Shown here: positions 1 through 64,000 of the stretch, piece after piece
How the letters are laid out: every line of letters starts with the position of its first letter
Position numbering within the stretch: the first letter of the stretch is position 1
NCBI RefSeq assembly: GCF_001563225.1
Contig: NZ_CP014206.1
Location: 3,577,486 to 3,641,485, forward strand
DNA from: Pseudodesulfovibrio indicus
Lineage (GTDB): Bacteria > Desulfobacterota > Desulfovibrionia > Desulfovibrionales > Desulfovibrionaceae
DNA length: 64,000 nucleotides
Reading direction: 5' to 3'
The notes under the pieces: model-generated
What the model was told of the DNA's origin: nothing
The model's input: only the letters and a program-made list of their open reading frames with translations
Database searches by the model: none
Position numbers and translations under genes: made by a program

Positions 1-1
1 C

Positions 2-1294
2 CCCGGCATGTTCGAGACCTCCCTGGAAAAGGGCAAGCCCGTCATCTTCGCCGCCTCGGTGGAGCCGCTGGGCAACCTGGAGCGGCTGCGCAAGAAGGAG
101 ATCGCGCGCCGCGAAGCGCTGTTCGAGGTGGGCAAGGACCGCAGCAAGTCCGTGCAGTGGCTCAAGTATTTCTCCGACCGGTTCCTGATCCGCAATCCCT
201 CGGGCTTCGCCTCGGTCATCGCGGGCTACCACTGGTTCGGCGAATGGGGCCGCGACACCATGATCTCCCTGCCCGGCCTGACCTTCCACGCCGGGCGCAC
301 CGAGTTCGGCGAGGAGGTCCTGGCCGCCTATGCGGGGCTGGCCCGCGACGGGCTGCTGCCCAACTACCTGGACCAGAACTCCGACCACCTGGCCTACAAC
401 TCCGTGGACGCCTCCCTGTGGTTCTTCTGGGCAACGCAGGAATACCTCAAGGCCGGGGGGAGCAAGCGGTTCGTCATGGACAAGGTCTACCCGGCCCTGC
501 GCGGGATAGTCGCCGCCCACCTGGACGGGCGCGTGCCCCTGTGCGGCCTGGACCGCGACGGCCTGCTCTTCGCGGGCAACGAGCGCACCCAGCTGACCTG
601 GATGGACGCCCAGGCCTACGGCAGGCCGGTCACCCCCCGCCACGGCGCGGCCGTGGAGATCAACGCCCTGTGGTACAACGCGCTGCGCTTCTTCCTGGAG
701 CTGGCCGACGGCGAGGACGCCGGGCTGGCCTCGCGGGCCATGGAGGCGGCGGACCGGCTCAAGGCGAACTTCTCCCTCCGCTTCTGGAACGAGGACGACA
801 ACTGCCTGTGCGACGTGGTCAACCACGCCGGGCAGGACCGGTCCATCCGGCCCAACCAGGTGTTCGCCGCGTCCCTGCCCCACACCATGCTCGACTATCA
901 CCAGATGCGCGCCGTGATCGCCAACGTCCAGGCGCACCTGCTGACCCCCTACGGGCTGCGCACCCTGTCGCCCCGCGACCCGGCCTACAAGCCGTTCTAC
1001 CACGGCGACGCCGACGCCCGCGACGCGGCCTACCACCAGGGCATGGTCTGGCCCTGGCTGGCCGGACATTTCGGCCAGGCCCTGCTGCGCCAGGCCGAGG
1101 ACCGCGCCGGGACCAAGGCATTCCTGCGCACCTATTTCAAGCCGATTCTGCGTTCCTTCCCCGAGGACTTCGGGCTGGGCGCGCTGCCGGAACTCTACAC
1201 CGGCAACCCGCCGCACGAACCGAGGGGCGCCGTGGCCCAGGCGTGGTCCATGGCGGAGGCCGTGCGGCTCAACAAGCTGCTGAAGGAGAAGTAG
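2..1294 (+). CDS. Glycogen debranching enzyme (amylo-alpha-1,6-glucosidase), 3' part
   Basis: C-terminal catalytic portion of an amylo-alpha-1,6-glucosidase of the archaeal/bacterial GDE type, which hydrolyses alpha-1,6 branch points of glycogen. The motif HWFGEWGRDTM lies near residues 75-85 counted from the in-frame ATG at 8, and the (alpha/alpha)6-barrel-like segments AYHQGMVWPW and GNPPHEPRGAVAQAWS follow near the end. About 430 codons are present against roughly 650 in the family, and the frame is open to the window edge, so the ATG at 8 is internal and the true start lies outside. The stop is 2 nt before the GTG of the next gene, so this is the upstream gene of a tightly packed glycogen operon. 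Family is clear; exact specificity is inferred. Confidence 0.88.
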   Translation, partial: PGMFETSLEKGKPVIFAASVEPLGNLERLRKKEIARREALFEVGKDRSKSVQWLKYFSDRFLIRNPSGFASVIAGYHWFGEWGRDTMISLPGLTFHAGRTEFGEEVLAAYAGLARDGLLPNYLDQNSDHLAYNSVDASLWFFWATQEYLKAGGSKRFVMDKVYPALRGIVAAHLDGRVPLCGLDRDGLLFAGNERTQLTWMDAQAYGRPVTPRHGAAVEINALWYNALRFFLELADGEDAGLASRAMEAADRLKANFSLRFWNEDDNCLCDVVNHAGQDRSIRPNQVFAASLPHTMLDYHQMRAVIANVQAHLLTPYGLRTLSPRDPAYKPFYHGDADARDAAYHQGMVWPWLAGHFGQALLRQAEDRAGTKAFLRTYFKPILRSFPEDFGLGALPELYTGNPPHEPRGAVAQAWSMAEAVRLNKLLKEK

Positions 1295-1296
1295 CC

Positions 1297-2583
1297 GTGC
1301 GCGTACTCATGTTCGGGTGGGAATTCCCGCCATACATCTCGGGCGGGCTGGGCACGGCCTGCCTCGGCCTGACCAAGGGACTGGCCCATCTGGGGACCGA
1401 AATCCTGTTCGTGCTGCCCCGTCTGGACTCCGACGAGGAGGGACACCACCTGACCCTGATGGGCGCCAACCGCATCCGGGCCAAGGTGGGCATCTCGGAA
1501 ATCCGCCAGCTGCGCGAACGGCTGGCCGTGCTGGAGGTGCTCTCCCCCCTGCGCCCCTATCTCACGGAAGTGGAATACCGGACCCTGATCGAAAAGAACG
1601 AGCTGATCACCACCGAGGACATCTTCGCGGAGCTTGAGAACGACTTCGCGGGCGGCTACGGCGAGAACCTGATGGCCGAGATCGTGCGCTACAGCCTCAT
1701 CGGCGCGCACCTGGGCATGAGCCAGGAGTTCGACGTCATCCACGCCCACGACTGGCTGACCGCCCCGGCGGGCATCGAGGCCAAGCGCGTCTCCGGCAAG
1801 CCCCTGGTGGTCCACGCCCACGCCCTGGAGTTCGACCGCTCCGGCGAGCACGTCAATCAGTCCGTGTACGACATCGAGCGGGCCGGGTTCGAGGCCGCCG
1901 ACCGGATCATCGCGGTCAGCCACTTCACCAAGGAGACCATCGTCCACCGCTATTCCATAGACCCGGCCAAGATCACCGTGGTCCACAACGCCGTGGAGAA
2001 GGAGCGGCGGCTGGACCAGCTGCGCGTGGCCAAGCCGTTCAAGGAGAAACTGGTCCTGTTCCTGGGCCGGATCACCTTCCAGAAGGGGCCGGACTACTTC
2101 GTGGAGGCCGCGGCCAAGGTCCTGGAGAAGAACCACGACGTCCGCTTCGCCATGGCCGGGACCGGCGACATGCTCCCGCGCATGGTCGAGCGCATGGCCG
2201 AGCTCCGGCTGGCCGACCGGTTCCACTTCCTGGGCTTCGTGCGCGGGGCCGACGTGGAGCGCATCTACGCCATGAGCGACCTGTACGTCATGCCCAGCGT
2301 GTCCGAGCCCTTCGGCATCACCCCGCTGGAGGCCATGGTCTTCGACGTGCCGTGCATCGTGTCCAAGCAGTCCGGCGTGGCCGAGGTCCTGGAGGACGCG
2401 GTCAAGGTGGACTTCTGGGACGTGGACCGGCTGGCCTTCGAAATCCAGGACATCCTGGAGAACGAGGAACGGGCCGGGGAGCTGGTGGAGAAGGGGCGCG
2501 AGACCCTCAAGAAGGTCCAGTGGGACCACGCCGCCGAGCGGGTGCTCGACGTCTACCGACAACTTACCGGAGGCCGGTCATGA
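1297..2583 (+). CDS. Glycogen synthase / GT4-family glycosyltransferase
   Basis: A 428-residue GT-B glycosyltransferase. The N-terminus MFGWEFPPYISGGLG is the nucleotide-sugar-binding loop of starch/glycogen synthases, VIHAHDWLT marks the first Rossmann lobe, and SEPFGITPLEAM near residue 335 carries the EX7E motif. It probably elongates alpha-1,4-glucan from ADP- or UDP-glucose. The start is the GTG at 1297, two bases after the debranching-enzyme stop; a longer upstream frame exists only as overlap with that gene and has no family similarity. The 3' end overlaps the next gene (ATGA), so translation is probably coupled. This is a second, distinct synthase from the GT3 domain two genes downstream; which is the main one cannot be told from sequence. 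Confidence 0.85.
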   Translation: MRVLMFGWEFPPYISGGLGTACLGLTKGLAHLGTEILFVLPRLDSDEEGHHLTLMGANRIRAKVGISEIRQLRERLAVLEVLSPLRPYLTEVEYRTLIEKNELITTEDIFAELENDFAGGYGENLMAEIVRYSLIGAHLGMSQEFDVIHAHDWLTAPAGIEAKRVSGKPLVVHAHALEFDRSGEHVNQSVYDIERAGFEAADRIIAVSHFTKETIVHRYSIDPAKITVVHNAVEKERRLDQLRVAKPFKEKLVLFLGRITFQKGPDYFVEAAAKVLEKNHDVRFAMAGTGDMLPRMVERMAELRLADRFHFLGFVRGADVERIYAMSDLYVMPSVSEPFGITPLEAMVFDVPCIVSKQSGVAEVLEDAVKVDFWDVDRLAFEIQDILENEERAGELVEKGRETLKKVQWDHAAERVLDVYRQLTGGRS

Positions 2584-3782
2584 TCTCCGTCTGCTTCTAC
2601 TTCCAGGTCCACCAGCCCATGCGGCTGGACCAGAAATACACCTTCTTCGACATCGGGCGCAGGCACGACTACCGCGACGACAAGGCCAACCGCGACATCC
2701 TGCGCAAGGTGGCCGAGAAGTGCTATCTGCCCGCCAACCGGATGATGCTCGACCTCATCGAGCGCCACAAGGGGCGGTTCCGCATCTCCTACGCCATCAC
2801 CGGCGTGGCCATGGAGCAGTTCCAGGAGTTCTGCCCCGAGGTCCTCGACTCCTTCCGCGAGCTGGCCGACACCGGGTGCGTGGAGTTCATCGGCGAGACC
2901 CACTACCACTCCCTGGCGTTCCTGTTCTCCAAGGAGGAGTTCCGCCGCCAGGTGAAGATGCACAGCCGCATCCTGGAGGAATTCTTCGGAGCCAAGCCCG
3001 TGACCTTTCGAAACACCGAGCTGATCTACAGCAACGACCTGGCGCTGGAGGTCGAGAAGATGGGCTACAAGGCGATCCTGGCCGAGGGCGCGGACCAGGT
3101 CCTGGGCTGGCGCTCCCCCAATTTCGTGTACCAGCCCGCGGGCTGCTCCAAGCTCAAGGCGCTGCTCAAGAACTACCGGCTGTCCGACGACGTGGCCTTC
3201 CGCTTCTCGGACCGGGGGTGGAGCGAATGGCCGGTGACCACCGAGAAATTCGCGCGCTGGGTCCACGCCGTGGCGGGCAGCGGAGAGATGGTCAACCTGT
3301 TCATGGACTACGAGACCATCGGCGAGCACCAATGGGCGGACACCGGCATCTTCGAGTTCTTCCGCGCCCTGCCCGACGCCATCCTGTCCCGCGACGACTT
3401 CGTCTTCGAAACCCCGGGCGAGGCCGCCGCGCACCTGGACCCCATGGCCCAGCTCGACGTGCCGTACTTTACCTCCTGGGCGGACCTGGAGCGCGACGTC
3501 ACGGCCTGGCAGGGCAACCCCATGCAGGACCAGGCCGCCGAGCTGGCCTACGGGCTGGAAGACAAGGTCATGGCCAGCGGCGACGAAGAGATCGTGGCCA
3601 CCTGGCGCGAGCTGCTGACCAGCGACCACTTCTACTACATGTGCACCAAGTGGTTTTCGGACGGCGACGTGCACAAGTACTTCAACCCCTATGAGACCCC
3701 GCACCAGGCGTTCATCACCTACATGAACGCCCTCAACGACCTCGCCCTTCGCCTGGAGGGATTCCCCCGGGCGCGAGACTAG
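2580..3782 (+). CDS. Glycoside hydrolase family 57 (alpha-amylase/4-alpha-glucanotransferase)
   Basis: A 400-residue GH57 enzyme acting on alpha-glucan. Visible family motifs in order: HQP near residue 12, GETHYHS near 103, FRNTELIY near 143 with the catalytic glutamate nucleophile, and MDYETIGEHQW near 243 with the acid/base aspartate. The length matches the compact cytoplasmic GH57 group. There is no signal peptide, so it works inside the cell on stored glycogen. Start ATG at 2580 overlaps the previous stop by four bases. With the flanking debranching enzyme, synthases and phosphorylase it makes a complete glycogen turnover set. Hydrolase, transferase or branching activity cannot be separated by reading alone. 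Confidence 0.85.
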   Translation: MISVCFYFQVHQPMRLDQKYTFFDIGRRHDYRDDKANRDILRKVAEKCYLPANRMMLDLIERHKGRFRISYAITGVAMEQFQEFCPEVLDSFRELADTGCVEFIGETHYHSLAFLFSKEEFRRQVKMHSRILEEFFGAKPVTFRNTELIYSNDLALEVEKMGYKAILAEGADQVLGWRSPNFVYQPAGCSKLKALLKNYRLSDDVAFRFSDRGWSEWPVTTEKFARWVHAVAGSGEMVNLFMDYETIGEHQWADTGIFEFFRALPDAILSRDDFVFETPGEAAAHLDPMAQLDVPYFTSWADLERDVTAWQGNPMQDQAAELAYGLEDKVMASGDEEIVATWRELLTSDHFYYMCTKWFSDGDVHKYFNPYETPHQAFITYMNALNDLALRLEGFPRARD

Positions 3783-3792
3783 GAGATTGGTT

Positions 3793-6700
3793 ATGGATAC
3801 GAGCTGGCTGTTCGAAGTTTCCTGGGAAGTGTGCAACAAGGTGGGCGGGATTTACACCGTCATCAGCAGCAAGGCCGCCCAGGCCATGGCCGCCTTCGAC
3901 GGGCGCTACGTGGCCATCGGCCCGCTGCTCGACCGCAACCCCGGCTTCAAGCCGTGCGACCCGCCGGAGGACATCCGCCCGGCCCTGGAGCGGCTCAAGG
4001 CGTGGGGCGTGGAGACCGCCACCGGGCGCTGGGACATCCCCGGCCAGCCCTGGGTCCTGCTCATCGGGTTCCGCAACGCCTTTCCGGCCCACGACAAGCT
4101 GCTCTTCCAGCTCTGGAACGACTACGGCGTGGACTCCATGGCGGGCGGCTGGGACTACATCGAGCCGGTCCTCTATTCCACGGCCGCGGCCATGGCCATC
4201 AAGGAGATCGCCGAGGACGTGGAGGACGAGGCGGCCGTCTTCGCCCATTTCCACGAGTGGATGTCCGGCGCGGGCGTGCTTCACCTGAAGAAACACGCCC
4301 CCGGCGTCAGCACGGTGCTGACCACCCACGCCACCATGCTCGGCCGGGCCATGTCCGGCGCGGGCGTGGACATATACAGCCAGCTGGAGGAGATCGAACC
4401 GTCCCAGCAGGCCAAGGCGTTCGGGGTCACGGCCAAGCACTCCATGGAGTCGGTCTCGGCGCGCGAGGCGGACTGTTTCACCACGGTCTCCAACATCACC
4501 CGGATGGAGGCGTCCAACCTGCTCGGCACCAACCCGTCCGTGGTCACGGTCAACGGCTTCAACCTCAAGGGGTTCGCCGAGCCGGGCGCCGTGGCCAAGA
4601 CCAGAAAAAGCTCGCGCAAGCAGCTCCTGGACCTGGCCGCCAACTTCCTGGCCCGCGACCTCGACCCGGACAAGACCCTGCTGGTGGCCACCAGCGGGCG
4701 GTACGAATTCCACAACAAGGGCATCGACCTGCTCCTGGACGGCCTGGGCGATCTGGACGAGGCCCTGGCCAAGGAGGGCGGCGACGTCACCGTGGTGGCC
4801 TTCCTGCTGGTCTCCTGCGGCTACGCGGGCTTCAGCGACGAGGCGCGCCGCAGGCTCAAGCAGGAGCGCTACGACATCGAGAAATACGCGGGCATCTCCA
4901 CCCACCACCTGGGCGACGCCGACCGCGACCCGGTGGTCCTCAAGTGCCGCGAGCGGGACCTGGACAACGCCCCGGAGAACCGCTGCTGCGTCATCTTCAT
5001 CCCGGTCTACCTGGACGGCAACGACGGCGTGCTCAACCTCGAATACTACGACGCCCTGGCGGGCATGGACCTGACGGTCTTCCCCTCCTTCTACGAGCCG
5101 TGGGGCTACACCCCCATGGAGAGCGCGGCCTTTGCCGTGCCCACCGTGACCTCGGACCGCGCCGGTTTCGGCCAGTGGGTCATGGAGAAGCACCCCGACG
5201 GGCATCCCGGCGTCCACGTCCTCAACCGGCTTGAGGACGACTACGAGACCGCCCGCGAAAACCTGACCCGGTTCCTGTCCGACTTCACCCGCTGGCCCGC
5301 CGAGGAGCGCGAGTCCCGCAGCCGGGAGGCGCGGGCCATTGCCGAGGAGGCCACCTGGGTCCACTTCTACCCCCGCTACATCGAGGCCTACGAGGCCGCC
5401 GCCGACAGCCGCGCCGAGCGCATCGCGGGCGTGCAGCGCATGGTCGCCTCGCCCGGCCGGGAGATCAGCTTCTCCGGCGTCAACACCACCCAGCCGAGGC
5501 TCCGGTCCTTCACCGTGGTCACCGAGCTGCCCGAGCAGCTGGCCCGGCTGCGCGAGCTGGCCGAGAACCTCTGGTGGGTCTGGCACCGAGACTCCCAGGA
5601 GCTGTTCGAATGGATGGACGCGGACAAGTGGGAGGCCAGCGGGCACAACCCGGTCCTGTTCCTGGACACCATGCACCGCGACCGGCTGGAGGAGCTGGCC
5701 GACAACAACGAATTCATGGGCCGCTTCCGGTCCATCCTGGAGCGCTTCGACGCCTACATGGCCGAGAGCGCGGGCGCGGACGTGCGCGGCATCACCTGGA
5801 AGAACCCCATCGCCTACTTCTCCATGGAGTTCGGCCTGCACGAGTCCATCCCGGTCTATTCCGGCGGCCTGGGGCTGCTCTCCGGCGACCACATCAAGTC
5901 CGCCAGCGACCTGAACCTGCCCTTCGTGGGCATCTCCCTGCTCTACAAGAACGGCTTCTTCCACCAGCGCATCAACGGCAACGGGGACCAGGTGGTCGAA
6001 TACCACGAGAACGACTTCGCGACCATGCCCATCACCCAGGTCCAGGGGGCCGACGGCGAGAAGATCATGGTCACCGTGAACCTGCCGGGCCGGACCGTGT
6101 TCGCCCAGATATGGGAGGTCCACGTGGGCCGGGCCAGGCTCTACCTGCTGGACACCGACGTGGTCGAGAACTCCCGCTCGGACCGGGACATCACCTCCCG
6201 GCTCTACGACCCGACCTCCAAGGGCCGCATCGAGCAGGAGATCATCCTCGGCGTGGGCGGCGTGCGGCTGCTCACCGCCCTGGGCGTCAACCCGTCCGTC
6301 TACCACCTCAACGAGGGGCACTCCGCCTTCCTGCTCTTCGAGCGCATCCGCCATCTCATGATCCTGGACGGCGTGAACTTCGCCACGGCCAAGGAGATCG
6401 TCCGGGGGACCACGGTATTCACCATGCACACCCCGGTGCCCGCGGGCAACGAGCGGTTCGAAAAGTCCCTGGTGGAGAACTACTTCCGGGGGTACGCCGA
6501 CGAGATGGGCGTGCCCTGGGACGGGCTGTGGAACCTCGGCCACATCTACTCCGAGGAGGCGGACCACCTGAACATGACCGTGCTCGCCCTCCAGCTCTCC
6601 TGCAAGCGCAACGGCGTCAGCCGGTTGCACGGCGACGTGTCCCGGCGCATGTGGATGGACCTGTGGCGCGGCTTCATCCTGGGCGAGATCCCGGTGGGCC

Positions 6701-8034
6701 ACGTGACCAACGGCGTGCACCTGACCTCCTGGCTGGACGAGCGGCTGCGCCGCGACATCGAGGAGACGTGCGGCCTGTCCGTGCACCGCGAACTCCTCGA
6801 CCAGGGCGACTGGGACTGCCTGCACGGCCTGGACGACCGGCGGCTGTGGGATTCCCACGTGGCCCTCAAGCACCGGTTGTACGACGAGGTGCGCCGGTCC
6901 ATCTCCAACCAGTGGACCCGCGAGGGCGAGCCGCCCAACCGGCTGCACGCCTTCCTGCGCGCCCTGAACCCGGACCATCTGACCCTGGTCTTCGCCCGGC
7001 GCTGCACCGCCTACAAGCGGCCCACCCTGATCTTCCACAACCTCCAGCGCATCCGGGAAATCCTGACCAACCCGGACCGGCCCGTGAACATCATATTCGC
7101 GGGCAAGTCCCACCCGGCGGACACCATGGGCGCGAGCTACATCAACCTCATCTGCCGGTTGGCCAAGCAGGACGACTTTCTGGGCCGAGTCATCTTCCTG
7201 GAGAGCTACGACATCCGGCTGGCCCGGCTGCTCGTGTCCGGCGCGGACGTCTGGCTGAACAACCCCACCCGGCTCATGGAGGCCAGCGGCACCAGCGGCA
7301 TGAAGGCCGCGGTCAACGGCGTGCCCAACTGCTCCATCCTCGACGGCTGGTGGGACGAGGCCTTCGACGGCACCAACGGCTGGGCCGTGGGCTCCGGCCT
7401 GGTCTACGAGAGCCAGGTCAACCAGGACATCGTGGACGCCGACAACCTCTACGCCACCCTCGAATCCGAGGTGGCCCCGGAGTTCTACGACCGGGGCGGC
7501 GACGGCGTGCCCCACGCCTGGCTGAGGCGGATGAAGGAGTCCATGCGCACCGCCTTTGTCCAGTACGGCACCCACCGCATGGTCCGGGACTACATCGACG
7601 ACATGTACCTGCCCGCCATCGAGCTGGCCGCCCTGCGCGAGAAGAACAACTACGATCTCGCCCAGCGCATCGGGGAATGGCGCACCCGCATCCCCGGCCG
7701 GTTCTCCACCGTGACCATCAAGGAGGTCAACGTGGAGGGCATCACCGGCGACGTGTTCCGGCTCGGAACCAAGCTCACGGTCAAGGCAAAGGTGGATCGG
7801 GGACAGCTCGAAGACAAGGAGCTGCTCGTGGAATTCGTGGCCTGCACCCCGGACGAGCAGACCGTGGTGGCCTGCATGCCCATGGAGCTGCGGCACTCCG
7901 AAGGGCCGGTCCTGACCTACCGGGTCAAATACATCCCCACCGAACCCGGCCCCATGCGCTACGGCGTGCGCGTCATCCCGGCCCACCCCGGCCTGGCCAA
8001 CAAGTGCGAGGCCCGGCTCATCCGGTGGAGCTAG
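3793..8034 (+). CDS. Fused GT3 glycogen synthase and GT35 alpha-glucan phosphorylase
   Basis: A 1413-residue bifunctional protein. Residues about 1-545 are a GT3 (eukaryote-type) glycogen synthase: FEVSWEVCNKVGGIYTV near the start and EPWGYTPMES around 435. Residues about 570-1413 are an alpha-glucan phosphorylase of the short GlgP type with its N-terminal helical segment (LRELAENLWWVW) and the pyridoxal-phosphate motif EASGTSGMKAA, lysine 1171. One half would add glucose to glycogen and the other would remove it as glucose-1-phosphate. Start ATG 3793 has AGGAG seven bases upstream; a TTG six bases earlier is too close to it. No stop or frameshift separates the halves, so the fusion is real. 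Similar fusions are known from a few bacterial groups. Stop is followed by a strong hairpin. Confidence 0.9.
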   Translation: MDTSWLFEVSWEVCNKVGGIYTVISSKAAQAMAAFDGRYVAIGPLLDRNPGFKPCDPPEDIRPALERLKAWGVETATGRWDIPGQPWVLLIGFRNAFPAHDKLLFQLWNDYGVDSMAGGWDYIEPVLYSTAAAMAIKEIAEDVEDEAAVFAHFHEWMSGAGVLHLKKHAPGVSTVLTTHATMLGRAMSGAGVDIYSQLEEIEPSQQAKAFGVTAKHSMESVSAREADCFTTVSNITRMEASNLLGTNPSVVTVNGFNLKGFAEPGAVAKTRKSSRKQLLDLAANFLARDLDPDKTLLVATSGRYEFHNKGIDLLLDGLGDLDEALAKEGGDVTVVAFLLVSCGYAGFSDEARRRLKQERYDIEKYAGISTHHLGDADRDPVVLKCRERDLDNAPENRCCVIFIPVYLDGNDGVLNLEYYDALAGMDLTVFPSFYEPWGYTPMESAAFAVPTVTSDRAGFGQWVMEKHPDGHPGVHVLNRLEDDYETARENLTRFLSDFTRWPAEERESRSREARAIAEEATWVHFYPRYIEAYEAAADSRAERIAGVQRMVASPGREISFSGVNTTQPRLRSFTVVTELPEQLARLRELAENLWWVWHRDSQELFEWMDADKWEASGHNPVLFLDTMHRDRLEELADNNEFMGRFRSILERFDAYMAESAGADVRGITWKNPIAYFSMEFGLHESIPVYSGGLGLLSGDHIKSASDLNLPFVGISLLYKNGFFHQRINGNGDQVVEYHENDFATMPITQVQGADGEKIMVTVNLPGRTVFAQIWEVHVGRARLYLLDTDVVENSRSDRDITSRLYDPTSKGRIEQEIILGVGGVRLLTALGVNPSVYHLNEGHSAFLLFERIRHLMILDGVNFATAKEIVRGTTVFTMHTPVPAGNERFEKSLVENYFRGYADEMGVPWDGLWNLGHIYSEEADHLNMTVLALQLSCKRNGVSRLHGDVSRRMWMDLWRGFILGEIPVGHVTNGVHLTSWLDERLRRDIEETCGLSVHRELLDQGDWDCLHGLDDRRLWDSHVALKHRLYDEVRRSISNQWTREGEPPNRLHAFLRALNPDHLTLVFARRCTAYKRPTLIFHNLQRIREILTNPDRPVNIIFAGKSHPADTMGASYINLICRLAKQDDFLGRVIFLESYDIRLARLLVSGADVWLNNPTRLMEASGTSGMKAAVNGVPNCSILDGWWDEAFDGTNGWAVGSGLVYESQVNQDIVDADNLYATLESEVAPEFYDRGGDGVPHAWLRRMKESMRTAFVQYGTHRMVRDYIDDMYLPAIELAALREKNNYDLAQRIGEWRTRIPGRFSTVTIKEVNVEGITGDVFRLGTKLTVKAKVDRGQLEDKELLVEFVACTPDEQTVVACMPMELRHSEGPVLTYRVKYIPTEPGPMRYGVRVIPAHPGLANKCEARLIRWS

Positions 8035-8058
8035 GAGAGCCTTCGGGCCTCAGCCGCC

Positions 8059-8074
8059 GGCGAGTCTTCGAGCC
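8059..8074. repeat. 16-bp direct repeat, copy 1
   Basis: GGCGAGTCTTCGAGCC at 8059-8074 recurs exactly at 9211-9226. Each copy is followed within 20-100 bases by a similar GA(T/G)GA(C/G)GACAGC(A/G)GCGAT phrase (8081-8097 and 9310-9326), so the two ends of this gene-poor stretch look like diverged copies of one short module. Function unknown. Confidence 0.5.
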
Positions 8075-8102
8075 TTGCGGATGAGGACAGCGGCGATCGG
8101 CC

Positions 8103-8134
8103 AGGGGGAAACCTCTTGAGAGAGGTTTCCCCCT
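8103..8134 (+). terminator. Hairpin terminator after the glycogen operon
   Basis: Perfect 14-bp stem (8103-8116 with 8121-8134) closed by a four-base loop TGAG, followed by a C-rich rather than T-rich tail. It lies 69 bases after the synthase-phosphorylase stop. The stem strength and position suggest transcription termination or mRNA 3'-end protection; the missing T tract makes classical intrinsic termination less certain. Confidence 0.55.
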
Positions 8135-8170
8135 GCCCCCCCTTCCGGAACGTTTTATCGCTCGCTCCGC

Positions 8171-8560
8171 TTAAAACCGTGCGGGCGTGAAATGCGGATC
8201 GCTTTCAGAGTGGGGAATGGGAACGGTCGCCAACCCCGCCGGGTTCACGCCGTTCACCGGGTCATCCAAACAATACCCAACCAGTCCGGGTCGCCGCCCT
8301 TCTCCCCTATGGGGTCGGGCGCGGCCCATCTGCCGGTTTTGACGTCGTAATCTCTCCAGCCGAAGCGCACGAAACCCAAATCCCGTTCGTGCAGGCCGCC
8401 CGCGAAGCCGAGCGGGATGCGGAAGCCCGGGCTGGTGTCCTCGATGATCCCGCCGAACGGGTCGTACACGATTTCCTTTATCACATTGTCGTGCATGTCA
8501 ACAACCAAGCGCAGGGAGCCGAACTGGTTGTGGGAGAGCCGTCGCTGGCGCTCCTCCATG
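8171..8560 (-). pseudogene. RHS-repeat protein, broken C-terminal core remnant
   Basis: Read on the minus strand the remnant begins near 8550 with QFGSLRLVVD, then VYDPFGGII, GFAGGLHERDLGFVRFG and RDYDVKTGRWAAPDPIG, the hallmark end of the RHS core. At about 8283 the frame breaks: after DPDW one base appears to be missing, and the expected continuation GYCLDDPVNGVNPAG is found in the +2 frame, running to a TAA at 8171-8173. Upstream of about 8560 similarity stops abruptly and is replaced by a poly-pyrimidine/purine hairpin, so the large N-terminal part is absent. No signal, cage or toxin domain is left. This is a decayed 3' fragment of a polymorphic-toxin or wall-associated RHS gene. Confidence 0.8.
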
Positions 8561-8583
8561 TTTTTTTGGAGCCCTCCCGGCGG

Positions 8584-8619
8584 GGTTCTTTCTTTTTCCA
8601 AAGCAAAAAAGAAAGAACC
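8584..8619. repeat. Long inverted repeat in RHS upstream debris
   Basis: A perfect 14-bp inverted repeat, left arm 8584-8597 (GGTTCTTTCTTTTT) and right arm 8606-8619, with an 8-base loop. Arms are purine on one side and pyrimidine on the other. It sits exactly where RHS similarity ends. It could be a bidirectional terminator or the end of a decayed element; I cannot decide which. Confidence 0.6.
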
Positions 8620-8699
8620 AAAGAAAAATGCTTTGGGGGGTAGCCCACCGCCCGAAGTTTGGCCGCTGAGAATCCGATCCGCTCGGGGCGGCTCCATCT

Positions 8700-9440
8700 G
8701 ATCAAAAGTATAGGGACAGTCTCCGCGAGAGCACCCCTTATATGGAATACCTCCGGGCCACGGGAACGGAGCCGCCGCCCCTTCGCGGTCGGCTTCTAGG
8801 CGGCCAGAACAGGGCTCGCTGCGTGCGGCTTGGCGGTACTAAGAGCGAAGGAAGAAGGGCCTTCGTAAGGCATGGCGGAGTATGAAAGCCACTGTTTGAG
8901 GCTACGCCTCAAAGACGTTCCAGGGGAGAAGCTTCGGACGGAATGGCGGGCAGGAGAGCCGCTGCTGGGGCTGCGCCCCAAAGCGCTCCAATGTACGACG
9001 GACAGGGTTGGCATTTCTCTCCTGAATGGAGCGATTCGGGTGGCGCAGCCACCCGACAGCGGCTCTTACCCCGCGCTCGCACCAGGCTTTGATTCGCCCC
9101 GTCCTGGGGCTCACCCCTTCGGGGCGTTGCGGAAAGACCGCAACGTCCAAATCCGCTGTCCTGCGGATTTGTCGAGAGTGGGTCAGCCGTGCTTTTTTAA
9201 GTGAATTGTAGGCGAGTCTTCGAGCCGTACAAGATCTTATGCCTTAGGTACTTCCGGGGGGCTTTCACCGCAGCGTGCGTCAGCTCTTAGGCCGAGCTTG
9301 CTCGGTCTTAGAGATGACGACAGCAGCGATAGCCTTCTACGTGAGGATGAAAGCCCCCCAGGGAAAATGTGCGGATGGCCCGCTCTCGGAAGGCGCCCCC
9401 CGCCCAAATATCCATTGTCATGGGGCGGGGGGACGCAGTA
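8700..9440. other. Non-coding hairpin-rich stretch
   Basis: No gene supported here. The DNA carries a run of short, mostly perfect hairpins: an 8-bp stem with TAC loop at 8895-8913, a GGGGC/GCCCC stem near 8967-8981, GGGTGGC/GCCACCC near 9038, CCCC-TTCG-GGGG type stems near 9117, GTTGCGG/CCGCAAC near 9127-9145 and AATCCGC/GCGGATT near 9150-9172. A 16-base sequence at 9211-9226 is an exact copy of 8059-8074. Open frames across it have no recognisable protein content. It ends near the promoter region of the sigma-54 activator gene. Confidence 0.6.
9211..9226. repeat. 16-bp direct repeat, copy 2
   Basis: Second exact copy of the 16-base sequence found at 8059-8074, bracketing the RHS remnant and the hairpin-rich stretch. 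Could be the scar of an insertion or recombination event, or a dispersed intergenic repeat of this genome. Confidence 0.5.
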
Positions 9441-9466
9441 CAAGGGGGTTTGGAGACGTTGTCCGC

Positions 9467-10870
<1,404 letters not shown>

Positions 10871-10887
10871 TTCCTCTTCAGGTCCTA

Positions 10888-10904
10888 TCGGAACTTTTAG
10901 TTCT
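10888..10904. promoter_or_regulatory. Candidate upstream activator site 1
   Basis: The 17-base sequence TCGGAACTTTTAGTTCT occurs here and in inverted orientation at 11015-11031. Internally it has dyad symmetry, GAAC-N5-GTTC, as expected for a dimeric Fis-type activator. It is centred about 190 bases before the -24 element of the sigma-54 promoter at 11086, a normal enhancer distance. Confidence 0.7.
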
Positions 10905-11014
10905 CGTATTTATATAACATCCATGAATACAAAATAATTTTGTCATAGAATCTGCCCAAAATCATGCGAATGATTCCCCTTTGCACCCCTTTTGAAGCCC
11001 TTTTTGTTTGAATC

Positions 11015-11031
11015 AGAACTAAAAGTTCCGA
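11015..11031. promoter_or_regulatory. Candidate upstream activator site 2
   Basis: Exact inverted copy of the 17-base sequence at 10888-10904, with the same GAAC-N5-GTTC dyad, centred about 65 bases before the -24 element. Two equal sites at these distances fit looping activation by the enhancer-binding protein encoded just upstream. Confidence 0.7.
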
Positions 11032-11085
11032 CCACACTCGGGGCACTGATGACACTTCTTTCGTAATTTCAGATAGATATGAATT

Positions 11086-11101
11086 TGGCACACTCCATGC
11101 T
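11086..11101 (+). promoter_or_regulatory. Sigma-54 (-24/-12) promoter
   Basis: TGGCACACTCCATGC: the GG at 11087-11088 and GC at 11099-11100 are separated by exactly ten bases, the invariant RpoN spacing, and the -24 box TGGCAC is consensus. A start near 11111 would give a leader of about 30 bases before the ATG at 11140. Confidence 0.85.
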
Positions 11102-11139
11102 TTCCCAGTTCCTTCAAAACCGACCGGTTGAGAGGAGCC

Positions 11140-11412
11140 ATGTCGCACGAAAAACAACATCGACCCAACACCGTCACGGTCCGGGGAATGGTCGTTCCGC
11201 AGCAGTGGGACGATCAGTACCGGGTGACCGAGGTGCTGATCGCCTGCAAGGACGAGCGGGAGATCCTCGTGGAGAACTTCAAGAGTCTCCCGAGCCTCCT
11301 TTCCCTTTCCAGGAACGAAGCGATGTTCACCGGCGTGGTCAGGAAGGAACGGGGCGTGGAGTCCATGATCGTGGAAAGCTTCACTCCCATAGAAACCAAC
11401 ATCTCAGGATAA
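11140..11412 (+). CDS. Small conserved-looking protein, unknown function
   Basis: A 90-residue cytoplasmic protein, first gene after the sigma-54 promoter, with AGAGGAG seven bases before its ATG. It opens with NTVTVRGMVVP, a phrase that recurs in altered form in the next gene (NTVTVWGLVV), and is beta-strand rich by pattern (alternating hydrophobics), suggesting a small OB-like barrel. No catalytic motif or cysteine pair is evident. I do not recognise the family. Three bases separate its stop from the next ATG. Confidence 0.7.
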   Translation: MSHEKQHRPNTVTVRGMVVPQQWDDQYRVTEVLIACKDEREILVENFKSLPSLLSLSRNEAMFTGVVRKERGVESMIVESFTPIETNISG

Positions 11413-11415
11413 CCC

Positions 11416-11766
11416 ATGGTTAAAAAACTGATTCCCCTGTTGCTGGCACTGATTCTCGTCACCCCCGCCCTGCCCGGCCCGGCCGCGGCCCAGCAGGGAA
11501 ACACGGTCACCGTCTGGGGGCTGGTGGTAAACACCGACTTCGGGCTGGTCATCAAGGACGGCAACACCGACTATCTGTTGCTCGGCGTCACTGACGACGC
11601 CCTGGCGGGCAAGACCTGCGAAGTCGTCGGTACGGCCACCAACACCCTGGGCATCGACGCCATCGACGTCCTGTCCATCGAGGTCATCAGCGACACTTCG
11701 TCGATGAACTATTCCATGAACCTCGTCCCGGACGGCCGAACCGCCCGAACCGTCGCCCGCTGCTGA
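11416..11766 (+). CDS. Small exported protein, unknown function
   Basis: A 116-residue protein with a clear signal peptide (MVKKLIPLLLALILV, cleavage probably after PAAAQ near residue 26). The mature part begins NTVTVWGLVVNTDFGLVIK and reads as short beta strands, resembling a cleaved, periplasmic relative of the preceding protein. It ends in a basic, low-complexity tail. No enzymatic motif. Third-base composition matches the neighbours. Part of the sigma-54 operon. Confidence 0.7.
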   Translation: MVKKLIPLLLALILVTPALPGPAAAQQGNTVTVWGLVVNTDFGLVIKDGNTDYLLLGVTDDALAGKTCEVVGTATNTLGIDAIDVLSIEVISDTSSMNYSMNLVPDGRTARTVARC

Positions 11767-11783
11767 CGACCCCGGACACCATT

Positions 11784-12347
11784 ATGGACACCACCACCAG
11801 AGAAGAAGAACCCCGCGAGGAGATGTGGGAAGTCCGCATCTCCGCCGGCATCTCCCCGGACGACGTGGAGACCATCCTGAACATGGCCGGCTCCAGCGGC
11901 CTGTTCTCCGCCGACGCCATGATGTCCGCCGAGGACATGGCCTGGGACTGCGCCTACGGCAACGGCGAGGAGATGCAGACGTTCCTGCTGGCCCGCATAG
12001 ACCAGGAGGGCGCGGACCGGATCATCGGCTTTGTCTGCTACGGCCCGATCCGGCACTGGCCGGGAGACCACGAGCTCTACGGCATCACCGTGGACCCGGA
12101 ATTCCGCAGGCTGGGTATCGGCTCGGCCCTGGTGGCGGAGATGATCCGACGGGTCGCCGAGGAAAAGGGAAAGCGAATTTTTCTCGAAACCGGGGCCGGG
12201 CGGGCCTTTGAAAACGCCCGTCTCTTTTACGAGGCCAACGACTTCTCGCAGCAGCAGCGCTTCTGCAAGCAGTTCATCCCCATGGAGGGCGGATTGGTCT
12301 ACCGGTTCAACATCGACGCCGAAGAGGCGGACAATCAGTATCAATAG
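11784..12347 (+). CDS. GNAT-family N-acetyltransferase
   Basis: A 187-residue GCN5-related acetyltransferase. The core reads ADRIIGFVCYGPI, then ELYGITVDPEFRRLGIGSALV with the acetyl-CoA loop RRLGIG, and ENARLFYEANDF, the C-terminal helix and strand of the fold. The substrate is unknown. An acidic N-terminal extension of about 12 residues precedes the fold. It lies in the sigma-54 operon 17 bases after the exported protein; the neighbouring SET-domain gene raises the possibility that the operon encodes protein or small-molecule modification functions. Confidence 0.85.
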   Translation: MDTTTREEEPREEMWEVRISAGISPDDVETILNMAGSSGLFSADAMMSAEDMAWDCAYGNGEEMQTFLLARIDQEGADRIIGFVCYGPIRHWPGDHELYGITVDPEFRRLGIGSALVAEMIRRVAEEKGKRIFLETGAGRAFENARLFYEANDFSQQQRFCKQFIPMEGGLVYRFNIDAEEADNQYQ

Positions 12348-12362
12348 GTGCAGGAGGAAGAC

Positions 12363-12635
12363 ATGGCTGCTGACGTTTACGAAGATTCCCTGTTCGGGCA
12401 GATACTTCCCCTGGATTGGGACAACGATACCGTGTCCGGCGTCGTGCTGCTCGTGGACGGAGAGGAGGAATTCATCGTCGAGCCCGATGAAAACGGCGAG
12501 AGCCTGATCGAGTACATCGACCGGTGGGTCACCGCCGAGGGCATCGTCGTGGAGAACGAGGACGAACTGCGCATCAAGGTGCGCAACTACACCCTCGAAG
12601 ACGAGATCGACTACGATACCGACGAGGACTGGTAG
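12363..12635 (+). CDS. Small acidic protein, unknown function
   Basis: A 90-residue, strongly acidic protein with AGGAGGAAG just before ATG 12363; a GTG 15 bases earlier would overlap that ribosome site and was rejected. The segment TVSGVVLLVDGEEEFIV followed by VTAEGIVVENEDELRIKV has the alternating pattern of a small beta barrel, loosely like the first two proteins of the operon. No known motif. A short 7-bp hairpin (12634-12649) overlaps its stop codon. Confidence 0.7.
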   Translation: MAADVYEDSLFGQILPLDWDNDTVSGVVLLVDGEEEFIVEPDENGESLIEYIDRWVTAEGIVVENEDELRIKVRNYTLEDEIDYDTDEDW

Positions 12636-12693
12636 CGCCTCCAGGCGCTTCAGTCCCGCCAATGCCCCGCCCCGCGGGGAGCGGTAAACCGTC

Positions 12694-13335
12694 ATGATGC
12701 ACCCCAAGACCGAAGCGCGCTACGTCAACCCCGCCATGGGATACGGGGCCTTTGCCACGGCGGATATTCCCAGGGGGACCGTGGTCTACGTCCGGGACGC
12801 GCTGGACCTGGCCTTTGCCGGGCGCGCCGCCAACCGGATCGTCCCGTCAAACGCCTGGGGCAAACCCATGGCCGCCGACGAGAACGGGGTGCGCTTCCTC
12901 GGCCGCGACAATGCGCGCTACGTCAACCACCGTTGCGATTGCAACACCATGGCCACGGCGTACGGATTCGCCGTGGCCGTCCGCGATATCTGGAAGGGGC
13001 AGGAGATCAGCGAGGAATACGGCCTGTACGACCTGGGGCGCGAAATCCCCCTGGCCTGCGGCTGCACGCGCTGCCGGGGCCGGCTTCGGCCGGACGACCT
13101 GGACCGCTACGGCGACCTCTGGGACGAGGCCATCCGCGAAGCGCTGTCCAAGGGCGCCGACGTGCCCCAGCCGCTGCTCCCCCACATGGACCCCGTCACC
13201 AGGCAACGGCTGCGGGCCTTTCTGAGCGGTACGCAGCCCTACGTCTCGGTGCGCTCCCTGCGCCGCGACCGGCCCATGGACGCGTCTTCGGTCCTCCCCG
13301 GCAACCCCAAGCCCGTCGCCGGACTGCACGGCTGA
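12694..13335 (+). CDS. SET-domain protein (putative lysine methyltransferase)
   Basis: A 213-residue protein with the SET methyltransferase signature: GYGAFATADIPRGTVVY near residue 16, RYVNHRCDCNT near 90 (the NHxC cofactor-binding motif), EISEEYGLYD near 108, and a post-SET-like CGCTRCRG cluster near 122 that may bind zinc. The family uses S-adenosylmethionine to methylate lysines in proteins. About 60 residues of unrelated sequence follow the post-SET motif. It lies 58 bases after the small acidic protein in the same direction, so it may belong to the sigma-54 operon, though a hairpin lies between. Bacterial targets cannot be predicted. Confidence 0.82.
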   Translation: MMHPKTEARYVNPAMGYGAFATADIPRGTVVYVRDALDLAFAGRAANRIVPSNAWGKPMAADENGVRFLGRDNARYVNHRCDCNTMATAYGFAVAVRDIWKGQEISEEYGLYDLGREIPLACGCTRCRGRLRPDDLDRYGDLWDEAIREALSKGADVPQPLLPHMDPVTRQRLRAFLSGTQPYVSVRSLRRDRPMDASSVLPGNPKPVAGLHG

Positions 13336-13421
13336 ACGGCAAGGGCGGCGCGCCGGTCTTTGCACGGACCGCGTTCCGCCTCAGGGCATCCGCCCTGCAC
13401 GGATGAAGGAAGGGGGAGATC

Positions 13422-14534
13422 ATGGGCATCATTCGTCTGCTTCTCGCGTTCGCGGTCTTCAACTCGCATTTCCCCACCCTGGAGGGCGCACCCATCGTCA
13501 ACGGCCATGAGGCCGTGCTGACGTTCTTCGCCATCTCCGGCTTCTACATGGCCCTGATCCTGGACCGCTCCTACCGCACGGCCCGCGACTTCTACCTGAG
13601 CCGGTTCCTGACCCTGTATCCCATATACGTCCTGGCCCTGGCCGTCAGCCTCGGCCTGCTGACCAGCCTGGACGTGCACTCAATGACCAACCGGGCGACG
13701 CTCAAGGGTATCCTGTCCGACCCGGCCGCGTTCCTGGTCATGGCCTGGACCTCGGCCACCACCTTCGGCCAGGAGCTGCTCTTCAGCCTTGCCCGCGCCC
13801 CGGAGGGCGGGTTGCAGTTCGTGACCTCCAGCCGCACGGCCCTGTGGTCCGACGCTCCGCTCATCCAGGGCTGGTCCCTGTCCCTGGAGCTGACCTTCTA
13901 CGCCCTGGCGCCGTTCATGGTCCGGATGCGCACCCGCACGGTGGCCGCCCTGGGGCTGGCCAGCCTGGCCCTGAAGATCGGGATCATGCTCTCCCCGGTG
14001 GCCGAGGTGGCCTTCTACAAGCGGTTCTTCCCCTTGGAATTCTGGCTGTTCTGCGGCGGCGTCCTGGCCTACCGGGTCCACCGCAGGCTGTCGCCGGACC
14101 CGCATCTCCTGGACTATTTCCTGTTCATCCTGCTCGTCGGGCTGATCTTCACCGCCGATGCGGTGGACAAGGCGTGGCAGCCCTTTTTTCTGCCCGGAGC
14201 CACCCTGTGCGTACTTCCGCTTGTCTTTCGGGCCTTCAAACGGTTAGACTTCGACCGGCTCACGGGCAAGGTCAGCTACCCGTTCTACCTACTGCATTAC
14301 TCCGTAATCGCCCTGTTCGAAGCCTATGAGGATGCGCCTGAGGGATGGCACATCCTGATCGCGGGGCTGGCGGCTGCCCTGGCGGTCCACTTCCTGTTCA
14401 ACTCGGGCATCGAGACCCTGAAAACAAAACTGCGCCGGCGCCACGCGCCGCTCGCCCCGGTCGGGGAGGCTGTCCTTCAGCCCGTTCCCCATCCCCGGCG
14501 GCTCACCAGGCGCATGCTCTCCCAGAGGAGTTAA
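13422..14534 (+). CDS. Acyltransferase family 3 membrane protein (OafA-like)
   Basis: A 370-residue integral membrane O-acyltransferase with about ten hydrophobic segments. The family motif RFLTLYPIYVLAL (R-x10-H/F region), the HEAVLTFFAISGFYMALIL start and YPFYLLHYSVIALF near residue 290 are typical. Such enzymes acylate sugars of O-antigen, exopolysaccharide or membrane glycolipids. Start ATG 13422 has GGGGGAG upstream. Its TAA touches the ATG of the potA-like gene, so it is probably co-transcribed with the polyamine transporter although no functional link is obvious. The substrate is unknown. Confidence 0.85.
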   Translation: MGIIRLLLAFAVFNSHFPTLEGAPIVNGHEAVLTFFAISGFYMALILDRSYRTARDFYLSRFLTLYPIYVLALAVSLGLLTSLDVHSMTNRATLKGILSDPAAFLVMAWTSATTFGQELLFSLARAPEGGLQFVTSSRTALWSDAPLIQGWSLSLELTFYALAPFMVRMRTRTVAALGLASLALKIGIMLSPVAEVAFYKRFFPLEFWLFCGGVLAYRVHRRLSPDPHLLDYFLFILLVGLIFTADAVDKAWQPFFLPGATLCVLPLVFRAFKRLDFDRLTGKVSYPFYLLHYSVIALFEAYEDAPEGWHILIAGLAAALAVHFLFNSGIETLKTKLRRRHAPLAPVGEAVLQPVPHPRRLTRRMLSQRS

Positions 14535-15653
14535 ATGGCACAACCTGTCGTCACCATAGACAACGTCACCAAGACCTTCGACGGAGAGTATGCCGTCGAA
14601 AATTTCTCCCTGGCCATCGAGGACGGGGAGTTCATCACCCTGCTCGGCCCGTCCGGCTGCGGCAAGACCACGATCCTGCGCATCCTCGGCGGGTTCGAGG
14701 ACTGCGACCTGGGCACGGTCATGATCGACGGGCGCACGGTGACCGGGGTTCCCCCGGAATCCAGGGCCGTGAACACCGTGTTCCAGAGTTACGCCCTGTT
14801 CCCGCACATGAACGTCTTCGACAACGTGGCCTTCGGCCTGCGCATCGCGGGCAAGTCCGAGGCCGAGACCGAGCGCACCGTGCACGAAGCCCTCAAGCTG
14901 GTGCGCCTGGAGAACATGGGCTCCCGCAGGCCCAAGGAGCTCTCCGGCGGACAGCAGCAGCGAGTGGCCATCGCCCGCGCCATCGTCAACAAGCCCCGTG
15001 TGCTGCTCCTGGACGAGCCGCTGTCCGCCCTGGACTACCGGCTGCGCAAGCAGATGCAGAAGGAGCTGAAGGAACTCCAGCAGACCCTGGGGATCACCTT
15101 TGTCCTGGTCACCCACGACCAGGAGGAGGCGTTCACCATGTCCGACCGCGTGGTGGTCATGAACGACGGCCGCATCGAGCAGGTCGGCTCCCCGCGCGAA
15201 ATCTACGAGGAACCGGCCAACCTGTACGTGGCCCGCTTCGTGGGCGAGATCAACGTCCTGGACGGGACCATCACCGGCCACCGGGGCCAGAGCTACATGG
15301 CCGACGTGGAGGGCGCGTCCGTGCTGGTCAAGGCGCGGCGGGAGTTCACCCCCGGAGACCGCGTCCACGTCCTGCTCCGGCCCGAGGACTTCCGCGTGGA
15401 GGTCATGAAGGATCTGGAGGAGTCCCCGGACCTGGCCGACAAGTTCGCCAAGGCGCTGCTCACGGGCAGCGTGGACCGCACCTATTACCGGGGGGCCACC
15501 TACGACGTGGACATCACCCTGGACGACGGCAAGCACATCCTGGTCACCGAATTTTTCGACGAGGACAGCGAGACCCTCTACTTCCATGCCGGCGACCGCG
15601 TGGCCGTGGGCTGGTTCGAAGGCTGGGAGGTGGTCCTGCCCTATGAGGGATAA
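14535..15653 (+). CDS. potA: Spermidine/putrescine ABC transporter ATP-binding protein
   Basis: A 372-residue ABC ATPase: Walker A GPSGCGKTT near residue 38, signature LSGGQQQRVAIARA near 136, Walker B VLLLDEPLSALD near 156 and the switch histidine in LVTHDQEEAF. The C-terminal 130 residues form a TOBE-type regulatory domain as in PotA/CysA. It energises import of polyamines through the two permeases that follow. Starts directly at the previous stop and overlaps the next gene by 11 bases. PotA rather than another Fe/sulfate-type importer is chosen because the four-gene order potABCD and the PotD sequence agree. Confidence 0.9.
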   Translation: MAQPVVTIDNVTKTFDGEYAVENFSLAIEDGEFITLLGPSGCGKTTILRILGGFEDCDLGTVMIDGRTVTGVPPESRAVNTVFQSYALFPHMNVFDNVAFGLRIAGKSEAETERTVHEALKLVRLENMGSRRPKELSGGQQQRVAIARAIVNKPRVLLLDEPLSALDYRLRKQMQKELKELQQTLGITFVLVTHDQEEAFTMSDRVVVMNDGRIEQVGSPREIYEEPANLYVARFVGEINVLDGTITGHRGQSYMADVEGASVLVKARREFTPGDRVHVLLRPEDFRVEVMKDLEESPDLADKFAKALLTGSVDRTYYRGATYDVDITLDDGKHILVTEFFDEDSETLYFHAGDRVAVGWFEGWEVVLPYEG

Positions 15654-16497
15654 CAACCTGTTCAAGCGGCTGGTCATCGGCGGCGTGCTCGGATGGATGG
15701 TCCTGTTCGGGGCCGTCCCCTCGCTCATGCTCCTGGGGGTCAGCTTTCTCAAGCGCCACCCCGACAACCTCATCGAACCGGTGTTCTCCCTCGGCAGCTA
15801 CCTGGAGCTGCTGGAGCCCGCCCTGGGGTCCATGCTCATCCAGTCCATGCTCATGGCGGCCACGGCCACCCTGCTCTGCCTGGTCATCGGCTATCCCTTC
15901 GCCTACATCGTGGCCCGCGCGGGCAAGCGGTACACCAAGACCCTGCTCCTGCTGGTCATGATCCCGTTCTGGACCAACACGCTCATCAGGACCTACGCCC
16001 TGGTTGCCGTGCTCAAGGCGGACGGCGTCATCAACCGCCTGCTCCTGTTCCTGGGGGTCGTGGACGCGCCCATCAAGCTCATGTACACCCAGACCGCGGT
16101 GTTCATCGGCCTGATCTACACCCTGCTGCCGTTCATGATCCTGCCCCTCTACGCCGCGGTGGAGAAGCTCGACCTGCGGCTGCTGGAGGCGTCCCGCGAC
16201 CTGGGCGCGAGCCGCTGGAACACCTTCCGCAAGATCACCATCCCGCTGACCATGCCGGGCATCGTGTCCGGCTGCATGCTGGTCTTCCTGCCCGCGCTGG
16301 GCATGTTCTACATCCCGGACATCCTGGGCGGGGCCAAGACCATGCTCCTCGGCAACTATATCCGCGACCAGTTCCTGGTCTCCCGCAACATCCCGCTGGG
16401 CGCGGCCGCGTCCATCGCCATGACCGTGATCATGGGCGTCATGCTCTTCCTCTATTACCGAAGCGTGCGACGGGCCGGAAGGAAGGTGCGGATATGA
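15643..16497 (+). CDS. potB: Spermidine/putrescine ABC transporter permease
   Basis: A 284-residue inner-membrane permease with six predicted membrane segments and the ABC coupling loop EASRDLGASRWNTFRKITIPL near residue 185 (EAA motif). The start ATG 15643 lies within the end of potA, 11 bases before its stop, so translation is coupled. Pairs with the downstream PotC-type permease. Confidence 0.9.
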   Translation: MRDNNLFKRLVIGGVLGWMVLFGAVPSLMLLGVSFLKRHPDNLIEPVFSLGSYLELLEPALGSMLIQSMLMAATATLLCLVIGYPFAYIVARAGKRYTKTLLLLVMIPFWTNTLIRTYALVAVLKADGVINRLLLFLGVVDAPIKLMYTQTAVFIGLIYTLLPFMILPLYAAVEKLDLRLLEASRDLGASRWNTFRKITIPLTMPGIVSGCMLVFLPALGMFYIPDILGGAKTMLLGNYIRDQFLVSRNIPLGAAASIAMTVIMGVMLFLYYRSVRRAGRKVRI

Positions 16498-17261
16498 ACC
16501 GGATCGTCAAGGCGGCCTATGCCGCGCTGGTCTTCGCCTTCCTGTACCTGCCCCTGGTGGTCATCGCGGTCTATTCCTTCAACGCCTCCAAGTACTCCCT
16601 GGCCTGGAAGGGGTTCACCCTGCAGTGGTACGGCAAGCTCATCGGCAACGCCACCCTGCTGGACGCGGCCCTGCGCTCCATGACCATAGCCGTGGTCTCG
16701 GCCACCGTGGCCCTGGCCCTGGGCACCCTGGCCGCGTTCATGCTCCACCAGTACCGGTTCAAGGGGCGCAAGGCGGTCTTCGGCGGGCTGTTCGTGATGA
16801 TGATGTCCCCGGACATCGTCATCGGCATCTCGCTGCTGGTCCTGTTCCTGGGTGCGGGGCTTGCGCTCGGGTTCTGGACCCTGCTCATGGGCCACGTCAC
16901 CCTGTGCATGCCGTTCGCGGCGGCCACGGTCTATTCACGATTCGAGGGGTTCGACCCCACGGTGGTCGAGGCCGCCCGCGACCTGGGGGCCACCGAGTAC
17001 CAGGTCTTCCGGCGCATCGTCCTGCCCATGGCCGCCCCCGGCCTGGTGGCGGCCTGGCTGCTCAGCTTCACCCTGTCGCTCGACGACGTCATCGTCAGTT
17101 TTTTCACCACAGGGCCGACCTACGAGGTCCTGCCCCTGCGGATCTATTCAATGGTTCGTCTCGGCATCAAGCCGGACGTGAACGCACTCAGCGTGGTGAT
17201 GATCGCCATAACCGTAACCGCCGTTGTCCTGTCCCGGCGTTTGCTCAAGGAGAAATCATGA
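16494..17261 (+). CDS. potC: Spermidine/putrescine ABC transporter permease
   Basis: A 255-residue permease, partner of the preceding one. It has the EAA loop EAARDLGATEYQVFRRI near residue 160 and six hydrophobic segments, beginning with AAYAALVFAFLYLPLVVIAV. Its ATG overlaps the potB stop by four bases and its own stop overlaps the potD start, giving a fully coupled operon. Confidence 0.9.
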   Translation: MNRIVKAAYAALVFAFLYLPLVVIAVYSFNASKYSLAWKGFTLQWYGKLIGNATLLDAALRSMTIAVVSATVALALGTLAAFMLHQYRFKGRKAVFGGLFVMMMSPDIVIGISLLVLFLGAGLALGFWTLLMGHVTLCMPFAAATVYSRFEGFDPTVVEAARDLGATEYQVFRRIVLPMAAPGLVAAWLLSFTLSLDDVIVSFFTTGPTYEVLPLRIYSMVRLGIKPDVNALSVVMIAITVTAVVLSRRLLKEKS

Positions 17262-18289
17262 AAAAAACCGTGCTCGCCATCATCCTGACCCTGCTCTGTT
17301 CCGTTCCGGCCTTTGCCGGCGGAGGGGAGCTGTATCTCTACATCTGGTCCGAATACATCCCGGACGAGGTGGTGGAGAACTTCACCAAGGAGACCGGCAT
17401 CAAGGTCAACATTTCCAACTACGACAGCAACGAGGCCATGTACGCCAAGATCAAGCTGGCGGGCGAGGGATACGACCTGATCGTCCCCTCCTCGGACTAC
17501 GTGGGCCTCATGCGCCGCCAGGACATGCTCCTGCCGCTGGACAAGTCCAAGCTGACCAACTTCGCCAACCTGGCCAAGAAGTTCACGGACCAGCCCTTTG
17601 ACCCGGACAACACCTTCTCCGTGCCCTACATGTGGGGCTCCACGGCCATCGCCGTGAACACCGCCACCGAAGAGGGCAAGGCGGTGACCTCCTTCGAGGA
17701 CCTTTGGAACCCGGCGCTCAAGGGCCATCTGCTGCTGCCCAACGACGTGCGCGAGGTCTTCACCATCGCGCTCAAGACCCTGGGCTACTCCCTGAACGAC
17801 ACCGACCCGGCGCACCTGGAGCAGGCCTTTGAAAAGCTCAAGAGCCTGATCCCGGCCGTGCGCGTCTTCGACTCGGACTCCCCCAAGCAGGCCCTGCTCT
17901 CCGGCGAGGTCTCCGTGGGCGTGGTCTGGAACGGCGAGGCCTTCGTGGCCAACCAGGAGAACCCGGAGATCAAATACATCTATCCCGCCGAGGGCTACTC
18001 CCTGTGGCTGGACTCCCTGTGCATCCCCAAGGGCGCCAAGAACCTGGATGAGGCCCACGCCTTCCTGAACTACCTGCTGCGCCCTGACGTGGCCGCCGCC
18101 ATCTCCACCGAGATGGGCTACTCCACTCCCAACGCCAAGGCCTCCGAGTTCATCCCCGAGGACGTGCGCACCAACGACATCGTCTACCCCTCCGAGGCCA
18201 TCGCCGCCCGCGGCGAGTTCCTGGACGACATCGGCGAGGCCATGAACACGTACGAGGAATACTGGGTCAGGCTCAAGGGCGCCGAATAG
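17258..18289 (+). CDS. potD: Spermidine/putrescine-binding periplasmic protein
   Basis: A 343-residue periplasmic receptor with signal peptide MKKTVLAIILTLLCSVPAFA. The mature protein starts LYLYIWSEYIPDEVVENF, the classic PotD/PotF opening, with YDLIVPSSDYVGLM and VPYMWGSTAIAVN further on. It delivers polyamine to the PotBC channel. AAGGAGAAATC precedes the ATG. A strong T-tailed terminator lies about 25 bases after the stop, closing the operon. Confidence 0.92.
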   Translation: MKKTVLAIILTLLCSVPAFAGGGELYLYIWSEYIPDEVVENFTKETGIKVNISNYDSNEAMYAKIKLAGEGYDLIVPSSDYVGLMRRQDMLLPLDKSKLTNFANLAKKFTDQPFDPDNTFSVPYMWGSTAIAVNTATEEGKAVTSFEDLWNPALKGHLLLPNDVREVFTIALKTLGYSLNDTDPAHLEQAFEKLKSLIPAVRVFDSDSPKQALLSGEVSVGVVWNGEAFVANQENPEIKYIYPAEGYSLWLDSLCIPKGAKNLDEAHAFLNYLLRPDVAAAISTEMGYSTPNAKASEFIPEDVRTNDIVYPSEAIAARGEFLDDIGEAMNTYEEYWVRLKGAE

Positions 18290-18312
18290 CCCCTTTCCAG
18301 ACCGCATCCCCG

Positions 18313-18341
18313 AGGCCGGACACCTGTCCGGCCTTTTTTTT
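18313..18341 (+). terminator. Intrinsic terminator after potD
   Basis: Perfect 10-bp GC-rich stem AGGCCGGACA/TGTCCGGCCT with a two-base loop, followed by a run of eight T. Ends the acyltransferase-potABCD operon. Confidence 0.9.
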
Positions 18342-18379
18342 CGCCCCCGCCGACCCGTCCCCTCTTTTCGCAACATATT

Positions 18380-18391
18380 AAACGAACGTTT
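18380..18391. promoter_or_regulatory. Candidate TetR operator
   Basis: AAACGAACGTTT, a perfect palindrome (AAACG-AA-CGTTT), lies about 65 bases before the TetR-type regulator gene and follows an AT-rich box (CATATTA) suited to a promoter. Such a site in front of a tetR-efflux operon suggests autorepression. Confidence 0.6.
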
Positions 18392-18456
18392 GACAAACAA
18401 CCAGTGCGGGCGTACCAAACCCTCACGAAGGAACAACGTCTTCCCATGGAGGGTTC

Positions 18457-19134
18457 ATGACCGGACGCAAGTCCCTCAAGGCCACGCAGGGCGAGGAAAC
18501 CCGCGCCACCCTTATCGATACCGGAGCCCGCCTGTTCGCCCAGAACGGGTACAACGGGGTCAGCATGCGCACCCTGGCCGCCGAGGCCGGGGTCAACCTG
18601 GCCACCGTGGGCTATCATTTCGGCGGCAAGGCCGGATTGTACGAGGCCATCCTCCGGGAAATCATCGACATCCGGGACGACATCATCCCGCCCAAGGCGG
18701 AGGTGGCCTCGCGCATCGAAGCCGCCGGAGACGACCTCGACGCCAAGGCACGGGTCGTGGACTGGCTGGTGGACAGGCTGACCCGCGACCTGCTCGGCGT
18801 GGGGGACTACGTCTGGGGCACGGTGATCATCTCCCGCGAGCTGGTCCACCCCTCCGAGCTGTACCCCGAGCTTCTGCACCAGTTCTTCAACCCGACCTTC
18901 GACTCCCTGTGCACCCTGGTCCGGGGGACGTCCCCGGCACCCGCGGACCCCACCGAGGTCGTGGTCACCGCCCAGTGCATCATCGGCATCATCATCAAGA
19001 TGCTGGAAAACAGCACCATGGTCTGTCAGCGGTTGGGCTGGGAATCCTACGAGGGCCACCTCGAAACCCTCGCCGCCATCCTCAAGAAACGCATCAGGGG
19101 CCTGATCGGCCTCCCCATGGAGATCGCACAATGA
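18457..19134 (+). CDS. TetR-family transcriptional regulator (CerR/DUF1956-like C-terminus)
   Basis: A 225-residue repressor. The N-terminal helix-turn-helix reads RLFAQNGYNGVSMRTLAAEAGV then LATVGYHFGGKAGLYEAI. The C-terminal ligand domain resembles the DUF1956 group (FNPTFDSLCTLVRG). TetR proteins release their operator on binding a ligand, usually a pump substrate. It is the first gene of an efflux operon; its stop overlaps the ATG of the membrane-fusion gene by four bases. The palindrome at 18380 is the likely operator. Confidence 0.88.
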   Translation: MTGRKSLKATQGEETRATLIDTGARLFAQNGYNGVSMRTLAAEAGVNLATVGYHFGGKAGLYEAILREIIDIRDDIIPPKAEVASRIEAAGDDLDAKARVVDWLVDRLTRDLLGVGDYVWGTVIISRELVHPSELYPELLHQFFNPTFDSLCTLVRGTSPAPADPTEVVVTAQCIIGIIIKMLENSTMVCQRLGWESYEGHLETLAAILKKRIRGLIGLPMEIAQ

Positions 19135-20228
19135 ACCGCCCGGCACTCTTCGCCCTCTTCGTCCTCGCCCTTCTGACGACCGGCTGCGACCGCAGCCCGG
19201 AACCGGTCCCCGAACAGGTCCGTCCGGTCAGGACCACCGTGGCCACCCGCGCCGACAGGAGCAAGCTGTGGACCTTCGCCGGCACCGCCGAGGACGCCCT
19301 CGCCACCAAGCTCTCCTTCCGCGTGGGCGGCAAGATCGTGGCCTTCCCCGGCAACCAGATCGGCCGCAAATTCGCCAAGGGGCAGGTCATCGCCAGGCTC
19401 GACCCGTCCGACTACGAGCTCCAGTACCGGCAGGCGCGGGCCAACATGGAGCAGGTCCGGGCCAACTTCGTCCGCGCCAAGGCGGACATGAAGCGCAACA
19501 GCCAGCTGTTCGACAGCCGGGTCATCTCGCGCGGCGAACTGGACCAGGTTGAGGCGGACTTCAAGTCCTTCGAAGCCCAGCTGAACGCCTCGGCCAAGCA
19601 GCTGGAGATCGCCAGCAAGCAGCTTTCCTACACCACGCTGGAGGCCCCCTTCGACGGCTGGATCGGCGAGGTCGAGGCGGACGTCCACCAGAACGTGTCC
19701 GCGGGCCAGGCCATCGCCACCTACAACGCGGGCCGCCAGATGAAGATGTACATCGCGGTGCCGGACACCCTCATCGCCCAGGTGCACGAGGGCGACGCGG
19801 TCACCGTGGTCTTCGACGCCCTTCCCGGCCGCGTGCTCACGGGCAAGGTCATGGAGGTCAGCGTGGAGTCCGGCATGGGGTCCACCTATCCGGTCAAGGT
19901 CTACCTGGACAACGACGACCAGGCCATCCGCGCGGGCATGTCCGGCCACGTCGCCTTCACCGGCCTGGGCTCCACCGGGACGGCCTTCACCCTGCCCCCG
20001 GCCGCCGTGGTCAGCGAGACCGACGGGACCCGCGCGGTCTGGGTGGTGAACACGGAGACCTCCACCGTGACCCACAGGACCGTGACCGTGGGCCAGCTCA
20101 CCCCGGCCGGGCTCGAGATCCTCGACGGGCTCAAGGAAGGCGAGGTGGTGGTCATCCGGGGCGTGCACAGCCTCGAAGAGGGCCGCAAGGTCCGGCTGGT
20201 GGACAACGGGACGGAGGTCCGGAAATGA
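19131..20228 (+). CDS. RND efflux membrane-fusion lipoprotein
   Basis: A 365-residue periplasmic adaptor of an RND pump. Lipoprotein signal MNRPALFALFVLALLTTGC with lipobox LTTGC at residues 15-19. Then barrel-sandwich segments (SFRVGGKIV; ARLDPSDYELQYRQA), a helical hairpin (about 95-150) and the second half-lipoyl strand TLEAPFDGWIGEVEA, matching the HlyD/AcrA family. It bridges the inner-membrane transporter encoded next to an outer-membrane channel. No TolC-like gene is present here, so the channel must be supplied from elsewhere. Confidence 0.9.
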   Translation: MNRPALFALFVLALLTTGCDRSPEPVPEQVRPVRTTVATRADRSKLWTFAGTAEDALATKLSFRVGGKIVAFPGNQIGRKFAKGQVIARLDPSDYELQYRQARANMEQVRANFVRAKADMKRNSQLFDSRVISRGELDQVEADFKSFEAQLNASAKQLEIASKQLSYTTLEAPFDGWIGEVEADVHQNVSAGQAIATYNAGRQMKMYIAVPDTLIAQVHEGDAVTVVFDALPGRVLTGKVMEVSVESGMGSTYPVKVYLDNDDQAIRAGMSGHVAFTGLGSTGTAFTLPPAAVVSETDGTRAVWVVNTETSTVTHRTVTVGQLTPAGLEILDGLKEGEVVVIRGVHSLEEGRKVRLVDNGTEVRK

Positions 20229-23200
20229 ACCTCGCCAAGTGGTGCATCGAGAACAACCGCACCTCCCTGGTCCTCTTCCTGATCATCGCGATCAGCGGAG
20301 TGATGACCTTCTTTTCCATCCCCAAGGCCGAAGACCCGGAATTCACCATCCGCACGGGGGTCATCTCCACGGTCTTCCCCGGCGCTTCGCCCCAGCGGGT
20401 CGAGGAGCTGGTCACCGACAAGCTGGAGGAGAAGGTCCGCGAGATCGACGGCGTCAAGACCGTGGAATCCCAGTCCATGTCCGGACTGTCCATCCTCAAG
20501 GTGGAGTTCGAGGACTCCATCAAGGACATGCAGCCCTATTGGCAGAAGCTGCGCAACAAGGTGGACGATGCCGCCGGAGACCTGCCCGAGGAGGCGTACA
20601 CCCCGGCGGTCAACGACGAGTTCGGCGACGTATACGGCATCGTCATCGCCCTGACCGGCGACGGCTTCTCCTATCGCGAGCTGAAGGACGTGGCCGACGA
20701 CATGCGCGACCAGCTCCTGAAGATCAAGGGCGTGGGCAAGGTCGAGCGCTGGGGCGTGCAGGACGAACGCATCTTCGTGGACTTCACCAACTCCCGCATG
20801 GCCGCCGCCGGGGTCAGCCCGTTCGCCCTGGCCCAGATGATCGACAGCCAGAACACCCTGCAGCCCAGCGGCTCCTCCCTGGTCGGGCCGGAGCGCATCG
20901 TCATCGAGCCGACCGGCGAGTTCAAGGGCGTGGAGGACATCTATTCCCTGGCCATCCGGCCTCCGGGCCAGAAGACCTCGGTCCGGCTGGCCGACGTGGC
21001 CGACATCTCGCGCGGGTTCTCGGACCCGCCCTCCACCCTGACCCGGTTCAACGGCGCGCCCTGCCTGATGCTGGCCGTGTCCATGGCCGACGGCGGCAAC
21101 ATCACCGACCTGGGCGAACGGGTGACCAAGAAGCTCGACGAGATGCGGGCCAACCTCTACGTGGGCCTGGAGGCCAACGTGGTGGTCTTCCAGCCCGACT
21201 ACGTGAAGACCGCCATCAACGACTTCATGATCAACCTGATCGAGTCCTTCGCCTTCGTGGTCGTGGTCATCCTGGCCTTTGCCGGGCTGCGCACCGGGAT
21301 CATCGCCGGGTCGCTGGTGCCCATGGCCATGCTCGGCTGCATCGCGCTCATGCCCCTGTTCGGCGTGGGACTGCAACGCATCTCCATCGCCTCGCTGATC
21401 ATCTCGCTGGGCATCCTGGTGGACAACGGCGTGGTCGTCTCCGAGGCCATCCTGGTCCGGCTGGCGTCGGGCGAGAACCGCCTCAAGGCCGCGGTCGGCG
21501 CGGTCAGCGAGCTGTGGATGCCGCTGCTGGCCGCATCCCTGACCACCATCTTCGCCTTCCTGCCCATCCCGCTGGCCACCACCCATCCGGTGGGCGAGTT
21601 CTGCTCCTCCCTGTTCGTGGTCGTCACCCTGACCCTGGCCTGCTCCTGGGCGCTGTCCATGTCCATGGTCCCCATGCTCTGCTACTACCTGCTCAAGCCC
21701 AAGGTCACCGTGCAGACCTACGCGAACCGCCTGTACCGCGCCTACCGGGGGCTGCTCCTGTGGTCCCTGCGCAACCGGACCGTGTTCGTGGCCCTGATCC
21801 TGATCTTCTGCGCCGTTTCCGGGTGGGCCTTCCGCTACGTGCCGAAGATGTTCTTCCCGCCCAACGAGCGCGCCCAGTTCACCATCGACTTCTGGCAGCC
21901 CTACGGCACGGACATCACCGCCACCGAACGCCGCGTGGAGCGTCTCGAAAAGGTCCTCCTGGCCGACGCGGACGTGTCCCAGGTGGGCGTGTTCGTGGGC
22001 CACGGCGGCCCGCGCTGGTACCTGCCGCTCAACCTGGAGCAGAAGAACGACAACCTGGCCACCTTCGTGGTCAACACCAGGTCGGTCGAGTCCGTGGACG
22101 GGGTCATCAAGCGCACGCGCAAGGCCCTGGAGGACGGGTTCCCGGACGCCGACTACAGCCTGAACAAGCTGATGAACGGCCCGCCCGTGGGGGCCAAGCT
22201 CCAGATCCGGCTGTCCGGCCCGGACATCAAGACCCTCTACGCCCTGCGCGACGAGATCGTGCCCCTGGTGGAGAGCCAGCCGGGCGTGACCCGCGTGTGG
22301 GACGACTGGGGCCAGTGGACCAAGAAGATGATGGTCGAGGTGGACCAGGACAAGGCTCGCGAGGCCGGGCTTTCGAGCTTCGACGTGGCCGTCAGCCTGC
22401 AGGCCGCCATGTCCGGGCTGCGCGCCTCCAACTACCGCGAGGGCGATACCATCATCCCCATCCTGCTGCGCAACGACGAGGGATTCCGGGGCCGCCTGGA
22501 CAAGCTGGACAGCCTGAACGTCTATTCCTACGACACCGGCGCGTCCGTGCCGCTCTCCCAGGTGGCAACCACCCGTCTGGACTGGCAGCCCTCGGACATC
22601 CGCCGCCGCGACCAGGGCAGGACCATGACCATCAAGGCGGACGTGGCCGACGGCTACTACGCCCTGTCCATCCTGAACACGGTCCGGCCCGAGGTCACGG
22701 CGCTCATGGCCAAGGGCGACTGGCCGCTGGGTTATTCCGTGGAATACGGCGGCGAGTTCGAGGAGTCCGCCGAGGCCCAGGCCGCCATCAACGCGAACAT
22801 GCCGCTGGCCATGGGGCTGCTGGTCCTGGTCCTGGTCTTCCAGTTCAACTCCATCCGCCGCCCGGTGATCATCCTGCTCACCCTGCCGCCCATGATCATC
22901 GGCATCGCCGCGGGCATGCTGGCCACCAACTCGCCCTTCGGGTTCATGCCCATGCTCGGCATGATCTCGCTGCTCGGGATCATCGTGAACAACGCCATCA
23001 TGCTCATCGACCGCATAGAGATACAGCGCAAGCGGGGGCTGGACCTGGACGACTCCATCGTCCTGTCCGCCATGGAGCGCGCCCGGCCGATCATCATGAC
23101 CGCCACCACGACCATCATCGGCATGGTCCCGCTCTCCCTGCAGGGCGGCGAGATGTGGCGGCCCATGGCCAACCTGATCATGTCCGGCCTGACCGTAGCC

Positions 23201-23323
23201 ACGGTCCTGACCCTGGTCCTGTGCCCGGTGCTCTACTCCCTCTTCTTCCGCCAGAGCTTCAAGGGGTATGTCTGGGACCAGGCGGTGGTGGAGCGGGGCA
23301 GCGACATCCCCACGGCGGGCTAG
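20225..23323 (+). CDS. RND-family multidrug efflux transporter
   Basis: A 1032-residue proton-driven exporter with twelve membrane segments in two repeats and two large periplasmic loops. The start MNLAKWCIENN, SIPKAEDPEF, and the TM4 segment GILVDNGVVVSEA are visible. In TM4 the usual double Asp (DD) reads Asp-Asn, as in the TriC/MexK-like branch. The terminal repeat has GIIVNNAIMLIDRIE. The start overlaps the adaptor stop (ATGA). A bidirectional terminator follows. Substrates are unknown. Confidence 0.92.
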   Translation: MNLAKWCIENNRTSLVLFLIIAISGVMTFFSIPKAEDPEFTIRTGVISTVFPGASPQRVEELVTDKLEEKVREIDGVKTVESQSMSGLSILKVEFEDSIKDMQPYWQKLRNKVDDAAGDLPEEAYTPAVNDEFGDVYGIVIALTGDGFSYRELKDVADDMRDQLLKIKGVGKVERWGVQDERIFVDFTNSRMAAAGVSPFALAQMIDSQNTLQPSGSSLVGPERIVIEPTGEFKGVEDIYSLAIRPPGQKTSVRLADVADISRGFSDPPSTLTRFNGAPCLMLAVSMADGGNITDLGERVTKKLDEMRANLYVGLEANVVVFQPDYVKTAINDFMINLIESFAFVVVVILAFAGLRTGIIAGSLVPMAMLGCIALMPLFGVGLQRISIASLIISLGILVDNGVVVSEAILVRLASGENRLKAAVGAVSELWMPLLAASLTTIFAFLPIPLATTHPVGEFCSSLFVVVTLTLACSWALSMSMVPMLCYYLLKPKVTVQTYANRLYRAYRGLLLWSLRNRTVFVALILIFCAVSGWAFRYVPKMFFPPNERAQFTIDFWQPYGTDITATERRVERLEKVLLADADVSQVGVFVGHGGPRWYLPLNLEQKNDNLATFVVNTRSVESVDGVIKRTRKALEDGFPDADYSLNKLMNGPPVGAKLQIRLSGPDIKTLYALRDEIVPLVESQPGVTRVWDDWGQWTKKMMVEVDQDKAREAGLSSFDVAVSLQAAMSGLRASNYREGDTIIPILLRNDEGFRGRLDKLDSLNVYSYDTGASVPLSQVATTRLDWQPSDIRRRDQGRTMTIKADVADGYYALSILNTVRPEVTALMAKGDWPLGYSVEYGGEFEESAEAQAAINANMPLAMGLLVLVLVFQFNSIRRPVIILLTLPPMIIGIAAGMLATNSPFGFMPMLGMISLLGIIVNNAIMLIDRIEIQRKRGLDLDDSIVLSAMERARPIIMTATTTIIGMVPLSLQGGEMWRPMANLIMSGLTVATVLTLVLCPVLYSLFFRQSFKGYVWDQAVVERGSDIPTAG

Positions 23324-23337
23324 GTCGAAAGCGCACG

Positions 23338-23374
23338 AAAAAAGGGCGGCCCGCTTCGGCGGTGCCGCCCTTTT
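23338..23374. terminator. Bidirectional terminator between convergent genes
   Basis: Ten-bp stem AAAGGGCGGC (23341-23350) with GCCGCCCTTT (23364-23373), with A-run on the left and T-run on the right, so it can terminate the RND operon on the plus strand and the solute-binding-protein gene on the minus strand. Confidence 0.85.
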
Positions 23375-23399
23375 CCGTTCCCCGACGCGGGAGCGCTTT

Positions 23400-24767
23400 C
23401 TATCGCCTTTCCTCCAGGATTTCCCGCATGCGCTCGGCCGCCTCGCGCACGGCCCCCTCGGGGGTGGACCGGCCGTCCAGGGTGTCGACGATCATCCGGC
23501 CGATGACCCCCGCCGCCGATATCCGGGCGGCCTGGGGAATGAGCCTGCCGTCCTCGAACTCGAAGCTTTTCAGGGAATCGAAACCGGCCAGAATGGCCTC
23601 CACCCGCTCCCGGCGGTATTTGTGGAATATCCCCTGGACATCGCAGTAGAACGTCGGGTGGGCGACGATGTCGCGCAGCACGGGCAGCATGCCGCCGGGG
23701 ACCATGTGCAGCCAGGTCACGTAGGCGTCCTCCCGGAAGAGGAACCGGACGAACCTTCGGGCGGCCTCGCTCCGCGCCGCGTCGCCGGTCTTGACCAGTC
23801 CAAGGGCGTGCAGCACGCCGAACCCGGCCTTCCGGGTCCCGGTCAGGATGGCGACCATGCCCGTCCGGTCCGGCAGCTCGTAGTCGAAGGGCGCGCCCGA
23901 GAGGTCCTCGAAATTATCGCCGGTCAGGGAGTCCGCCGCGACCGAGGGCACGACGAAATCGTCCATGATGAAGCTCGAATAGAACATCATGGCCAGCCTG
24001 CCCTGGAGATAGTAGTCACGGCCCCGCCACCACTGCGGCCCGGGTGGGGTATAGCGGGCCAGCTCGGCGTAGAACTTGAGCGTCCGGACCGCGGCCGGCG
24101 AGTCGAAGACGACCTTTCCCTCGGGGGATACCTCCCGCACCCCGGCGGACTTGGCGAGATGGGTGAAGACTTGCTCGGCATAGGCGTCGTTGCGGGTGCC
24201 CACGAGGATGCCGTACCGCCCGTTCGCCGGGTCGTTCAGCGTTTTGGCCGCCTTGAGGATACGCTCCCAGGTGTCCGGAGGGGCCAGCCCGGCCGCCTCG
24301 AACCAGTCCTTGCGGTACCATATGCCCTGGACCCAGCCGTTGAAGGGGATGCCGCACGGTTTGCCGTCGCTCATGCTGACGCGCCGAAGCGTTCCGGCGA
24401 AAAACCGGTCGCGGCCCACGGCGTCGATGACCCGGGCGTTTCCGGCCTCGTCCATCCACCCCTGGTTGCTGAAGGCAACCACCAGGTTGGAGGCGCAGCC
24501 GACCACGTCCGGGGGCAGGCCCTCCGCCTGCGCCTGCGCCATGGCCCGGGCCATGTCGTTCTCCTCCACCCCGACCACACGGACCTCCACGTCCGGGTTG
24601 AAGACCATGAATGCCTGCGCAAGGTAGCCGATGACCGCCTGCCGGTCGGGGCTGACCTCGGTGGTCCAGAATGTCACGGGAACAGCTGCGCGGGCGCCGG
24701 CCGCGCAAAGGGCCAGCACGACGGCCGCCAGCAGCGCCGGAAGGATGCGCGGCATGCTATTTGGCAT
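23400..24767 (-). CDS. Periplasmic extracellular solute-binding protein (SBP_bac_1 type)
   Basis: A 455-residue periplasmic binding protein of the sugar ABC-transporter type, with signal peptide around LPALLAAVVLALCAAGARA. Family features: VTFWTTEVSPDRQAVIGYLAQAF, PPDVVGCASNLV, GIPFNGWVQGIWYRKDWF and GRLAMMFYSS. No permease or ATPase genes are nearby; instead it follows, and overlaps by 11 bases, the gene of a membrane-bound cyclase. ATG 24767 was chosen for GGGGAG ten bases upstream; ATG 24755 is the alternative and leaves the signal peptide intact. It may serve as a ligand-sensing partner of the cyclase rather than a transporter subunit. Confidence 0.88.
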   Translation of the reverse strand: MPNSMPRILPALLAAVVLALCAAGARAAVPVTFWTTEVSPDRQAVIGYLAQAFMVFNPDVEVRVVGVEENDMARAMAQAQAEGLPPDVVGCASNLVVAFSNQGWMDEAGNARVIDAVGRDRFFAGTLRRVSMSDGKPCGIPFNGWVQGIWYRKDWFEAAGLAPPDTWERILKAAKTLNDPANGRYGILVGTRNDAYAEQVFTHLAKSAGVREVSPEGKVVFDSPAAVRTLKFYAELARYTPPGPQWWRGRDYYLQGRLAMMFYSSFIMDDFVVPSVAADSLTGDNFEDLSGAPFDYELPDRTGMVAILTGTRKAGFGVLHALGLVKTGDAARSEAARRFVRFLFREDAYVTWLHMVPGGMLPVLRDIVAHPTFYCDVQGIFHKYRRERVEAILAGFDSLKSFEFEDGRLIPQAARISAAGVIGRMIVDTLDGRSTPEGAVREAAERMREILEERR

Positions 24768-26901
24768 CGAACACCTGCTCCCCGTTCCAGTCGGCCGCCG
24801 GGGGCCGGGTGATGAAGGTCTCGGCCATGGCCCGGAAATGTTCGGCCAGGCTGTCCCGGCCGTGCCTTTGGACATAGGCTCCGAAGGCCGCTGCCGCGCC
24901 CGCGAAGTCCCGCGCCAGGAGCAGGCCCAGGCAGCCGCCCCATTCCTCCACCCGGGCCTCGGCGTCCCGGTCCAGGCTCAGGGGGGCGTACACCCCGGCG
25001 GTCCCGTATCGGGTGCCGAGCAACTCGTAGGCCCCGACTCCCGAGGAGGTCCCCTTGGCCACCACCCTCCCGGCAAAGCGGAAGACGAACTGGTCTCCCG
25101 CGGCCGCGCGCGTGGATTCGCTGACCAGGATGGAGGTGCCGAGGTACTTGTTCAGCCCCTCCAGGCGCGACGCCAGGTTCACGCTCGCGCCGATGGCCGT
25201 GTACGCCATGCGGTCCGAGGAGCCTATGTTGCCCACCACGGCCTCGCCGGTGTGCACCCCCATGCGCGTGCGGAACGCAGCCTTGCCCTGGTTCTCCCGG
25301 CCCATGTTGAAGATGCGCAGGGCGGCCTCGCAGCGCAGGGCTGCGAGGCAGGCGTCGTGGGCATGCCCGGCGTTGCGCACCGGGGCGTTCCAGAACGCCA
25401 TGACCGCGTCGCCGATGTATTTGTCCACCGTGCCGCCGGTATGCAGGATGACCTGGCTGATCCGCTTGAAATAGGTGGTCACGTCCGCCGTCAGTTCCTC
25501 GGGCGACATCCCTTCAGCGATGTTGGTGAACCCTTCGATGTCGCTGAACAGCAACGTCAGTTCCCGCCTTTCACCGCCCAGGGCCGGAACGATGTCGTTG
25601 GTGATCATCCGTTTTACCAGCGGCCGGGGTACATAACTGCCGAAGACCTTGAGCGAGTTGCGCATGGTTTCCAGGGCCGCGGTCAGGTCCCTGATCTCGG
25701 TGATGACGGTCCTGATGGACACCGGGGTGTTCAGGTTGAACGACTTGATCTCGTGAACCGCCACGGTCAGCAGCCTCAGCGGACGGCTGATGAGCTTGGC
25801 CACGCCGAAGACCACCGGCAGGGACAGCAGGAGCAGCCCCAGCGAGACGTACAGGGTCCGCGTGCCGATCCGGGCGATGGGGCCGGTGAACTGCGATTCG
25901 GGTACGGCCACGGCCACGAACAGCTCCTTGCCGTACTCAACGGGCAGCGGGTCCACCCGGAACAGGTACCGCTCACCGCCCACGGACATTTCCCCGGCCT
26001 CCACGGTCTTGTCCTCCCGCGCCCGGAAACCGCGCATCAGCTCCGACAGGGCGGGAACGCCCAGCCGGTCCACGGCGGGCTCCCCCTTGTCCCCGCCGAG
26101 GCTCTTCACCATCCGGTCCAGGTCCGAGTAGGCATAGACCTTGCCGGTGGGGCCGAAGATCATGATCTCGCTGTTGTCTCCCAGGGTCTGGCGCTGCACG
26201 AACCGGCAGAGGTTGGCCAGGGAGAGGTCCAGGCCGAACACCCCGGAGACCGCGCCGTCGAACCGACGGGAAACCGTGATGCCCGGCTCGCCCGAGAGGG
26301 AGAAGATGTAGACGTCGCTCAGCGAGGGGGCGATGCGCCCTGCGGCGGTCCGGAACCAGACCCGCCGCCTCGGGTCGTACTCCACGTTCCGGGAAGCGGA
26401 CGACCCCACGGTGACCATCCCGGAATCCAGGTACTTCTTCAGCTCGTACCGGGTTCCGTCCGCCAGGTGGCCGATCTCCTGGGTGTACCACCGGGCGGAG
26501 CCGGGGATGCCCAGCCGCCCCTTCAGCTCATTGCGACCGGCCAGGGAAGAGACCAGATAGAAATCGCCGTCGTCAAACCCGATGTAGACCGAGGAGAAGT
26601 CCTGGTGCTGCTCCAGAAAACTGAAGAACACATGGCTCATGGGGTGGGAATGGATCGACGGCTTCTCCGAGATCGCCGGGAATTCCACGTAGATGTTGGT
26701 GGTGTCGAAGGCCGTGTCGAAGATGGCCCTGGAGCGCTGGGAGACCGAAGCGCCCACCCGGACGAGCTGCTGGCGGGCGGAAACCAGGGCGGAGTCGGCG
26801 TTGCCGCGGTATCCGTAGACGACCACTGCGACGACGATGATGGTGATGAGAACGGAGAACACCGTGACGATGTTCAAATAAAAGGGAAAGCAACGTCTCA
26901 T
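24757..26901 (-). CDS. Membrane-bound class III adenylate/guanylate cyclase
   Basis: A 714-residue receptor cyclase. TM1 at residues about 8-30, a large periplasmic dCache-like sensor (about 35-340) with YIGFDDGDFYLVSS and VFGLDLSLANL, TM2 about 350-372, a HAMP-like linker, then the cyclase catalytic domain about 430-610. The two metal-binding Asp are in LLFSDIEGFT and KYIGDAVMAFW, the substrate-selecting Lys in GTVDKYIGD, and ASVNLASRLEGLNK carries the transition-state Asn/Arg. About 100 residues of helical tail follow. It should make cAMP (Lys suggests adenine). It shares an operon and an 11-base overlap with the solute-binding-protein gene. Confidence 0.9.
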   Translation of the reverse strand: MRRCFPFYLNIVTVFSVLITIIVVAVVVYGYRGNADSALVSARQQLVRVGASVSQRSRAIFDTAFDTTNIYVEFPAISEKPSIHSHPMSHVFFSFLEQHQDFSSVYIGFDDGDFYLVSSLAGRNELKGRLGIPGSARWYTQEIGHLADGTRYELKKYLDSGMVTVGSSASRNVEYDPRRRVWFRTAAGRIAPSLSDVYIFSLSGEPGITVSRRFDGAVSGVFGLDLSLANLCRFVQRQTLGDNSEIMIFGPTGKVYAYSDLDRMVKSLGGDKGEPAVDRLGVPALSELMRGFRAREDKTVEAGEMSVGGERYLFRVDPLPVEYGKELFVAVAVPESQFTGPIARIGTRTLYVSLGLLLLSLPVVFGVAKLISRPLRLLTVAVHEIKSFNLNTPVSIRTVITEIRDLTAALETMRNSLKVFGSYVPRPLVKRMITNDIVPALGGERRELTLLFSDIEGFTNIAEGMSPEELTADVTTYFKRISQVILHTGGTVDKYIGDAVMAFWNAPVRNAGHAHDACLAALRCEAALRIFNMGRENQGKAAFRTRMGVHTGEAVVGNIGSSDRMAYTAIGASVNLASRLEGLNKYLGTSILVSESTRAAAGDQFVFRFAGRVVAKGTSSGVGAYELLGTRYGTAGVYAPLSLDRDAEARVEEWGGCLGLLLARDFAGAAAAFGAYVQRHGRDSLAEHFRAMAETFITRPPAADWNGEQVFDAK

Positions 26902-27053
26902 TCATTTCCCCTTCGAGGGTCGAACCGGTCCGTGCCGCGAAGAAGGCACTGAGCCTCCACTATTGGACGTTAGACCCACGGACCGGCCTGGGCAAGAACG
27001 GATGGGATTCGCGCGTGCATTTATAACGGGCCGCGAGCACCCCTCCCACGGGA
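26902..27053. other. Intergenic spacer with a 10-bp inverted repeat
   Basis: The 152-base gap between the histidine-kinase stop and the cyclase start holds a perfect inverted repeat, CCGGTCCGTG at 26925-26934 and CACGGACCGG at 26977-26986, separated by 42 bases. It may be a terminator-like structure for the kinase operon or a regulatory pair for the cyclase gene. No gene seen. Confidence 0.4.
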
Positions 27054-28598
27054 TCAGACGTCGACGATCTCTCGGCGCCCGCCGTGACGCGGGGGACATG
27101 CGGTCTTCCCGGCGCGAAAGACGATGGTCAAGCGGGTCCCGGCCTCCTCGCTGGTGCGCATGGAAATATCCGCGCCGTGAGTGCGCGCGATGAGGGCCGC
27201 GAAGTAGGTGCCAAGACCGGTGCCGTTCTCCTTGCCCGCAGTGACGTACTTCTCGAAGAACCGCTCGCGGATCTCGGCGGGCACGGCCGCAGGGTTGGAC
27301 ACCGACAGCCGCATGCGCTCCCCGCTCTTCAAGACGACCACGACCTCGTCCCCCGGCCCCGAGGCCTCGATGCCGTTCTGGATCAGGTTGCGGCACATGG
27401 TCCGCAGGAGCGGTCCCTCGCCGGACACCGTGAACTCCTCGTCGCCGACCACGTCCGTCCCGTCCAGGCGGATGGCCAGCCGCACGCCGGAGCTGCCGAG
27501 CAGCGGCGCAAACTCCTCCTCCAGGTCGCAGAGAACCTGGACAAGGTCCACGGACGCGCGGTTGAGCGCATAGACGTTCTTCTCCATCTTGAACATGTCC
27601 AGATGGTTGCGGATCATGTCCAGCATCCGGTATCCGGCGGCGCGGATGCGCCGGATCTGCTTCTCCTGCTCCGGATTCAGGCCACCCTGCCGGAGCAGCA
27701 GCTCGGGGTAGCCGATGACCAGGCTCAGGCCGGACTTGAGGTCGTGGCGGTTGATGCGCTCCACCTCCTCGCGGATCATCTCGGCCTGGGCGCGGCGCTT
27801 GATCTCCATCTGGAGCTGCCGGTTGTTCTTCAGCAGTTCCAATTGATTGAGCTTCAATTGAAGGGTCCGCTCCTCCACGGTCTGCTCCAGCTCCTCGCGG
27901 TGGCGGTCCAACCGCGCGTCACGGTCCTCGACGCGCCGGAGCATGGAATTGAACTCGGCCACCAGCACGCCCAGCTCGTCGTCGCTCTCGTAGTCCACTC
28001 TCCGGGAGTAGTCGCGGCTGACCGAGATGTCGCCCACCACGCGGGTCAGCTCACCCAGGGGGTCGCCCAGCCTGCGCCTGAACCGCCCCGCCAGCCGGAA
28101 ACTGAACAGGAACACGCCCAGAAAGACCACACCGCCGCTGAACAGATAGCTCTCCAGGAACGCCCACTGGCCGGACAGGGAAACGGACAGGACAACGGCG
28201 CACCCCCGGCGCCCGGCCGGGATGGACGCGGCGGTGGTCAGCCCGGACAGGGTGGCGGCCTCGAACGGGACGGTTTCGGGCCGGGCCGGAGGTCGGCCCC
28301 AGGCCGCGAAGAGCGTGCCGTCGGCAAGGTACACGGCCCCGCCCGCGACCGTCGGGTTCAGGGACAAGGTGGCCAGGTTCTCGGCGGCTGCGGCCTGGTC
28401 GTCGAAGTCCACGGACGCGGCCAGGGACGCCGCCATCAGCCCGGCCAGGACCCGAGCCTTGCCCGCCGCCTCCTGGCGGTAGGAGTGGATCATGGGGATG
28501 ATGTTCAGCAGAAAGCTCAGCGCCAGGGCGGCCAGGGTGGTGCCCAGAATGGCGGCCACGATCTTCCGGCCCAGGGGCCTGACCTCGGGGTTTCTCAT
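27054..28598 (-). CDS. Sensor histidine kinase with CHASE8-like periplasmic domain
   Basis: A 514-residue membrane kinase. TM1 about residues 12-34, a small periplasmic domain whose pattern LAASVDFDDQAAAAENLATL ... VAGGAVYLADGTLFAAW matches the CHASE8 sensor of YfiN/TpbB proteins, TM2 about 155-175, HAMP, a coiled coil (about 235-290), a phosphoacceptor box RINRHDLKSGLS and a catalytic ATPase domain ending in GKENGTGLGTYFAALIARTHG. Its ATG overlaps the YfiR-like gene stop by four bases. The family expectation for CHASE8 is a diguanylate cyclase; here the output is a kinase. The likely partner is the OmpR-type regulator at the head of the operon. Confidence 0.85.
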   Translation of the reverse strand: MRNPEVRPLGRKIVAAILGTTLAALALSFLLNIIPMIHSYRQEAAGKARVLAGLMAASLAASVDFDDQAAAAENLATLSLNPTVAGGAVYLADGTLFAAWGRPPARPETVPFEAATLSGLTTAASIPAGRRGCAVVLSVSLSGQWAFLESYLFSGGVVFLGVFLFSFRLAGRFRRRLGDPLGELTRVVGDISVSRDYSRRVDYESDDELGVLVAEFNSMLRRVEDRDARLDRHREELEQTVEERTLQLKLNQLELLKNNRQLQMEIKRRAQAEMIREEVERINRHDLKSGLSLVIGYPELLLRQGGLNPEQEKQIRRIRAAGYRMLDMIRNHLDMFKMEKNVYALNRASVDLVQVLCDLEEEFAPLLGSSGVRLAIRLDGTDVVGDEEFTVSGEGPLLRTMCRNLIQNGIEASGPGDEVVVVLKSGERMRLSVSNPAAVPAEIRERFFEKYVTAGKENGTGLGTYFAALIARTHGADISMRTSEEAGTRLTIVFRAGKTACPPRHGGRREIVDV

Positions 28599-29146
28599 CG
28601 GCCCTCCCCCTGGTGGATGCGGACCAACTGGAGCAGGCGGGAGCTGACGGTCAGCCCGGCCTTGCGGGCCGCCTCGAGACTGACTTCCATGCGCAACCGC
28701 CCGTCGCGCATGTAAAAGTTGATGACCGCCCCGCGCTCCGGGCCATCCGGGTTCTGGGTGATGGTCAGCACGGGCTGGTCCGCCACCCGCATGAGGATAG
28801 CGGCCATCTCCCGCGTGGGAGCCCCGGTCAGGACCAGGACGTGACATTCGGCGGGCCAGCGGACCAGCCGGAAGCGCGGTTCGCCGTTATCTCCGTCTTC
28901 TCCCTCACCGGTTGGGTCCGGAAACCAGGGCTTGAGCCGGGCCGGTTCCGTGGCCGCCACGATGAACGGATCGCCCGGCGCCGGGCCGGTGCCTTCGGGC
29001 CAGGCCACGTACTTGACCAGCCGCTGGACGTAGAGCGCACGCAGCTGGTCCGGGGTGGCCGTCAGCCGGCCGTCCGCGGAAGCAGGTGCGGGCAGCAACG
29101 CGGCCCATGCCATGACGGCCAGGAGCAGCAGGCGCAGGAGCGTCAT
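28595..29146 (-). CDS. YfiR-family periplasmic protein (DUF4154)
   Basis: A 183-residue exported protein: signal peptide MTLLRLLLLAVMAWAALLPAPASA, then LRALYVQRLVKYVAWPEG, the diagnostic opening of YfiR/DUF4154 proteins, and ADQPVLTITQNPDG and VINFYMRDGRLRMEVSLEAARKAGL near the end. Known YfiR binds the periplasmic CHASE8 domain of YfiN and holds it inactive. Here it sits directly between a TonB-dependent receptor and a CHASE8-like histidine kinase, with one-base and four-base overlaps, so it is expected to control the kinase. The YfiR cysteines used for redox control are not evident apart from one (in WPAECHVLV). Confidence 0.88.
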   Translation of the reverse strand: MTLLRLLLLAVMAWAALLPAPASADGRLTATPDQLRALYVQRLVKYVAWPEGTGPAPGDPFIVAATEPARLKPWFPDPTGEGEDGDNGEPRFRLVRWPAECHVLVLTGAPTREMAAILMRVADQPVLTITQNPDGPERGAVINFYMRDGRLRMEVSLEAARKAGLTVSSRLLQLVRIHQGEGR

Positions 29147-31056
29147 CAGAAGTCCCACGTGACCCGGAAATCGGCGCTCGGCCCCACGGCGAGGTCCGAA
29201 AATTGTTCGTGGGAACCGCCCAGGTTGCGCCCGATGAACTCCAGCAGGAGGTCGTCTGAGACCCGCCAGGAGAGGTGCGCCTCCAGGCTGAAATAGGCGG
29301 GCAGATGGAGCTGATCCGGGCTGTCGATGTAGCCGAGGAAGAAGTCTGCGCCGACCCGCTCCCAGGGCTTTGTCAGAACCTGGAGCTTGATCTCGCTCCC
29401 AAACCCCTCCTCGGGCATGGAGTCGCCCACCGGGCCGGAATCCAGGCCGTATATGTTCTGATAGATGAGGCTGGCCGAGGGGCGCAGGGTCAGCCAATCG
29501 CTGATCCACCAGTCCACCAGGGCCTCCAGCCCGTAGGCCGTTCCCTTGAGGGAGTTGGTCACCCGCGCGGTGTCGGCGACGTCGTCCAGCTCCATCATGA
29601 GCAACTCGGAGTAGTCGTTGACGTACAGGGAGAGGTCCAGCCGGGCCTCCGGGGTCATGGCCCGGCGGTACCCGCCCTCATAAGAAATGAGCTCCTCGGT
29701 CTTGAGGTTGTCCGGCTTGATGACCCGATAGTCCTTGCCCTTGGCGTGGATGACGTAGGAGCCGCTGCGCTGGTATCTGTTGTCCGCCCGCACCCCGCGC
29801 GACACGGCCAGCCAGTACTCGGAATCACCCCGCGCGTGCAGCAGGCGGATCGTGGGCTGAAGCTCGACGTGGGCCTCGTCCAGGACGTCCACCTTGGTCC
29901 CCAGCACCAGGTACAGGCTCTCCGGGAGCAGGGTGATGCGGTCGCGGACGAACCCGTTGGCGGTCCAGGTGTAGATGCGCTCGCGGTCGATGTCCGCCCG
30001 GTCGCCGCCATGCACGTCATCCCAGAAATACTGGCTGCCCACGCCCCAGGTGACCAGATGGCGGCCCATCTCCTCCATGGCCGAAGTCAGCTCGGCGTCG
30101 ACGATGTTCGCACCGCCGTCCAGGTCGGCCAGGGACGCGGTGTCGCGGGTGTAGGAAGTCCGGAAACGGAGGTTGGAGTCCAGGCCGGTGGCGCGGTCCC
30201 AGACGAACTGGGCGTAGCCGTTGAGGTCCGTCCGGTCCAGGGGCGGCGGTCCGCCGGGTCCCGGTCCGTCCCGGCTGCCGTCCTTGGTCCGCGACCCGGC
30301 CAGGCTGCACTGGAACGACAGGGCGTCGGTGAAGGCGTTCTCCCAGTCGCCCCGCATCCCGCCCTGGACCTGGGACCAATCGTGGGGCTCCTCACGCCGG
30401 TCCCGGCTGCTCAGCTGGCTCCCGTTCAGGTAGTCGCCGTTGCCGTAGACCATGATTGCCCCATCGCCGCCCGTCTCCATGCCGTAGCGCAGGGTCTGGC
30501 CGACGCCCGAGGTGCCCGCCGTGGTCACGGACTGCCCGCCCAGACTCTCGATGGCCGACTTGGTGATGATGTTGATGGTACCGGTGAAGGACTCGGCCCC
30601 CCACAGGCTGGTGCGGGTGCCGCGCGCCACTTCGATGCGCTTGACCTGGCTGATGGGCACGATATTGCCCCACTGCACCCCGGTCATGACCGGTGAGGTC
30701 ACGGGCCTCCCGTCCACCAGGACCAGGTGCTTGTTGCTCAGCAGCCCGTTGAACCCCCGGATGCCCACGGCCCAGCGGTCCGTGTCGGTCTGGGCCACGT
30801 GCACGCCGGGCACCAGCTTGAGCGCCTCGGGCACGTTGGTGGCCCCGGACCGGAAGATATCTTCCTCGGTCAGCACCGTGACCGCGGCGGGGATGCGCGA
30901 GAGCGGCTCGGCGCGCCGAGTGGCACTGACTGCCTCCACCTCCATCAGCTCTTCGAGGCCGAGGGAGTCGAGCGCGTCTTGGCCCGCGGCCCAGGCGGGC
31001 CAGCCGAGCAGGAGCAGGATGCACAGGAAAACCGGCCGCCACGGGTCGGGGAGCAT
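29146..31056 (-). CDS. TonB-dependent outer-membrane receptor
   Basis: A 636-residue outer-membrane barrel with signal peptide (MLPDPWRPVFLCILLLLGWPAWA). Plug domain: IPAAVTVLTEEDIFRSG, GVHVAQTDTDRWAVGIRGFNG, KHLVLVDGRPV and GAESFTGTINIITK. The rest reads as amphipathic beta strands ending in aromatic VTWDF, the C-terminal insertion signal. It imports or senses a ligand outside the cell. No siderophore biosynthesis or transport genes are nearby; genes on both sides are signalling proteins, pointing to a sensory job. Starts one base after the response-regulator stop. Confidence 0.9.
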   Translation of the reverse strand: MLPDPWRPVFLCILLLLGWPAWAAGQDALDSLGLEELMEVEAVSATRRAEPLSRIPAAVTVLTEEDIFRSGATNVPEALKLVPGVHVAQTDTDRWAVGIRGFNGLLSNKHLVLVDGRPVTSPVMTGVQWGNIVPISQVKRIEVARGTRTSLWGAESFTGTINIITKSAIESLGGQSVTTAGTSGVGQTLRYGMETGGDGAIMVYGNGDYLNGSQLSSRDRREEPHDWSQVQGGMRGDWENAFTDALSFQCSLAGSRTKDGSRDGPGPGGPPPLDRTDLNGYAQFVWDRATGLDSNLRFRTSYTRDTASLADLDGGANIVDAELTSAMEEMGRHLVTWGVGSQYFWDDVHGGDRADIDRERIYTWTANGFVRDRITLLPESLYLVLGTKVDVLDEAHVELQPTIRLLHARGDSEYWLAVSRGVRADNRYQRSGSYVIHAKGKDYRVIKPDNLKTEELISYEGGYRRAMTPEARLDLSLYVNDYSELLMMELDDVADTARVTNSLKGTAYGLEALVDWWISDWLTLRPSASLIYQNIYGLDSGPVGDSMPEEGFGSEIKLQVLTKPWERVGADFFLGYIDSPDQLHLPAYFSLEAHLSWRVSDDLLLEFIGRNLGGSHEQFSDLAVGPSADFRVTWDF

Positions 31057-31767
31057 CTATACAGCCTCTTCCTGGGGAACGGTCAGCAGATACCCCCTGC
31101 CCCTGATGGTCTTGATGCCCACGTGCCGGTCCAGCTTCTTGCGCAGGTTGCTCATGTGCACGTTGAGGACGTAGTCGTCGAAGTCCTCGCTCCGGCCCAG
31201 GGCGCGTTCCATGAGCGCGTTGCGCTCGACCACGCTGCCCATGTTCACGGCGAGCATCTCCAGGATGTCGAATTCCGTGGAGGTCAGGTGCACGGGCGTG
31301 CCGCCGATGGTCAGGTTGCGGGCGTTGCGGTTCAGCCGCACGTCGTTGATCTCGATGTCCGGTTTGGCCTTGGCGACGGGCGCGGAGCCGCCCTCCTCGC
31401 CGCCGGCCCCGTAGCGGCGGAGCACCGCCCGGATGCGGGCCAGCAGCTCGCGCAGCTGGAACGGCTTGGACACGTAGTCGTCCGCGCCCATCTCCAGCCC
31501 CACCACGCGGTCGATCTCCTCACCGCGCCCGGTGAGCATGATCACCGGCACGTTCGAAGAACCCCGCAGCTTGGTCAGGACGTTGAACCCGCTGGTGTCC
31601 GGCAGCATGACGTCCAGGATGATCAGCTCGTACTCCCCTCTGCGGGCCATATCCAATCCGTCGCCGCCGTTGACGGCCGCATCGAGTCCGATCCCCTCCT
31701 CGCCCAGGTACGCGCCGAGCAGTTCCGCCAATTCGGGATCGTCGTCGATCAGCAACAGGTCTTTCAT
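31057..31767 (-). CDS. OmpR-family response regulator
   Basis: A 236-residue two-component regulator: receiver with LLLIDDDPELAEL, phosphoacceptor in IILDVMLPD, VIMLTGRG and VSKPFQLREL; then a winged-helix DNA-binding domain with LTSTEFDILEMLA and VLNVHMSNLRKKLDR. ATG 31767 has AGGAG seven bases upstream; a GTG six bases earlier sits too close to it. First gene of the four-gene operon with TonB receptor, YfiR-like protein and CHASE8-like kinase; probably phosphorylated by that kinase. Transcribed divergently from flagellin. Confidence 0.9.
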   Translation of the reverse strand: MKDLLLIDDDPELAELLGAYLGEEGIGLDAAVNGGDGLDMARRGEYELIILDVMLPDTSGFNVLTKLRGSSNVPVIMLTGRGEEIDRVVGLEMGADDYVSKPFQLRELLARIRAVLRRYGAGGEEGGSAPVAKAKPDIEINDVRLNRNARNLTIGGTPVHLTSTEFDILEMLAVNMGSVVERNALMERALGRSEDFDDYVLNVHMSNLRKKLDRHVGIKTIRGRGYLLTVPQEEAV

Positions 31768-32025
31768 CGCCACACTCCTTTTGAATACATCATAAAGATT
31801 CAGAAAAAATTATGATATTAATCGCGCATCAATAAATATTAAGAACAATAAGAAACATCCGCCGCGTCTTCAGAAAGGTCTGTTCGGCCGCGCTTTGCAG
31901 AGGCTGGAACATTTTTCCTCCATGAACGCTTCTCCCCACTGCGCCCGTATACATGGGCGACTTTGGTTCCCTGCTCATCGTGACGGGGAAAATGCATGGA
32001 AGCATAACCATTCAAGGAGGAAATC

Positions 32026-32886
32026 ATGGCACTCGTAGTCAACAACAACCTTATGGCGAACGCCGCCGCCCGAAACCTGAACACCGCGTATTCGGCTCTG
32101 GGCACCTCGACCGAACGGCTCTCCTCGGGCCTGCGCGTCAACTCGTCCGCCGACGACGCTGCCGGCCTGGCCGTGCGCGAGCTCATGCGCTCGGACATCG
32201 CCACCCTCAACCAGGGGATCAGGAACGCCAACGACGGCATCTCCATGATCCAGACCGCGGACGGTGCGCTCTCCGTCATCGACGAGAAGCTCATCCGCAT
32301 GAAGGAACTGGCCGAGCAGGCCGCCACCGGCACCTACACGGACGCCCAACGGCTGATCATCGACTCGGAGTACCAGGCCATGGCCTCGGAAATCACCCGA
32401 ATCGCCAACGCCACGGACTTCAACGGCATCTACCTGCTCAACGGCAACCTGTCCGCCGACGGCATCACCGTCCACTTCGGCACTGGCAACGATGCCGCCG
32501 AGGACAAGTACGCCGTGACCATCGACAACTGCACCGCCTCCGCCCTGGGTGTGGGGCTGGCAGCCGGCGTGGACAAGGCGGGCGCGGTGGTCTCCACCCA
32601 GGAGGCCGCCCAGAGCGCCCTGGACGCCCTGAACCAAGCCATCGAGTCCAAGGACAACGTGCGCGCCAACCTGGGCGCCATGCAGAACCGGCTGTCGGCA
32701 ACCATCTCCAACCTCGAGATCCAGGCCGAGAACCTTCAGGCCTCGGAATCCCGCATCTCCGACGTGGATGTGGCCACCGAAATGACCGAGTACACCAAGC
32801 AGCAGATCATCACCCAGTCTGCGGTGTCCATGCTCTCGCAGGCCAACTCGCTTCCGCAGATGGCTCTGTCGCTCATCAGCGGCTAG
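32026..32886 (+). CDS. Flagellin
   Basis: A 286-residue flagellin, the filament subunit. Conserved N-terminus (MALVVNNNLMANAAARNL, then STERLSSGLRVNSSADDAAG) and C-terminus (AENLQASESRISDVDVATEM, then SMLSQANSLPQMALSLI) form the D0/D1 coiled coil; the middle is short, so the exposed domain is small. AAGGAGG lies ahead of the ATG. A strong hairpin follows. Exported by the flagellar type III system without a cleaved signal. Monocistronic by layout, just upstream of a flagellar sigma-hook-cap operon. In many sulfate reducers there are several flagellins, so this may be one of several. Confidence 0.95.
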   Translation: MALVVNNNLMANAAARNLNTAYSALGTSTERLSSGLRVNSSADDAAGLAVRELMRSDIATLNQGIRNANDGISMIQTADGALSVIDEKLIRMKELAEQAATGTYTDAQRLIIDSEYQAMASEITRIANATDFNGIYLLNGNLSADGITVHFGTGNDAAEDKYAVTIDNCTASALGVGLAAGVDKAGAVVSTQEAAQSALDALNQAIESKDNVRANLGAMQNRLSATISNLEIQAENLQASESRISDVDVATEMTEYTKQQIITQSAVSMLSQANSLPQMALSLISG

Positions 32887-32905
32887 TCCGCGCCTTCCCA
32901 AGCCG

Positions 32906-32937
32906 AGGGCCGGTCCGGAACCATTCGGACCGGCCCT
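32906..32937 (+). terminator. Terminator after flagellin
   Basis: Perfect 12-bp stem AGGGCCGGTCCG / CGGACCGGCCCT with an 8-base loop, 20 bases after the flagellin stop. The T tract is short (TTACCATT). Confidence 0.7.
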
Positions 32938-33156
32938 TACCATTGTAATCGCCCGCCACCGCCCGCCGGTTGCACATTTCCCCTCCGACCGGGAAAAAAG
33001 CTCCCTTTCCCCTGCGCCGCCCCCCGGATGTTCCTCCGCTGCCGAGTTTCCCCTTCCGGACATATTAAATCTTCTTCATTTCCTTCAGATTCGGACGTCG
33101 TCATCGCCCCCGCCTTCACACTCCGCAAACATTCTCCAAAGGATAATCAATGTGAC

Positions 33157-33171
33157 TTTATGCCACATAAA
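33157..33171. promoter_or_regulatory. Palindrome upstream of the sigma-factor gene
   Basis: TTTATGCCACATAAA is a perfect 15-base palindrome around CCA, centred about 55 bases before the sigma-factor ATG. Position suits an operator. The half-site TTTATGCC is shared with the fdhA upstream dyad, but the spacing differs. Confidence 0.45.
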
Positions 33172-33177
33172 CGTTTT

Positions 33178-33195
33178 GCGGCATCCACATTGCTC
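33178..33195 (+). promoter_or_regulatory. Possible sigma-54 promoter
   Basis: GCGGCATCCACATTGCTC: GG at 33180-33181 and GC at 33192-33193 are ten bases apart and the -12 box TTGCT is consensus, while the -24 box deviates upstream of GGCA. The predicted start near 33205 would leave a leader of only about 14 bases containing the AGGAGG, so this is tentative. Flagellar middle genes of many bacteria use RpoN. Confidence 0.4.
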
Positions 33196-33218
33196 AATCT
33201 CCATGCAGGAGGTTCGAA

Positions 33219-33797
33219 ATGAGCAGTACTTTGTTGGAAATAAGAAAGCGCTACGGGGAGATCTCCTACGATGTTCTCTTCAAAGAGCACTCACGGTTGA
33301 TCTACAAGCTCATCATCAACTTCATCAGAGCAAAGAATATCAATCTTCAAAATACAGAGATAGATGACGTATACCAGGAAATTGCCCTGAAAATTTTCAA
33401 GAATGACCACATTTCCCGCTATGACGAGGAAAAAAGTTCGTTCATCACCTGGCTCAACATCATCTGCCGCACCACGACCATCGATTACTACAGAAAGAAG
33501 CTGCGCTGGATGGAATCCGTGCTCTCCGAGGACGGCCCCGCGCCGGTCCAAGGACCGGACGCCCTGTTCAGCCTGCCCGCCGGGGTGCTCACTGACCGCC
33601 AGGCCGAGGTCATCACCCTCTACTACCGCGAGGGGATGGTCGCCGGGGAGATCGCCCGGTCGCTGGGCATCTCTCCCAGGACCGTCCGCAGCATCAAGTT
33701 CCAGGCCCTGGACCGGCTGCGCGCCCACTACGGCGCGGCCGCTCCCCTGCCCGAGCACGGCGAACCCGAAGAGCCCGCAAGGAGGCACGTGTCATGA
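33219..33797 (+). CDS. RNA polymerase sigma factor, ECF-like (sigma-70 family)
   Basis: A 192-residue sigma factor with only regions 2 and 4. Region 2 includes EIDDVYQEIALKIFKN and SFITWLNIICRTTTIDYYRKK; region 4 reads LTDRQAEVITLYYREGMVAGEIARSLGISPRTVRSIK. AGGAGG precedes the ATG. The 5' half (33219-33480) is clearly AT-richer and uses different codons from the 3' half and the neighbours. Its stop overlaps the flgD start by four bases, so it is translationally tied to the hook and cap genes, and may direct their transcription. It is not FliA-like (no region 3). Confidence 0.88.
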   Translation: MSSTLLEIRKRYGEISYDVLFKEHSRLIYKLIINFIRAKNINLQNTEIDDVYQEIALKIFKNDHISRYDEEKSSFITWLNIICRTTTIDYYRKKLRWMESVLSEDGPAPVQGPDALFSLPAGVLTDRQAEVITLYYREGMVAGEIARSLGISPRTVRSIKFQALDRLRAHYGAAAPLPEHGEPEEPARRHVS

Positions 33798-34471
33798 CCG
33801 TCGATGCAACGAGCTATTACGATACCCTGATCTCTTCCACGGCGGTCGCCTCGACCACCACCGAGAGCTCCACCTCCCTGACCTCGGAGGATTTCATCAC
33901 CCTGCTGTGCACGGAGCTCCAGTATCAGGACCCCACTGAGCCCCTGGACAACTCCCAGATGGTGGACCAGATGACCCAGTACTCGCAGCTCGAGGAACTG
34001 GCGGACCTGAACGACAAGATGGACAGCCTGAACGAGTCCATCGAAGCCATGGGCAGCGCCTACGGACTGGACTACCTAGGCAAGCAGGTGGAGGCCAACG
34101 GGCACACCATCGCCAAGCACGATGACGACATCTCCACCCTGTACCTGACGCTCGATGACGACGCCGCCGAGCTGACCATCAACATCTACAACTCCGAAGG
34201 CAAGATCGTCGAAAGCCAGATCTACGCCGATGTGGATTCCGGAACCGTCGCCTTCCAATGGGACGGCACGGACTACGACGGCAACGAGGTCTCGAACGGA
34301 CAATACTACATCATAGCCACGGCCACCGACGCCGAGGGGGACAGCGTGGGCTGCACCTCCACGACCACAGGCACGGTCACCGGCGTCTCCAACACCGAAA
34401 ACGGCGTGGTCCTGACCCTGAGCGACGGCCGGAGCGTGTACCTGGCCGACGTCACCTACGCCACCAGCTAA
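33794..34471 (+). CDS. flgD: Flagellar hook-capping protein
   Basis: A 225-residue FlgD, the scaffold that caps the growing hook. N-terminal signature DFITLLCTELQYQDPTEPLDNSQMVDQM near residue 32 is split here as DFITLLCTELQYQDP and NSQMVDQMTQYS. The C-terminal part is the Ig/tudor-like domain (TINIYNSEGKIV, FQWDGTDYDGNEV). Length is normal. Overlaps the sigma-factor stop. FlgE follows after 34 bases with its own AAGGAG. Confidence 0.92.
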   Translation: MTVDATSYYDTLISSTAVASTTTESSTSLTSEDFITLLCTELQYQDPTEPLDNSQMVDQMTQYSQLEELADLNDKMDSLNESIEAMGSAYGLDYLGKQVEANGHTIAKHDDDISTLYLTLDDDAAELTINIYNSEGKIVESQIYADVDSGTVAFQWDGTDYDGNEVSNGQYYIIATATDAEGDSVGCTSTTTGTVTGVSNTENGVVLTLSDGRSVYLADVTYATS

Positions 34472-34505
34472 CCCTCGAATACCCTATTTTTTAAGGAGAA
34501 AAATC

Positions 34506-36053
34506 ATGAGTATCACAGGTTCCATGTACACCGGCATCTCCGGGCTCCAGGCCCAGAGCCAGGCGACATCGGTGGTCAGCAACAACCTCGCCAACTCCAC
34601 CACCACCGGCTACAAGAGCTCGTCCATCGCCTTTGAGGACGTCTTCTACTCCACGGTCTACGCCGGAGGGTCGGCGTCCCAGGTAGGCAACGGCGTGACC
34701 ACCTCCTCCATCACCACAGACTACTCCCAGGGGGCTTACGAGACCACCAACTCGGTCACGGACGTGGCCATCAACGGCGACGGCTTCTACATCGTGGTGG
34801 ACCCCGACACCGGCGAAACCTTCTACACCCGCGACGGCGGCTTCTCCTTCGATTCCAACGGCTACCTAGTGGACTCCCACGGCAACCGCGTCCAGGGCTG
34901 GGAAACCGATGACGGTTCCATCACCGGCGGGCTGGTGGACATCCAGATCGACAACTCCCAGTCCCCGCCCCAGGCCACCAGCGAGGTCTCCTTCTCCCTG
35001 AACCTCGATTCCACGGCCACGGACAACACCACCTCGGGCACCAACGAATGGGCAGCCCTGTTCGGGATCTACGACGGGACCTCGGACACGCCCCTGGAGG
35101 ACTCCCGCTACGCCTACCAGACCACCATCACCGTGTACGACGAGAACGGCGCGTCCCACGACCTGACCGTCTACTACGACCCTGTCGAGACCGACGACGG
35201 CTCCATCGTCTGGGAATACATGGTCTGCTGCGATCCCGACGAGGACCAGCGCGACTTCAACGGGACCGAGATGTCCCAGACCAGCGGCGCGGGCGCCCTG
35301 GTCTCCGGGACCATGACCTTCTCCTCTTCCGGCGACATCCAGTCCATGACCGCCTTCACCCTGTCCGACACGCCCACGGACCCGACCGATCCCATGGCAG
35401 AGGAGAACTGGGTCCTGTGCGAGTTCGACAACAACGGACTGCCGGTCTTTGATGTCAACTTCACCGGCGCGGACGAGAACCAGACCATTGCGCTGGACTT
35501 CGGCATATCCAACTCGGACTTTTCAACGGGCACGGGCTGGGACGCCGGTACCATCGACTCCCTGGACGACCTGGCCGCGGTCACCGATCCCGACGACCTG
35601 CCCAAGTTCAACACCTCCATCATGGCCGCAAACGCCACAAGCAGCACCACGGCCAGCTCCGCCACCTACAACCTGATCCAGGACGGCTACGCCCCCGGCG
35701 AGTTGGTGGATATCGCCATCAGCGAGAACGGCATCCTCTCGGCTTCCTACACCAACGGCCAGACCCAGGAGCTGTACACCTTCGGCCTGGCCGACTTTGC
35801 CAACACTCAGGGGCTCCACTCCGAGGGCGGCAACCTCTACTCCGCCACCGCGGAGTCCGGGCAGGCGCTCATCGGCACCCCCGGTTCCGCCTGGTTCGGC
35901 ACGCTGGCGTCCAACGCCCTGGAGCAGTCCAACGTGGACACCGCCACCGAACTGACCAAGCTGATCATCATCCAGGCCGCCTACCAGGCCAACTCCAAGA
36001 TCATCACCACGGCAGACACCATGCTCTCCACCGCCATCGGCATGAAGCGCTGA
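34506..36053 (+). CDS. flgE: Flagellar hook protein
   Basis: A 515-residue hook subunit. N-terminal rod/hook motif SMYTGISGLQAQSQA and VSNNLANSTTTGYKSS, central FlgE D2-type segments (INGDGFYIVVDPDTG, TRDGGFSFDSNGYLV) and the C-terminal heptad region ALEQSNVDTATELTKLI. Longer than enteric FlgE (about 400) but usual for delta-proteobacteria. AAGGAG lies before the ATG. Confidence 0.94.
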   Translation: MSITGSMYTGISGLQAQSQATSVVSNNLANSTTTGYKSSSIAFEDVFYSTVYAGGSASQVGNGVTTSSITTDYSQGAYETTNSVTDVAINGDGFYIVVDPDTGETFYTRDGGFSFDSNGYLVDSHGNRVQGWETDDGSITGGLVDIQIDNSQSPPQATSEVSFSLNLDSTATDNTTSGTNEWAALFGIYDGTSDTPLEDSRYAYQTTITVYDENGASHDLTVYYDPVETDDGSIVWEYMVCCDPDEDQRDFNGTEMSQTSGAGALVSGTMTFSSSGDIQSMTAFTLSDTPTDPTDPMAEENWVLCEFDNNGLPVFDVNFTGADENQTIALDFGISNSDFSTGTGWDAGTIDSLDDLAAVTDPDDLPKFNTSIMAANATSSTTASSATYNLIQDGYAPGELVDIAISENGILSASYTNGQTQELYTFGLADFANTQGLHSEGGNLYSATAESGQALIGTPGSAWFGTLASNALEQSNVDTATELTKLIIIQAAYQANSKIITTADTMLSTAIGMKR

Positions 36054-36078
36054 TCCGCGCCAGATCCGGGAGGACGCG

Positions 36079-38085
36079 ATGATAAACAATCTCTACAACA
36101 TAGGACAGACCTCGCTGCAAAACGCGCAGGTCGGCGTCAACAACGCGTCCAACAACATCGCCAACGCGAACACCCCAGGGTACCAGCGCACCTCCGTGGT
36201 CCAGAAGACCTCCGGGTCCATCACCGTCTCGGGGCTGACCCTGGGCACCGGGGCGGACGTCACGGCCATCCAGTCCGAATGGGACAAGTACGTGGAGGCG
36301 CAATACCTCGACGCCCTGGCCGACCTGGCCACCCAGTCGGCGGCCCTGGACTACCTGAACCAGCTCGACGGCCTGCTCAACCAGTCCGAGGGCGGCCTGT
36401 CCGACGTCATGGAGGAGTACTTCAGCGCCTGGAACGAGCTGGGAACGGACCCGGATTCCCTGTCCGCCCGCGAGGCCCTGCTCGGCTCCACCGAGACCCT
36501 GATCTACGCGCTGAACTCCACCACGGCGACCATCGAGGCCATGGAGGACTCCATCAACGCGGAAATCCAGGACCAGGTTTCCGAGGCCAACCAGCTCATC
36601 GAGGACATCGCCGCCATCAACGCGAGCATCGCCGCCAATCCCGACGACAATCAGGCAGTGGCCGACCGCGATCAGATGATCCGGGAGCTCGACGCCCTGA
36701 TCGGCGTGGACGTCCTGTACCAGTCCGACAACACGGTCACCATCCTGACCGAGGAGGGTTACACATTGGTAGACGGCACCGAGACCCACGATCTGGTCTA
36801 CGCCAACCCCAACGTCACCGAATCGCTGGTCCGGGACTCGGACTACGACGGCACCCTGAACTACTCCGGCGACTCCAACGAGGAGCTGCTCATCGAGTTC
36901 GTCTCCTCTGGCCCGGACGGCACGGCCCAGTTCAAGGCCTCCACCGACGGCGGCAACACCTGGCTGACCGACGAGAACGGCGACCTCCGGCTCTACACCG
37001 CCGACGGCGAGGACGGGGCCGTGGAGATCGAGGGCGTGACCATCTGGTTCGAAGACGGCAGCGGCGACCACGCCGAGGGCGACCGGTACGCGGTCATGTC
37101 CAAGTCCGGCCTGTACTGGGAATCCGGGGACGGCTCGCTCAAGAATATCACCCCCATGACCGACGACAGCGGCGATTCCGTGTCCGGTCGCACCTCCAGC
37201 GGCTCCATCGCCGGGCTGTTCACGGTCCGGGACGACGTGGTCATCCCGACCCTGGAAGGGCTGGACGACCTCGCCGAGGCGATCATTTGGGAGACCAACG
37301 CCGTCCACGCCCAGGGCGCGGGGCTGGAACACCACACCAGCCTGACCGGGACCTACTCCGTGGAGGACGACGCCGTGCCGCTGGCCGACAGCGGGCTGTA
37401 CTTCGCGGACAACATCGAGGCGGGCGAGCTGACCATCGTCACCTACGACGCGGACGGCAACGTGGCCTCCACCTCCATCCTGGACATCGACCCGGCCACG
37501 GACTCCCTGGAGTCCGTGCGGCAGAAGATCGACGACATCGACGGGCTGACGGCGCAGATCACCAGCGACGGACAGTTGCAGGTCACGGCGGACACGGACG
37601 TGGAGTTCGAGATCGCGAGCGACAGCGCCAACGTCATGGCCGCCCTGGGGATGAACACCTACTTCACCGGCACCGACGCGGGCGACATCTCCCTGAACAG
37701 CTACGTCACCGCGAACACCTCGCACATCAACACGGGCAGCGTGGGCGACGACGGCCTGGTGGCCTCCGGCTCCAACGAGACCGCCACCCTGCTGGCCGCC
37801 CTGGCTACCGCCACCTTGACCGTGGGCGAAGCCGAAACCAGCCTGACCTCGGCCACGGCCGCCCTGGTCGCCGACGTGGGCGCGGCGACCTCCGCCGCGG
37901 AGATGCAGCAAGCCTACGCCCAGACCTCCGCTACCTACCTCTACGAGCAGCAGGCCTCGACCAGCGAGGTCAACGTGGACGAGGAGCTCATCGAGTTGAC
38001 CAAATACCAGCAGGCCTACCAGGCCGCCGCGCAAATCATCAGCGTGACCAAGGAAATGATGGACACCGTCCTCGGCCTGGTCTGA
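36079..38085 (+). CDS. flgK: Flagellar hook-filament junction protein 1
   Basis: A 668-residue FlgK, the first adaptor between hook and filament. N-terminus LYNIGQTSLQNAQVGVNNAS then NNIANANTPGYQRTS, a characteristic DLATQSAALDYLNQLDGLLN helix, and C-terminus STSEVNVDEELIELTKYQQA followed by MMDTVLGLV. GGGAGG precedes the ATG. Seventeen bases separate it from flgL. Confidence 0.93.
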   Translation: MINNLYNIGQTSLQNAQVGVNNASNNIANANTPGYQRTSVVQKTSGSITVSGLTLGTGADVTAIQSEWDKYVEAQYLDALADLATQSAALDYLNQLDGLLNQSEGGLSDVMEEYFSAWNELGTDPDSLSAREALLGSTETLIYALNSTTATIEAMEDSINAEIQDQVSEANQLIEDIAAINASIAANPDDNQAVADRDQMIRELDALIGVDVLYQSDNTVTILTEEGYTLVDGTETHDLVYANPNVTESLVRDSDYDGTLNYSGDSNEELLIEFVSSGPDGTAQFKASTDGGNTWLTDENGDLRLYTADGEDGAVEIEGVTIWFEDGSGDHAEGDRYAVMSKSGLYWESGDGSLKNITPMTDDSGDSVSGRTSSGSIAGLFTVRDDVVIPTLEGLDDLAEAIIWETNAVHAQGAGLEHHTSLTGTYSVEDDAVPLADSGLYFADNIEAGELTIVTYDADGNVASTSILDIDPATDSLESVRQKIDDIDGLTAQITSDGQLQVTADTDVEFEIASDSANVMAALGMNTYFTGTDAGDISLNSYVTANTSHINTGSVGDDGLVASGSNETATLLAALATATLTVGEAETSLTSATAALVADVGAATSAAEMQQAYAQTSATYLYEQQASTSEVNVDEELIELTKYQQAYQAAAQIISVTKEMMDTVLGLV

Positions 38086-38101
38086 GCAAGGAGCGACAGC
38101 C

Positions 38102-39295
38102 ATGCGCATCAGCACCGCACAGATATTTTCCATGTCCCTGAATCAGATGAACTCGGCCCTGAACGACGTCACCGAACTGACGATCATGAACGCCAGCCAG
38201 AAACGGATCAACGCCCCGTCCGACGACCCGTCGGGCATGGGCAGGGTGGTCGAGCTGTCCGGGTACGAGAAATCCCTGTCCGGCTACATCGACAACTGCT
38301 CCACCGTCCTGGAACAACTGAGCACCGCCGACCAGGTCCTGTCCACGGCCAGCGAGACCATCACTGCGGCCCTGGAATTGGCCGAGCAGGCGTCCACCGA
38401 GACCTACACCGAGGAGGAGCTGCAGATGATGGCCCTGGAGATGGAGGGGTATCTGGACGCCCTGTACGCCATCGCCAACACCCAGCTCGGCTCCGACTCC
38501 CTCTTCGCGGGCGACGACATCGGCGACGACGCCTACGCCATGGGGCTGGGCGTGACCCAGACCAACGACTCGTTCTCCAGCAGCGACTTCACGAGCCTTG
38601 AAGGCGAGATCGAGGATACCGTGGCCGTGCGCTTCACCTCGGACGGCGTGATCGGGACCGACGCCATCGGGTACGAGTACTCCACCGACAACGGCGAGAC
38701 CTGGACCACCGCGACCCTGGCCGCCGGCGACACCGCCTTCGCCGTGGGCGACGCCACGGTGGAGCTGGCCACCGGCACGATGATCACGGCCGCGGACGAC
38801 GACGGCAACGGCTCGCAGTTCTACCTGCGCGAGGCGTGCGTCTACACCGGCTCGTCCAGGGCCATGTCCGTAGCCGTGTCCGAAAGCACGTCCGAGGACA
38901 TGAACACCGTGGGGAGCACCATCTTCGGCGGTGTGGACGAGTCCACGGGCCAGCCCTACGACTCCCCCAACCTGTTCGAGACCCTGGCCGACTGCATCGT
39001 CTACATGCAGACCGGGAACTACGACGGCGTGGCCCAATGCCTGGAGGACCTCGGCGACTGCCACGAAACCGTGGAGACCGGCGCAGCCAACCTGGGTGCG
39101 CGGGAGAACAAGATCACCTACACCCAGACCTCCCTGTCGCTGGTCAAGGAGCTGACCGCCAACTCCATCAGCAGCGAGGAGGACGCCGACGCCACCCAGC
39201 TCGTTGTCGAGCTGGAGCAGGCCAACTACGTCTACGAGGCGGTGCTCAGCACCTCCTCCAGCATCATGAGCATGTCCCTGCTCGACTACATCTAG
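38102..39295 (+). CDS. flgL: Flagellar hook-filament junction protein 2
   Basis: A 397-residue FlgL, second junction protein, related to flagellin. N-terminus MRISTAQIFSMSLNQMN, KRINAPSDDPSGMGRVVEL is the flagellin-like helix; C-terminus reads LVVELEQANYVYEAVLSTSS then MSMSLLDYI. An acidic insertion of Ser/Thr/Asp-rich sequence lies in the middle. Nine bases to fliD. Confidence 0.92.
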   Translation: MRISTAQIFSMSLNQMNSALNDVTELTIMNASQKRINAPSDDPSGMGRVVELSGYEKSLSGYIDNCSTVLEQLSTADQVLSTASETITAALELAEQASTETYTEEELQMMALEMEGYLDALYAIANTQLGSDSLFAGDDIGDDAYAMGLGVTQTNDSFSSSDFTSLEGEIEDTVAVRFTSDGVIGTDAIGYEYSTDNGETWTTATLAAGDTAFAVGDATVELATGTMITAADDDGNGSQFYLREACVYTGSSRAMSVAVSESTSEDMNTVGSTIFGGVDESTGQPYDSPNLFETLADCIVYMQTGNYDGVAQCLEDLGDCHETVETGAANLGARENKITYTQTSLSLVKELTANSISSEEDADATQLVVELEQANYVYEAVLSTSSSIMSMSLLDYI

Positions 39296-39304
39296 GAGGA
39301 AACC

Positions 39305-41023
39305 ATGGGTTACGTCTCCTCGCTCTCCAGCTCGGTGACCGCCTACGAGCCGGTCTCCACCTCCGGCGAGGTTTCCTTTTCCGGCCTGGGCAACGGCACG
39401 GACTTCTCGGAAATCATCGAAGCGACCATCAACGCCGAGAGCTTCCAGCTCGATGCCTACGAGGAACAGAAGACTGAATACGAGTACCTCATCGACCTCA
39501 TGGAGCAGCTCTCCGACGACATCGACGACTTCAACGAGGTCCTCGACGACATGGACGAGCCGGACGAGTTCTACTCCATGGTCGCCACGGTCAGCGACGA
39601 CCAGGTGGAGGTGGAGGCGGACGGCGACGCCGCTCCGGGCATCCACACCATCGAGGTCAACCAGCTCGCCCTGAACGACGTCTGGGTGAGCATGGATACC
39701 GCATACGAGTCCGAGGAATCGGTGGTGGCCGAGGAGTCCACCACCCTGACCGTCTCCTTCGGCGGAGAGAACGTGGTCATCGACGTGGCCGCCGGGACCA
39801 CCCTGGAGGGGCTGGTCTCGACCATCAACGGCTCGGTGAACGCCCGCGACAAGTTCGAGGCGTCCGTCATGGACGACGGCGACGGTTTTTACCTGGTCCT
39901 CAAGAGCGTGGACGCGGGCGCGGACAACACCCTCTCCGTGACCGACACCGGCACCCTGACCGGGATGTCGACGGCCGGTTTCACGAACACCCAAGCGGGG
40001 CAAAACTCCCAGATCAAGGTGGACGGGTTCCCCCCCGGCGCGGACGACTGGATCGAGCGCGACTCGAACTCCATCGACGACGTGGTCGAGGGGCTGACCT
40101 TCGACCTCAAGGACTCCACGGACGGCGACACCCTGCAGGTCTCGGTGGAGTACGACACCGACGACATGTACGACAAGATCATCGAGTTCCAGGAGTCCCT
40201 GAACGCGATCATCGAGGAAATCCAGATCCTGACCGGCCGCGTCACCGAGGAGGAGGACTCCGACGAGGAGACCTACACCCTGGACAGCTACGCCCTGGAC
40301 ATCGTCTACAACAACATCAAGTCCATCCTCTCGTCCTCGGCCCTGGGATTCAAGAGCTGGAGCGAGGACGAGGGCGGCGACTACTACACCGCCCTGTCGC
40401 AGATCGGCTTCTATACGGATACGGACGAGGACTCGGACACCTACGGCCAGCTGCTGCTGGACGAGGACGAGCTGGAGGACGCCCTGGACAACGACGCCGA
40501 GGCCGTGGCCTCCCTGTTCGCGGCCCGCGCCTCCGGGGAATCGGACAGCGACGGGTTCCAGGTCATCTCGGTCATCGACGGGGTGACCGAAGCCGGGGAA
40601 TACGAAGTGGAATACACCGTGTCCGGCGGGGAGCTGGTTTCGGCCACCATCAACGGGGAAGAGGCGGCCGTGGACGGCTGGACCATCCTGGCCACCGGGG
40701 GCGACGCCAGGGGTCTTTACCTGTCCGTGGGTACGACCGGGGACGGGGTGTACGACGGCACCTGCCGGGTCAAGCAGGGCAAGATAGGCGAGCTGTCCGA
40801 CAACCTGGACGGGGTGACCAACGCGGAGACCGGCTCCCTGACCATCATCATAGAGCACTACGATGAGTCGGTCACCAGCCTGGACAACCAGATATACAAC
40901 GAGGAGAAGCGCCTCGACGCCTTAGAGACGTCACTGAAGCGAAAGTACGCGGCCCTCGACGCCCGGCTCGCCACCTACGAGGCCCAGAGCTCCACCCTGA
41001 CCACCCTGCTCCAATCGCTCTAG
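39305..41023 (+). CDS. fliD: Flagellar filament cap protein
   Basis: A 572-residue filament cap. N-terminal FliD_N region GLGNGTDFSEIIEATINAES then LIDLMEQLSDDIDDF, central VDGFPPGADDWIERDSNSI, and FliD_C with KIIEFQESLNAIIEEI and the C-terminal coiled coil RKYAALDARLATYEAQSS. The sequence is rich in Asp/Glu, as are its neighbours. Last gene of the sigma-flgD-flgE-flgK-flgL-fliD operon. Confidence 0.92.
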   Translation: MGYVSSLSSSVTAYEPVSTSGEVSFSGLGNGTDFSEIIEATINAESFQLDAYEEQKTEYEYLIDLMEQLSDDIDDFNEVLDDMDEPDEFYSMVATVSDDQVEVEADGDAAPGIHTIEVNQLALNDVWVSMDTAYESEESVVAEESTTLTVSFGGENVVIDVAAGTTLEGLVSTINGSVNARDKFEASVMDDGDGFYLVLKSVDAGADNTLSVTDTGTLTGMSTAGFTNTQAGQNSQIKVDGFPPGADDWIERDSNSIDDVVEGLTFDLKDSTDGDTLQVSVEYDTDDMYDKIIEFQESLNAIIEEIQILTGRVTEEEDSDEETYTLDSYALDIVYNNIKSILSSSALGFKSWSEDEGGDYYTALSQIGFYTDTDEDSDTYGQLLLDEDELEDALDNDAEAVASLFAARASGESDSDGFQVISVIDGVTEAGEYEVEYTVSGGELVSATINGEEAAVDGWTILATGGDARGLYLSVGTTGDGVYDGTCRVKQGKIGELSDNLDGVTNAETGSLTIIIEHYDESVTSLDNQIYNEEKRLDALETSLKRKYAALDARLATYEAQSSTLTTLLQSL

Positions 41024-41381
41024 GCGGGTGCGCCGGGCCGATGGGCTCTCCCCCAGATCGGCGGGGGAGAGTCCGGGGTCGGCGTGCAGCCGCGCCAGCA
41101 CGCGCTTGAGCCTGTCCAGGGGGAGTTTTGCTGGGACAATCATCGAACGCGCCTCCGGGACGTGGTTGGGAGGACCCGCCGCCCGAAGGGACGGCGCGGG
41201 AATTGCCATACCTTCATGATCGTTCGCAGGCCCCGTCCGGATACATATTTCTTGCCGCCCGAAGCGGCGATTCCGCCCACCCGCAGTGTGAGAGTCAGGG
41301 TAAAATGTGCCCGCTTGCCCGCGCACCGCACCCGAAGGTAAGGATGAATGCGGAGGGAAGCCCGACAGGCGGAAACAAACC
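41024..41381. other. Intergenic region between fliD and fdhD
   Basis: 358 bases with no gene I can support. Near its left edge a 9-bp hairpin CTCTCCCCC (41046-41054) with GGGGGAGAG (41063-41071) may terminate the flagellar operon. Further hairpins lie near 41178-41203. A minus-strand frame starting at about 41145 has coding-like codon use over 45 residues but runs antisense into fliD and matches nothing I know. Confidence 0.5.
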
Positions 41382-42161
41382 ATGGAATCATACGAATACG
41401 ACGTCCACGAATACCGGCAGGGGTTCACGCGCAAACGTATCAGCGCCATCCGCGAGGTGCCGCTGACCATCATCCTCAACGGCCGCGAGGTGGTCACCCT
41501 GCTGTGCACGGCCAAGTATCCCGAATACCTGGCCGTGGGCTTTCTCAAGTCCGACGCCTTCCTGTCCAGCCCGGCCCAGATCACGGACCTCACCGTGCGC
41601 GACGAGGGCGACCGGCTGGTGGCCGAGGTGGACACCTGCCACGACCCGTGGAAGGACCGGATCATGGAGCGGTCCATCACCTCCGGCTGCGGCAAGGGGA
41701 CCAACTTCGGGCGCAACGTGGCGACCATCTCCAAGCGGCGCGTGGGCGGCGACATCAAGGTCCGGCCGGAGAACATCCTGGCCCTGGCCCGCGAGCTGCA
41801 CGAACGGTCCACCCTCTACAACCTCACGCGCGGCTGCCACAACTCCTCCCTGTGCACCCCGAACGAGATGCTCCTCTTCCGCGAGGACATCGGGCGGCAC
41901 AACGCCATCGACATGATCTGCGGCCAATGCTTCCTGGACGACGTGGCCGTGGACGACAAGATGATCGTCTCCACCGGGCGCATCGCCTCGGAGATCCTGC
42001 TCAAGGTGGCGCGCATCGGCATCCCGGTGCTGGCCTCCACGGCCGTGGCCACCAGCTTCTCGGTTGAGCTGGCCCGGAAGATCGGCATCACCCTGATCGG
42101 CAACATCAAGGACGACCGCTTCTGGGTCTACAACGACAGCGGCCGGATCATCGGTTTCTGA
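41382..42161 (+). CDS. fdhD: Formate dehydrogenase accessory sulfurtransferase
   Basis: A 259-residue FdhD, which passes sulfur to the Mo/W-bis-MGD cofactor of formate dehydrogenase. Seen: REVPLTIILNGREVVTLLCT, YPEYLAVGFL, SGCGKG near residue 101, CTPNEMLLFREDIGRHNAID and the C-terminal RIASEILLKVARIGIPVLAS. The usual CxxC persulfide pair is represented by one cysteine (Cys103) in SGCGKG; the second position is Lys/Gly, so the mechanism may rely on a single Cys. The ribosome site before ATG 41382 is weak (AGGCGGA). Fits the fdhE and fdhAB genes downstream. Confidence 0.9.
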   Translation: MESYEYDVHEYRQGFTRKRISAIREVPLTIILNGREVVTLLCTAKYPEYLAVGFLKSDAFLSSPAQITDLTVRDEGDRLVAEVDTCHDPWKDRIMERSITSGCGKGTNFGRNVATISKRRVGGDIKVRPENILALARELHERSTLYNLTRGCHNSSLCTPNEMLLFREDIGRHNAIDMICGQCFLDDVAVDDKMIVSTGRIASEILLKVARIGIPVLASTAVATSFSVELARKIGITLIGNIKDDRFWVYNDSGRIIGF

Positions 42162-42244
42162 CCCCGCCCGTTATAATCTCGCCCTTTCTTTAATTTCCCG
42201 CACCTTTTAGAAGCGGTTGATTTATTGGTCTATTCTATTGAAAA

Positions 42245-42262
42245 TATGCCTGTTTAGGCATA
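42245..42262. promoter_or_regulatory. 18-bp dyad upstream of fdhE
   Basis: TATGCCT-GTTT-AGGCATA, perfect 7-4-7 dyad, about 80 bases before the -24 element of the fdhE promoter. The same 7-4-7 layout and TATGCC half-site occur at 48195-48212 upstream of fdhA. Candidate binding site of a formate dehydrogenase regulator. Confidence 0.6.
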
Positions 42263-42337
42263 ATGTTGCATATTTTTATCATTGCATTCCAGCATCTTAT
42301 TCACCATTGGTGTCAAATCATGAGTAAGTGCAAAACC

Positions 42338-42354
42338 TTTGGCATGTCCGTTGC
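42338..42354 (+). promoter_or_regulatory. Sigma-54 promoter of fdhE
   Basis: TTTGGCATGTCCGTTGC: GG at 42341-42342 and GC at 42353-42354 with exactly ten bases between, and near-consensus boxes TTGGCA and TTGC. A start near 42366 gives a leader of about 37 bases before ATG 42403. Suggests RpoN and an enhancer-binding protein drive fdhE. Confidence 0.75.
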
Positions 42355-42402
42355 GCGCCCCCTACTGTTTTGCGCATACGGAAAACACTCAGAGGAAACA
42401 TC

Positions 42403-43290
42403 ATGGAACGCAATCTCACCGATGAAACCCGCAGGCTCGACAAGAAGCTCGTCCAGCTGCGCAAAAAGTCCTACATCTCCGCTGAACTCATCGACCTGCT
42501 GGACGAGGTCTCCCACCTCCAGCTGGCCGCAGTGCCCGAGGCGCGGGTGGTCCTGCCGCCCGACGCGGAGCTGACCCCGCCCCAGGCCGCGATCCAGGGC
42601 GTTTCCCTGGTGGCCCGCGAGAACTTCCCCTTTGACCAGGCCCAGGCCGAAGACCTGCTGGTCAAGCTGCTGGGCATCGTCGGCAAGGTCGAGGGACCGC
42701 TCGGCAAGGGCGCGCGACTGGTGGCCAAGGCGCTGGACGATGGCGACCTGACCCCGGCCGACCTGTTCCGCCGCTTCCTGGACGACGACACCGAGTTCTT
42801 CGGCGAATGGGCCGAACGCATGCCCGAGGCACCGCGCACCCTGCCCTTCCTGGCCTTCGCGGCCATGGGCCCGTCCATCGAGGTGGCCGCCGGAATGCTG
42901 GCCGACAAGCTGCCCGAGATGAAGGTATCCCCGGTGGGAACCTGCCCCATCTGCGGGTCCATGCCGCTGATCTCCTCCCTGGAGCAGAAGGAGGGATTCC
43001 GCCACGCCACCTGCTCGTTCTGCCGCCACGACTACCGGATCAAGCGGATCACCTGTCCGATCTGCGGCGAGGACGACCACACCAAGCTGACCTTCTTCAC
43101 CGTGGACGAGGAGCCGGGCTTCCGGGTGGACGTCTGCGACTCGTGCAAGACCTACGTCAAGACCATCGACTTCCGGAACCTGGACCGCGTGGCGCTCCCG
43201 GTGCTGGACGACCTCGACTCCCTGGCGCTCGACTATGTCGCCGCCGGGCAGGGATACAGGCGGGCGACACTGTCCGCATGGGGATTCTAA
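42403..43290 (+). CDS. fdhE: Formate dehydrogenase accessory protein
   Basis: A 295-residue FdhE, needed to mature periplasmic formate dehydrogenase. The C-terminal rubredoxin-like zinc/iron region has four Cys pairs: GTCPICGS, ATCSFCRHDYR, ITCPICGE and VCDSCKTYVK. The N-terminal half is helical. ATG 42403 has AGAGGAAA upstream; an upstream in-frame ATG would start before the sigma-54 promoter transcript and was rejected. The transposase-like gene follows after 15 bases. Confidence 0.9.
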   Translation: MERNLTDETRRLDKKLVQLRKKSYISAELIDLLDEVSHLQLAAVPEARVVLPPDAELTPPQAAIQGVSLVARENFPFDQAQAEDLLVKLLGIVGKVEGPLGKGARLVAKALDDGDLTPADLFRRFLDDDTEFFGEWAERMPEAPRTLPFLAFAAMGPSIEVAAGMLADKLPEMKVSPVGTCPICGSMPLISSLEQKEGFRHATCSFCRHDYRIKRITCPICGEDDHTKLTFFTVDEEPGFRVDVCDSCKTYVKTIDFRNLDRVALPVLDDLDSLALDYVAAGQGYRRATLSAWGF

Positions 43291-43305
43291 CGACAGGAGG
43301 CGGCC

Positions 43306-44232
43306 ATGCCTGCCCTGAACCGGGAAACCTTGCACATGAATTCGCACATCATGCCCATACTGGACGCGCCGGGAACAGCCGACTTCGAATCGCTGCTCCA
43401 CGACGACGACAAGGCCAGGGAATACCTGCTCGCCAGGACCTGGCCCCTGGGCGACCCGTTCTGTCCCCGGTGCGGGCACCGCAAGGTTTACTCCCTGTCG
43501 GGCGAGCGGCTGCGCTGCGCCAGCTGCAAATACACCTTCCAGCCCTTTTCCGGGCGCTGGATCAACAACGGCGCCCTGACCCCCAGCGAGTGGCTGCGGC
43601 TCATCGTGCTCTTTGTCGAGGAGCGCTCGGTGCACCAGATGAAGGAGGAGCTGGGGCTCTCCTACAACACGGTCTACAAGGCCCTGACCGCCATCCGGTT
43701 CGCCATCCTGGCCCACGCCCTCGACGCCCGCCAGCTCATCAGCCAGGCCACCGGGCTGGACTCCTACCTCAAGGGCAACCGGCTGACCGGCGGCCCCCGC
43801 GAGATGCGCATGGACACCATCCCGGTCTACGGCATCCTGCGCCGCGAAGAGCTGGTCTTCGTGGACCTGGTGCCGGGGTTCCAGGCCGAGACCCTGTTCC
43901 ACTTCCACATGAACTTCCACCTGAAGCTCATCCGCTCCGGCAACCTGGTCTACACCGACCGGTACAAGGAGTACGACGCGCTCATGTTCTGCGGCAACGA
44001 CTCCCTGCCCTACGAGATCATCCGGCGCTATGACGAGCCGCCGCACATCGACGCGGTCCGGGACGAGTTCTGGGAATACGCCCAGGTGCGCATCAAGAAG
44101 TTCCGGGGCATCTCCTGCCAGCGGTTCCCGCTGTACATGAAGGAGCTGGAGTTCCGCTTCAACAACCGCGACAAGTCGCTGCCGGAGATTCTGGCCGCCT
44201 ACCTCTGCGCACTGGTTCCCTCCACGGATTAG
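43306..44232 (+). CDS. ISXO2/IS1595-type transposase-like protein, probably domesticated
   Basis: A 308-residue protein. It has the zinc ribbon of IS1595 transposases (FCPRCGHRKVY ... RCASCKYTF, residues about 50-75), a helix-turn-helix stretch (LGLSYNTVYKALTAI) and the DDE-like fold: VYTDRYKEY with the second Asp, and FWEYAQVRIKKFRGI ... LYMKELEFRFNNRD. The usual first motif DExYxGG reads LDSYLKG, and the third acidic residue region is altered (HIDAVRDEFW in place of HxNGxExFW), so catalysis is doubtful. No terminal inverted repeats or target duplications are seen, AGGAGG precedes the ATG, and it sits 15 bases after fdhE. It may now be a regulator or structural DNA-binding protein. Confidence 0.75.
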   Translation: MPALNRETLHMNSHIMPILDAPGTADFESLLHDDDKAREYLLARTWPLGDPFCPRCGHRKVYSLSGERLRCASCKYTFQPFSGRWINNGALTPSEWLRLIVLFVEERSVHQMKEELGLSYNTVYKALTAIRFAILAHALDARQLISQATGLDSYLKGNRLTGGPREMRMDTIPVYGILRREELVFVDLVPGFQAETLFHFHMNFHLKLIRSGNLVYTDRYKEYDALMFCGNDSLPYEIIRRYDEPPHIDAVRDEFWEYAQVRIKKFRGISCQRFPLYMKELEFRFNNRDKSLPEILAAYLCALVPSTD

Positions 44233-44317
44233 CACCACCCCGTCTGCGGGCGACCTCTGGACACGAAATGGTTTTTTACCGTAGTGTCATAATAATCGCC
44301 AACGCACGAGGTAGGTC

Positions 44318-45031
44318 ATGCCGTCTAAAATTCTCGTCATCGATGATGAACGGCCCACTCTGTCCATGTTCCGGCTCTTTCTTGAGGCCTATGGATACGA
44401 GGTTTTCACTGCGGAAAACGGCCCGGACGGCATTGATCTGTGCCGGGCACACGCCATTCCGCTCGTCCTGACCGACATCCGCATGCCCGGCATGGACGGC
44501 ATGGAGGTCCTCCGGCTGATCAAGGAGGGCAGCCCCGCCACCGAGGTCATCGTCATCACCGGCCACGGCGACATGGACCTGGCCCTGAAGGCCCTGTCCC
44601 TCGGCGCCACGGACTTCATCAACAAGCCGATCCGGCAGAGCAACATGGACGCCGCCCTGAAACGGGCCGAGGAGCGCATCCTCTATTCCCGCGACACGAA
44701 CACCGGCTACGCCGTCAGCCGTCGGGGAGGGATCGGCATGATCGAGCTGCGGGGCATCGTCAACTCCGTGGCCGAAAAACGGCTCGACCGCGCCTTTTCC
44801 GCCGCCCTGGAAGGGAGCGCGAAGCTGATCGTCTCCTTTGCGGGCAACACCGCCATCAACGGCGCGGGCATGGCCCTCCTCACCCAGCACCTGCTCTCCT
44901 GCCGGGACAACGGCACGCCCGTGGTCCTGGCCGAGCCCCCGGACAGCATCCGGAAATCCATCGAAATGGCGGGGCTCGAAAAACTGGCCCCCGTCCACGT
45001 GACCGTCGAGGAAGCCCTCGCCAACATCTGA
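44318..45031 (+). CDS. Response regulator with STAS-like output domain (paralog 1)
   Basis: A 237-residue protein: receiver (ILVIDDERPTLSMF, Asp53 in LTDIRMPGMDG, VIVITGHGDMDLA, FINKPIRQ) followed from about residue 138 by a STAS/anti-sigma-antagonist-like domain (GMIELRGIVNSV, KLIVSFAGNTAINGAGMALL). In partner-switching STAS proteins the phosphorylated Ser sits in DSSG; here the place reads INGAG, so serine phosphorylation is unlikely. There is no DNA-binding domain, so output must be by protein contact. A close paralog with identical architecture is at 55895-56608. Followed by a periplasmic thioredoxin, as is the paralog. Confidence 0.85.
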   Translation: MPSKILVIDDERPTLSMFRLFLEAYGYEVFTAENGPDGIDLCRAHAIPLVLTDIRMPGMDGMEVLRLIKEGSPATEVIVITGHGDMDLALKALSLGATDFINKPIRQSNMDAALKRAEERILYSRDTNTGYAVSRRGGIGMIELRGIVNSVAEKRLDRAFSAALEGSAKLIVSFAGNTAINGAGMALLTQHLLSCRDNGTPVVLAEPPDSIRKSIEMAGLEKLAPVHVTVEEALANI

Positions 45032-45058
45032 CCGTCAACCGCGAACGGAGTCCATCCC

Positions 45059-45598
45059 ATGACGAAACGCCTCACCATGGCCCTGCTGCTGACCGCCGCG
45101 CTCCTGTGCTCCCAGGCCCTGGCCGGACCGCCAGTGGCGGGCGAGGTCCTTCCCCCCCTGACCATCGCCCCCCTCGCCGTCGAGGGGGACTCGGCCATCC
45201 TCGGACTAAAGGACAACTGCGTCTTCACCCTGGCCGACATCAAGACCGAGTACGTGCTGATCGAAATCCTGGGGGTCTATTGCCCGGTCTGCCGCGAGAT
45301 GTCCTCGTCCCTGACCCGGCTGTACAAGCGGATCAGGAAGGCCCGGCTCGACGACCGCATCACCATGCTCGGCATCGCCGCCGGGGCCACCCCCATGGAA
45401 GTGCGGCACGTCCGGCCCAAGGACTACGTCTTCCCCGTGGCCCACGACACCGAATTCGAGATCCACAAGGCCCTGGCCGAACCCAAGACGCCCTACACCA
45501 TGATCGTGGACCGGGAGGGCAAGGTGTACTACGCCCACCTGGGGATCATCCCGGACTTCAACGCCTTTTTCCAGGAAATCCAGAACCTGGTAAAATGA
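45059..45598 (+). CDS. Periplasmic thioredoxin-like protein (TlpA/redoxin type)
   Basis: A 179-residue exported redoxin: signal peptide MTKRLTMALLLTAALLCSQALA, thioredoxin fold with CPVC at residues 75-78 (VYCPVCREM), cis-Pro region KTPYTMIVDREGKVYYAHLG. CxxC suggests disulfide exchange in the periplasm. It resembles the protein at 57204-57737 (shared YCPxC, GIxAGxTPxE, and DRE/MREGK phrases). Its stop overlaps the next start (ATGA). The following genes encode a rhodanese-like and a MauE/DoxX protein, a combination associated elsewhere with periplasmic redox maturation. Confidence 0.82.
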   Translation: MTKRLTMALLLTAALLCSQALAGPPVAGEVLPPLTIAPLAVEGDSAILGLKDNCVFTLADIKTEYVLIEILGVYCPVCREMSSSLTRLYKRIRKARLDDRITMLGIAAGATPMEVRHVRPKDYVFPVAHDTEFEIHKALAEPKTPYTMIVDREGKVYYAHLGIIPDFNAFFQEIQNLVK

Positions 45599-47334
45599 TC
45601 AGCCCCAAGGACACCCCGGACGCGCCCGGCTCCCTGACGGGTACGGATCGCCAGCTCTTCCACCTGAAGAGCCTCTACGAGGCGTCCAGCGCCCTGGCCG
45701 TCCCGGCCAGGCCTGCCGATCTCCTCCGCGCCTTCCTGCCCGTGGCCATGGGGCCCCTCGGCCTGACCTTCGGGTTCGGGATACTCCTCCACGCCGGGGC
45801 GCTGACCATCGAAAGCCTGGGCCTCCAGCCCCCGGCGGCGGACCTCTACCGCGCCTCCGGGCTGGACCTGGTGCACAAGTTCTTTCCCGAGGACGCCGCG
45901 CCCGCGCACCCGTCCCGCCCGGTCATCCTGGCCGGGGAGCACCTGTCCCACGACCCCAACCTGCCCATGGGCACCGCCGCGGTCATCGCCCTGAGCATGG
46001 GCGCCGGGACCCACGCGGTCCTGGGCTTCGGCCCCAAGGTGGCCGGGGTCCCCCTGGACGCGGACGAGACCCGGCTGCTGGACGGTCTGGCCTCTGTCCT
46101 GGGCCACGCCCTGAACAACGCCACGGCCATGGAGTGCGTCCGGGACCTGAACACCTCCCTGGCCCGCAGGAACGACGACCTGCACCGCGCCCTGGGGGAA
46201 TCGGAACGGGCCAGGGAAGCCCTCTCCAGGCACACCCTCCAGCTCCGCGCACTCTACGAGACCACCCTGGAGATGATCGACATCCACGAGCCGGGGGGCA
46301 TTCTCGACGCCTTCCTGCTCTCCCTCATGGGGACCCTGTCCTTCACGGGCGGCTGGATAGCCCTGTACGGGCCGGGTCACGGCCGGGCCGAAGCGGTCTG
46401 CCGGGGGCTGGCCCCGTGCGTCAGGGAGGAGCTCGTTTCCGAAACGGGCCGGGGAGCCGTGCTGGCGCGGTTCGTGGCCCTCAAGGACCGCATCCCGCAT
46501 GCCAATCACGCCTGCCTGGTGGACGATCCCGAGGAGCGGCAGGCGCTCCCGGCCCAGGCGGACGCGGCCGTGCTCTTCACCTTGGACCAGGGCTGGCAGG
46601 GGGCCATCGGCCTGAGCGCCCCGCTGTCCGGCGAGCGGGACGACGAACTTCTGGACGAAGACGCCCGGCAGCTGCTGCACTCGCTGGTCGCGAATTTCAT
46701 GGTCACCCTGGGCAACGCCCGGCAGCTGGACCTCATCCGGGAGCTGAACTCGGAGCTGGCCGCCCGCAACGTGGACCTCCAGACCACCCTGGACGCCCTG
46801 ACCTCGGCCAAGCGGGAGATCGACGTCCAGACCAAGGCCAAGGAGCACCTGGTGGCCCTGGTGCACGGCGAGGTGGAGCGGGTCTGGCGGGCCTCCTGGC
46901 TGGACATCTGCCTGATCCTGCTGGCCGGAGCGACCCTCGGCATCCTCTACAACCTGTCCAGCCCGGGCGGGATAGACCTGGTGCCGAAGTCTCTCCTGGC
47001 CCCGCCGCCGGTCATGATCGAAGCGGCGGAGGCCAGGCGGCTGGCCCGCGACGACAAGGCCGTGATCATCGACGCCCGGCCCGGCGACTTCTTCCTGCAA
47101 GGGCACATCCCGGACGCCGTCAACCTGCCCGAGGACCTGTTCGAGTTCGTCTATTCCATGAAGCTGTCCGACCTGGACCCGGCGGTGCCGCTGCTGGTCT
47201 ACGGCCGGAACATCAGCCGCCGCTACGACGCCGACGTGGCCAGGCAGCTGGAGCTGCTCGGCCACGAACGGGTGCTGCTCATCAAGGGCGGGCTGGACGC
47301 CTGGAATGGCCTCGGCCCGGAGGAGGCCCCATGA
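45595..47334 (+). CDS. Two-GAF membrane protein with inactive rhodanese domain
   Basis: A 579-residue protein of unusual architecture. Two GAF-like domains (about residues 20-175 and 225-390), each followed by coiled coil (NTSLARRNDDLHRALGESER; ELNSELAARNVDLQTTLDAL), one membrane segment (DICLILLAGATLGILYNL, about 437-455), then a rhodanese-like domain (about 466-577: MIEAAEARRLARDDKAVIID, GHIPDAVNLPEDLF). The rhodanese loop, normally with catalytic Cys, reads LLVYGRNISRRYD, so Cys is replaced by Gly. With one TM, the rhodanese domain is predicted on the periplasmic side. No kinase or cyclase output. Overlaps its neighbours on both sides. Function unknown; a sensor or scaffold for the redox genes is an inference. 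Confidence 0.75.
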   Translation: MISPKDTPDAPGSLTGTDRQLFHLKSLYEASSALAVPARPADLLRAFLPVAMGPLGLTFGFGILLHAGALTIESLGLQPPAADLYRASGLDLVHKFFPEDAAPAHPSRPVILAGEHLSHDPNLPMGTAAVIALSMGAGTHAVLGFGPKVAGVPLDADETRLLDGLASVLGHALNNATAMECVRDLNTSLARRNDDLHRALGESERAREALSRHTLQLRALYETTLEMIDIHEPGGILDAFLLSLMGTLSFTGGWIALYGPGHGRAEAVCRGLAPCVREELVSETGRGAVLARFVALKDRIPHANHACLVDDPEERQALPAQADAAVLFTLDQGWQGAIGLSAPLSGERDDELLDEDARQLLHSLVANFMVTLGNARQLDLIRELNSELAARNVDLQTTLDALTSAKREIDVQTKAKEHLVALVHGEVERVWRASWLDICLILLAGATLGILYNLSSPGGIDLVPKSLLAPPPVMIEAAEARRLARDDKAVIIDARPGDFFLQGHIPDAVNLPEDLFEFVYSMKLSDLDPAVPLLVYGRNISRRYDADVARQLELLGHERVLLIKGGLDAWNGLGPEEAP

Positions 47335-47810
47335 CCGCCGCGATCCGCGCCCTCCTGACCAGCCCCTGGCTGGCCCTGGCCTTCCGCCTCTACCTCGGCG
47401 GGCTGTTCGTCTACGCGGCCATGTACAAGATCAACTACGCCGCCGAATTCAGCACGACCATCGCCTCCTACCGCCTGATCCCCTATTGGGCGGTCAACGT
47501 CATGGCCCTGGTCATGCCGTGGACCGAGATCATCTGCGGGGCGATGCTGCTCCTCGGCGTGCGGGTCAAGTCGGTCACCGTGATCATCGGCGGCCTCCTC
47601 TCCGTCTTCACCCTGGCCATCTTCATCAACCTTCTCCGCAACGCGCCCATCAGTTGCGGATGCTTCCACACCCTCGAGGACCCCATCAGCTGGTGGACCG
47701 TGCTCCGCGACCTGACCTGGATCGGCATGACCGTCCACGTGCACTACTTCGACAGCGTCCTCCAGACCGATCAGCTGTTCCTCGGGAAACTCAGAAGGAT
47801 ACACACATGA
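47331..47810 (+). CDS. MauE/DoxX-family membrane protein
   Basis: A 159-residue protein with four membrane segments. Family phrases: FRLYLGGLFVYAAMYKI, PWTEIICGAMLLLGVRVKS and APISCGCFH, the CxC motif in the last loop typical of MauE-like proteins, which help form disulfides or quinone cofactors in the periplasm. It overlaps both neighbours by four bases. It probably works with the periplasmic thioredoxin at 45059-45598. Confidence 0.82.
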   Translation: MTAAIRALLTSPWLALAFRLYLGGLFVYAAMYKINYAAEFSTTIASYRLIPYWAVNVMALVMPWTEIICGAMLLLGVRVKSVTVIIGGLLSVFTLAIFINLLRNAPISCGCFHTLEDPISWWTVLRDLTWIGMTVHVHYFDSVLQTDQLFLGKLRRIHT

Positions 47811-48121
47811 CCCGCCGCGACCTGCTGCTCCTGATGCTGCTCCCTGCCTTCACGGCCTGCGCCCCCGACAGGGACACCCTGCCCGGGGACTACTCGGCGA
47901 GGAACGGGGAGATCGAGATCCGACTCAGGCTGGGCAAGGACGGAAAGGGCGTCTGGTCCACGGACACCGACGAGATACCGTTCAAGTGGAGCCGCCGCGA
48001 CGAGGGCCATATCTGGCTGCACACCGTTGCCGGCGGGGTCATTCCCGGCATCATCGAGGGGGAGGACATCCGCCTCACCCTTCCCGGCGTTCCCCCGCTG
48101 GTCTTCACCCCCCTGCCCTAG
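47807..48121 (+). CDS. Small lipoprotein, unknown function
   Basis: A 104-residue lipoprotein: MTRRDLLLLMLLPAFTAC with lipobox FTAC. The mature part (GDYSARNGEIEIRLRLGKDGKGVWST) is beta-rich, like a small lipocalin-like or calycin sheet. Last gene of the redox group; the next gene starts 234 bases later behind a promoter-like region. Confidence 0.72.
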   Translation: MTRRDLLLLMLLPAFTACAPDRDTLPGDYSARNGEIEIRLRLGKDGKGVWSTDTDEIPFKWSRRDEGHIWLHTVAGGVIPGIIEGEDIRLTLPGVPPLVFTPLP

Positions 48122-48194
48122 CTCGCGTCGCCCCCTTTCCCGCCTGTTTTTTCCTCCGGGAAGCCGGTGTCAAACCGTGGGGCGGAAATCAATT

Positions 48195-48212
48195 TATGCC
48201 AGAATTGACATA
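48195..48212. promoter_or_regulatory. 18-bp dyad upstream of fdhA
   Basis: TATGCCA-GAAT-TGACATA: 7-4-7 dyad with one mismatched pair, extended by T/A on each flank (TTTATG...CATAAA, 48193-48214). Same architecture and half-site as the dyad upstream of fdhE (42245-42262). Its right half contains TTGACA (48205-48210), which with TATCGC 17 bases later could be a weak promoter, so the binding site would overlap the -35 box. Confidence 0.6.
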
Positions 48213-48354
48213 AAGTAGACGCAGCAATATCGCCATTCTGCTAAAAATAGCATGTTTTTTCGTGTGTAAAAACCGTTGCAAGAGCAAGTTCTTTGCCCGC
48301 CTGACCATTTTCCCTCATAAGGGGGATAACCAAAAAAATGGGAGAGGAACGCGA

Positions 48355-48582
48355 ATGCGCTTGAACACCAACCTTATGCCGGCTTCGGCCCAGACAACCA
48401 TGCCCTTTGCGGGCTTGGGTTTCGCCGTGGCCGAGGTCCGTGAAGCGGCCAAGTCGATGAGCCCGGTTCCTCACTGCCATGGTGGCAGCCAGGACGTCGT
48501 CGCCGCCGCTTTCGGGCCTGCCGTTCAAGTCGGCGGCTACAAACTGCTCGTGACCCTGGGTCGCGAGATCCGCGGGCGCTGA
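48355..48582 (+). CDS. Small protein upstream of fdhA, unknown function
   Basis: A 75-residue reading frame with a good ribosome site (GGAGAGGA six bases before ATG 48355) and codon use like the neighbours. No signal peptide is obvious; the sequence contains HCHGGS and no known motif. It ends 22 bases before the fdhA ATG, whose AGGAGG lies in the gap, so it should be co-transcribed with the formate dehydrogenase. It could be a leader peptide or a small accessory protein. I do not recognise it. Confidence 0.6.
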   Translation: MRLNTNLMPASAQTTMPFAGLGFAVAEVREAAKSMSPVPHCHGGSQDVVAAAFGPAVQVGGYKLLVTLGREIRGR

Positions 48583-48604
48583 CCCGCAAACACCAGGAGG
48601 TAGA

Positions 48605-51600
48605 ATGCACACCAACCGTAGGAACTTCCTCAAGCTCTCCGCAGTCGCGGCCACGGCCACGGCTTTCGGCGGGTTGGGATTCGGTTGCAAGGCCGAGACG
48701 GCTCCCCTGCCCGACCGCGCCGCAGCCCTGGACCCCAAGTGGAGCAAACAGACCACCACCATCTGCTGCTACTGTGCCGTGGGTTGCGGGCTGGTCGTCA
48801 ACACGTCCCTGAAGGACATGAAGGCGATCAACGTTGAAGGCGACCCGGACCACCCGATCAACGAAGGCGCGCTGTGCGCCAAGGGCGCGTCCATCTGGCA
48901 GCTGGCCGAAAACGACCGCCGCCCGGACTCCGTCCTCTACAGGGCTCCCTACGCCAAGGAATTCAAGAAGGTCTCCCTGTCCTGGGCGCTCGAAACCATC
49001 GCCCGCCGGATCAAGGACACCCGCGACAAGACCTGGACCGAGAAAAACGCCAAGGGCCAGGTGGTCAACCGCTGCGACGGCATCGCCTCCGTCGGTTCGG
49101 CCGCTCTCGACAACGAGGAGTGCTGGGCTTACCAGACCATGCTCCGCAGCCTCGGCCTGGTGTATGTGGAACACCAGGCTAGGATCTGACACAGCGCGAC
49201 TGTTGCGGCTCTGGCAGAGTCGTTCGGACGCGGTGCGATGACCAATCACTGGATCGACATCCAGAACTCTGATTGCATTCTTATCATGGGCAGCAACGCT
49301 GCCGAAAACCATCCCATCTCTTTCAAGTGGGTGACCAGGGCGCAGGAAAAGGGCGCAACCCTGATCCACGTCGACCCCCGCTTCACCAGGACCTCGGCCA
49401 AGGCCGACTTCTACGCCGGCATCCGTTCGGGCGCCGACATCGCCGTCCTCGGCGGCATGATCAAATACATCCTGGAAAAGGACCTGATCTTCAAGGACTA
49501 CGTGGTTGACTATACCAACGCGTCCTTCATCGTCGGCGACAAGTACAAGTTCGAGGACGGCATGTTCTCGGGCTACAACGAGAAGACCCGGAGCTACGAC
49601 AAGTCCACCTGGGCCTTTGCCATGGACGCCGACGGCAATCCGAAAAAAGACCCGACCCTCCAGGACCCCAACTGCGTGTACCAGCTCATGAAGAAGCACT
49701 ACTCGCGGTACGACCTGGACAAGGTCGTCTCCATCTCGGGCATGAACAAGGCCGACCTGGTCAAGCTGTACGAGACGTACGCGGCCACCGGCAAGGCGGA
49801 CAAGGCCGGGACCATCATGTACGCCATGGGCTGGACCCAGCACACCGTCGGCGTGCAGAACATCCGCTGCATGGCCATGATCCAGCTGCTGCTGGGCAAC
49901 ATCGGCATCGCCGGCGGCGGCGTCAACGCCCTGCGCGGCGAATCCAACGTCCAGGGCTCCACCGACCACTGCCTGCTGTACCACATCATCCCCGGCTACC
50001 TGGCGACCCCCCAGGCCTCTCAGCCCGACCTGGCCACGTACAACAAGGCCAACACCCCGGTCTCCAACGACCCGAAATCCGCCAACTGGTGGCAGAACTT
50101 CCCGAAGTACTCCGCGTCGCTCATCAAGTCCATGTGGCAGAACGACACCCCGGAGGACGCCTACCAGTTCCTGCCCCGCCTCGACTCCCTGTCGGCCATG
50201 GAATATTCCTGGCTGACCCTGTTCGACAAGATGGAAAAGGGCCAGTTCAAGGGGCTGCTCTCCTGGGGCATGAACCCCGCCTGTTCCGGCGCCAACGCCG
50301 AAAAGAACAGGAAGGCCATGGCCAACCTCGACTGGCTGGTGAACGTCAACATCTTCCCCAACGAAACCGGCTGGTTCTGGGAAGGACCGGGATTGGACCC
50401 CTCGACCATCAAGACCGAGGTCTTCTTCCTGCCCTGCGCCGTGTCCATCGAGAAGGAAGGGTCCGTCACCAACTCCGGCCGCTGGATGCAGTGGCGCTAC
50501 AAGGGCCCGGACGCGCCCAACGGGCAGAAGCCCGACGGCGACCTGATGTACGAGCTGATGAAGGAAATCCAGCATCTGTACGAGAAGGAAGGCGGCGTCT
50601 ATCCGAAGCCCATCACCCGTCTGACCTGGGACGCCATCGCCACCGACGGCGTGTTCGATGCCCACAAGACGGCCAAGCTGATCAACGGTCACTTCACCCG
50701 TGACGTCGAGATCAAGGGCAAGCTCTACAAGAAGGGCCAGCAGGTCCCGAGCTTCGCCTTCCTGCAGGCCGACGGCTCCACCGCCTCCGGCAACTGGCTG
50801 TACTGCCACTCCTACACCGACGCCGGCAACATGGCCGCGCGCCGCGACCTGACCCAGACCCCGGAGCAGGCCAACATCGGCCTGTACCCGAACTTCTCCT
50901 GGTGCTGGCCCGTCAACCGCCGCGTGCTGTACAACCGCGCCTCGGTCGACCTTCAGGGCAAGCCCTGGAACCCGCAAAAGGCGGTCATCGCCTGGAACGG
51001 CGAGAAGTGGGTGGGCGACGTGCCCGACGGCGGCTGGGCCCCCGGCACCAAGTACGCCTTCATCATGCGCAAGCACGGCCACGGCCAGCTCTTCGGCCCC
51101 GGCCGCGCCGACGGCCCGCTGCCCGAGTACTACGAGCCTCTGGAATGCCCGGTCAAGGAGCATCCGTTCTCCAAGACCCTGCACAACCCCACCGCGCTGA
51201 CCTTCGACGCCGAGGAAAAGGCCGTGTGCGATCCCAGGTATCCCCTGGTCGGCACCACCTACCGCGTCACCGAGCACTGGCAGACCGGCGTCATGACCCG
51301 CAACCAGACCTGGTTGACCGAGGCCGAGCCCCAGGTGTTCGTGGAGATGAGCCCCGAGCTGGCCGAACTCCGCGGCATCGAGAACGGCGAAAAGGTCATG
51401 GTGGACTCCCTGCGCGGGACCATCTGGGCCAAGGCCATCGTCACCAAGCGGCTCAAGCCGTTCACCGTCCAGGGCACCATCGTCCATCAGGTCGGCCTGC
51501 CCTGGCACTTCGGCTGGACCTGGCCCAAGGATGGCGGCGATTCCGCCAACATCCTGACCCCGTCCGTTGGCGACCCGAACACGGGTATTCCCGAAACCAA

Positions 51601-51631
51601 GGCCTTCATGGTCAACGTCCGCAAGGCGTAA
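48605..51631 (+). CDS. fdhA: Formate dehydrogenase alpha subunit, selenocysteine-containing
   Basis: A 1008-residue periplasmic Mo/W-bis-MGD formate dehydrogenase oxidising formate to CO2. Twin-arginine signal RRNFLK (residues 5-10). A [4Fe-4S] binding set CCYCAVGCG near 54-61 with CAKG near 90. The in-frame TGA at 49187-49189 is selenocysteine 195, in QARIUHSATVAAL, followed by the conserved GRGAMTNHWIDI and MGSNAAENHP. After it the reading frame continues unbroken to 51631, including the C-terminal molydopterin-dinucleotide domain (VFVEMSPELAELRG). AGGAGG precedes the ATG. An automatic caller would split it into two genes at the TGA. Partner FdhB follows after 12 bases. Confidence 0.95.
49190..49232 (+). 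other. Bacterial SECIS element
   Basis: Directly after the UGA codon the message can fold with GACUGUUGC (about 49198-49206) pairing imperfectly with GGCAGAGUC (about 49212-49220) around a GGCUCU apical region. Position and loop type match SelB-binding SECIS hairpins in formate dehydrogenase mRNAs. Pairing was done by eye. Confidence 0.6.
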
Positions 51632-51643
51632 AGGAGGAATGAC

Positions 51644-52369
51644 ATGAGTAAAACATTCTTCATCGACCTGACCAAGTGTACGGCCTGCCGTGGTTGCCAG
51701 ATTGCCTGCAAGCAATGGAAGAAGCTGCCCGCCGAGCAGACCGAGAACTGGGGTTCCCACCAGAACCCCAAGGATCTCTCAGGCGTCACCCTCAAACTGG
51801 TCCGCTTCGAGGAAGTGGAGACCGACGACGGGCTGCAATGGCTGTTCTTCCCCGAACAGTGCCGCCACTGCGTCGAGCCGCCCTGCCTGGACGCCATGAC
51901 CGTTCCGGGTTCCATCGTCCATGACGAGGAGACCGGGGCCGTGGTCTACACCGAGCTGACCGCCAAGGAACCGGACAAGGATGCCTTCAGCATGGCCTGT
52001 CCGTACAACATCCCCCGGGTCAACAAGGAGACCGGCCGCGTGGTCAAATGCGACATGTGCATCGACCGCGTGAAGATCGGCATGCTCCCCGCCTGCGTTC
52101 AGACCTGCCCCACCGGCTGCATGAACTTCGGCGACCGGGACGAGATGCTGGCCCTTGCGGAGAAGAGCCTGGAGAAGGCCACCGAGAAGTTCCCGAACGC
52201 GGAACTGGTGGACGCCGAGTACGTGCGGGTCATCTACCTCGTGCAGACCGATCCGGACAGCTACTACGAGTCCCTGTCCTCGGACGCCTCGGACATCCGC
52301 CGCGGCCCCCTGTCCAGGAAGCAGTTCCTGGCCTCCCTGGCCCGGCCGATCAAGCGCATGCGCTCCTGA
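51644..52369 (+). CDS. fdhB: Formate dehydrogenase beta (iron-sulfur) subunit
   Basis: A 241-residue electron-transfer subunit with four ferredoxin-type [4Fe-4S] sets: CTACRGCQIACKQW, CRHCVEPPC, CPYNIPR / CDMCIDR and CVQTCPTGC. It passes electrons from FdhA to periplasmic cytochrome c. No signal peptide of its own, as usual: it is exported with FdhA by the Tat route. GGAGG lies before the ATG. No gamma subunit or cytochrome gene follows, so the complex is the soluble periplasmic two-subunit type. Confidence 0.94.
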   Translation: MSKTFFIDLTKCTACRGCQIACKQWKKLPAEQTENWGSHQNPKDLSGVTLKLVRFEEVETDDGLQWLFFPEQCRHCVEPPCLDAMTVPGSIVHDEETGAVVYTELTAKEPDKDAFSMACPYNIPRVNKETGRVVKCDMCIDRVKIGMLPACVQTCPTGCMNFGDRDEMLALAEKSLEKATEKFPNAELVDAEYVRVIYLVQTDPDSYYESLSSDASDIRRGPLSRKQFLASLARPIKRMRS

Positions 52370-52381
52370 CGACACTCACAC

Positions 52382-52409
52382 CCCCGGCGCGGGTTCGCCC
52401 GCGCCGGGG
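52382..52409 (+). terminator. Hairpin after fdhB
   Basis: Perfect 12-bp GC stem CCCCGGCGCGGG / CCCGCGCCGGGG with a TTCG tetraloop, 12 bases after the fdhB stop. No T tract. Confidence 0.65.
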
Positions 52410-52496
52410 TCATTCACCCGACGCTCCATGCGTGAACACCTCCGTGAGCCGCACCGTCCGTCGCCGCAAGGCAACGGGGCAATCGGAGTTTTTCAT

Positions 52497-52530
52497 GACC
52501 CCGGCAGGCATTCGCCGCCGGGGTCTTTTT
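52497..52530 (+). terminator. Second, T-tailed terminator after fdhB
   Basis: Nine-bp stem GACCCCGGC / GCCGGGGTC followed by TTTTT. Closes the fdh operon before the binding-protein gene. Confidence 0.8.
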
Positions 52531-52656
52531 CCCCGGCCTCACAGGAGAAATCGATGTTACATTGTGGGGAAATGCAGGGTCCTTGTGTTTTACCGTCCGA
52601 GACAGTAACGGATTGGTGCGACCCTTGTAATCCGACCCCGAAAATGGAGCCGAGCC

Positions 52657-53892
52657 GTGCATAGCAACCCGTGGAAGAGCCTCATCCCCTGCCTCGCGCT
52701 CTGCCTGGCCCTCTTCCTCGCGGGGTGCGACGGGTCGCCCGCCACCACGGCCGGCGACGACGCGGTTCCCGGCGTCACCAGCGACCAGATCACGCTGGGC
52801 TCCTCCCTGCCCCTGTCCGGCCACGCCGGTTATCTCGGCACCCAGACCCTCCAGGGCGCGCGCGCCTACCTGCGCCACGTCAACGAGCAGGGCGGCGTGC
52901 ACGGCCGCCAGATCAAGATCGAGGTCCTGGACGACTCCTACGACCCGCCCCAGTGCCTGGCCAACACCCAGCAATTCATCGTCAACCGCAAGGTCTTCGC
53001 CCTGTTCTGCTACGTGGGCACCCCGACCACCATCAAGGCCCTGCCCCTGGTGGAGGACGCCCACGTCCCGCTCATCGGCATGTTCACCGGGGCCAACGCC
53101 CTGCGCCAGCCGGTGAACCGCTACGTGATCAACATCCGCGCCTCCTACTACCAGGAGACCATGGACGCGGTCAGCCACATGGTCAACGACCTCGGCCTGT
53201 CCAAGATCGCGGTCTTCTACCAGTACGACGCCTACGGCTTCGACGGGCTGATCGGCACCGAGCTGGCCCTCAAGAAATACGGCCTGGAGCCGGTGGCCCG
53301 CAGCTCCTACATCCGAGGGACCCTGGACGTCCAGGACGGGCTGGATCGCATCCGCCGGTCCGGGGCCGAAGCCGTGGTCATGATCGGCACCTACGGCGCG
53401 TGCGCCCGGTTCATCAACCTCTCCGTGGAGGAGGGGTACAACCCGATTTTCTACACCGTCTCCTTTGTCGGCGCCGAGGAACTGGCCTGGCGCGTGGGCA
53501 GGTCGTCCCCGGCCCACGTCTTCATGTCCCAGGTGGTCCCCCCGCCCATGGAATCGCAGGTCGAGGGCGACTCGGCCAGCGAATACGTCCGGCTGCTCAG
53601 GCGCTACTTCCCGGACGACACCCCGAGCTTCGTCGGCCTGGAGGGCTTCCTCAACGCCGAGATCCTGGTGGAAGGGCTGCGCCGGGCCGGACGCGATCTG
53701 ACCCGCGAGGGGTTCATCAGGGCCATCGAGTCCATCAAGGACTTCAAGCTCGGCCCCGGCCTGACCATCACCTACGGTCCCTACGACCGCCAGGGGCTGG
53801 ACGCCATCCATTTCACCAAGCTGCACGAGGGCCGCTTCATCCCGTTCACCAACTGGGCCGAGTTCAAACGGGAACTGGAGACGCAGCAATGA
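52657..53892 (+). CDS. Periplasmic binding lipoprotein (branched-chain amino acid/amide type)
   Basis: A 411-residue type I periplasmic binding protein (LivJ/AmiC-like) with lipoprotein signal ending LFLAGC. Phrases: ITLGSSLPLSGHAGYLG, LRHVNEQGGVHGRQI, YVGTPTTIKALPLVEDAHVP and KIAVFYQYDAYGFDG. Start GTG 52657 after GGAGCCGA. No LivHMGF genes are nearby; instead the stop overlaps the start of a histidine kinase (ATGA), so it most likely feeds a ligand signal to that kinase. An inverted repeat CGGATT/AATCCG just upstream (about 52609-52634) may be regulatory. Confidence 0.88.
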   Translation: MHSNPWKSLIPCLALCLALFLAGCDGSPATTAGDDAVPGVTSDQITLGSSLPLSGHAGYLGTQTLQGARAYLRHVNEQGGVHGRQIKIEVLDDSYDPPQCLANTQQFIVNRKVFALFCYVGTPTTIKALPLVEDAHVPLIGMFTGANALRQPVNRYVINIRASYYQETMDAVSHMVNDLGLSKIAVFYQYDAYGFDGLIGTELALKKYGLEPVARSSYIRGTLDVQDGLDRIRRSGAEAVVMIGTYGACARFINLSVEEGYNPIFYTVSFVGAEELAWRVGRSSPAHVFMSQVVPPPMESQVEGDSASEYVRLLRRYFPDDTPSFVGLEGFLNAEILVEGLRRAGRDLTREGFIRAIESIKDFKLGPGLTITYGPYDRQGLDAIHFTKLHEGRFIPFTNWAEFKRELETQQ

Positions 53893-55898
53893 CGCTGTTC
53901 CAGAAGACCTTCACCCGGCTGGCCCGCATCGGGCTGCGCGAAAAACTGCTCTTCTCCATGCTGGCGGCCGTCCTGTTCATCTCCGTGGCCATCGCCCTGA
54001 TCTCCCGCTACATCCTGGTCAGTTCCCTGACCAACGAGCTGGAGATGCGCGGTTTCGCCATCGCCCACTCCGTGGCCGAACGCGGCGGCTCCTACATCCT
54101 GGACAACGACATCCCCAAGCTGCTGGTGCTCATCTTCGACGAGGCAAAACTGAGGCAGCGCAAGGACCTGGTGGCCTACATATTCATCGAGGACCAGAAC
54201 AACAACATCCTGGCCCACACCCTGACCCACGAGCTGCCCAAGAACCTGCGCTCCAACACCCTGCCCCCGGACCGCCACGACTCGATCAAGCTCATGGAGC
54301 TGGGCGGGCGCGAGATATACGACCTGGCGGCGGGCATCAACGAAGGCCTCTACCGCATCGGCACGGTCCACGTGGGGCTGAACAAGCGGCACATCGACTC
54401 CCTGGTGGGCAAGCTCCGGGTGGCCTTCCTCGGCTTCATCTCGGCGGTGGTCATCATCACCATCATCCTTTCCTCCTGGCTGTCCAAGTACATCACCAAG
54501 CCGGTTTCGGACCTGACCCGGCTGTCGGACGAGATCAGCCGGGGCAACTTCGACATCCCGCTGAAGCTCGGCTCCGGCGAGGATTGGAACGCCGCCGAAT
54601 GCCCGGCCTTCTCCAACACCGACCTGCCGTGCTGGCACTTCGACCAGTCGCGCAGCGGACAGCGGCCCGGCGAGGCCCACCGCAAGTGCGCGGACTGCGC
54701 CTTCTACCGCAAGCACGAGGGCGACGAGGTGGTCCAGCTCGGCGACTCCTTCCGCAACATGGTCTGGTCCATCAAGCTCTACCGCAGGCGGCTGCGCGAG
54801 TCCGAGGAGAAATACCGCTCCCTGTTCGACTCCGGGCCGGACCCGATCTTCGTCGTGGATTGCGAGAGCGGGACCGTGCGCGACGCCAACCCGCGCGCCA
54901 CGGAGCTTTACGGCTACGCCAGGAACGAGCTGCTGGGCATGAATCTCCTGGACCTGGGCCCGGAACACAACGCGGACTGCCTGGATTATTTCAACGAGGG
55001 CGGCAGCGGGTGCGTCTATTTCCCCAAGCGGCTGCACTACAAGAACGGCGGTGAACCGTTCTTCGTGAACATGCACGCCTGCCCCATCTCCTACCGGGGC
55101 CACCACGCGATCATCATCGCGGTCACGGACATCACCGAACTGATAGAGAAGGACGCCCAGCTCATCCAGGCGGGCAAGATGAAGTCCCTGGGCGAGATGT
55201 CCGCGGGCGTGGCCCACGAGATCAACCAGCCCCTCAACGCCATCAAGGTGGGCAGCGAGTTCCTGTCCATGATGCAGGAGGAGGACCTGGAGATTCCCAA
55301 GGAGCATTTCCTCCAGGTGGTCCACGAGATATCCTCCCAGGTGGACCGGGCCGCCGAGATCATCGACACCCTGCGCTCCTTCGGGCGCAAGTCCGACCTC
55401 ATGGAGGAGCAGGTGGACCTGAACCAGCCCATCCGGGCGGTGCTGTCCATGCTCCGCCGCCAGTTCGAGCTGGACAACATCCGCTTCGACCTGGACCTGG
55501 CCGAAGGGCTCAACCCGGTGCAGGCCCATTCCAACAGGCTGCAGCAGGTCATCTTCAACATGGTGACCAACGCGCGCGATGCCATCAACGACATTTCCCA
55601 GGCGGACGGCAATGCCGAACGCCGCATCAGCATCCGGACCGGAAACGCGGAGCGCCGCGTGTTCCTCGAGGTGGAGGACACCGGTTCGGGCATCGACGAG
55701 AAGGACCAGCAGAAGATATTCGAGCCGTTCTTCACCACCAAGGAGGCGGGTCAGGGCATGGGGCTCGGGCTGGCCATCACCTACGGCATCATCAAGGATT
55801 ACGGCGGAGAGATCCGCATCAACAGCGGCAAGGGGGAAGGCACGGTCTTCCGCATGGAGTTCCCCGCCGCGAGCATGCGAGGAGAGGCCAAGGCATGA
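53889..55898 (+). CDS. PAS histidine kinase with Cys-rich (two-CW-like) insert in HAMP region
   Basis: A 669-residue sensor kinase. TM1 about residues 18-40, periplasmic region to about 170, TM2 about 172-195, start of HAMP (ITKPVSDLTRLSDEISRGNF), then an inserted Cys cluster: Cys238 in ECPAF, Cys248 in LPCWHF, Cys267 and Cys270 in KCADCAFYRK, resembling the two-CW domain. PAS about 312-430 (FDSGPDPIFVVDCESG), H-box SAGVAHEINQPLNAI with His443, ATPase lobe with NMVTNARDAI, DTGSGIDEKDQQKIFEPFFTT and GMGLGLAI. Overlaps the binding-protein gene before it and the receiver-STAS gene after it. The cysteines may bind a metal and report redox state; this is inference. Confidence 0.85.
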   Translation: MTLFQKTFTRLARIGLREKLLFSMLAAVLFISVAIALISRYILVSSLTNELEMRGFAIAHSVAERGGSYILDNDIPKLLVLIFDEAKLRQRKDLVAYIFIEDQNNNILAHTLTHELPKNLRSNTLPPDRHDSIKLMELGGREIYDLAAGINEGLYRIGTVHVGLNKRHIDSLVGKLRVAFLGFISAVVIITIILSSWLSKYITKPVSDLTRLSDEISRGNFDIPLKLGSGEDWNAAECPAFSNTDLPCWHFDQSRSGQRPGEAHRKCADCAFYRKHEGDEVVQLGDSFRNMVWSIKLYRRRLRESEEKYRSLFDSGPDPIFVVDCESGTVRDANPRATELYGYARNELLGMNLLDLGPEHNADCLDYFNEGGSGCVYFPKRLHYKNGGEPFFVNMHACPISYRGHHAIIIAVTDITELIEKDAQLIQAGKMKSLGEMSAGVAHEINQPLNAIKVGSEFLSMMQEEDLEIPKEHFLQVVHEISSQVDRAAEIIDTLRSFGRKSDLMEEQVDLNQPIRAVLSMLRRQFELDNIRFDLDLAEGLNPVQAHSNRLQQVIFNMVTNARDAINDISQADGNAERRISIRTGNAERRVFLEVEDTGSGIDEKDQQKIFEPFFTTKEAGQGMGLGLAITYGIIKDYGGEIRINSGKGEGTVFRMEFPAASMRGEAKA

Positions 55899-56608
55899 AG
55901 GAAAAAGTTCTGGTCATAGACGACGAGCGGCCCACGCTGAAGATGTTCACCCTGCTGCTCTCCGCGTACGGGTACCAGGTGCTGACCGCGGAGAACGGCC
56001 GAGAGGGCGTGGAGACCTTCCTGCGGGAAAGTCCGGGACTGGTGCTGACGGACATCAAGATGCCCATCATGGACGGCATCGAGGCCCTCAAGGCCATCAA
56101 GAAGCTCAATCCCAACACCGAGGTCATCGTGATCACCGGCCACGGCGACATGGACCTGGCCATCCAGGCCCTGAACCTCGACGCCACGGACTTCATCAAC
56201 AAGCCGCTCAAGCGGGAGGCCCTGGAAAAGGCCCTGACCCGCGCCCGCGAACGGATCAACATCACCCGAAACGAAGAGGGGCAGGTGGTGCTGGAGGAGA
56301 AGGACCGGGTGGCGGTCATCGGCGTGCGCGGCAACGTCTCGTCCATGACCCTGCCGCATCTGAGCGAGACCTTTGCCCAGGCCGCGGCCTTGGGCAAGGA
56401 GCTGATCCTCATCGATTTCGAGAAGAACGCCTCCATCAACGGGGCGGGCATCACCGGCCTGACCGAGCTGCTGCGGGAACACCGTGGCGGCGCCAGGATC
56501 GTCCTGGCCGGGTTGTCGAGCAATTTCCGGACGGTTTTCGAGACCCTCGGCATAACCAAGCTGGCCGAGATATTCGACAACGGAGAGGAGGCGCTGGCCT
56601 CCCACTAG
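55895..56608 (+). CDS. Response regulator with STAS-like output domain (paralog 2)
   Basis: A 237-residue protein, same length and layout as the one at 44318-45031. Receiver: VLVIDDERPTLKMF, Asp53 in LTDIKMPIMDG, VIVITGHGDMDLAIQAL, FINKPLKR. STAS-like part from about 140: VAVIGVRGNVSSMTLPHL, ILIDFEKNASINGAGITGL. The canonical STAS phosphoserine site again reads INGAG. Its ATG overlaps the kinase stop by four bases, so the kinase is the likely phosphodonor. Possibly signals to an anti-sigma factor or another partner not in the window. Confidence 0.86.
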   Translation: MKEKVLVIDDERPTLKMFTLLLSAYGYQVLTAENGREGVETFLRESPGLVLTDIKMPIMDGIEALKAIKKLNPNTEVIVITGHGDMDLAIQALNLDATDFINKPLKREALEKALTRARERINITRNEEGQVVLEEKDRVAVIGVRGNVSSMTLPHLSETFAQAAALGKELILIDFEKNASINGAGITGLTELLREHRGGARIVLAGLSSNFRTVFETLGITKLAEIFDNGEEALASH

Positions 56609-56612
56609 GACC

Positions 56613-57191
56613 CTATTTGCCGAGCTTCTCCAGCTCGCCCACCAGGACCCCCAGGTCCGGCCGCTCGTTGATGTCGTGGACGTCGATGTAGCGGATGATC
56701 CCCTGCTTATCGATCACGAACAGAGAGCGTTCGGCCATGCCGTCCGAGCGCAGCACGCCGAAGGAGGCCGCCACCTTGCCGTGGGGCCAGAAGTCGGAGA
56801 GCACGGGGAAGTCGAGGCCGTGCATGGCCTTGGCCCACTCGGCCTGGGTCGGGGTGTTGTCCACCGTAATGCCGATGACCTCAGCGCCCAGCCCGTGGAT
56901 CAGGTCCAGGGCAAGGTTGTAGCCCGGCCACTGGTCCGAGCAGACCGGCGTCCAGGCGGCCGGGACAAAGGAGAGCACCACGCTCCGCTTGCCCCGGTAG
57001 TCGCTCAGCCGAACCTTGTCGCCGTTCAGATCCGGCAGCTCGAAGTCGGGGGCCATGTCGCCCACCTTGACCTTGAGGGTGGAATCAATGGGCTTGAGAT
57101 GCCCGGTTGGATAGGGGATCATGTCGTCGGCCCGGCTTCCGGGCGCGAGCAGCAGCAAAACCAGCAATGCCAATAACGGTACCCGTTTCAC
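56613..57191 (-). CDS. Exported peroxiredoxin (AhpC/TSA type)
   Basis: A 192-residue peroxiredoxin with signal peptide (MKRVPLLALLVLLLLAPGSR). Peroxidatic Cys84 in AAWTPVCSDQWP, preceded by FELPDLNGDKVRLSDYRGKRSVVLSF, and ERSLFVIDKQGIIRYIDVHD later. Only one Cys is seen, so 1-Cys or partner-dependent: the thioredoxin-like protein encoded just upstream (57204-57737) may reduce it. Convergent with the receiver-STAS gene, stops four bases apart. Protects the periplasm against peroxides. Confidence 0.88.
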   Translation of the reverse strand: MKRVPLLALLVLLLLAPGSRADDMIPYPTGHLKPIDSTLKVKVGDMAPDFELPDLNGDKVRLSDYRGKRSVVLSFVPAAWTPVCSDQWPGYNLALDLIHGLGAEVIGITVDNTPTQAEWAKAMHGLDFPVLSDFWPHGKVAASFGVLRSDGMAERSLFVIDKQGIIRYIDVHDINERPDLGVLVGELEKLGK

Positions 57192-57203
57192 AGCTCTCTC
57201 CTC

Positions 57204-57737
57204 CTACTCGGGAATAAGGGCCAGCAAATCCTTGAGAAAGGCGTCCTTGTCCTTGATCTCGCCCTCGTGAAACAGGACGATGCTTCGCTTTCCCTCGCGC
57301 ATGTCCACCATATAATAGGCCGGGGTCCCCACCCCGCCCACGGCCTTGTGCGCCACGTAGTCCGGGTCCTCGAAGAGCGGGAACTCCACGCCGAACTTCT
57401 TCTGGTAGAAGGCGATCTCAAAGGGCGTGTTGCCCGCGCCGATGCCGAGGAAGCGCAAAGCCCCGGCCTTGTCCGAGGCCAAGGCGTCGGCGAACATCGC
57501 GTTCACGGACGGCGCGTTGCGCTGGCAGATGGGGCAGTACATGCTGAACACCTCCACGAACAGGAAGTCCGCGTTGATGTTCGAAATCTTGAAGTCGCCT
57601 TCGGGTACTCCCAGGTACTCGCGCTGCTCCTGCGTGATCTTGCCTTCGAGTTGCACGTCCGGGAACACGTCCTGGGCCATGGCCGAGGTCGCCAGCAAGA
57701 GCAGGCAGACGACCGAGAGCAATATGCGTCTATGCAT
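57204..57737 (-). CDS. Periplasmic thioredoxin-like protein (paralog of 45059-45598)
   Basis: A 177-residue exported redoxin: signal peptide MHRRILLSVVCLLLLATSAMA, CPIC at residues 68-71 (SMYCPICQRN), GIGAGNTPFEIAFYQKKFG, and cis-Pro region GTPAYYMVDMREGK. Start ATG (complement of 57735-57737) has AAAGGAC upstream. Twelve bases before the peroxiredoxin gene, forming a two-gene operon. Family resemblance and neighbourhood match the CPVC protein next to the other receiver-STAS gene. Confidence 0.83.
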   Translation of the reverse strand: MHRRILLSVVCLLLLATSAMAQDVFPDVQLEGKITQEQREYLGVPEGDFKISNINADFLFVEVFSMYCPICQRNAPSVNAMFADALASDKAGALRFLGIGAGNTPFEIAFYQKKFGVEFPLFEDPDYVAHKAVGGVGTPAYYMVDMREGKRSIVLFHEGEIKDKDAFLKDLLALIPE

Positions 57738-57778
57738 TGGATGTCCTTTGGGGTCAGAGATAATCCGGATTTTCCAAA

Positions 57779-57807
57779 AATATAGTATGCACGAAAAACG
57801 TGGTGAA
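57779..57807 (-). promoter_or_regulatory. Possible sigma-70 promoter for the thioredoxin-peroxiredoxin operon
   Basis: On the minus strand TTCACC (complement of 57802-57807), a 17-base spacer and TATATT (complement of 57779-57784) lie about 40 bases before the start codon. Four and five matches to the -35 and -10 consensus. Confidence 0.45.
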
Positions 57808-57938
57808 TTGCAATGGTCCGCGTCATTCTTCCGCTTCTGCACCGTTTGCCTTTTCCTTCGACGGCCTTGCCCGTCTCCTGCCGAGGGGGTATGCTCCCCC
57901 CAAGCGCCGTCCACCATGGGGCGCAAAAAGGAGCAATC

Positions 57939-58646
57939 ATGGAAAACAAACCCCTTGCATCATCCGCCGTCACCGGCCTCCTCCTGGCCGCCGGATTCAT
58001 CGTCGGCTGCTTCGTTCTGGGCAACGCCCTGGTCGCCTTCAAGGCCATGGACCGCTACGTCTCGGTCAAAGGGCTGGCCGAGCGCGAAGTGAACGCCGAC
58101 CTGGCCGTATGGCCCGTCAGCTTCAGCGTCGGGGCGGACACCCTGCCCGACCTGGACCGCGCCCTGGCCGTCTCCCGCGCTGAGGTGCTCAAGTTCCTCA
58201 AGGAGCAGGGACTGGGCAACGCCGAGATCATCAACGCCGCCCCGCGCATCGATGAGAACCAGTACATGTCCGGCCAGCGCCCGACGAGCCTCTACACCGC
58301 CCAGGCGGTGCTCACGGTCCGCACCGGCGATATCGCCACCGTGAAGAAGGCCATGGCCTCCGCGGGCGACCTGGTCTCGCGCGGGGTCCTGCTGGTCCGC
58401 AACTACGAGTTCCAGCCGACCTTCTCCTTCACCGGGCTGAACGACATCAAGCCGGACATGATCGCCGAGGCCACCCGCAACGCACGCAGCGCCGCCCGGC
58501 AGTTCGCCGAGGACTCCGGCTCGCGGGTGGGCGGCATCCGGCGCGCCTCCCAGGGCTATTTCAGCCTCGACGACCGCGACCAGTACACCCCGGAGATCAA
58601 GAAGGTCCGGGTGGTCACCAGCGTGGACTACTTCCTCGAGGACTGA
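57939..58646 (+). CDS. SIMPL-domain protein (DUF541)
   Basis: A 235-residue membrane-anchored periplasmic protein. One N-terminal membrane segment (SAVTGLLLAAGFIVGCFVLGNALVAF, given here as residues about 8-33) then the SIMPL/DUF541 fold: VSVKGLAEREVNADLAVW, VSRAEVLKFLKEQGL, a middle QYMSGQRPTSLY and KKVRVVTSVDYFLED at the end. AAGGAG precedes ATG 57939; an upstream in-frame start has no ribosome site. Family function is poorly defined, sometimes linked to oxidative stress. Divergent from the thioredoxin-peroxiredoxin operon, 200 bases apart. Confidence 0.85.
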   Translation: MENKPLASSAVTGLLLAAGFIVGCFVLGNALVAFKAMDRYVSVKGLAEREVNADLAVWPVSFSVGADTLPDLDRALAVSRAEVLKFLKEQGLGNAEIINAAPRIDENQYMSGQRPTSLYTAQAVLTVRTGDIATVKKAMASAGDLVSRGVLLVRNYEFQPTFSFTGLNDIKPDMIAEATRNARSAARQFAEDSGSRVGGIRRASQGYFSLDDRDQYTPEIKKVRVVTSVDYFLED

Positions 58647-58664
58647 TCCGCAAAGGACAATATG

Positions 58665-58699
58665 AAAGGGTCCGCGGCCAATGGTCGCGGACCCTTTTT
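58665..58699. terminator. Bidirectional terminator between SIMPL gene and xylB
   Basis: Twelve-bp stem AAAGGGTCCGCG / CGCGGACCCTTT with a 9-base loop, ending in TTTTT on the plus strand and preceded by a short A run for the minus strand. Confidence 0.85.
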
Positions 58700-58713
58700 C
58701 GTTGTTGAAAGGC

Positions 58714-60216
58714 CTAGCCGTTGACGGGACGAAGCGCCCGGTCCAGGACCAGGTACCGCTGGTACAGGTCGGCGTACCGGGCCGCGTCGCCGGGGTTCGG
58801 CACCGTGCCGCCCTCCGCCATGGCCACGTAGCGCGCCGCCAAATCCGCGATCTCCGTCCGTTCGCCGCCATCGCGCAGGGCGCACCAGGCGGCCTGGATG
58901 GCCGCGCCCAGCGCCCCCGCCTCCTCGACCACGGGCCGGACCACGGGACAACCGAACACGTCGGCCACCATCTGCCGCCACAGCGCGGATTTGGCCCCGC
59001 CGCCCACCAGCCGGATTTCGGTCGGCCGCACCCCCTGCCGGAGCAGGACGTCCAATCCGTAGCGCAGCCCGAAGGTCGCGCCTTCCATGGCCGCCCGGCA
59101 CAGGTTGGCCGGGATGTAGTTGGACGGGGTCAGCCCGTGCAGTGAGGCTGTGGCCGAAGGCAGGGCCGGGGTGCGCTCGCCGTTGAAGAACGGCAGGAGC
59201 ATAACGCCGGACGCGCCCGCGCCCGCCTCTGCGGCCAGCGCGTTCAGCCCGCCGGTGTCCAGGCCGAGCAGCCGCCGGGTCAGCTCGGTGGCCACGGTGA
59301 CGTTCATGGTGCAGACCAGGGGCAGCCAGCCGCCCGTGGACGAGCAGAACGCGGCCAGCTCGCCCTGCGGGTCGATGACCGGGCTTTCGGAATGGGCATA
59401 GATGGTCCCGGAGGTGCCGAGGGACGCGGTGACCACGCCGGGGACCACGTTGCCCGTGCCGATGGCCGCGATCATGTTGTCGCCGCCCCCGGAGGAGACG
59501 AGCACGTCCGAGCCGAAGCCGAACTCGCGGGCCAGCTCCGGGCGGACCACGCCCACGGGCTGGTCGGAATCGATCAGCTCGGGCAGGCAGGCGAGGAGCT
59601 TGCCGGAAGGGTCCATGGCGTCGAGCAGCTCGGTGCTCCAGCGCCGGTTGGCCACATCGAAATAGGCCGTGCCCGATGCATCGCCGCACTCGGTCCTGCG
59701 CTCGCCGGTGAGCCAGAAGTTGAGATAGTCGTGGGGCAGCAGGATGGTCGCCAGCCGGTCGTAGTTCTCCGGCTCGTTGTCCTTGAGCCAGACCACCTTG
59801 GAGGCCGTGAACCCGGCGGCCACGGAATTGCCGATGGCCTTGAGCACGGCCTCATGACCGCCCGCCGCCTCGGTGATGGCCGCGCACTGGGGCGGCGCGG
59901 TGGCCGTGTCGCACCACAGCTTGGCCGGGCGGATGACCTCCCCCGCCTCGGTGAGCGGCACGAACCCGTGCTGCTGGCCGGACACGCCGATGGCGCGCAC
60001 CGCCGAGGAATCGACTCCGTCCGAGTCCATCAACGCGGCGATGACCGAACGGCAGGCCTCGACCCACCAGGCCGGGTCCTGCTCGCGCAGGCCGTGCTCC
60101 CCCTCGATCAGTTCGTGCGGGGCGTAGGCCTCGGCCAGAATCCTACCGGACTCGCCGTCCAGGACCACGCCCTTGGTCCCCTGCGTCCCGGAATCGATGC
60201 CGATGAAAAGGCCCAT
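58714..60216 (-). CDS. xylB: Xylulokinase
   Basis: A 500-residue FGGY kinase phosphorylating D-xylulose. N-terminal phosphate loop MGLFIGIDSGTQGTKGVVLD, catalytic region AIGVSGQQHGFVPL, SSGGGDNMIAAIGTGNV (sugar-kinase type), ATP-binding TEIRLVGGGAKSALWRQMVAD near residue 425. The length and motifs fit XylB better than glycerol kinase, and xylose isomerase lies just upstream, 27 bases away, in the same direction. Confidence 0.92.
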   Translation of the reverse strand: MGLFIGIDSGTQGTKGVVLDGESGRILAEAYAPHELIEGEHGLREQDPAWWVEACRSVIAALMDSDGVDSSAVRAIGVSGQQHGFVPLTEAGEVIRPAKLWCDTATAPPQCAAITEAAGGHEAVLKAIGNSVAAGFTASKVVWLKDNEPENYDRLATILLPHDYLNFWLTGERRTECGDASGTAYFDVANRRWSTELLDAMDPSGKLLACLPELIDSDQPVGVVRPELAREFGFGSDVLVSSGGGDNMIAAIGTGNVVPGVVTASLGTSGTIYAHSESPVIDPQGELAAFCSSTGGWLPLVCTMNVTVATELTRRLLGLDTGGLNALAAEAGAGASGVMLLPFFNGERTPALPSATASLHGLTPSNYIPANLCRAAMEGATFGLRYGLDVLLRQGVRPTEIRLVGGGAKSALWRQMVADVFGCPVVRPVVEEAGALGAAIQAAWCALRDGGERTEIADLAARYVAMAEGGTVPNPGDAARYADLYQRYLVLDRALRPVNG

Positions 60217-60243
60217 GACAACTCCAGTAGCCCGAAGGGCCCG

Positions 60244-61551
60244 TTAAATGGCGTTGATGAGGATGTTCTCCAGCATCTCCTGACGGCCGGAGACCCGCTT
60301 GGGCTCTCCCAGCTCCATGGCCTTGGCCTCCAGGGACTCCAGGGTCTCGTTGCCGTCCAGGATGGACTTGCCCAGGCCGGAATCCCAGCCCGCGTAGCGC
60401 TGCGCCTTGAACTCGGCGATGCGCCCGTCGTCGATGATCGCCTGGGCCGCCAGCAGGGCGCGGGCAAAGGTGTCCATGCCGCCGATGTGGGCGTGGAACA
60501 GGTCCACGGTATCGATGGACGGACGGCGCACCTTGGCGTCGAAGTTCAGGCCGCCGGACCCCAGCCCGCCGTTCTCCAGGATGACCAACATGGCGCGGGT
60601 GGTGTCGTTGATGTCCGTGGGGAACTGGTCCGTGTCCCAGCCGAGCAGCGGGTCGCCGACGTTGGCGTCCACCGAGCCGAGCTTGCCCGCCTCGGCGGCC
60701 ACGGCCAGCTCGTGGGCAAAGGAGTGCCCGGCCAGGGTGGCGTGGTTGGCCTCCACGTTGAGCTTGAAATGATCGAGCAGGTCGAACTCGCGCAGGAAGG
60801 AGAGGACCGTGGCCGAGTCGAAGTCGTACTGGTGCTTGGTCGGCTCGTGGGGCTTGGGCTCGATAAGGAACTGGCCGGTGAAGCCGATCTTTTTGGCGTA
60901 GTCCACGGCCATGTGGAAGAAGGCGGCCATCTGGGCGCGCTCCCGCTTCATGTCCGTATTCAGCAGGGTCTCGTACCCTTCCCGGCCGCCCCAGAACACG
61001 TAGTTGGCTCCGCCCAGCTCCAGGGTGGCGTCCAGAGCGCGGCGGACCTGCATGGCGCAGCAGGCCACGACGTGCGGGTCCGGGTTGGAGGCCGCGCCGT
61101 GCATGTAGCGGGGATGGCTGAACATGTTGGCCGTTCCCCAGAGCAGCTTGACCCCGGTGGCCTGTTGCAGCTTCTTGGCCTTGGCCACGATGGTCTCCAG
61201 GTTGGCGACGGCCTCGCCGAAGGACGCGCCTTCGGGCGCGATGTCCCGGTCATGGAAGCACCAGAACGGGACCCCGAGTTTGGTGATGAATTCGAAATTC
61301 GCCTCCAGGGTCTTCTCGGCCACTTCCATGGGGGAACCGGCGTTCCAGGGCCGCTCGAAGGTCCCGGACCCGAACGGGTCCCCGCCCTGCGACTTGTAGG
61401 TGTGCCAGTAGCAGACCGCGAAACGCAGGTGCTCCGCCATGGTCTTGCCGCCCACGACCCGGTCGGCGTCGTAATATTTGAACGCCAGCGGGTTGGTCGA
61501 CTCCCGACCCTCGTACTTGACCGCGTCCACTTCGGGGAAAAACGTGTTCAT
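60244..61551 (-). CDS. xylA: Xylose isomerase
   Basis: A 435-residue class II xylose isomerase, converting D-xylose to D-xylulose. Visible: PLAFKYYDADRVVGGKTM, PFWCFHDRDIAPEG with the catalytic His and Asp, WGGREGYETLLNTD, FLIEPKPHEPTKHQYDFD with metal-binding Glu, and DANVGDPLLGWDTDQFPTD with metal-binding Asp. Length is normal. First enzyme gene of the xylAB pair. Confidence 0.95.
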   Translation of the reverse strand: MNTFFPEVDAVKYEGRESTNPLAFKYYDADRVVGGKTMAEHLRFAVCYWHTYKSQGGDPFGSGTFERPWNAGSPMEVAEKTLEANFEFITKLGVPFWCFHDRDIAPEGASFGEAVANLETIVAKAKKLQQATGVKLLWGTANMFSHPRYMHGAASNPDPHVVACCAMQVRRALDATLELGGANYVFWGGREGYETLLNTDMKRERAQMAAFFHMAVDYAKKIGFTGQFLIEPKPHEPTKHQYDFDSATVLSFLREFDLLDHFKLNVEANHATLAGHSFAHELAVAAEAGKLGSVDANVGDPLLGWDTDQFPTDINDTTRAMLVILENGGLGSGGLNFDAKVRRPSIDTVDLFHAHIGGMDTFARALLAAQAIIDDGRIAEFKAQRYAGWDSGLGKSILDGNETLESLEAKAMELGEPKRVSGRQEMLENILINAI

Positions 61552-61579
61552 TGTTTACCTCGCAGACTAATATACTGTT

Positions 61580-61595
61580 ATCAATGAATATTGAT
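61580..61595. promoter_or_regulatory. Palindrome upstream of xylA
   Basis: ATCAAT-GAAT-ATTGAT, perfect 6-4-6 palindrome in the 67-base gap between the regulator gene and xylA, about 30 bases before the xylA start codon. Candidate operator for the ROK regulator encoded next door. Confidence 0.45.
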
Positions 61596-61618
61596 TAACC
61601 ACCAACAACCAAGGGCGG

Positions 61619-62830
61619 TCATCCCGCCCGGTGGATCTTGTCCAGGGGCGACTTGTACAGCTCGCTCAGGACAAACCCGGCGGCACCGCGCGCCCAGTCG
61701 TCGTCGCCCCACTCCTGGACCACGATCTCGGTGGCCTCGAACTGCTCGCGGTTGAGGAACTTCTTGACCGCCTTGCGCATGGGGCCGAAGACCAGATCCC
61801 CCGCGCGCACGCCCTCGCCGGTGACGATGATCCGCTCCGGGTTGAAGATCTGGATCAGCCCGGCGATGCCCTGGCCGAGGATGGCCCCCCCCTCGCGGAA
61901 GAGCTTGCGCAGGCCGGGGTCGCCCGCGCGGGCCAGTTCGGTCACGTCCTCGATGGTCAGGGTCTCCAGGTCCGGCACCGGGCCGCGCCGCCGGGAGAAC
62001 ATCTCCTTGGCGCGGCGCAGGATGCACCCGTCGCAGGCGTAGGCCTCGATGCACCCGCGCTTGCCGCAGCGGCAGGGCAGCCCGTCCGGGACCAGGACCA
62101 CGTGGCCGAACTCGGCCCCGATGCCGGTGGCGCCCCGGTACAGCTTGCCGTCCACCACGATGCCCATGCCCACGCCGTGTTCCACCGTGACCACCAGAAA
62201 GTTGTCGATGCCCTTGCCCTGGCCGAACCATTGTGAGGCCACGGTCACGGAGTTGGCGTCGTTCTCCAGATACACGTCCACGCTCAGCCGCTCGGCCACC
62301 AGGTCGCGGATGCGCGTGCGCCCCTTTTTCAGCGGGGTCCACAGACAGTCGGCCGAGGCCGAGTCCACGAACCCGGAAATGGCCACGCCGCAGCCGGAGA
62401 TGTCGTCCATGCGCAACCGGGCGTCCTCCACGCAGTGGCGCACCCCGTCCTCGATGAAGTCGGCCACGGTCTCCTCGCGCCGCTCGCTGACCCGGATGGG
62501 CATGGTCAGGGACGACTTGACCCCGCCCACGAAATCCACCACCGCGAAACTGATCTGGAAGGCGGATATCTTGACCCCCACCACATGGGCCGCCTCCGGG
62601 TCCAGGGTCAGCATGATCCGCCGCCGCCCGCGCCTGGGCTTGCACCCGCACTCCTCCTCGCGGATCAGCCCCTCGCGGATCATGTCGGCGGTGATGTTGG
62701 TCACCGACGCCGGGCTCTGCCCGGTTCGGGCGGCGATCTCCACCCTGGAGATGCGTCCGGCCTCGCGGATGCTGTTCAGGATGTTGAATTGATTCACGGC
62801 GCGCGTGAAATCGCGATTTGCAGCCTTCAT
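61619..62830 (-). CDS. ROK-family transcriptional regulator (XylR-like repressor)
   Basis: A 403-residue regulator. N-terminal winged helix (NILNSIREAGRISRVEIAAR, TGQSPASVTNITADMI), then a ROK sugar-kinase fold with NDANSVTVASQWFGQG, the zinc motif CRCGKRGCIEAYAC and GIGAEFGHVVL. Regulators of this group bind operators without xylose and release when the sugar binds. Its position between xylAB and the divergent xylF points to control of both. The short name xylR fits but identity is by context. Confidence 0.88.
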   Translation of the reverse strand: MKAANRDFTRAVNQFNILNSIREAGRISRVEIAARTGQSPASVTNITADMIREGLIREEECGCKPRRGRRRIMLTLDPEAAHVVGVKISAFQISFAVVDFVGGVKSSLTMPIRVSERREETVADFIEDGVRHCVEDARLRMDDISGCGVAISGFVDSASADCLWTPLKKGRTRIRDLVAERLSVDVYLENDANSVTVASQWFGQGKGIDNFLVVTVEHGVGMGIVVDGKLYRGATGIGAEFGHVVLVPDGLPCRCGKRGCIEAYACDGCILRRAKEMFSRRRGPVPDLETLTIEDVTELARAGDPGLRKLFREGGAILGQGIAGLIQIFNPERIIVTGEGVRAGDLVFGPMRKAVKKFLNREQFEATEIVVQEWGDDDWARGAAGFVLSELYKSPLDKIHRAG

Positions 62831-62846
62831 CCGGCGGGTCCCTTTA

Positions 62847-62862
62847 ATTCACTCAGAAAATT
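62847..62862. promoter_or_regulatory. Imperfect direct repeat 1 (possible XylR-type site)
   Basis: ATTCACTCAGAAAATT, matching 14 of 16 bases at 63170-63185. It lies 17 bases before the repressor start codon (minus strand), suitable for autoregulation. Confidence 0.4.
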
Positions 62863-63418
62863 TAAAAACTGACCAGCGAGTCAATGTCAGCGGCGGAGAC
62901 TTTCCGTTTCAATGTCATAATTCACCGTGTTTCTATATAGATACACAAAGCAACACCGTCACGGAACAGGCCACGGCCACGACCATGACCTCCATAGTTA
63001 GCAGGGAACAGTAGGCAATGCAAGAAAGTGCGACACCGCCCGGTGACAATATCGTCGAAAACGAGAGGACATCCACATTTGATTTTAATCATATTTGTCA
63101 TGTTATTTCGAGTTATTATAAAATTATCGCTGATCCGACTGCAACCCTCGGCAGAGGAACCCTTCTATAATTCACTGACAAAATTAATTCTTGCCACAAC
63201 CCTTATTTTTTGGCAGAGTTCCCAGTAATATGTGGCGTGTCCTCTTTTGCGGGAAGGCGAAAGGGCAATACGGGATGCGCCCATACTCCCGTTTTTCCGG
63301 ATTTCCGTTGCGGGCCCTTCGGGGCAGAGAAAGCCGAAAACGGCGGCGGGACTGCCACCTTACGCAGCCATCCTCCGCCCGGGACGAATAAACGAAATGT
63401 GGCAAGGAGGAACCCCAC
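62863..63418. other. Divergent intergenic region, regulator / xylF
   Basis: About 590 bases separate the repressor start from xylF. The middle is AT-rich (63070-63230) and should hold the promoters. A weak T-tailed hairpin, ACGGGA (63270-63275) with TCCCGT (63287-63292) then TTTT, might attenuate xylF transcription. No gene is supported here; short frames across it lack family content. Confidence 0.5.
63170..63185. promoter_or_regulatory. Imperfect direct repeat 2 (possible XylR-type site)
   Basis: ATTCACTGACAAAATT, 14 of 16 bases identical to 62847-62862, placed about 235 bases before xylF. AT-rich and in an otherwise gene-free stretch. Confidence 0.4.
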
Positions 63419-64000
63419 ATGCTGAAGAAACTCGCACTGCTGGCTGTTGCCGCCGTCGCTGTCCTGGCCTTTGGCGTCAACGCCATGGCCAAGGATCTGG
63501 TGGTCGGCGTGTCCTGGTCCAATTTCCAGGAGGAACGTTGGAAAACCGATGAGGCCGCCATCAAGGATCAGTTGAAGGCCATGGGCGCCAAGTACATCAT
63601 GGCCGACGCCCAGGCTTCCGCCGAGAAACAGATCGCCGACATCGAAAACCTCATCGCCCGGGGCGCCAACGCCCTGATCGTCCTGGCCTGGGATGCCGAC
63701 GCCGTCCTGCCCGCCATCGACAAGGCCATGGCCGAAGGGCTGCCCGTGGTCGGCTACGACCGTCTCATCGAGAAAAAGGGCGTCTTCTACCTGACTTTCG
63801 ACAACAAGGAAGTGGGCCGCATGCAGGCCCGCGCCGTCTACGCCGTGAAGCCCGAAGGCAACTACGTCTTCATCAAGGGCGCGCCCACCGATCCCAACGC
63901 CGAATTCCTGTACGAGGGTCAGCTTGAGGTCCTGGACGAGGCCATCAAGGCCGGCAAGATCAAGAACGTGGCCGCCCAGGGCACCGAGGGCTGGAAGCCC
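63419..64000 (+). CDS. xylF: D-xylose ABC transporter substrate-binding protein, 5' part
   Basis: First 194 codons; the gene runs off the window. Signal peptide [19 protein letters not shown] ending near NAMA, then [19 protein letters not shown], the opening of XylF-type periplasmic sugar receptors, [20 protein letters not shown] and [27 protein letters not shown] precedes the ATG. It would bind xylose for import by XylGH, presumably encoded just outside. Confidence 0.92.

Follow-up and report, generated by a model that had tools for sequence, protein, structure and literature searches.

The promoter regions of fdhE and fdhA in Pseudodesulfovibrio indicus share a dyad, and this sharing is far from chance. 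Comparison of genomes showed a conserved candidate operator of fixed geometry and a list of its targets; both the operator and its regulon are very likely real. Single-domain ModE proteins are the most likely owners of the operator, with TaoR next. On balance, we favor the reading that the dyads are single-domain ModE operators and belong to one regulon, which would comprise molybdenum and tungsten (Mo/W) pyranopterin enzymes together with molybdate and tungstate uptake.

Dyads in the fdhE and fdhA promoter regions

The window is the whole stretch of 64,000 nucleotides that was analyzed. The first-pass annotation had described a shared 7-4-7 dyad upstream of fdhE and fdhA, and both copies were found, at 42245-42262 and 48195-48212. 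As a 7-4-7 inverted repeat the first copy is perfect; in the second, six of the seven positions pair. The features of the two regions are as follows.

42245-42262, no strand: dyad 1, TATGCCTGTTTAGGCATA, upstream of fdhE
42310-42342, plus strand: two copies of element B, GTGTCAAATCATGAG and GTGCAAAACCTTTGG, 18 bp apart, reaching the predicted fdhE -35 box
42339-42367, plus strand: predicted fdhE promoter, TTGGCA, 17 bp, CTACTG (orthologues aligned by eye)
42403-43290, plus strand: fdhE, formate dehydrogenase accessory protein, target gene (TIGR01562 E 2.9e-24, with a score below the family's curated cut-off)
48166-48180, plus strand: copy of element B, GGTGTCAAACCGTGG, beside dyad 2
48195-48212, no strand: dyad 2, TATGCCAGAATTGACATA, upstream of the fdhA operon
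48293-48321, plus strand: predicted fdhA-operon promoter, TTGCCC, 17 bp, CATAAG (orthologues aligned by eye)
48355-48582, plus strand: conserved 75-codon ORF ahead of fdhA, without a match in a Pfam search
48605-51631, plus strand: fdhA, formate dehydrogenase-N alpha, target gene (TIGR01553 on either side of a TGA)

A frame check found a single in-frame TGA in fdhA, at 49187-49189, and it is probably read as selenocysteine. The 75-codon ORF probably opens the fdhA transcript. It was present in 24 of the 30 fdhA loci of the genus by a simple pattern, and its product has a PFAGLGF core and GYxLLVTLGREIRGR at the C-terminus. Relatives of this ORF were seen before another fdhA of the same genome (L008) and also in G061. 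Matches to fdhE occurred in all 36 genomes of the genus, in some of them as a distant paralogue only. Directly 3' of fdhE (43306-44232) is an IS1595-type transposase-like gene with a zinc ribbon and a DDE domain. Genes like it are also part of the fdh clusters in G009, G057 and G061, a pattern that resembles domestication of a transposase. From the by-eye alignment of orthologues we infer the fdhE and fdhA-operon promoters listed above, and relative to the predicted transcription starts the dyads would be centered at about -120 (fdhE) and about -124 (fdhA operon).

Within the 64-kb window, the pattern TATGCCW-N4-WGRCATA with up to two mismatches matched only dyads 1 and 2, and shuffled windows gave 0.55 matches on average. 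The significance from the window alone is weak, and the strength of the case comes from conservation. From the 36 genus genomes, the 30 best loci were taken for each of fdhE, fdhA, aor, the moeA-like gene before mop, modE1 and modE2. TATGYC-N6-GRCATA with at most one mismatch was found upstream of 29 of the 30 fdhE orthologues, at -145 to -207 from the start, and the remaining locus has two mismatches. The same pattern was found upstream of 28 of the 29 readable fdhA orthologues, at -408 to -427, with one true miss; the thirtieth locus was cut by a contig end. Thus, on the conservation check proposed in the first-pass annotation, the dyad is kept in orthologous positions. The moeA-mop set had the pattern at this threshold in 28 of 30 loci, and the element is often doubled or tripled there at intervals of about 80 bp. 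First-order Markov copies gave an expectation of only 0.03 to 0.10 loci per set, and gene bodies gave none. At fdhE and fdhA the spacer was always six, as lengths of 2-5 and 7-12 gave no loci; the same control on moeA gave five loci at length 11 and otherwise none. When the half-site was permuted, the true one ranked first of 360 for fdhE, fdhA and moeA. A matrix built from 134 distinct sites has the consensus ATTATGYC-N6-GRCATAAT, about 22 bp long.

Sites at other molybdenum and tungsten genes

The relaxed pattern TRTGYY-N6-RRCAYA gave 16 sites in the single-contig genome of 3.97 Mb, compared with two for the reversed control. Nine of these sites adjoin Mo/W genes.

Window dyad 1: site at fdhE
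Window dyad 2: site at fdhA
3539200: site at an fdhA paralogue
1556018: site at an fdhA paralogue
2825268: site at modE1-fdhA3
2443406: site at aor
3017162 and 3017242: two sites at moeA-mop
2016959: site at wtpA (wtpABC)

The remaining sites are at 1389658, 1457218, 1793269, 2617353, 3243928, 3552402 and 3881289. Site 1793269 precedes a gene of the aldehyde dehydrogenase family by 34 bp, and site 3552402 is inside a gene. The scan that the first-pass annotation had proposed thus returned few sites and not numerous, random ones, although seven of the 16 have no Mo/W gene beside them.

An exact-site scan of 78 genomes found one to six sites in each of the 36 genus members, and the controls were mostly zero. 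We then considered 40 loci, which are most of the listed sites beyond those at fdhE and fdhA (G040, G049, G059, G071 and some second places were omitted). Around these sites, 27 of 44 copies were at Mo/W genes and 17 were elsewhere; outside the genus, 19 of 28 were at Mo/W genes. The genes counted in the 27 were aor, fdhA, moeA-mop, tupA, MobA-like and modE-linked genes. The MobA-like label was given by inspection, and the other gene labels of the loci were partly given by inspection and partly checked by families. In other genera, tupA is also preceded by the dyad.

Of the 30 aor loci of the genus, 25 have the site between -128 and -153 when up to two mismatches are allowed, and here it is asymmetric and weaker (TATGYC...RRCAYA). 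In the aor permutation test, TATGCY (17 loci) outranked TATGYC (10 loci). The modE2-tupA dyad was found in 25 of 30 loci by a loose pattern. For modE1, a site with at most one mismatch was present in 12 of 30 loci, and in many of the site-less loci modE1 is not first in its operon. The aor upstream region is shared with a divergent 152-aa gene (L009 3586-4044), which belongs to no known Pfam family; similar genes are found there in several genera. In G004, an IS1595-like gene sits between the dyad and aor (L243 / L136).

ModE proteins and other candidate regulators

The genome contains exactly two ORFs of TIGR00637, ModE1 and ModE2, and a dyad is near each. ModE1 adjoins fdhA3, while ModE2 is encoded within an aor-moaD-moeB(ThiF)-modE2-tupA cluster. 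Both have the N-terminal winged-helix domain of ModE (TIGR00637 E 2.4e-14 and 4.8e-12, neither score reaching the curated 98.5-bit cut-off), and the nearest solved structures are ModE (2ijl, E 3e-6; 1b9m, 3e-5). The TOBE/Mop molybdate-binding domain is absent from both. Since each protein has 130 residues and HTH_1 is the only Pfam domain above cut-off, they correspond to the DNA-binding part of a ModE-like protein and fall short of a full ModE.

Dyads also accompany modE genes in other genera. We chose 38 loci outside the genus solely because they hold a single-domain modE gene, regardless of the motif; 12 of them had TRTGYY-N6-RRCAYA within 250 bp of modE, and the reversed pattern and three permuted half-sites gave none at this distance. 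A wider set of 44 loci gave 13, the additional one, L133, having been selected through the motif. In four loci of family f5 the dyad ends about 5-11 bp ahead of the modE start, in four loci of family f2 it is between modE and tupA, and in G041 it is between modE and fdhA. The modE-adjacent dyads of other families mostly have TATGYT rather than TATGYC, and they have the same TATG...CATA ends and the same spacing as the window dyads. A modE gene was within 6 kb of 14 of 71 listed sites (0.43 expected); since modE genes are among the target genes, this nearness is not independent evidence. By their positions, we regard the modE-adjacent dyads as putative marks of autoregulation and local control. 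A close variant, RTGYTR-N4-WAACA, follows modE1 at a distance of at most 80 bp in 28 of the 30 genus loci. A second, highly conserved dyad, TRTGTTA-NNNN-TAACAYA, lies between modE1 and fdhA3 (L019-L048), and its exact copies were confined to this genus among the 78 genomes scanned.

The distribution of exact TATGYC sites outside the genus was also compared with that of ModE. There were 30 sites in 31 genomes with ModE (reversed control 15) and four in 11 genomes without it (reversed control two). In families f2, f3 and f5, exact TATGYC sites at Mo/W genes are missing from the majority of genomes, though many have ModE. Within the genus, G004 and G023 are without ModE1 and G031 is without ModE2 (each genome at least 99% complete), and all three keep the dyads at fdhE and fdhA; therefore, either ModE protein must be supposed sufficient. 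In G076, no ModE was detected, yet a perfect dyad precedes an fdhA-like gene; this genome is 89% complete and 6% contaminated.

ModE controls molybdenum-enzyme genes, and the DNA-binding domain of ModE from E. coli and G. sulfurreducens is of the same family, TIGR00637, as ModE1 and ModE2, which differ from those proteins in being without the TOBE/molybdate-binding domain. Control of molybdenum transport is alike in the two systems, whereas the targets here also include tungsten enzymes and formate dehydrogenases. The motif cGGTCACg-N14-cGTGACCg, which we take to be the TunR site, is likewise an inverted repeat before Desulfovibrio Mo/W transport genes. Its sequence and spacing are unrelated to the dyad, and the 134-site consensus differs from it. 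FNR/CRP-type sites (TTGAT-N4-ATCAA) are also inverted repeats with a short spacer; such a site was rejected because half-site and register differ. A sigma-54 promoter at fdhE was rejected as well, because the GG...GC spacing that follows the dyad is 11 where 12 would be needed. PMC545781 gives the cGGTCACg-N14-cGTGACCg motif as a Desulfovibrio 'ModE' motif and TATATA-N6-TATATA as the E. coli ModE consensus. The dyad and the E. coli operator have the same 6-6-6 geometry and the same TAT...ATA ends, but the inner half-site is GYC instead of ATA, and the dyad consensus differs from the ModE operator sequence ATCGNTATATA-N6-TATATANCGAT. The first-pass statement that the dyad does not match ModE is thus true of the letters, but geometry and ends agree, and dyads are concentrated at modE genes of the single-domain type.

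The next candidate is TaoR (DVU3193 in D. vulgaris), which would bind the dyad, with aor and the formate dehydrogenases as activated and tup as repressed targets; we consider this a possible but distinctly less probable reading. In Rajeev's 2019 study, TaoR reportedly activates aor and represses tupABC in D. vulgaris. Such activation and repression would fit the placing of the dyads, at about -60 for aor and on the -35 box for modE2-tupA, and candidate sites are found at TaoR-type targets (aor 25/30, modE2-tupA 25/30, loose patterns). A third factor that is always present would also explain G004, G023, G031 and G076 without redundancy. Targets in common are aor and tungstate uptake, but the protein family of TaoR (HTH_17 plus PBP-like) differs from ModE. 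A regular-expression scan of 294 loci found no HTH_17-like protein, a weak argument as TaoR need not be linked to its targets, and the dyads of other families just before modE or modE-fmdE operons point to ModE autoregulation instead. TaoR is cited as a regulator of aor and tungstate uptake in PMC10102598, and its domains are given as excisionase-like HTH_17 and periplasmic-binding-protein-like in PMC11980592.

Another regulator of Mo/W enzymes, for example one that responds to formate, selenium or redox state, might bind the dyad; we think this doubtful. Element B suggests at least one further regulator or activator at several of these promoters. It has the sequence GTGYCAAACCNTG (GTGYCAAACC), often in tandem at about 18-23 bp, and is common to the fdhE, fdhA, modE1 and other fdh promoters and in part to modE2. 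A loose pattern found it in 28 of 30 fdhE loci (shuffles 0-1), 19 of 30 fdhA loci and 8 of 30 modE2 loci, and in no aor or moeA windows. Further copies in this genome are at G000:C1:1415661, 1415684, 2825336 and 2825500. The targets of the dyad itself (aor, moeA-mop, tupA, wtpA) share Mo/W cofactors and oxyanion transport and not formate or selenium, which argues against a regulator of this kind.

The first-pass annotation had proposed a formate dehydrogenase regulon. The operator is indeed common to both promoters, and the best-conserved sites are those of fdhE and fdhA; a regulon limited to formate dehydrogenase is nevertheless very improbable. The moeA-mop site is equally conserved (28/30) and the weaker aor form is found in 25 of 30 loci, and conserved sites are also present at modE2-tupA and modE1, with wtpA added in the own genome. 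A chance resemblance, for which one could cite the 13 of 100 shuffled windows that reach at least two perfect-palindrome matches at three mismatches, or an RNA leader hairpin can practically be dismissed: conservation, the strict spacer and the 360-permutation test speak against the former, and against the latter the half-sites vary (C/T vs A/G in the 134-site matrix) without base pairs being kept and the predicted fdhE and fdhA transcripts begin only downstream of the dyads. An Rfam search of the window and six loci gave no match.

Predicted regulation and its meaning

If single-domain ModE proteins own the operator, a dimer (about 130 residues, DNA-binding domain only) would bind ATTATGYC-N6-GRCATAAT, and ModE1 and ModE2 are assumed to be both able to read it. 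The regulatory outcome would then be set by the position of the dyad. In by-eye alignments of orthologues, the aor dyad lies behind the TTGACA-N17-TATAAT-like boxes of a predicted promoter, with its center about 60 bp upstream of the likely start. This position, about -60 before a near-consensus promoter, would suit activation, as would about -120 at fdhE and fdhA, and the latter sites probably act in activation. The right half of the modE2-tupA dyad forms the -35 box of the predicted promoter, and the modE1 dyad covers the likely transcription start of its predicted promoter (both from orthologues aligned by eye). The wtpA dyad is 32 bp upstream of its gene. These three arrangements would suit repression. 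When the metal or the finished cofactor is plentiful, enzyme synthesis would be raised and uptake would be lowered.

An FmdE-domain gene is often next to modE1-type genes (14 of 30 genus modE1 loci and 8 of 38 others). Such neighbors were seen in L138 (1431-2963), L205, L207, L209, L215 and L181, and in L138 (1431-2963) the FmdE domain is fused to a MoCF (molybdopterin-binding) domain. It is possible that the FmdE-domain protein is a sensor partner of the ModE1-type protein. A bolder and rather unlikely proposal is that a ModE which has lost its metal-binding domain responds, by way of an FmdE-MoCF sensor partner, to finished pyranopterin cofactor instead of the oxyanion. The partner would signal the availability of tungsten or molybdenum cofactor to the ModE dimer, and there would be one dyad family, with TATGYC at the enzymes and TATGYT at modE and tup.

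A search of openly licensed PMC articles, a scope outside which the TunR 2013, TaoR 2019 and ModE-element 2003 papers fall, found no description of the motif. PMC545781 (2004) reports single-domain ModE genes in Desulfovibrio, found no sites of the E. coli ModE type there and describes the sensing mechanism of single-domain ModE as not clear. What is new here is a concrete candidate operator with a list of Mo/W-enzyme targets that includes formate dehydrogenases, together with a position-based prediction of which targets would be activated and which repressed. The question raised in 2004 about single-domain ModE in Desulfovibrio thus becomes experimentally testable. If the regulator is TaoR instead, fdhE and fdhA would be tied to the TaoR regulon.

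Follow-up and report, generated by a model that had tools for sequence, protein, structure and literature searches.

A conserved signalling and thioredoxin gene neighbourhood around the selenocysteine formate dehydrogenase FdhAB of Pseudodesulfovibrio indicus

Among enzymes that reduce CO2, FdhAB is a leading one; a disulfide switch sets whether it rests in an O2-safe form or is fully active. Three-component systems of the TorT-TorS-TorR type include a periplasmic binding protein, and ResA is a cytochrome c maturation oxidoreductase; both resemble parts of the locus described here. In D. vulgaris, FdhAB is activated by reduction of C845-C872 (PMC11323313, PMC11134731, PMC13397495). In the literature searched, outside which the original report lies (10.1038/s41589-023-01484-2), no cellular partner of this switch is named and DTT was used, and the D. 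vulgaris FdhAB papers searched do not discuss the surrounding thioredoxin and sensor genes. On the regulatory side, TciR of Vogesella indigofera is a receiver-RsbW regulator paired with a kinase (PMC12826045). The locus of P. indicus analysed in this work supplies a short candidate list for the partner of the FdhAB switch, namely Trx1, Trx2, MauE and the kinase/receiver-STAS system, and allows a kinase/receiver-STAS family to be defined as widespread in Desulfovibrionaceae.

Gene content of the locus and its receiver-STAS regulators

The window, that is, the whole stretch of 64,000 nucleotides that was analysed, carries the following features:

42328..43290, + strand: presumably fdhE, formate dehydrogenase accessory protein, a name read from the sequence rather than taken from a domain scan
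43306..44232, + strand: IS1595/ISXO2-like protein (PF12762 and PF12760)
44318..45031, + strand: RR-STAS1, receiver and STAS, heading the Trx1 operon and without an adjacent kinase (Pfam; synteny; clade 100/100)
45059..45598, + strand: Trx1, predicted exported ResA-like thioredoxin, CPVC (Pfam AhpC-TSA/Redoxin/Thioredoxin_8)
45595..47334, + strand: GAFrhod, GAF-GAF-coiled coil, membrane helix and rhodanese-like domain (PF00581; AlphaFold model)
47331..47810, + strand: MauE/DoxX-type membrane protein, CGC motif (PF07291)
47807..48121, + strand: small lipoprotein, lipobox Cys18 (conserved in 25 loci)
48605..51631, + strand: fdhA, selenocysteine at in-frame TGA 49187-49189 (translation; match to D. 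vulgaris FdhA 6sdr)
51146..51229, + strand: FdhA codons C848 to C875, corresponding to the D. vulgaris allosteric disulfide C845-C872 (alignment to 6sdr; conservation; PMC11323313, PMC11134731)
51644..52369, + strand: fdhB, iron-sulfur subunit (sequence reading; kept beside fdhA)
52657..53892, + strand: periplasmic binding lipoprotein (Peripla_BP_6), lipobox Cys24 (PF13458)
53889..55898, + strand: histidine kinase, sCache-HAMP-Cys4 insert-PAS-HisKA-HATPase (Pfam)
54600..54698, + strand: Cys4 insert of the kinase, C238/C248-W/C267-x-x-C270, between HAMP and PAS (conservation)
55895..56608, + strand: RR-STAS2, receiver and STAS, cognate to the kinase (Pfam; synteny; tree)
56613..57191, - strand: exported 1-Cys peroxiredoxin (PF00578)
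57204..57737, - strand: Trx2, predicted exported ResA-like thioredoxin, CPIC (weak AhpC-TSA match)

A sequence-only reading of this DNA had described two regulators of shared layout, each beside an exported thioredoxin, with the selenocysteine fdhAB between them. The regulators are indeed alike: RR-STAS1 and RR-STAS2 each comprise 237 residues with a receiver (PF00072) and a STAS domain (PF01740), are 48% identical over their full length (63% in the receiver, 32% in STAS) and, as that reading had stated, show no DNA-binding domain in a Pfam scan. The position of fdhA and fdhB between the two genes also stands. Trx1 does adjoin RR-STAS1, whereas Trx2 is convergent with RR-STAS2 and lies behind the peroxiredoxin gene. 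RR-STAS1 is followed in order by Trx1, GAFrhod, MauE and the small lipoprotein, and RR-STAS2 is the last gene of a three-gene system with the lipoprotein binding protein and the histidine kinase, whose gene it overlaps by 4 bases. The kinase, the binding protein, GAFrhod, MauE and the small lipoprotein did not figure in the earlier reading. An fdhD-like gene also lies beside the module.

On the sensor side, the binding protein retains its lipobox Cys24 in 64/64 sequences, and its nearest solved relatives are Leu/Ile/Val-type proteins. The kinase carries HisKA (PF00512) and HATPase_c (PF02518), with the phospho-acceptor His443 in 64/64. All four cysteines of its Cys4 insert are invariant (61/61), no Pfam or NCBIfam model matches this insert, and the cytoplasmic element is probably a redox or metal sensor. 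When named genomes were searched with the kinase, the matches came mainly from Pseudodesulfovibrio relatives.

All 75 RR-STAS proteins keep the receiver residues D9, D10, D53, T81 and K103, which constitute the acidic pocket, the phospho-acceptor Asp, the Thr and the Lys. The STAS domain match lies above cut-off and the predicted model is confident; nevertheless, the phospho-serine of RsbV-type proteins is missing in 75/75, an NGAG-type motif replacing the DSSG type, and other, canonical STAS proteins that this genome encodes retain the phosphorylatable motif. Therefore, classical RsbV-RsbW switching is unlikely, and the output of RR-STAS is most likely protein contact, rather than DNA binding and, in all likelihood, other than classical partner switching with RsbW. 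The STAS fold and its Pfam match, the HATPase_c_2 and SpoIIE proteins encoded in the genome, and a receiver that could stand in for serine phosphorylation as the switch would suit a receiver-gated anti-anti-sigma factor, titrating an RsbW-type anti-sigma factor and so controlling transcription of fdh and stress genes. We consider this unlikely in view of the lost phospho-serine, and also because the conserved neighbours of RR-STAS include no recurrent RsbW-type kinase or anti-sigma gene. In addition, of the three clear HATPase_c_2 proteins in this genome, two are encoded directly beside a canonical STAS partner (ISSAG, INSSG). The genome-wide search for an RsbW-type partner, which had been suggested as a check, thus gave no support for one, the orphan HATPase_c_2 at 568206 being a possible partner. 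A literature search on receiver-STAS proteins in Desulfovibrio and on locus tags around DVU0587 returned nothing useful.

Conservation and duplication history of the neighbourhood

The survey covered 73 RR-STAS neighbourhoods in 66 further Desulfovibrionaceae genomes. In 65 of the 73 loci the gene immediately before RR-STAS encodes a kinase (preceded by the binding protein in 63), and in 25 the gene immediately after it encodes Trx1. At least one of fdhA, fdhB and the IS1595-like gene is found within some 8 kb in 51 loci, compared with ~1.5% expected under random placement. The neighbourhood is thus conserved, and the only point in favour of a chance grouping of unrelated genes is the variable gene order; we reject that explanation as very improbable, since the fdh linkage has been kept in those 51 loci through many rearrangements. 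The IS1595-like gene occurs in 39/73 loci, mostly adjoining fdhA, and its product is apparently a domesticated neighbour of fdhA; fdhE lies beside the module in 20/73 (tblastn). Apart from scattered others, the families recovered by an all-against-all search near kinase-type loci were limited to fdh genes, fdhE and the IS1595-like gene, and the unlabelled neighbour families presumably resemble ABC-F and a MoeA-type gene, as read without a domain scan.

Two gene units are conserved: binding protein-kinase-RR-STAS and Trx1-GAFrhod-MauE-lipoprotein. In single-copy genomes with the latter unit, one RR-STAS mostly stands between kinase and Trx1. In genera in which the kinase half has come apart from the Trx1-GAFrhod half (g1/g22, g9 and g10), an RR-STAS stays with either half, and the split copies form supported clades (100/100 and 100/97 in g1/g22; 100/97 and 100/99 in g9). 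The two copies of the window arose by the same course of duplication and splitting, which is recurrent in other genera.

Within the second unit, all 28 evaluable GAFrhod genes follow an RR-STAS, in nearly every case with Trx1 intervening. GAFrhod has a membrane helix at about 435-455 and GAF folds seen in the AlphaFold model, and the catalytic Cys of its rhodanese domain is replaced by Gly537 in 27/27. MauE keeps C109 and C111 of its CGC motif, and the small lipoprotein its Cys18, in 26/26 each. Since GAFrhod is absent from more than half of the RR-STAS genomes, it cannot be the sole target of RR-STAS.

Predicted exported thioredoxins and the FdhA disulfide switch

Trx1 and Trx2 are homologous, as the sequence-only reading had supposed (28% identity, E 9e-21), and the profile of each finds the family of the other at >50 bits; one supported branch (SH-aLRT 99) splits them, and they are two old subfamilies. 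A duplication of the RR-STAS/Trx pair is rejected on this ground, and the repeated pair loses its standing as a functional unit. What survives of the proposed redox or formate link with a protein-contact output is a conserved signalling-thiol-FdhAB neighbourhood. The CxxC motif is present in 26/26 Trx1 and 29/29 Trx2, with Thr-Pro later in the fold of Trx1 and Pro in that of Trx2; the nearest solved relative of both is ResA, and both N-termini are signal-like as judged by reading the sequence. The peroxiredoxin has a single Cys84 in 17/17. Trx2 is near fdh in 26/73 loci, accompanying fdhAB and peroxiredoxin in some genera; in others it is remote from RR-STAS as well as from fdh.

FdhA of the window aligns to 6sdr with Sec195, C848, C875 and M408 (D. 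vulgaris C845, C872 and Met405), while three of the five FdhA paralogs of this genome lack the cysteine pair. By analogy with D. vulgaris, it is predicted to be a switch-type enzyme activated by disulfide reduction. Of 119 genomes examined, 65 encode a switch-type FdhA, and 62 of these have a member of the Trx1/Trx2 family, as against none of the 53 without such an FdhA (Fisher 2e-30, relatedness ignored). The scores of the best thioredoxin matches are bimodal, with 127 bits or more in one group and 45 or less in the other; one genome of the set, G020, is undecided. The three with switch but not the family are G017, G028 and G036. Losses of thioredoxin and switch are concordant within genera g7 (G105), g21 (C875 to Ala, no Trx) and g29 (G061). 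The co-occurrence is not independent of ancestry: the rpoB tree gives only 5 well-supported independent pairs, of which 4.2 on average agree and 0 oppose (sign test p 0.06-0.25). RR-STAS itself is found in 62/66 genomes with switch-type FdhA and in 3/52 without. It is retained in G057, G079, G108 and G105 although their FdhA lacks the pair, and it is missing from the switch genomes G005, G017 and possibly G014 (contig cut there); therefore, the regulator is not strictly tied to the switch. At the G044 locus with kinase and Trx1, the adjacent FdhA lacks the pair and a second FdhA has it.

A general periplasmic oxidative-stress locus, in which Trx2, the peroxiredoxin and the sensor would guard the whole periplasm and the link to switch-type FdhA would stem from shared free-living, O2-exposed habitats, would account for the 1-Cys peroxiredoxin next to Trx2, for the smaller size of most negative genomes and for Trx2 being unlinked to fdh in several genera. 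This explanation is possible but rather unlikely, given that eight large genomes without the switch also lack Trx (G008, G019, G024, G040, G068, G073, G089 and G114) and that thioredoxin and switch vary together between sister species of g7, g21 and g29. We likewise doubt that Trx1, MauE and GAFrhod serve disulfide or sulfur/selenium/tungsten handling during maturation of FdhAB or cytochromes instead of the switch. The adjoining fdhE and fdhD-like genes, the likeness to ResA and the name of MauE, which derives from methylamine dehydrogenase maturation, agree with such a role. However, FdhA paralogs without the cysteine pair are common in genomes free of the Trx1/Trx2 family, and therefore general FdhA maturation needs no Trx of this family; the rhodanese domain, moreover, lacks its catalytic Cys.

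Proposed control of FdhAB and comparison with known systems

Our best explanation, held with moderate confidence, is that the locus serves redox control of periplasmic FdhAB: the thioredoxins would work the FdhA switch, and their relay would be controlled, through protein contact, by the sensor/RR-STAS system; the frequent distance of Trx2 from fdh in g7, g10 and g25 counts against it. As they cluster with the switch-type FdhA or share genomes with it, Trx1 and Trx2 are leading candidates, in these sulfate reducers, for the cellular partner that flips the disulfide. What we observed is the order of the genes, their conserved residues, the history of duplication and the joint occurrence of Trx with switch-type FdhA; from there we infer the course from ligand and phosphotransfer to STAS target, electron flow and thiol chemistry acting directly on FdhA as follows. 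The binding lipoprotein and the membrane histidine kinase would drive phosphorylation of the receiver-STAS regulators, upon which STAS would take up or let go of another protein, most probably the cytoplasmic GAF-GAF part of GAFrhod, encoded two genes downstream. GAFrhod may then transmit the signal to the periplasmic side, where MauE and Trx1 would form a thiol relay. Trx1 and Trx2 would reduce or reset C848-C875 of FdhA, between the O2-protected resting and the active form, the sequence leaving the direction undecided, and the 1-Cys peroxiredoxin may protect FdhA. Only tentatively do we suggest full inside-out control, in which a cytoplasmic phospho-signal would pass through receiver-STAS and the GAF-pseudorhodanese to a dedicated thioredoxin relay by which the FdhA disulfide would be opened or closed.

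The W/Sec-FdhAB of D. vulgaris (Nitratidesulfovibrio) Hildenborough (6sdr, 8cm6) shares with the enzyme of the window full-length homology, Sec, both cysteines and the Met, and no difference between the two enzymes is known. ResA/TlpA-type thioredoxins (3c71) share the CxxC, the cis-Pro region and, as far as the sequence suggests, a putative signal peptide, whereas Trx1 and Trx2 are a distinct subfamily, found here only with switch-type FdhA (G020 undecided). As in systems of the TorT-TorS-TorR type, a binding protein, a membrane kinase and a response regulator are encoded together; in the window, however, these are a Peripla_BP_6 lipoprotein, an sCache kinase bearing the Cys4 insert and a regulator whose output domain is STAS rather than DNA-binding. 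SpoIIAA/RsbV have the STAS fold in common with RR-STAS, which differs in its fused receiver and in NGAG in place of the phospho-serine motif. TciR, finally, also joins a receiver to a domain of the partner-switching type and is paired with a kinase, but it has the RsbW-like kinase side, whereas RR-STAS has the STAS side (PMC12826045).

Gene order and the halves of one module

The genome carrying the window is complete (3.97 Mb), and the nearest named relatives of the kinase encoded there belong to Pseudodesulfovibrio. Between 42.3 and 57.7 kb, the gene order is as follows:

fdhE
43306-44232 (+), IS1595/ISXO2-like transposase-type protein
44318-45031 (+), RR-STAS1, receiver-STAS protein
45059-45598 (+), Trx1, exported ResA-like thioredoxin
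45595-47334 (+), GAFrhod, GAF-GAF-membrane-rhodanese-like protein
MauE
small lipoprotein
fdhA, with selenocysteine via TGA
fdhB
binding lipoprotein
53889-55898, histidine kinase
55895-56608 (+), RR-STAS2, receiver-STAS protein
peroxiredoxin, opposite strand
57204-57737 (-), Trx2, exported ResA-like thioredoxin

The coordinates in the sequence-only reading were correct. Its statement that each RR-STAS gene adjoins a thioredoxin gene holds for Trx1, which shares the strand of RR-STAS1 and lies 27 bases downstream of it. It does not hold for Trx2, whose gene is convergent to RR-STAS2 with the peroxiredoxin gene between them. RR-STAS1 was used as query against 119 Desulfovibrionaceae genomes, and every window protein was mapped onto the regions of ~16 kb around each of 73 full-length RR-STAS genes from 66 genomes. 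The kinase was immediately upstream on the same strand in 65/73 loci, binding protein and kinase were both found in 63, Trx1 was immediately downstream in 25, and fdhA/fdhB/IS1595-like genes fell inside the region in 51. The fullest single-copy layout runs from binding protein through kinase, RR-STAS, Trx1, GAFrhod and MauE to lipoprotein; fdhAB can flank it on either side, in either orientation. Since this order joins both halves, the two RR-STAS genes of the window are the halves of one module, RR-STAS2 with the kinase and RR-STAS1 with Trx1.

The IS1595/ISXO2-like protein was detected in 39/73 loci with about 35-86% identity. As it is a single, steady neighbor of fdhA throughout the family, it is probably domesticated and may regulate fdh.

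In a tree of 75 RR-STAS proteins, the RR-STAS1 genes of genera g1 and g22 formed a single clade (100/100), separate from their own RR-STAS2 genes (100/97). The two kinds of g9 were sister clades (100/97 and 100/99) within one clade (98/98), and this duplication with separation of the halves is an event independent of that in g1/g22; g10, on a long branch, is a third case. Both halves retained a regulator in every case, and GAFrhod, present in 29 genomes, stands behind RR-STAS in 28/28 that can be judged (the remaining one lies at a contig end, beside fdhB), which speaks for RR-STAS taking its input from the kinase and having the Trx1-GAFrhod half as its target. Over half of the genomes with RR-STAS lack GAFrhod, so action on that target cannot be its whole role.

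Thioredoxins and the FdhA disulfide switch

In Desulfovibrio vulgaris FdhAB, formation of the surface disulfide C845-C872 leaves the enzyme O2-stable with almost no activity, and the enzyme becomes active when the disulfide is reduced (PMC11323313; PMC11134731; review PMC13397495). Alignment with the D. vulgaris structure 6sdr revealed both switch cysteines (C848, C875) and the conserved Met in the window FdhA. Among the five FdhA paralogs of the source genome, the pair occurs in the window FdhA and one more, and the other three carry Thr and Ala. The second switch-type fdhAB (L143:4592-8382; G000:C1:3540215 region) does not have the sensor and thioredoxin genes alongside.

A DNA pattern scored 59 of the 119 genomes as positive for switch-type FdhA (reversed-pattern control, 0). 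After correction by direct reading of FdhA sequences, 65 genomes had the switch, 53 did not, a class that takes in genomes having no close FdhA whatever, and one, G020, was unscored because its fdhA is truncated at the end of a contig. The Trx1/Trx2 family, detected by single query and by profile (clean gap in bits, 127 to 45), occurred in 62/65 switch genomes vs 0/53 non-switch genomes; the Fisher value of 2e-30 ignores relatedness and is descriptive only. The discordant genomes (G017, G028, G036) retain the switch and lack Trx, and Trx with known absence of the switch was found in none of the 119. Trx and switch also agree in the three genera mixing both states: in g21, G021 and G096 have both, whereas G057, G079 and G108 lack Trx and show C875 replaced by Ala, with C848 retained, in both FdhA copies read (L191, L192, L190); in g29, four genomes have both and G061 neither; in g7, G105 has neither. 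Agreement of RR-STAS with the switch was weaker (62/66 vs 3/52), and Trx tracks the switch more closely than it tracks RR-STAS, since Trx is likewise missing from the four genomes that have RR-STAS and no switch. In an rpoB tree built for 29 genomes, with 7 switch and 8 Trx changes, five well-supported independent pairs gave on average 4.2 agreeing and 0 opposing, too few for significance alone.

Conserved residues of the module

Both thioredoxin families keep CxxC, and the CGC of MauE is invariant. In the kinase, HAMP and PAS are separated by a cytoplasmic insert (54600-54698, +) in which C238, C248-Trp, C267 and C270 (C..CW..CxxC) are invariant in 61/61. Neither Pfam nor NCBIfam has a model matching this insert, which would most naturally be a metal or redox sensor and possibly a new sensor motif. 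The structure model of GAFrhod contains a pair of GAF-like domains accompanied by coiled coils, plus a membrane helix and a rhodanese fold, in which Gly replaces the catalytic Cys in 27/27, so that by sequence this part is a conserved pseudoenzyme.

In RR-STAS, the receiver active-site residues are invariant and INGAG replaces the DSSG-type motif, therefore the serine used by RsbW kinases is missing (75/75). An atypical sigma-control role is a rival explanation. Two other STAS proteins of the source genome retain the serine, each adjoining its own HATPase_c_2 partner, and an orphan HATPase_c_2 is a remaining candidate partner. This orphan (L140:4138-5646; G000:C1:568206 region) ends in a part resembling an acetyltransferase, and no STAS gene was seen alongside.

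Proposed mechanism and comparison with known systems

On the simplest interpretation, Trx1 and Trx2 would be periplasmic partners of the FdhA disulfide, supplied by MauE or by DsbD/CcdA-type proteins, which are present in the source genome. The peroxiredoxin may provide protection, and the three-component system would adjust the thioredoxin relay, or some related target, through STAS-mediated protein contact. We infer the direction of electron flow, the ligand, the STAS target and phosphotransfer. A role in maturation and one in general oxidative stress are rivals to this partnership with the disulfide.

Our literature search, mostly short of subscription papers, the original switch paper included, found no description of a binding lipoprotein, a Cys4 kinase, a receiver-STAS protein devoid of the phospho-serine, a pseudorhodanese membrane protein and switch-tracking thioredoxins together. 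Taken singly, every part of the locus belongs to a known kind, the thioredoxins being notable for tracking the allosteric disulfide of an enzyme.
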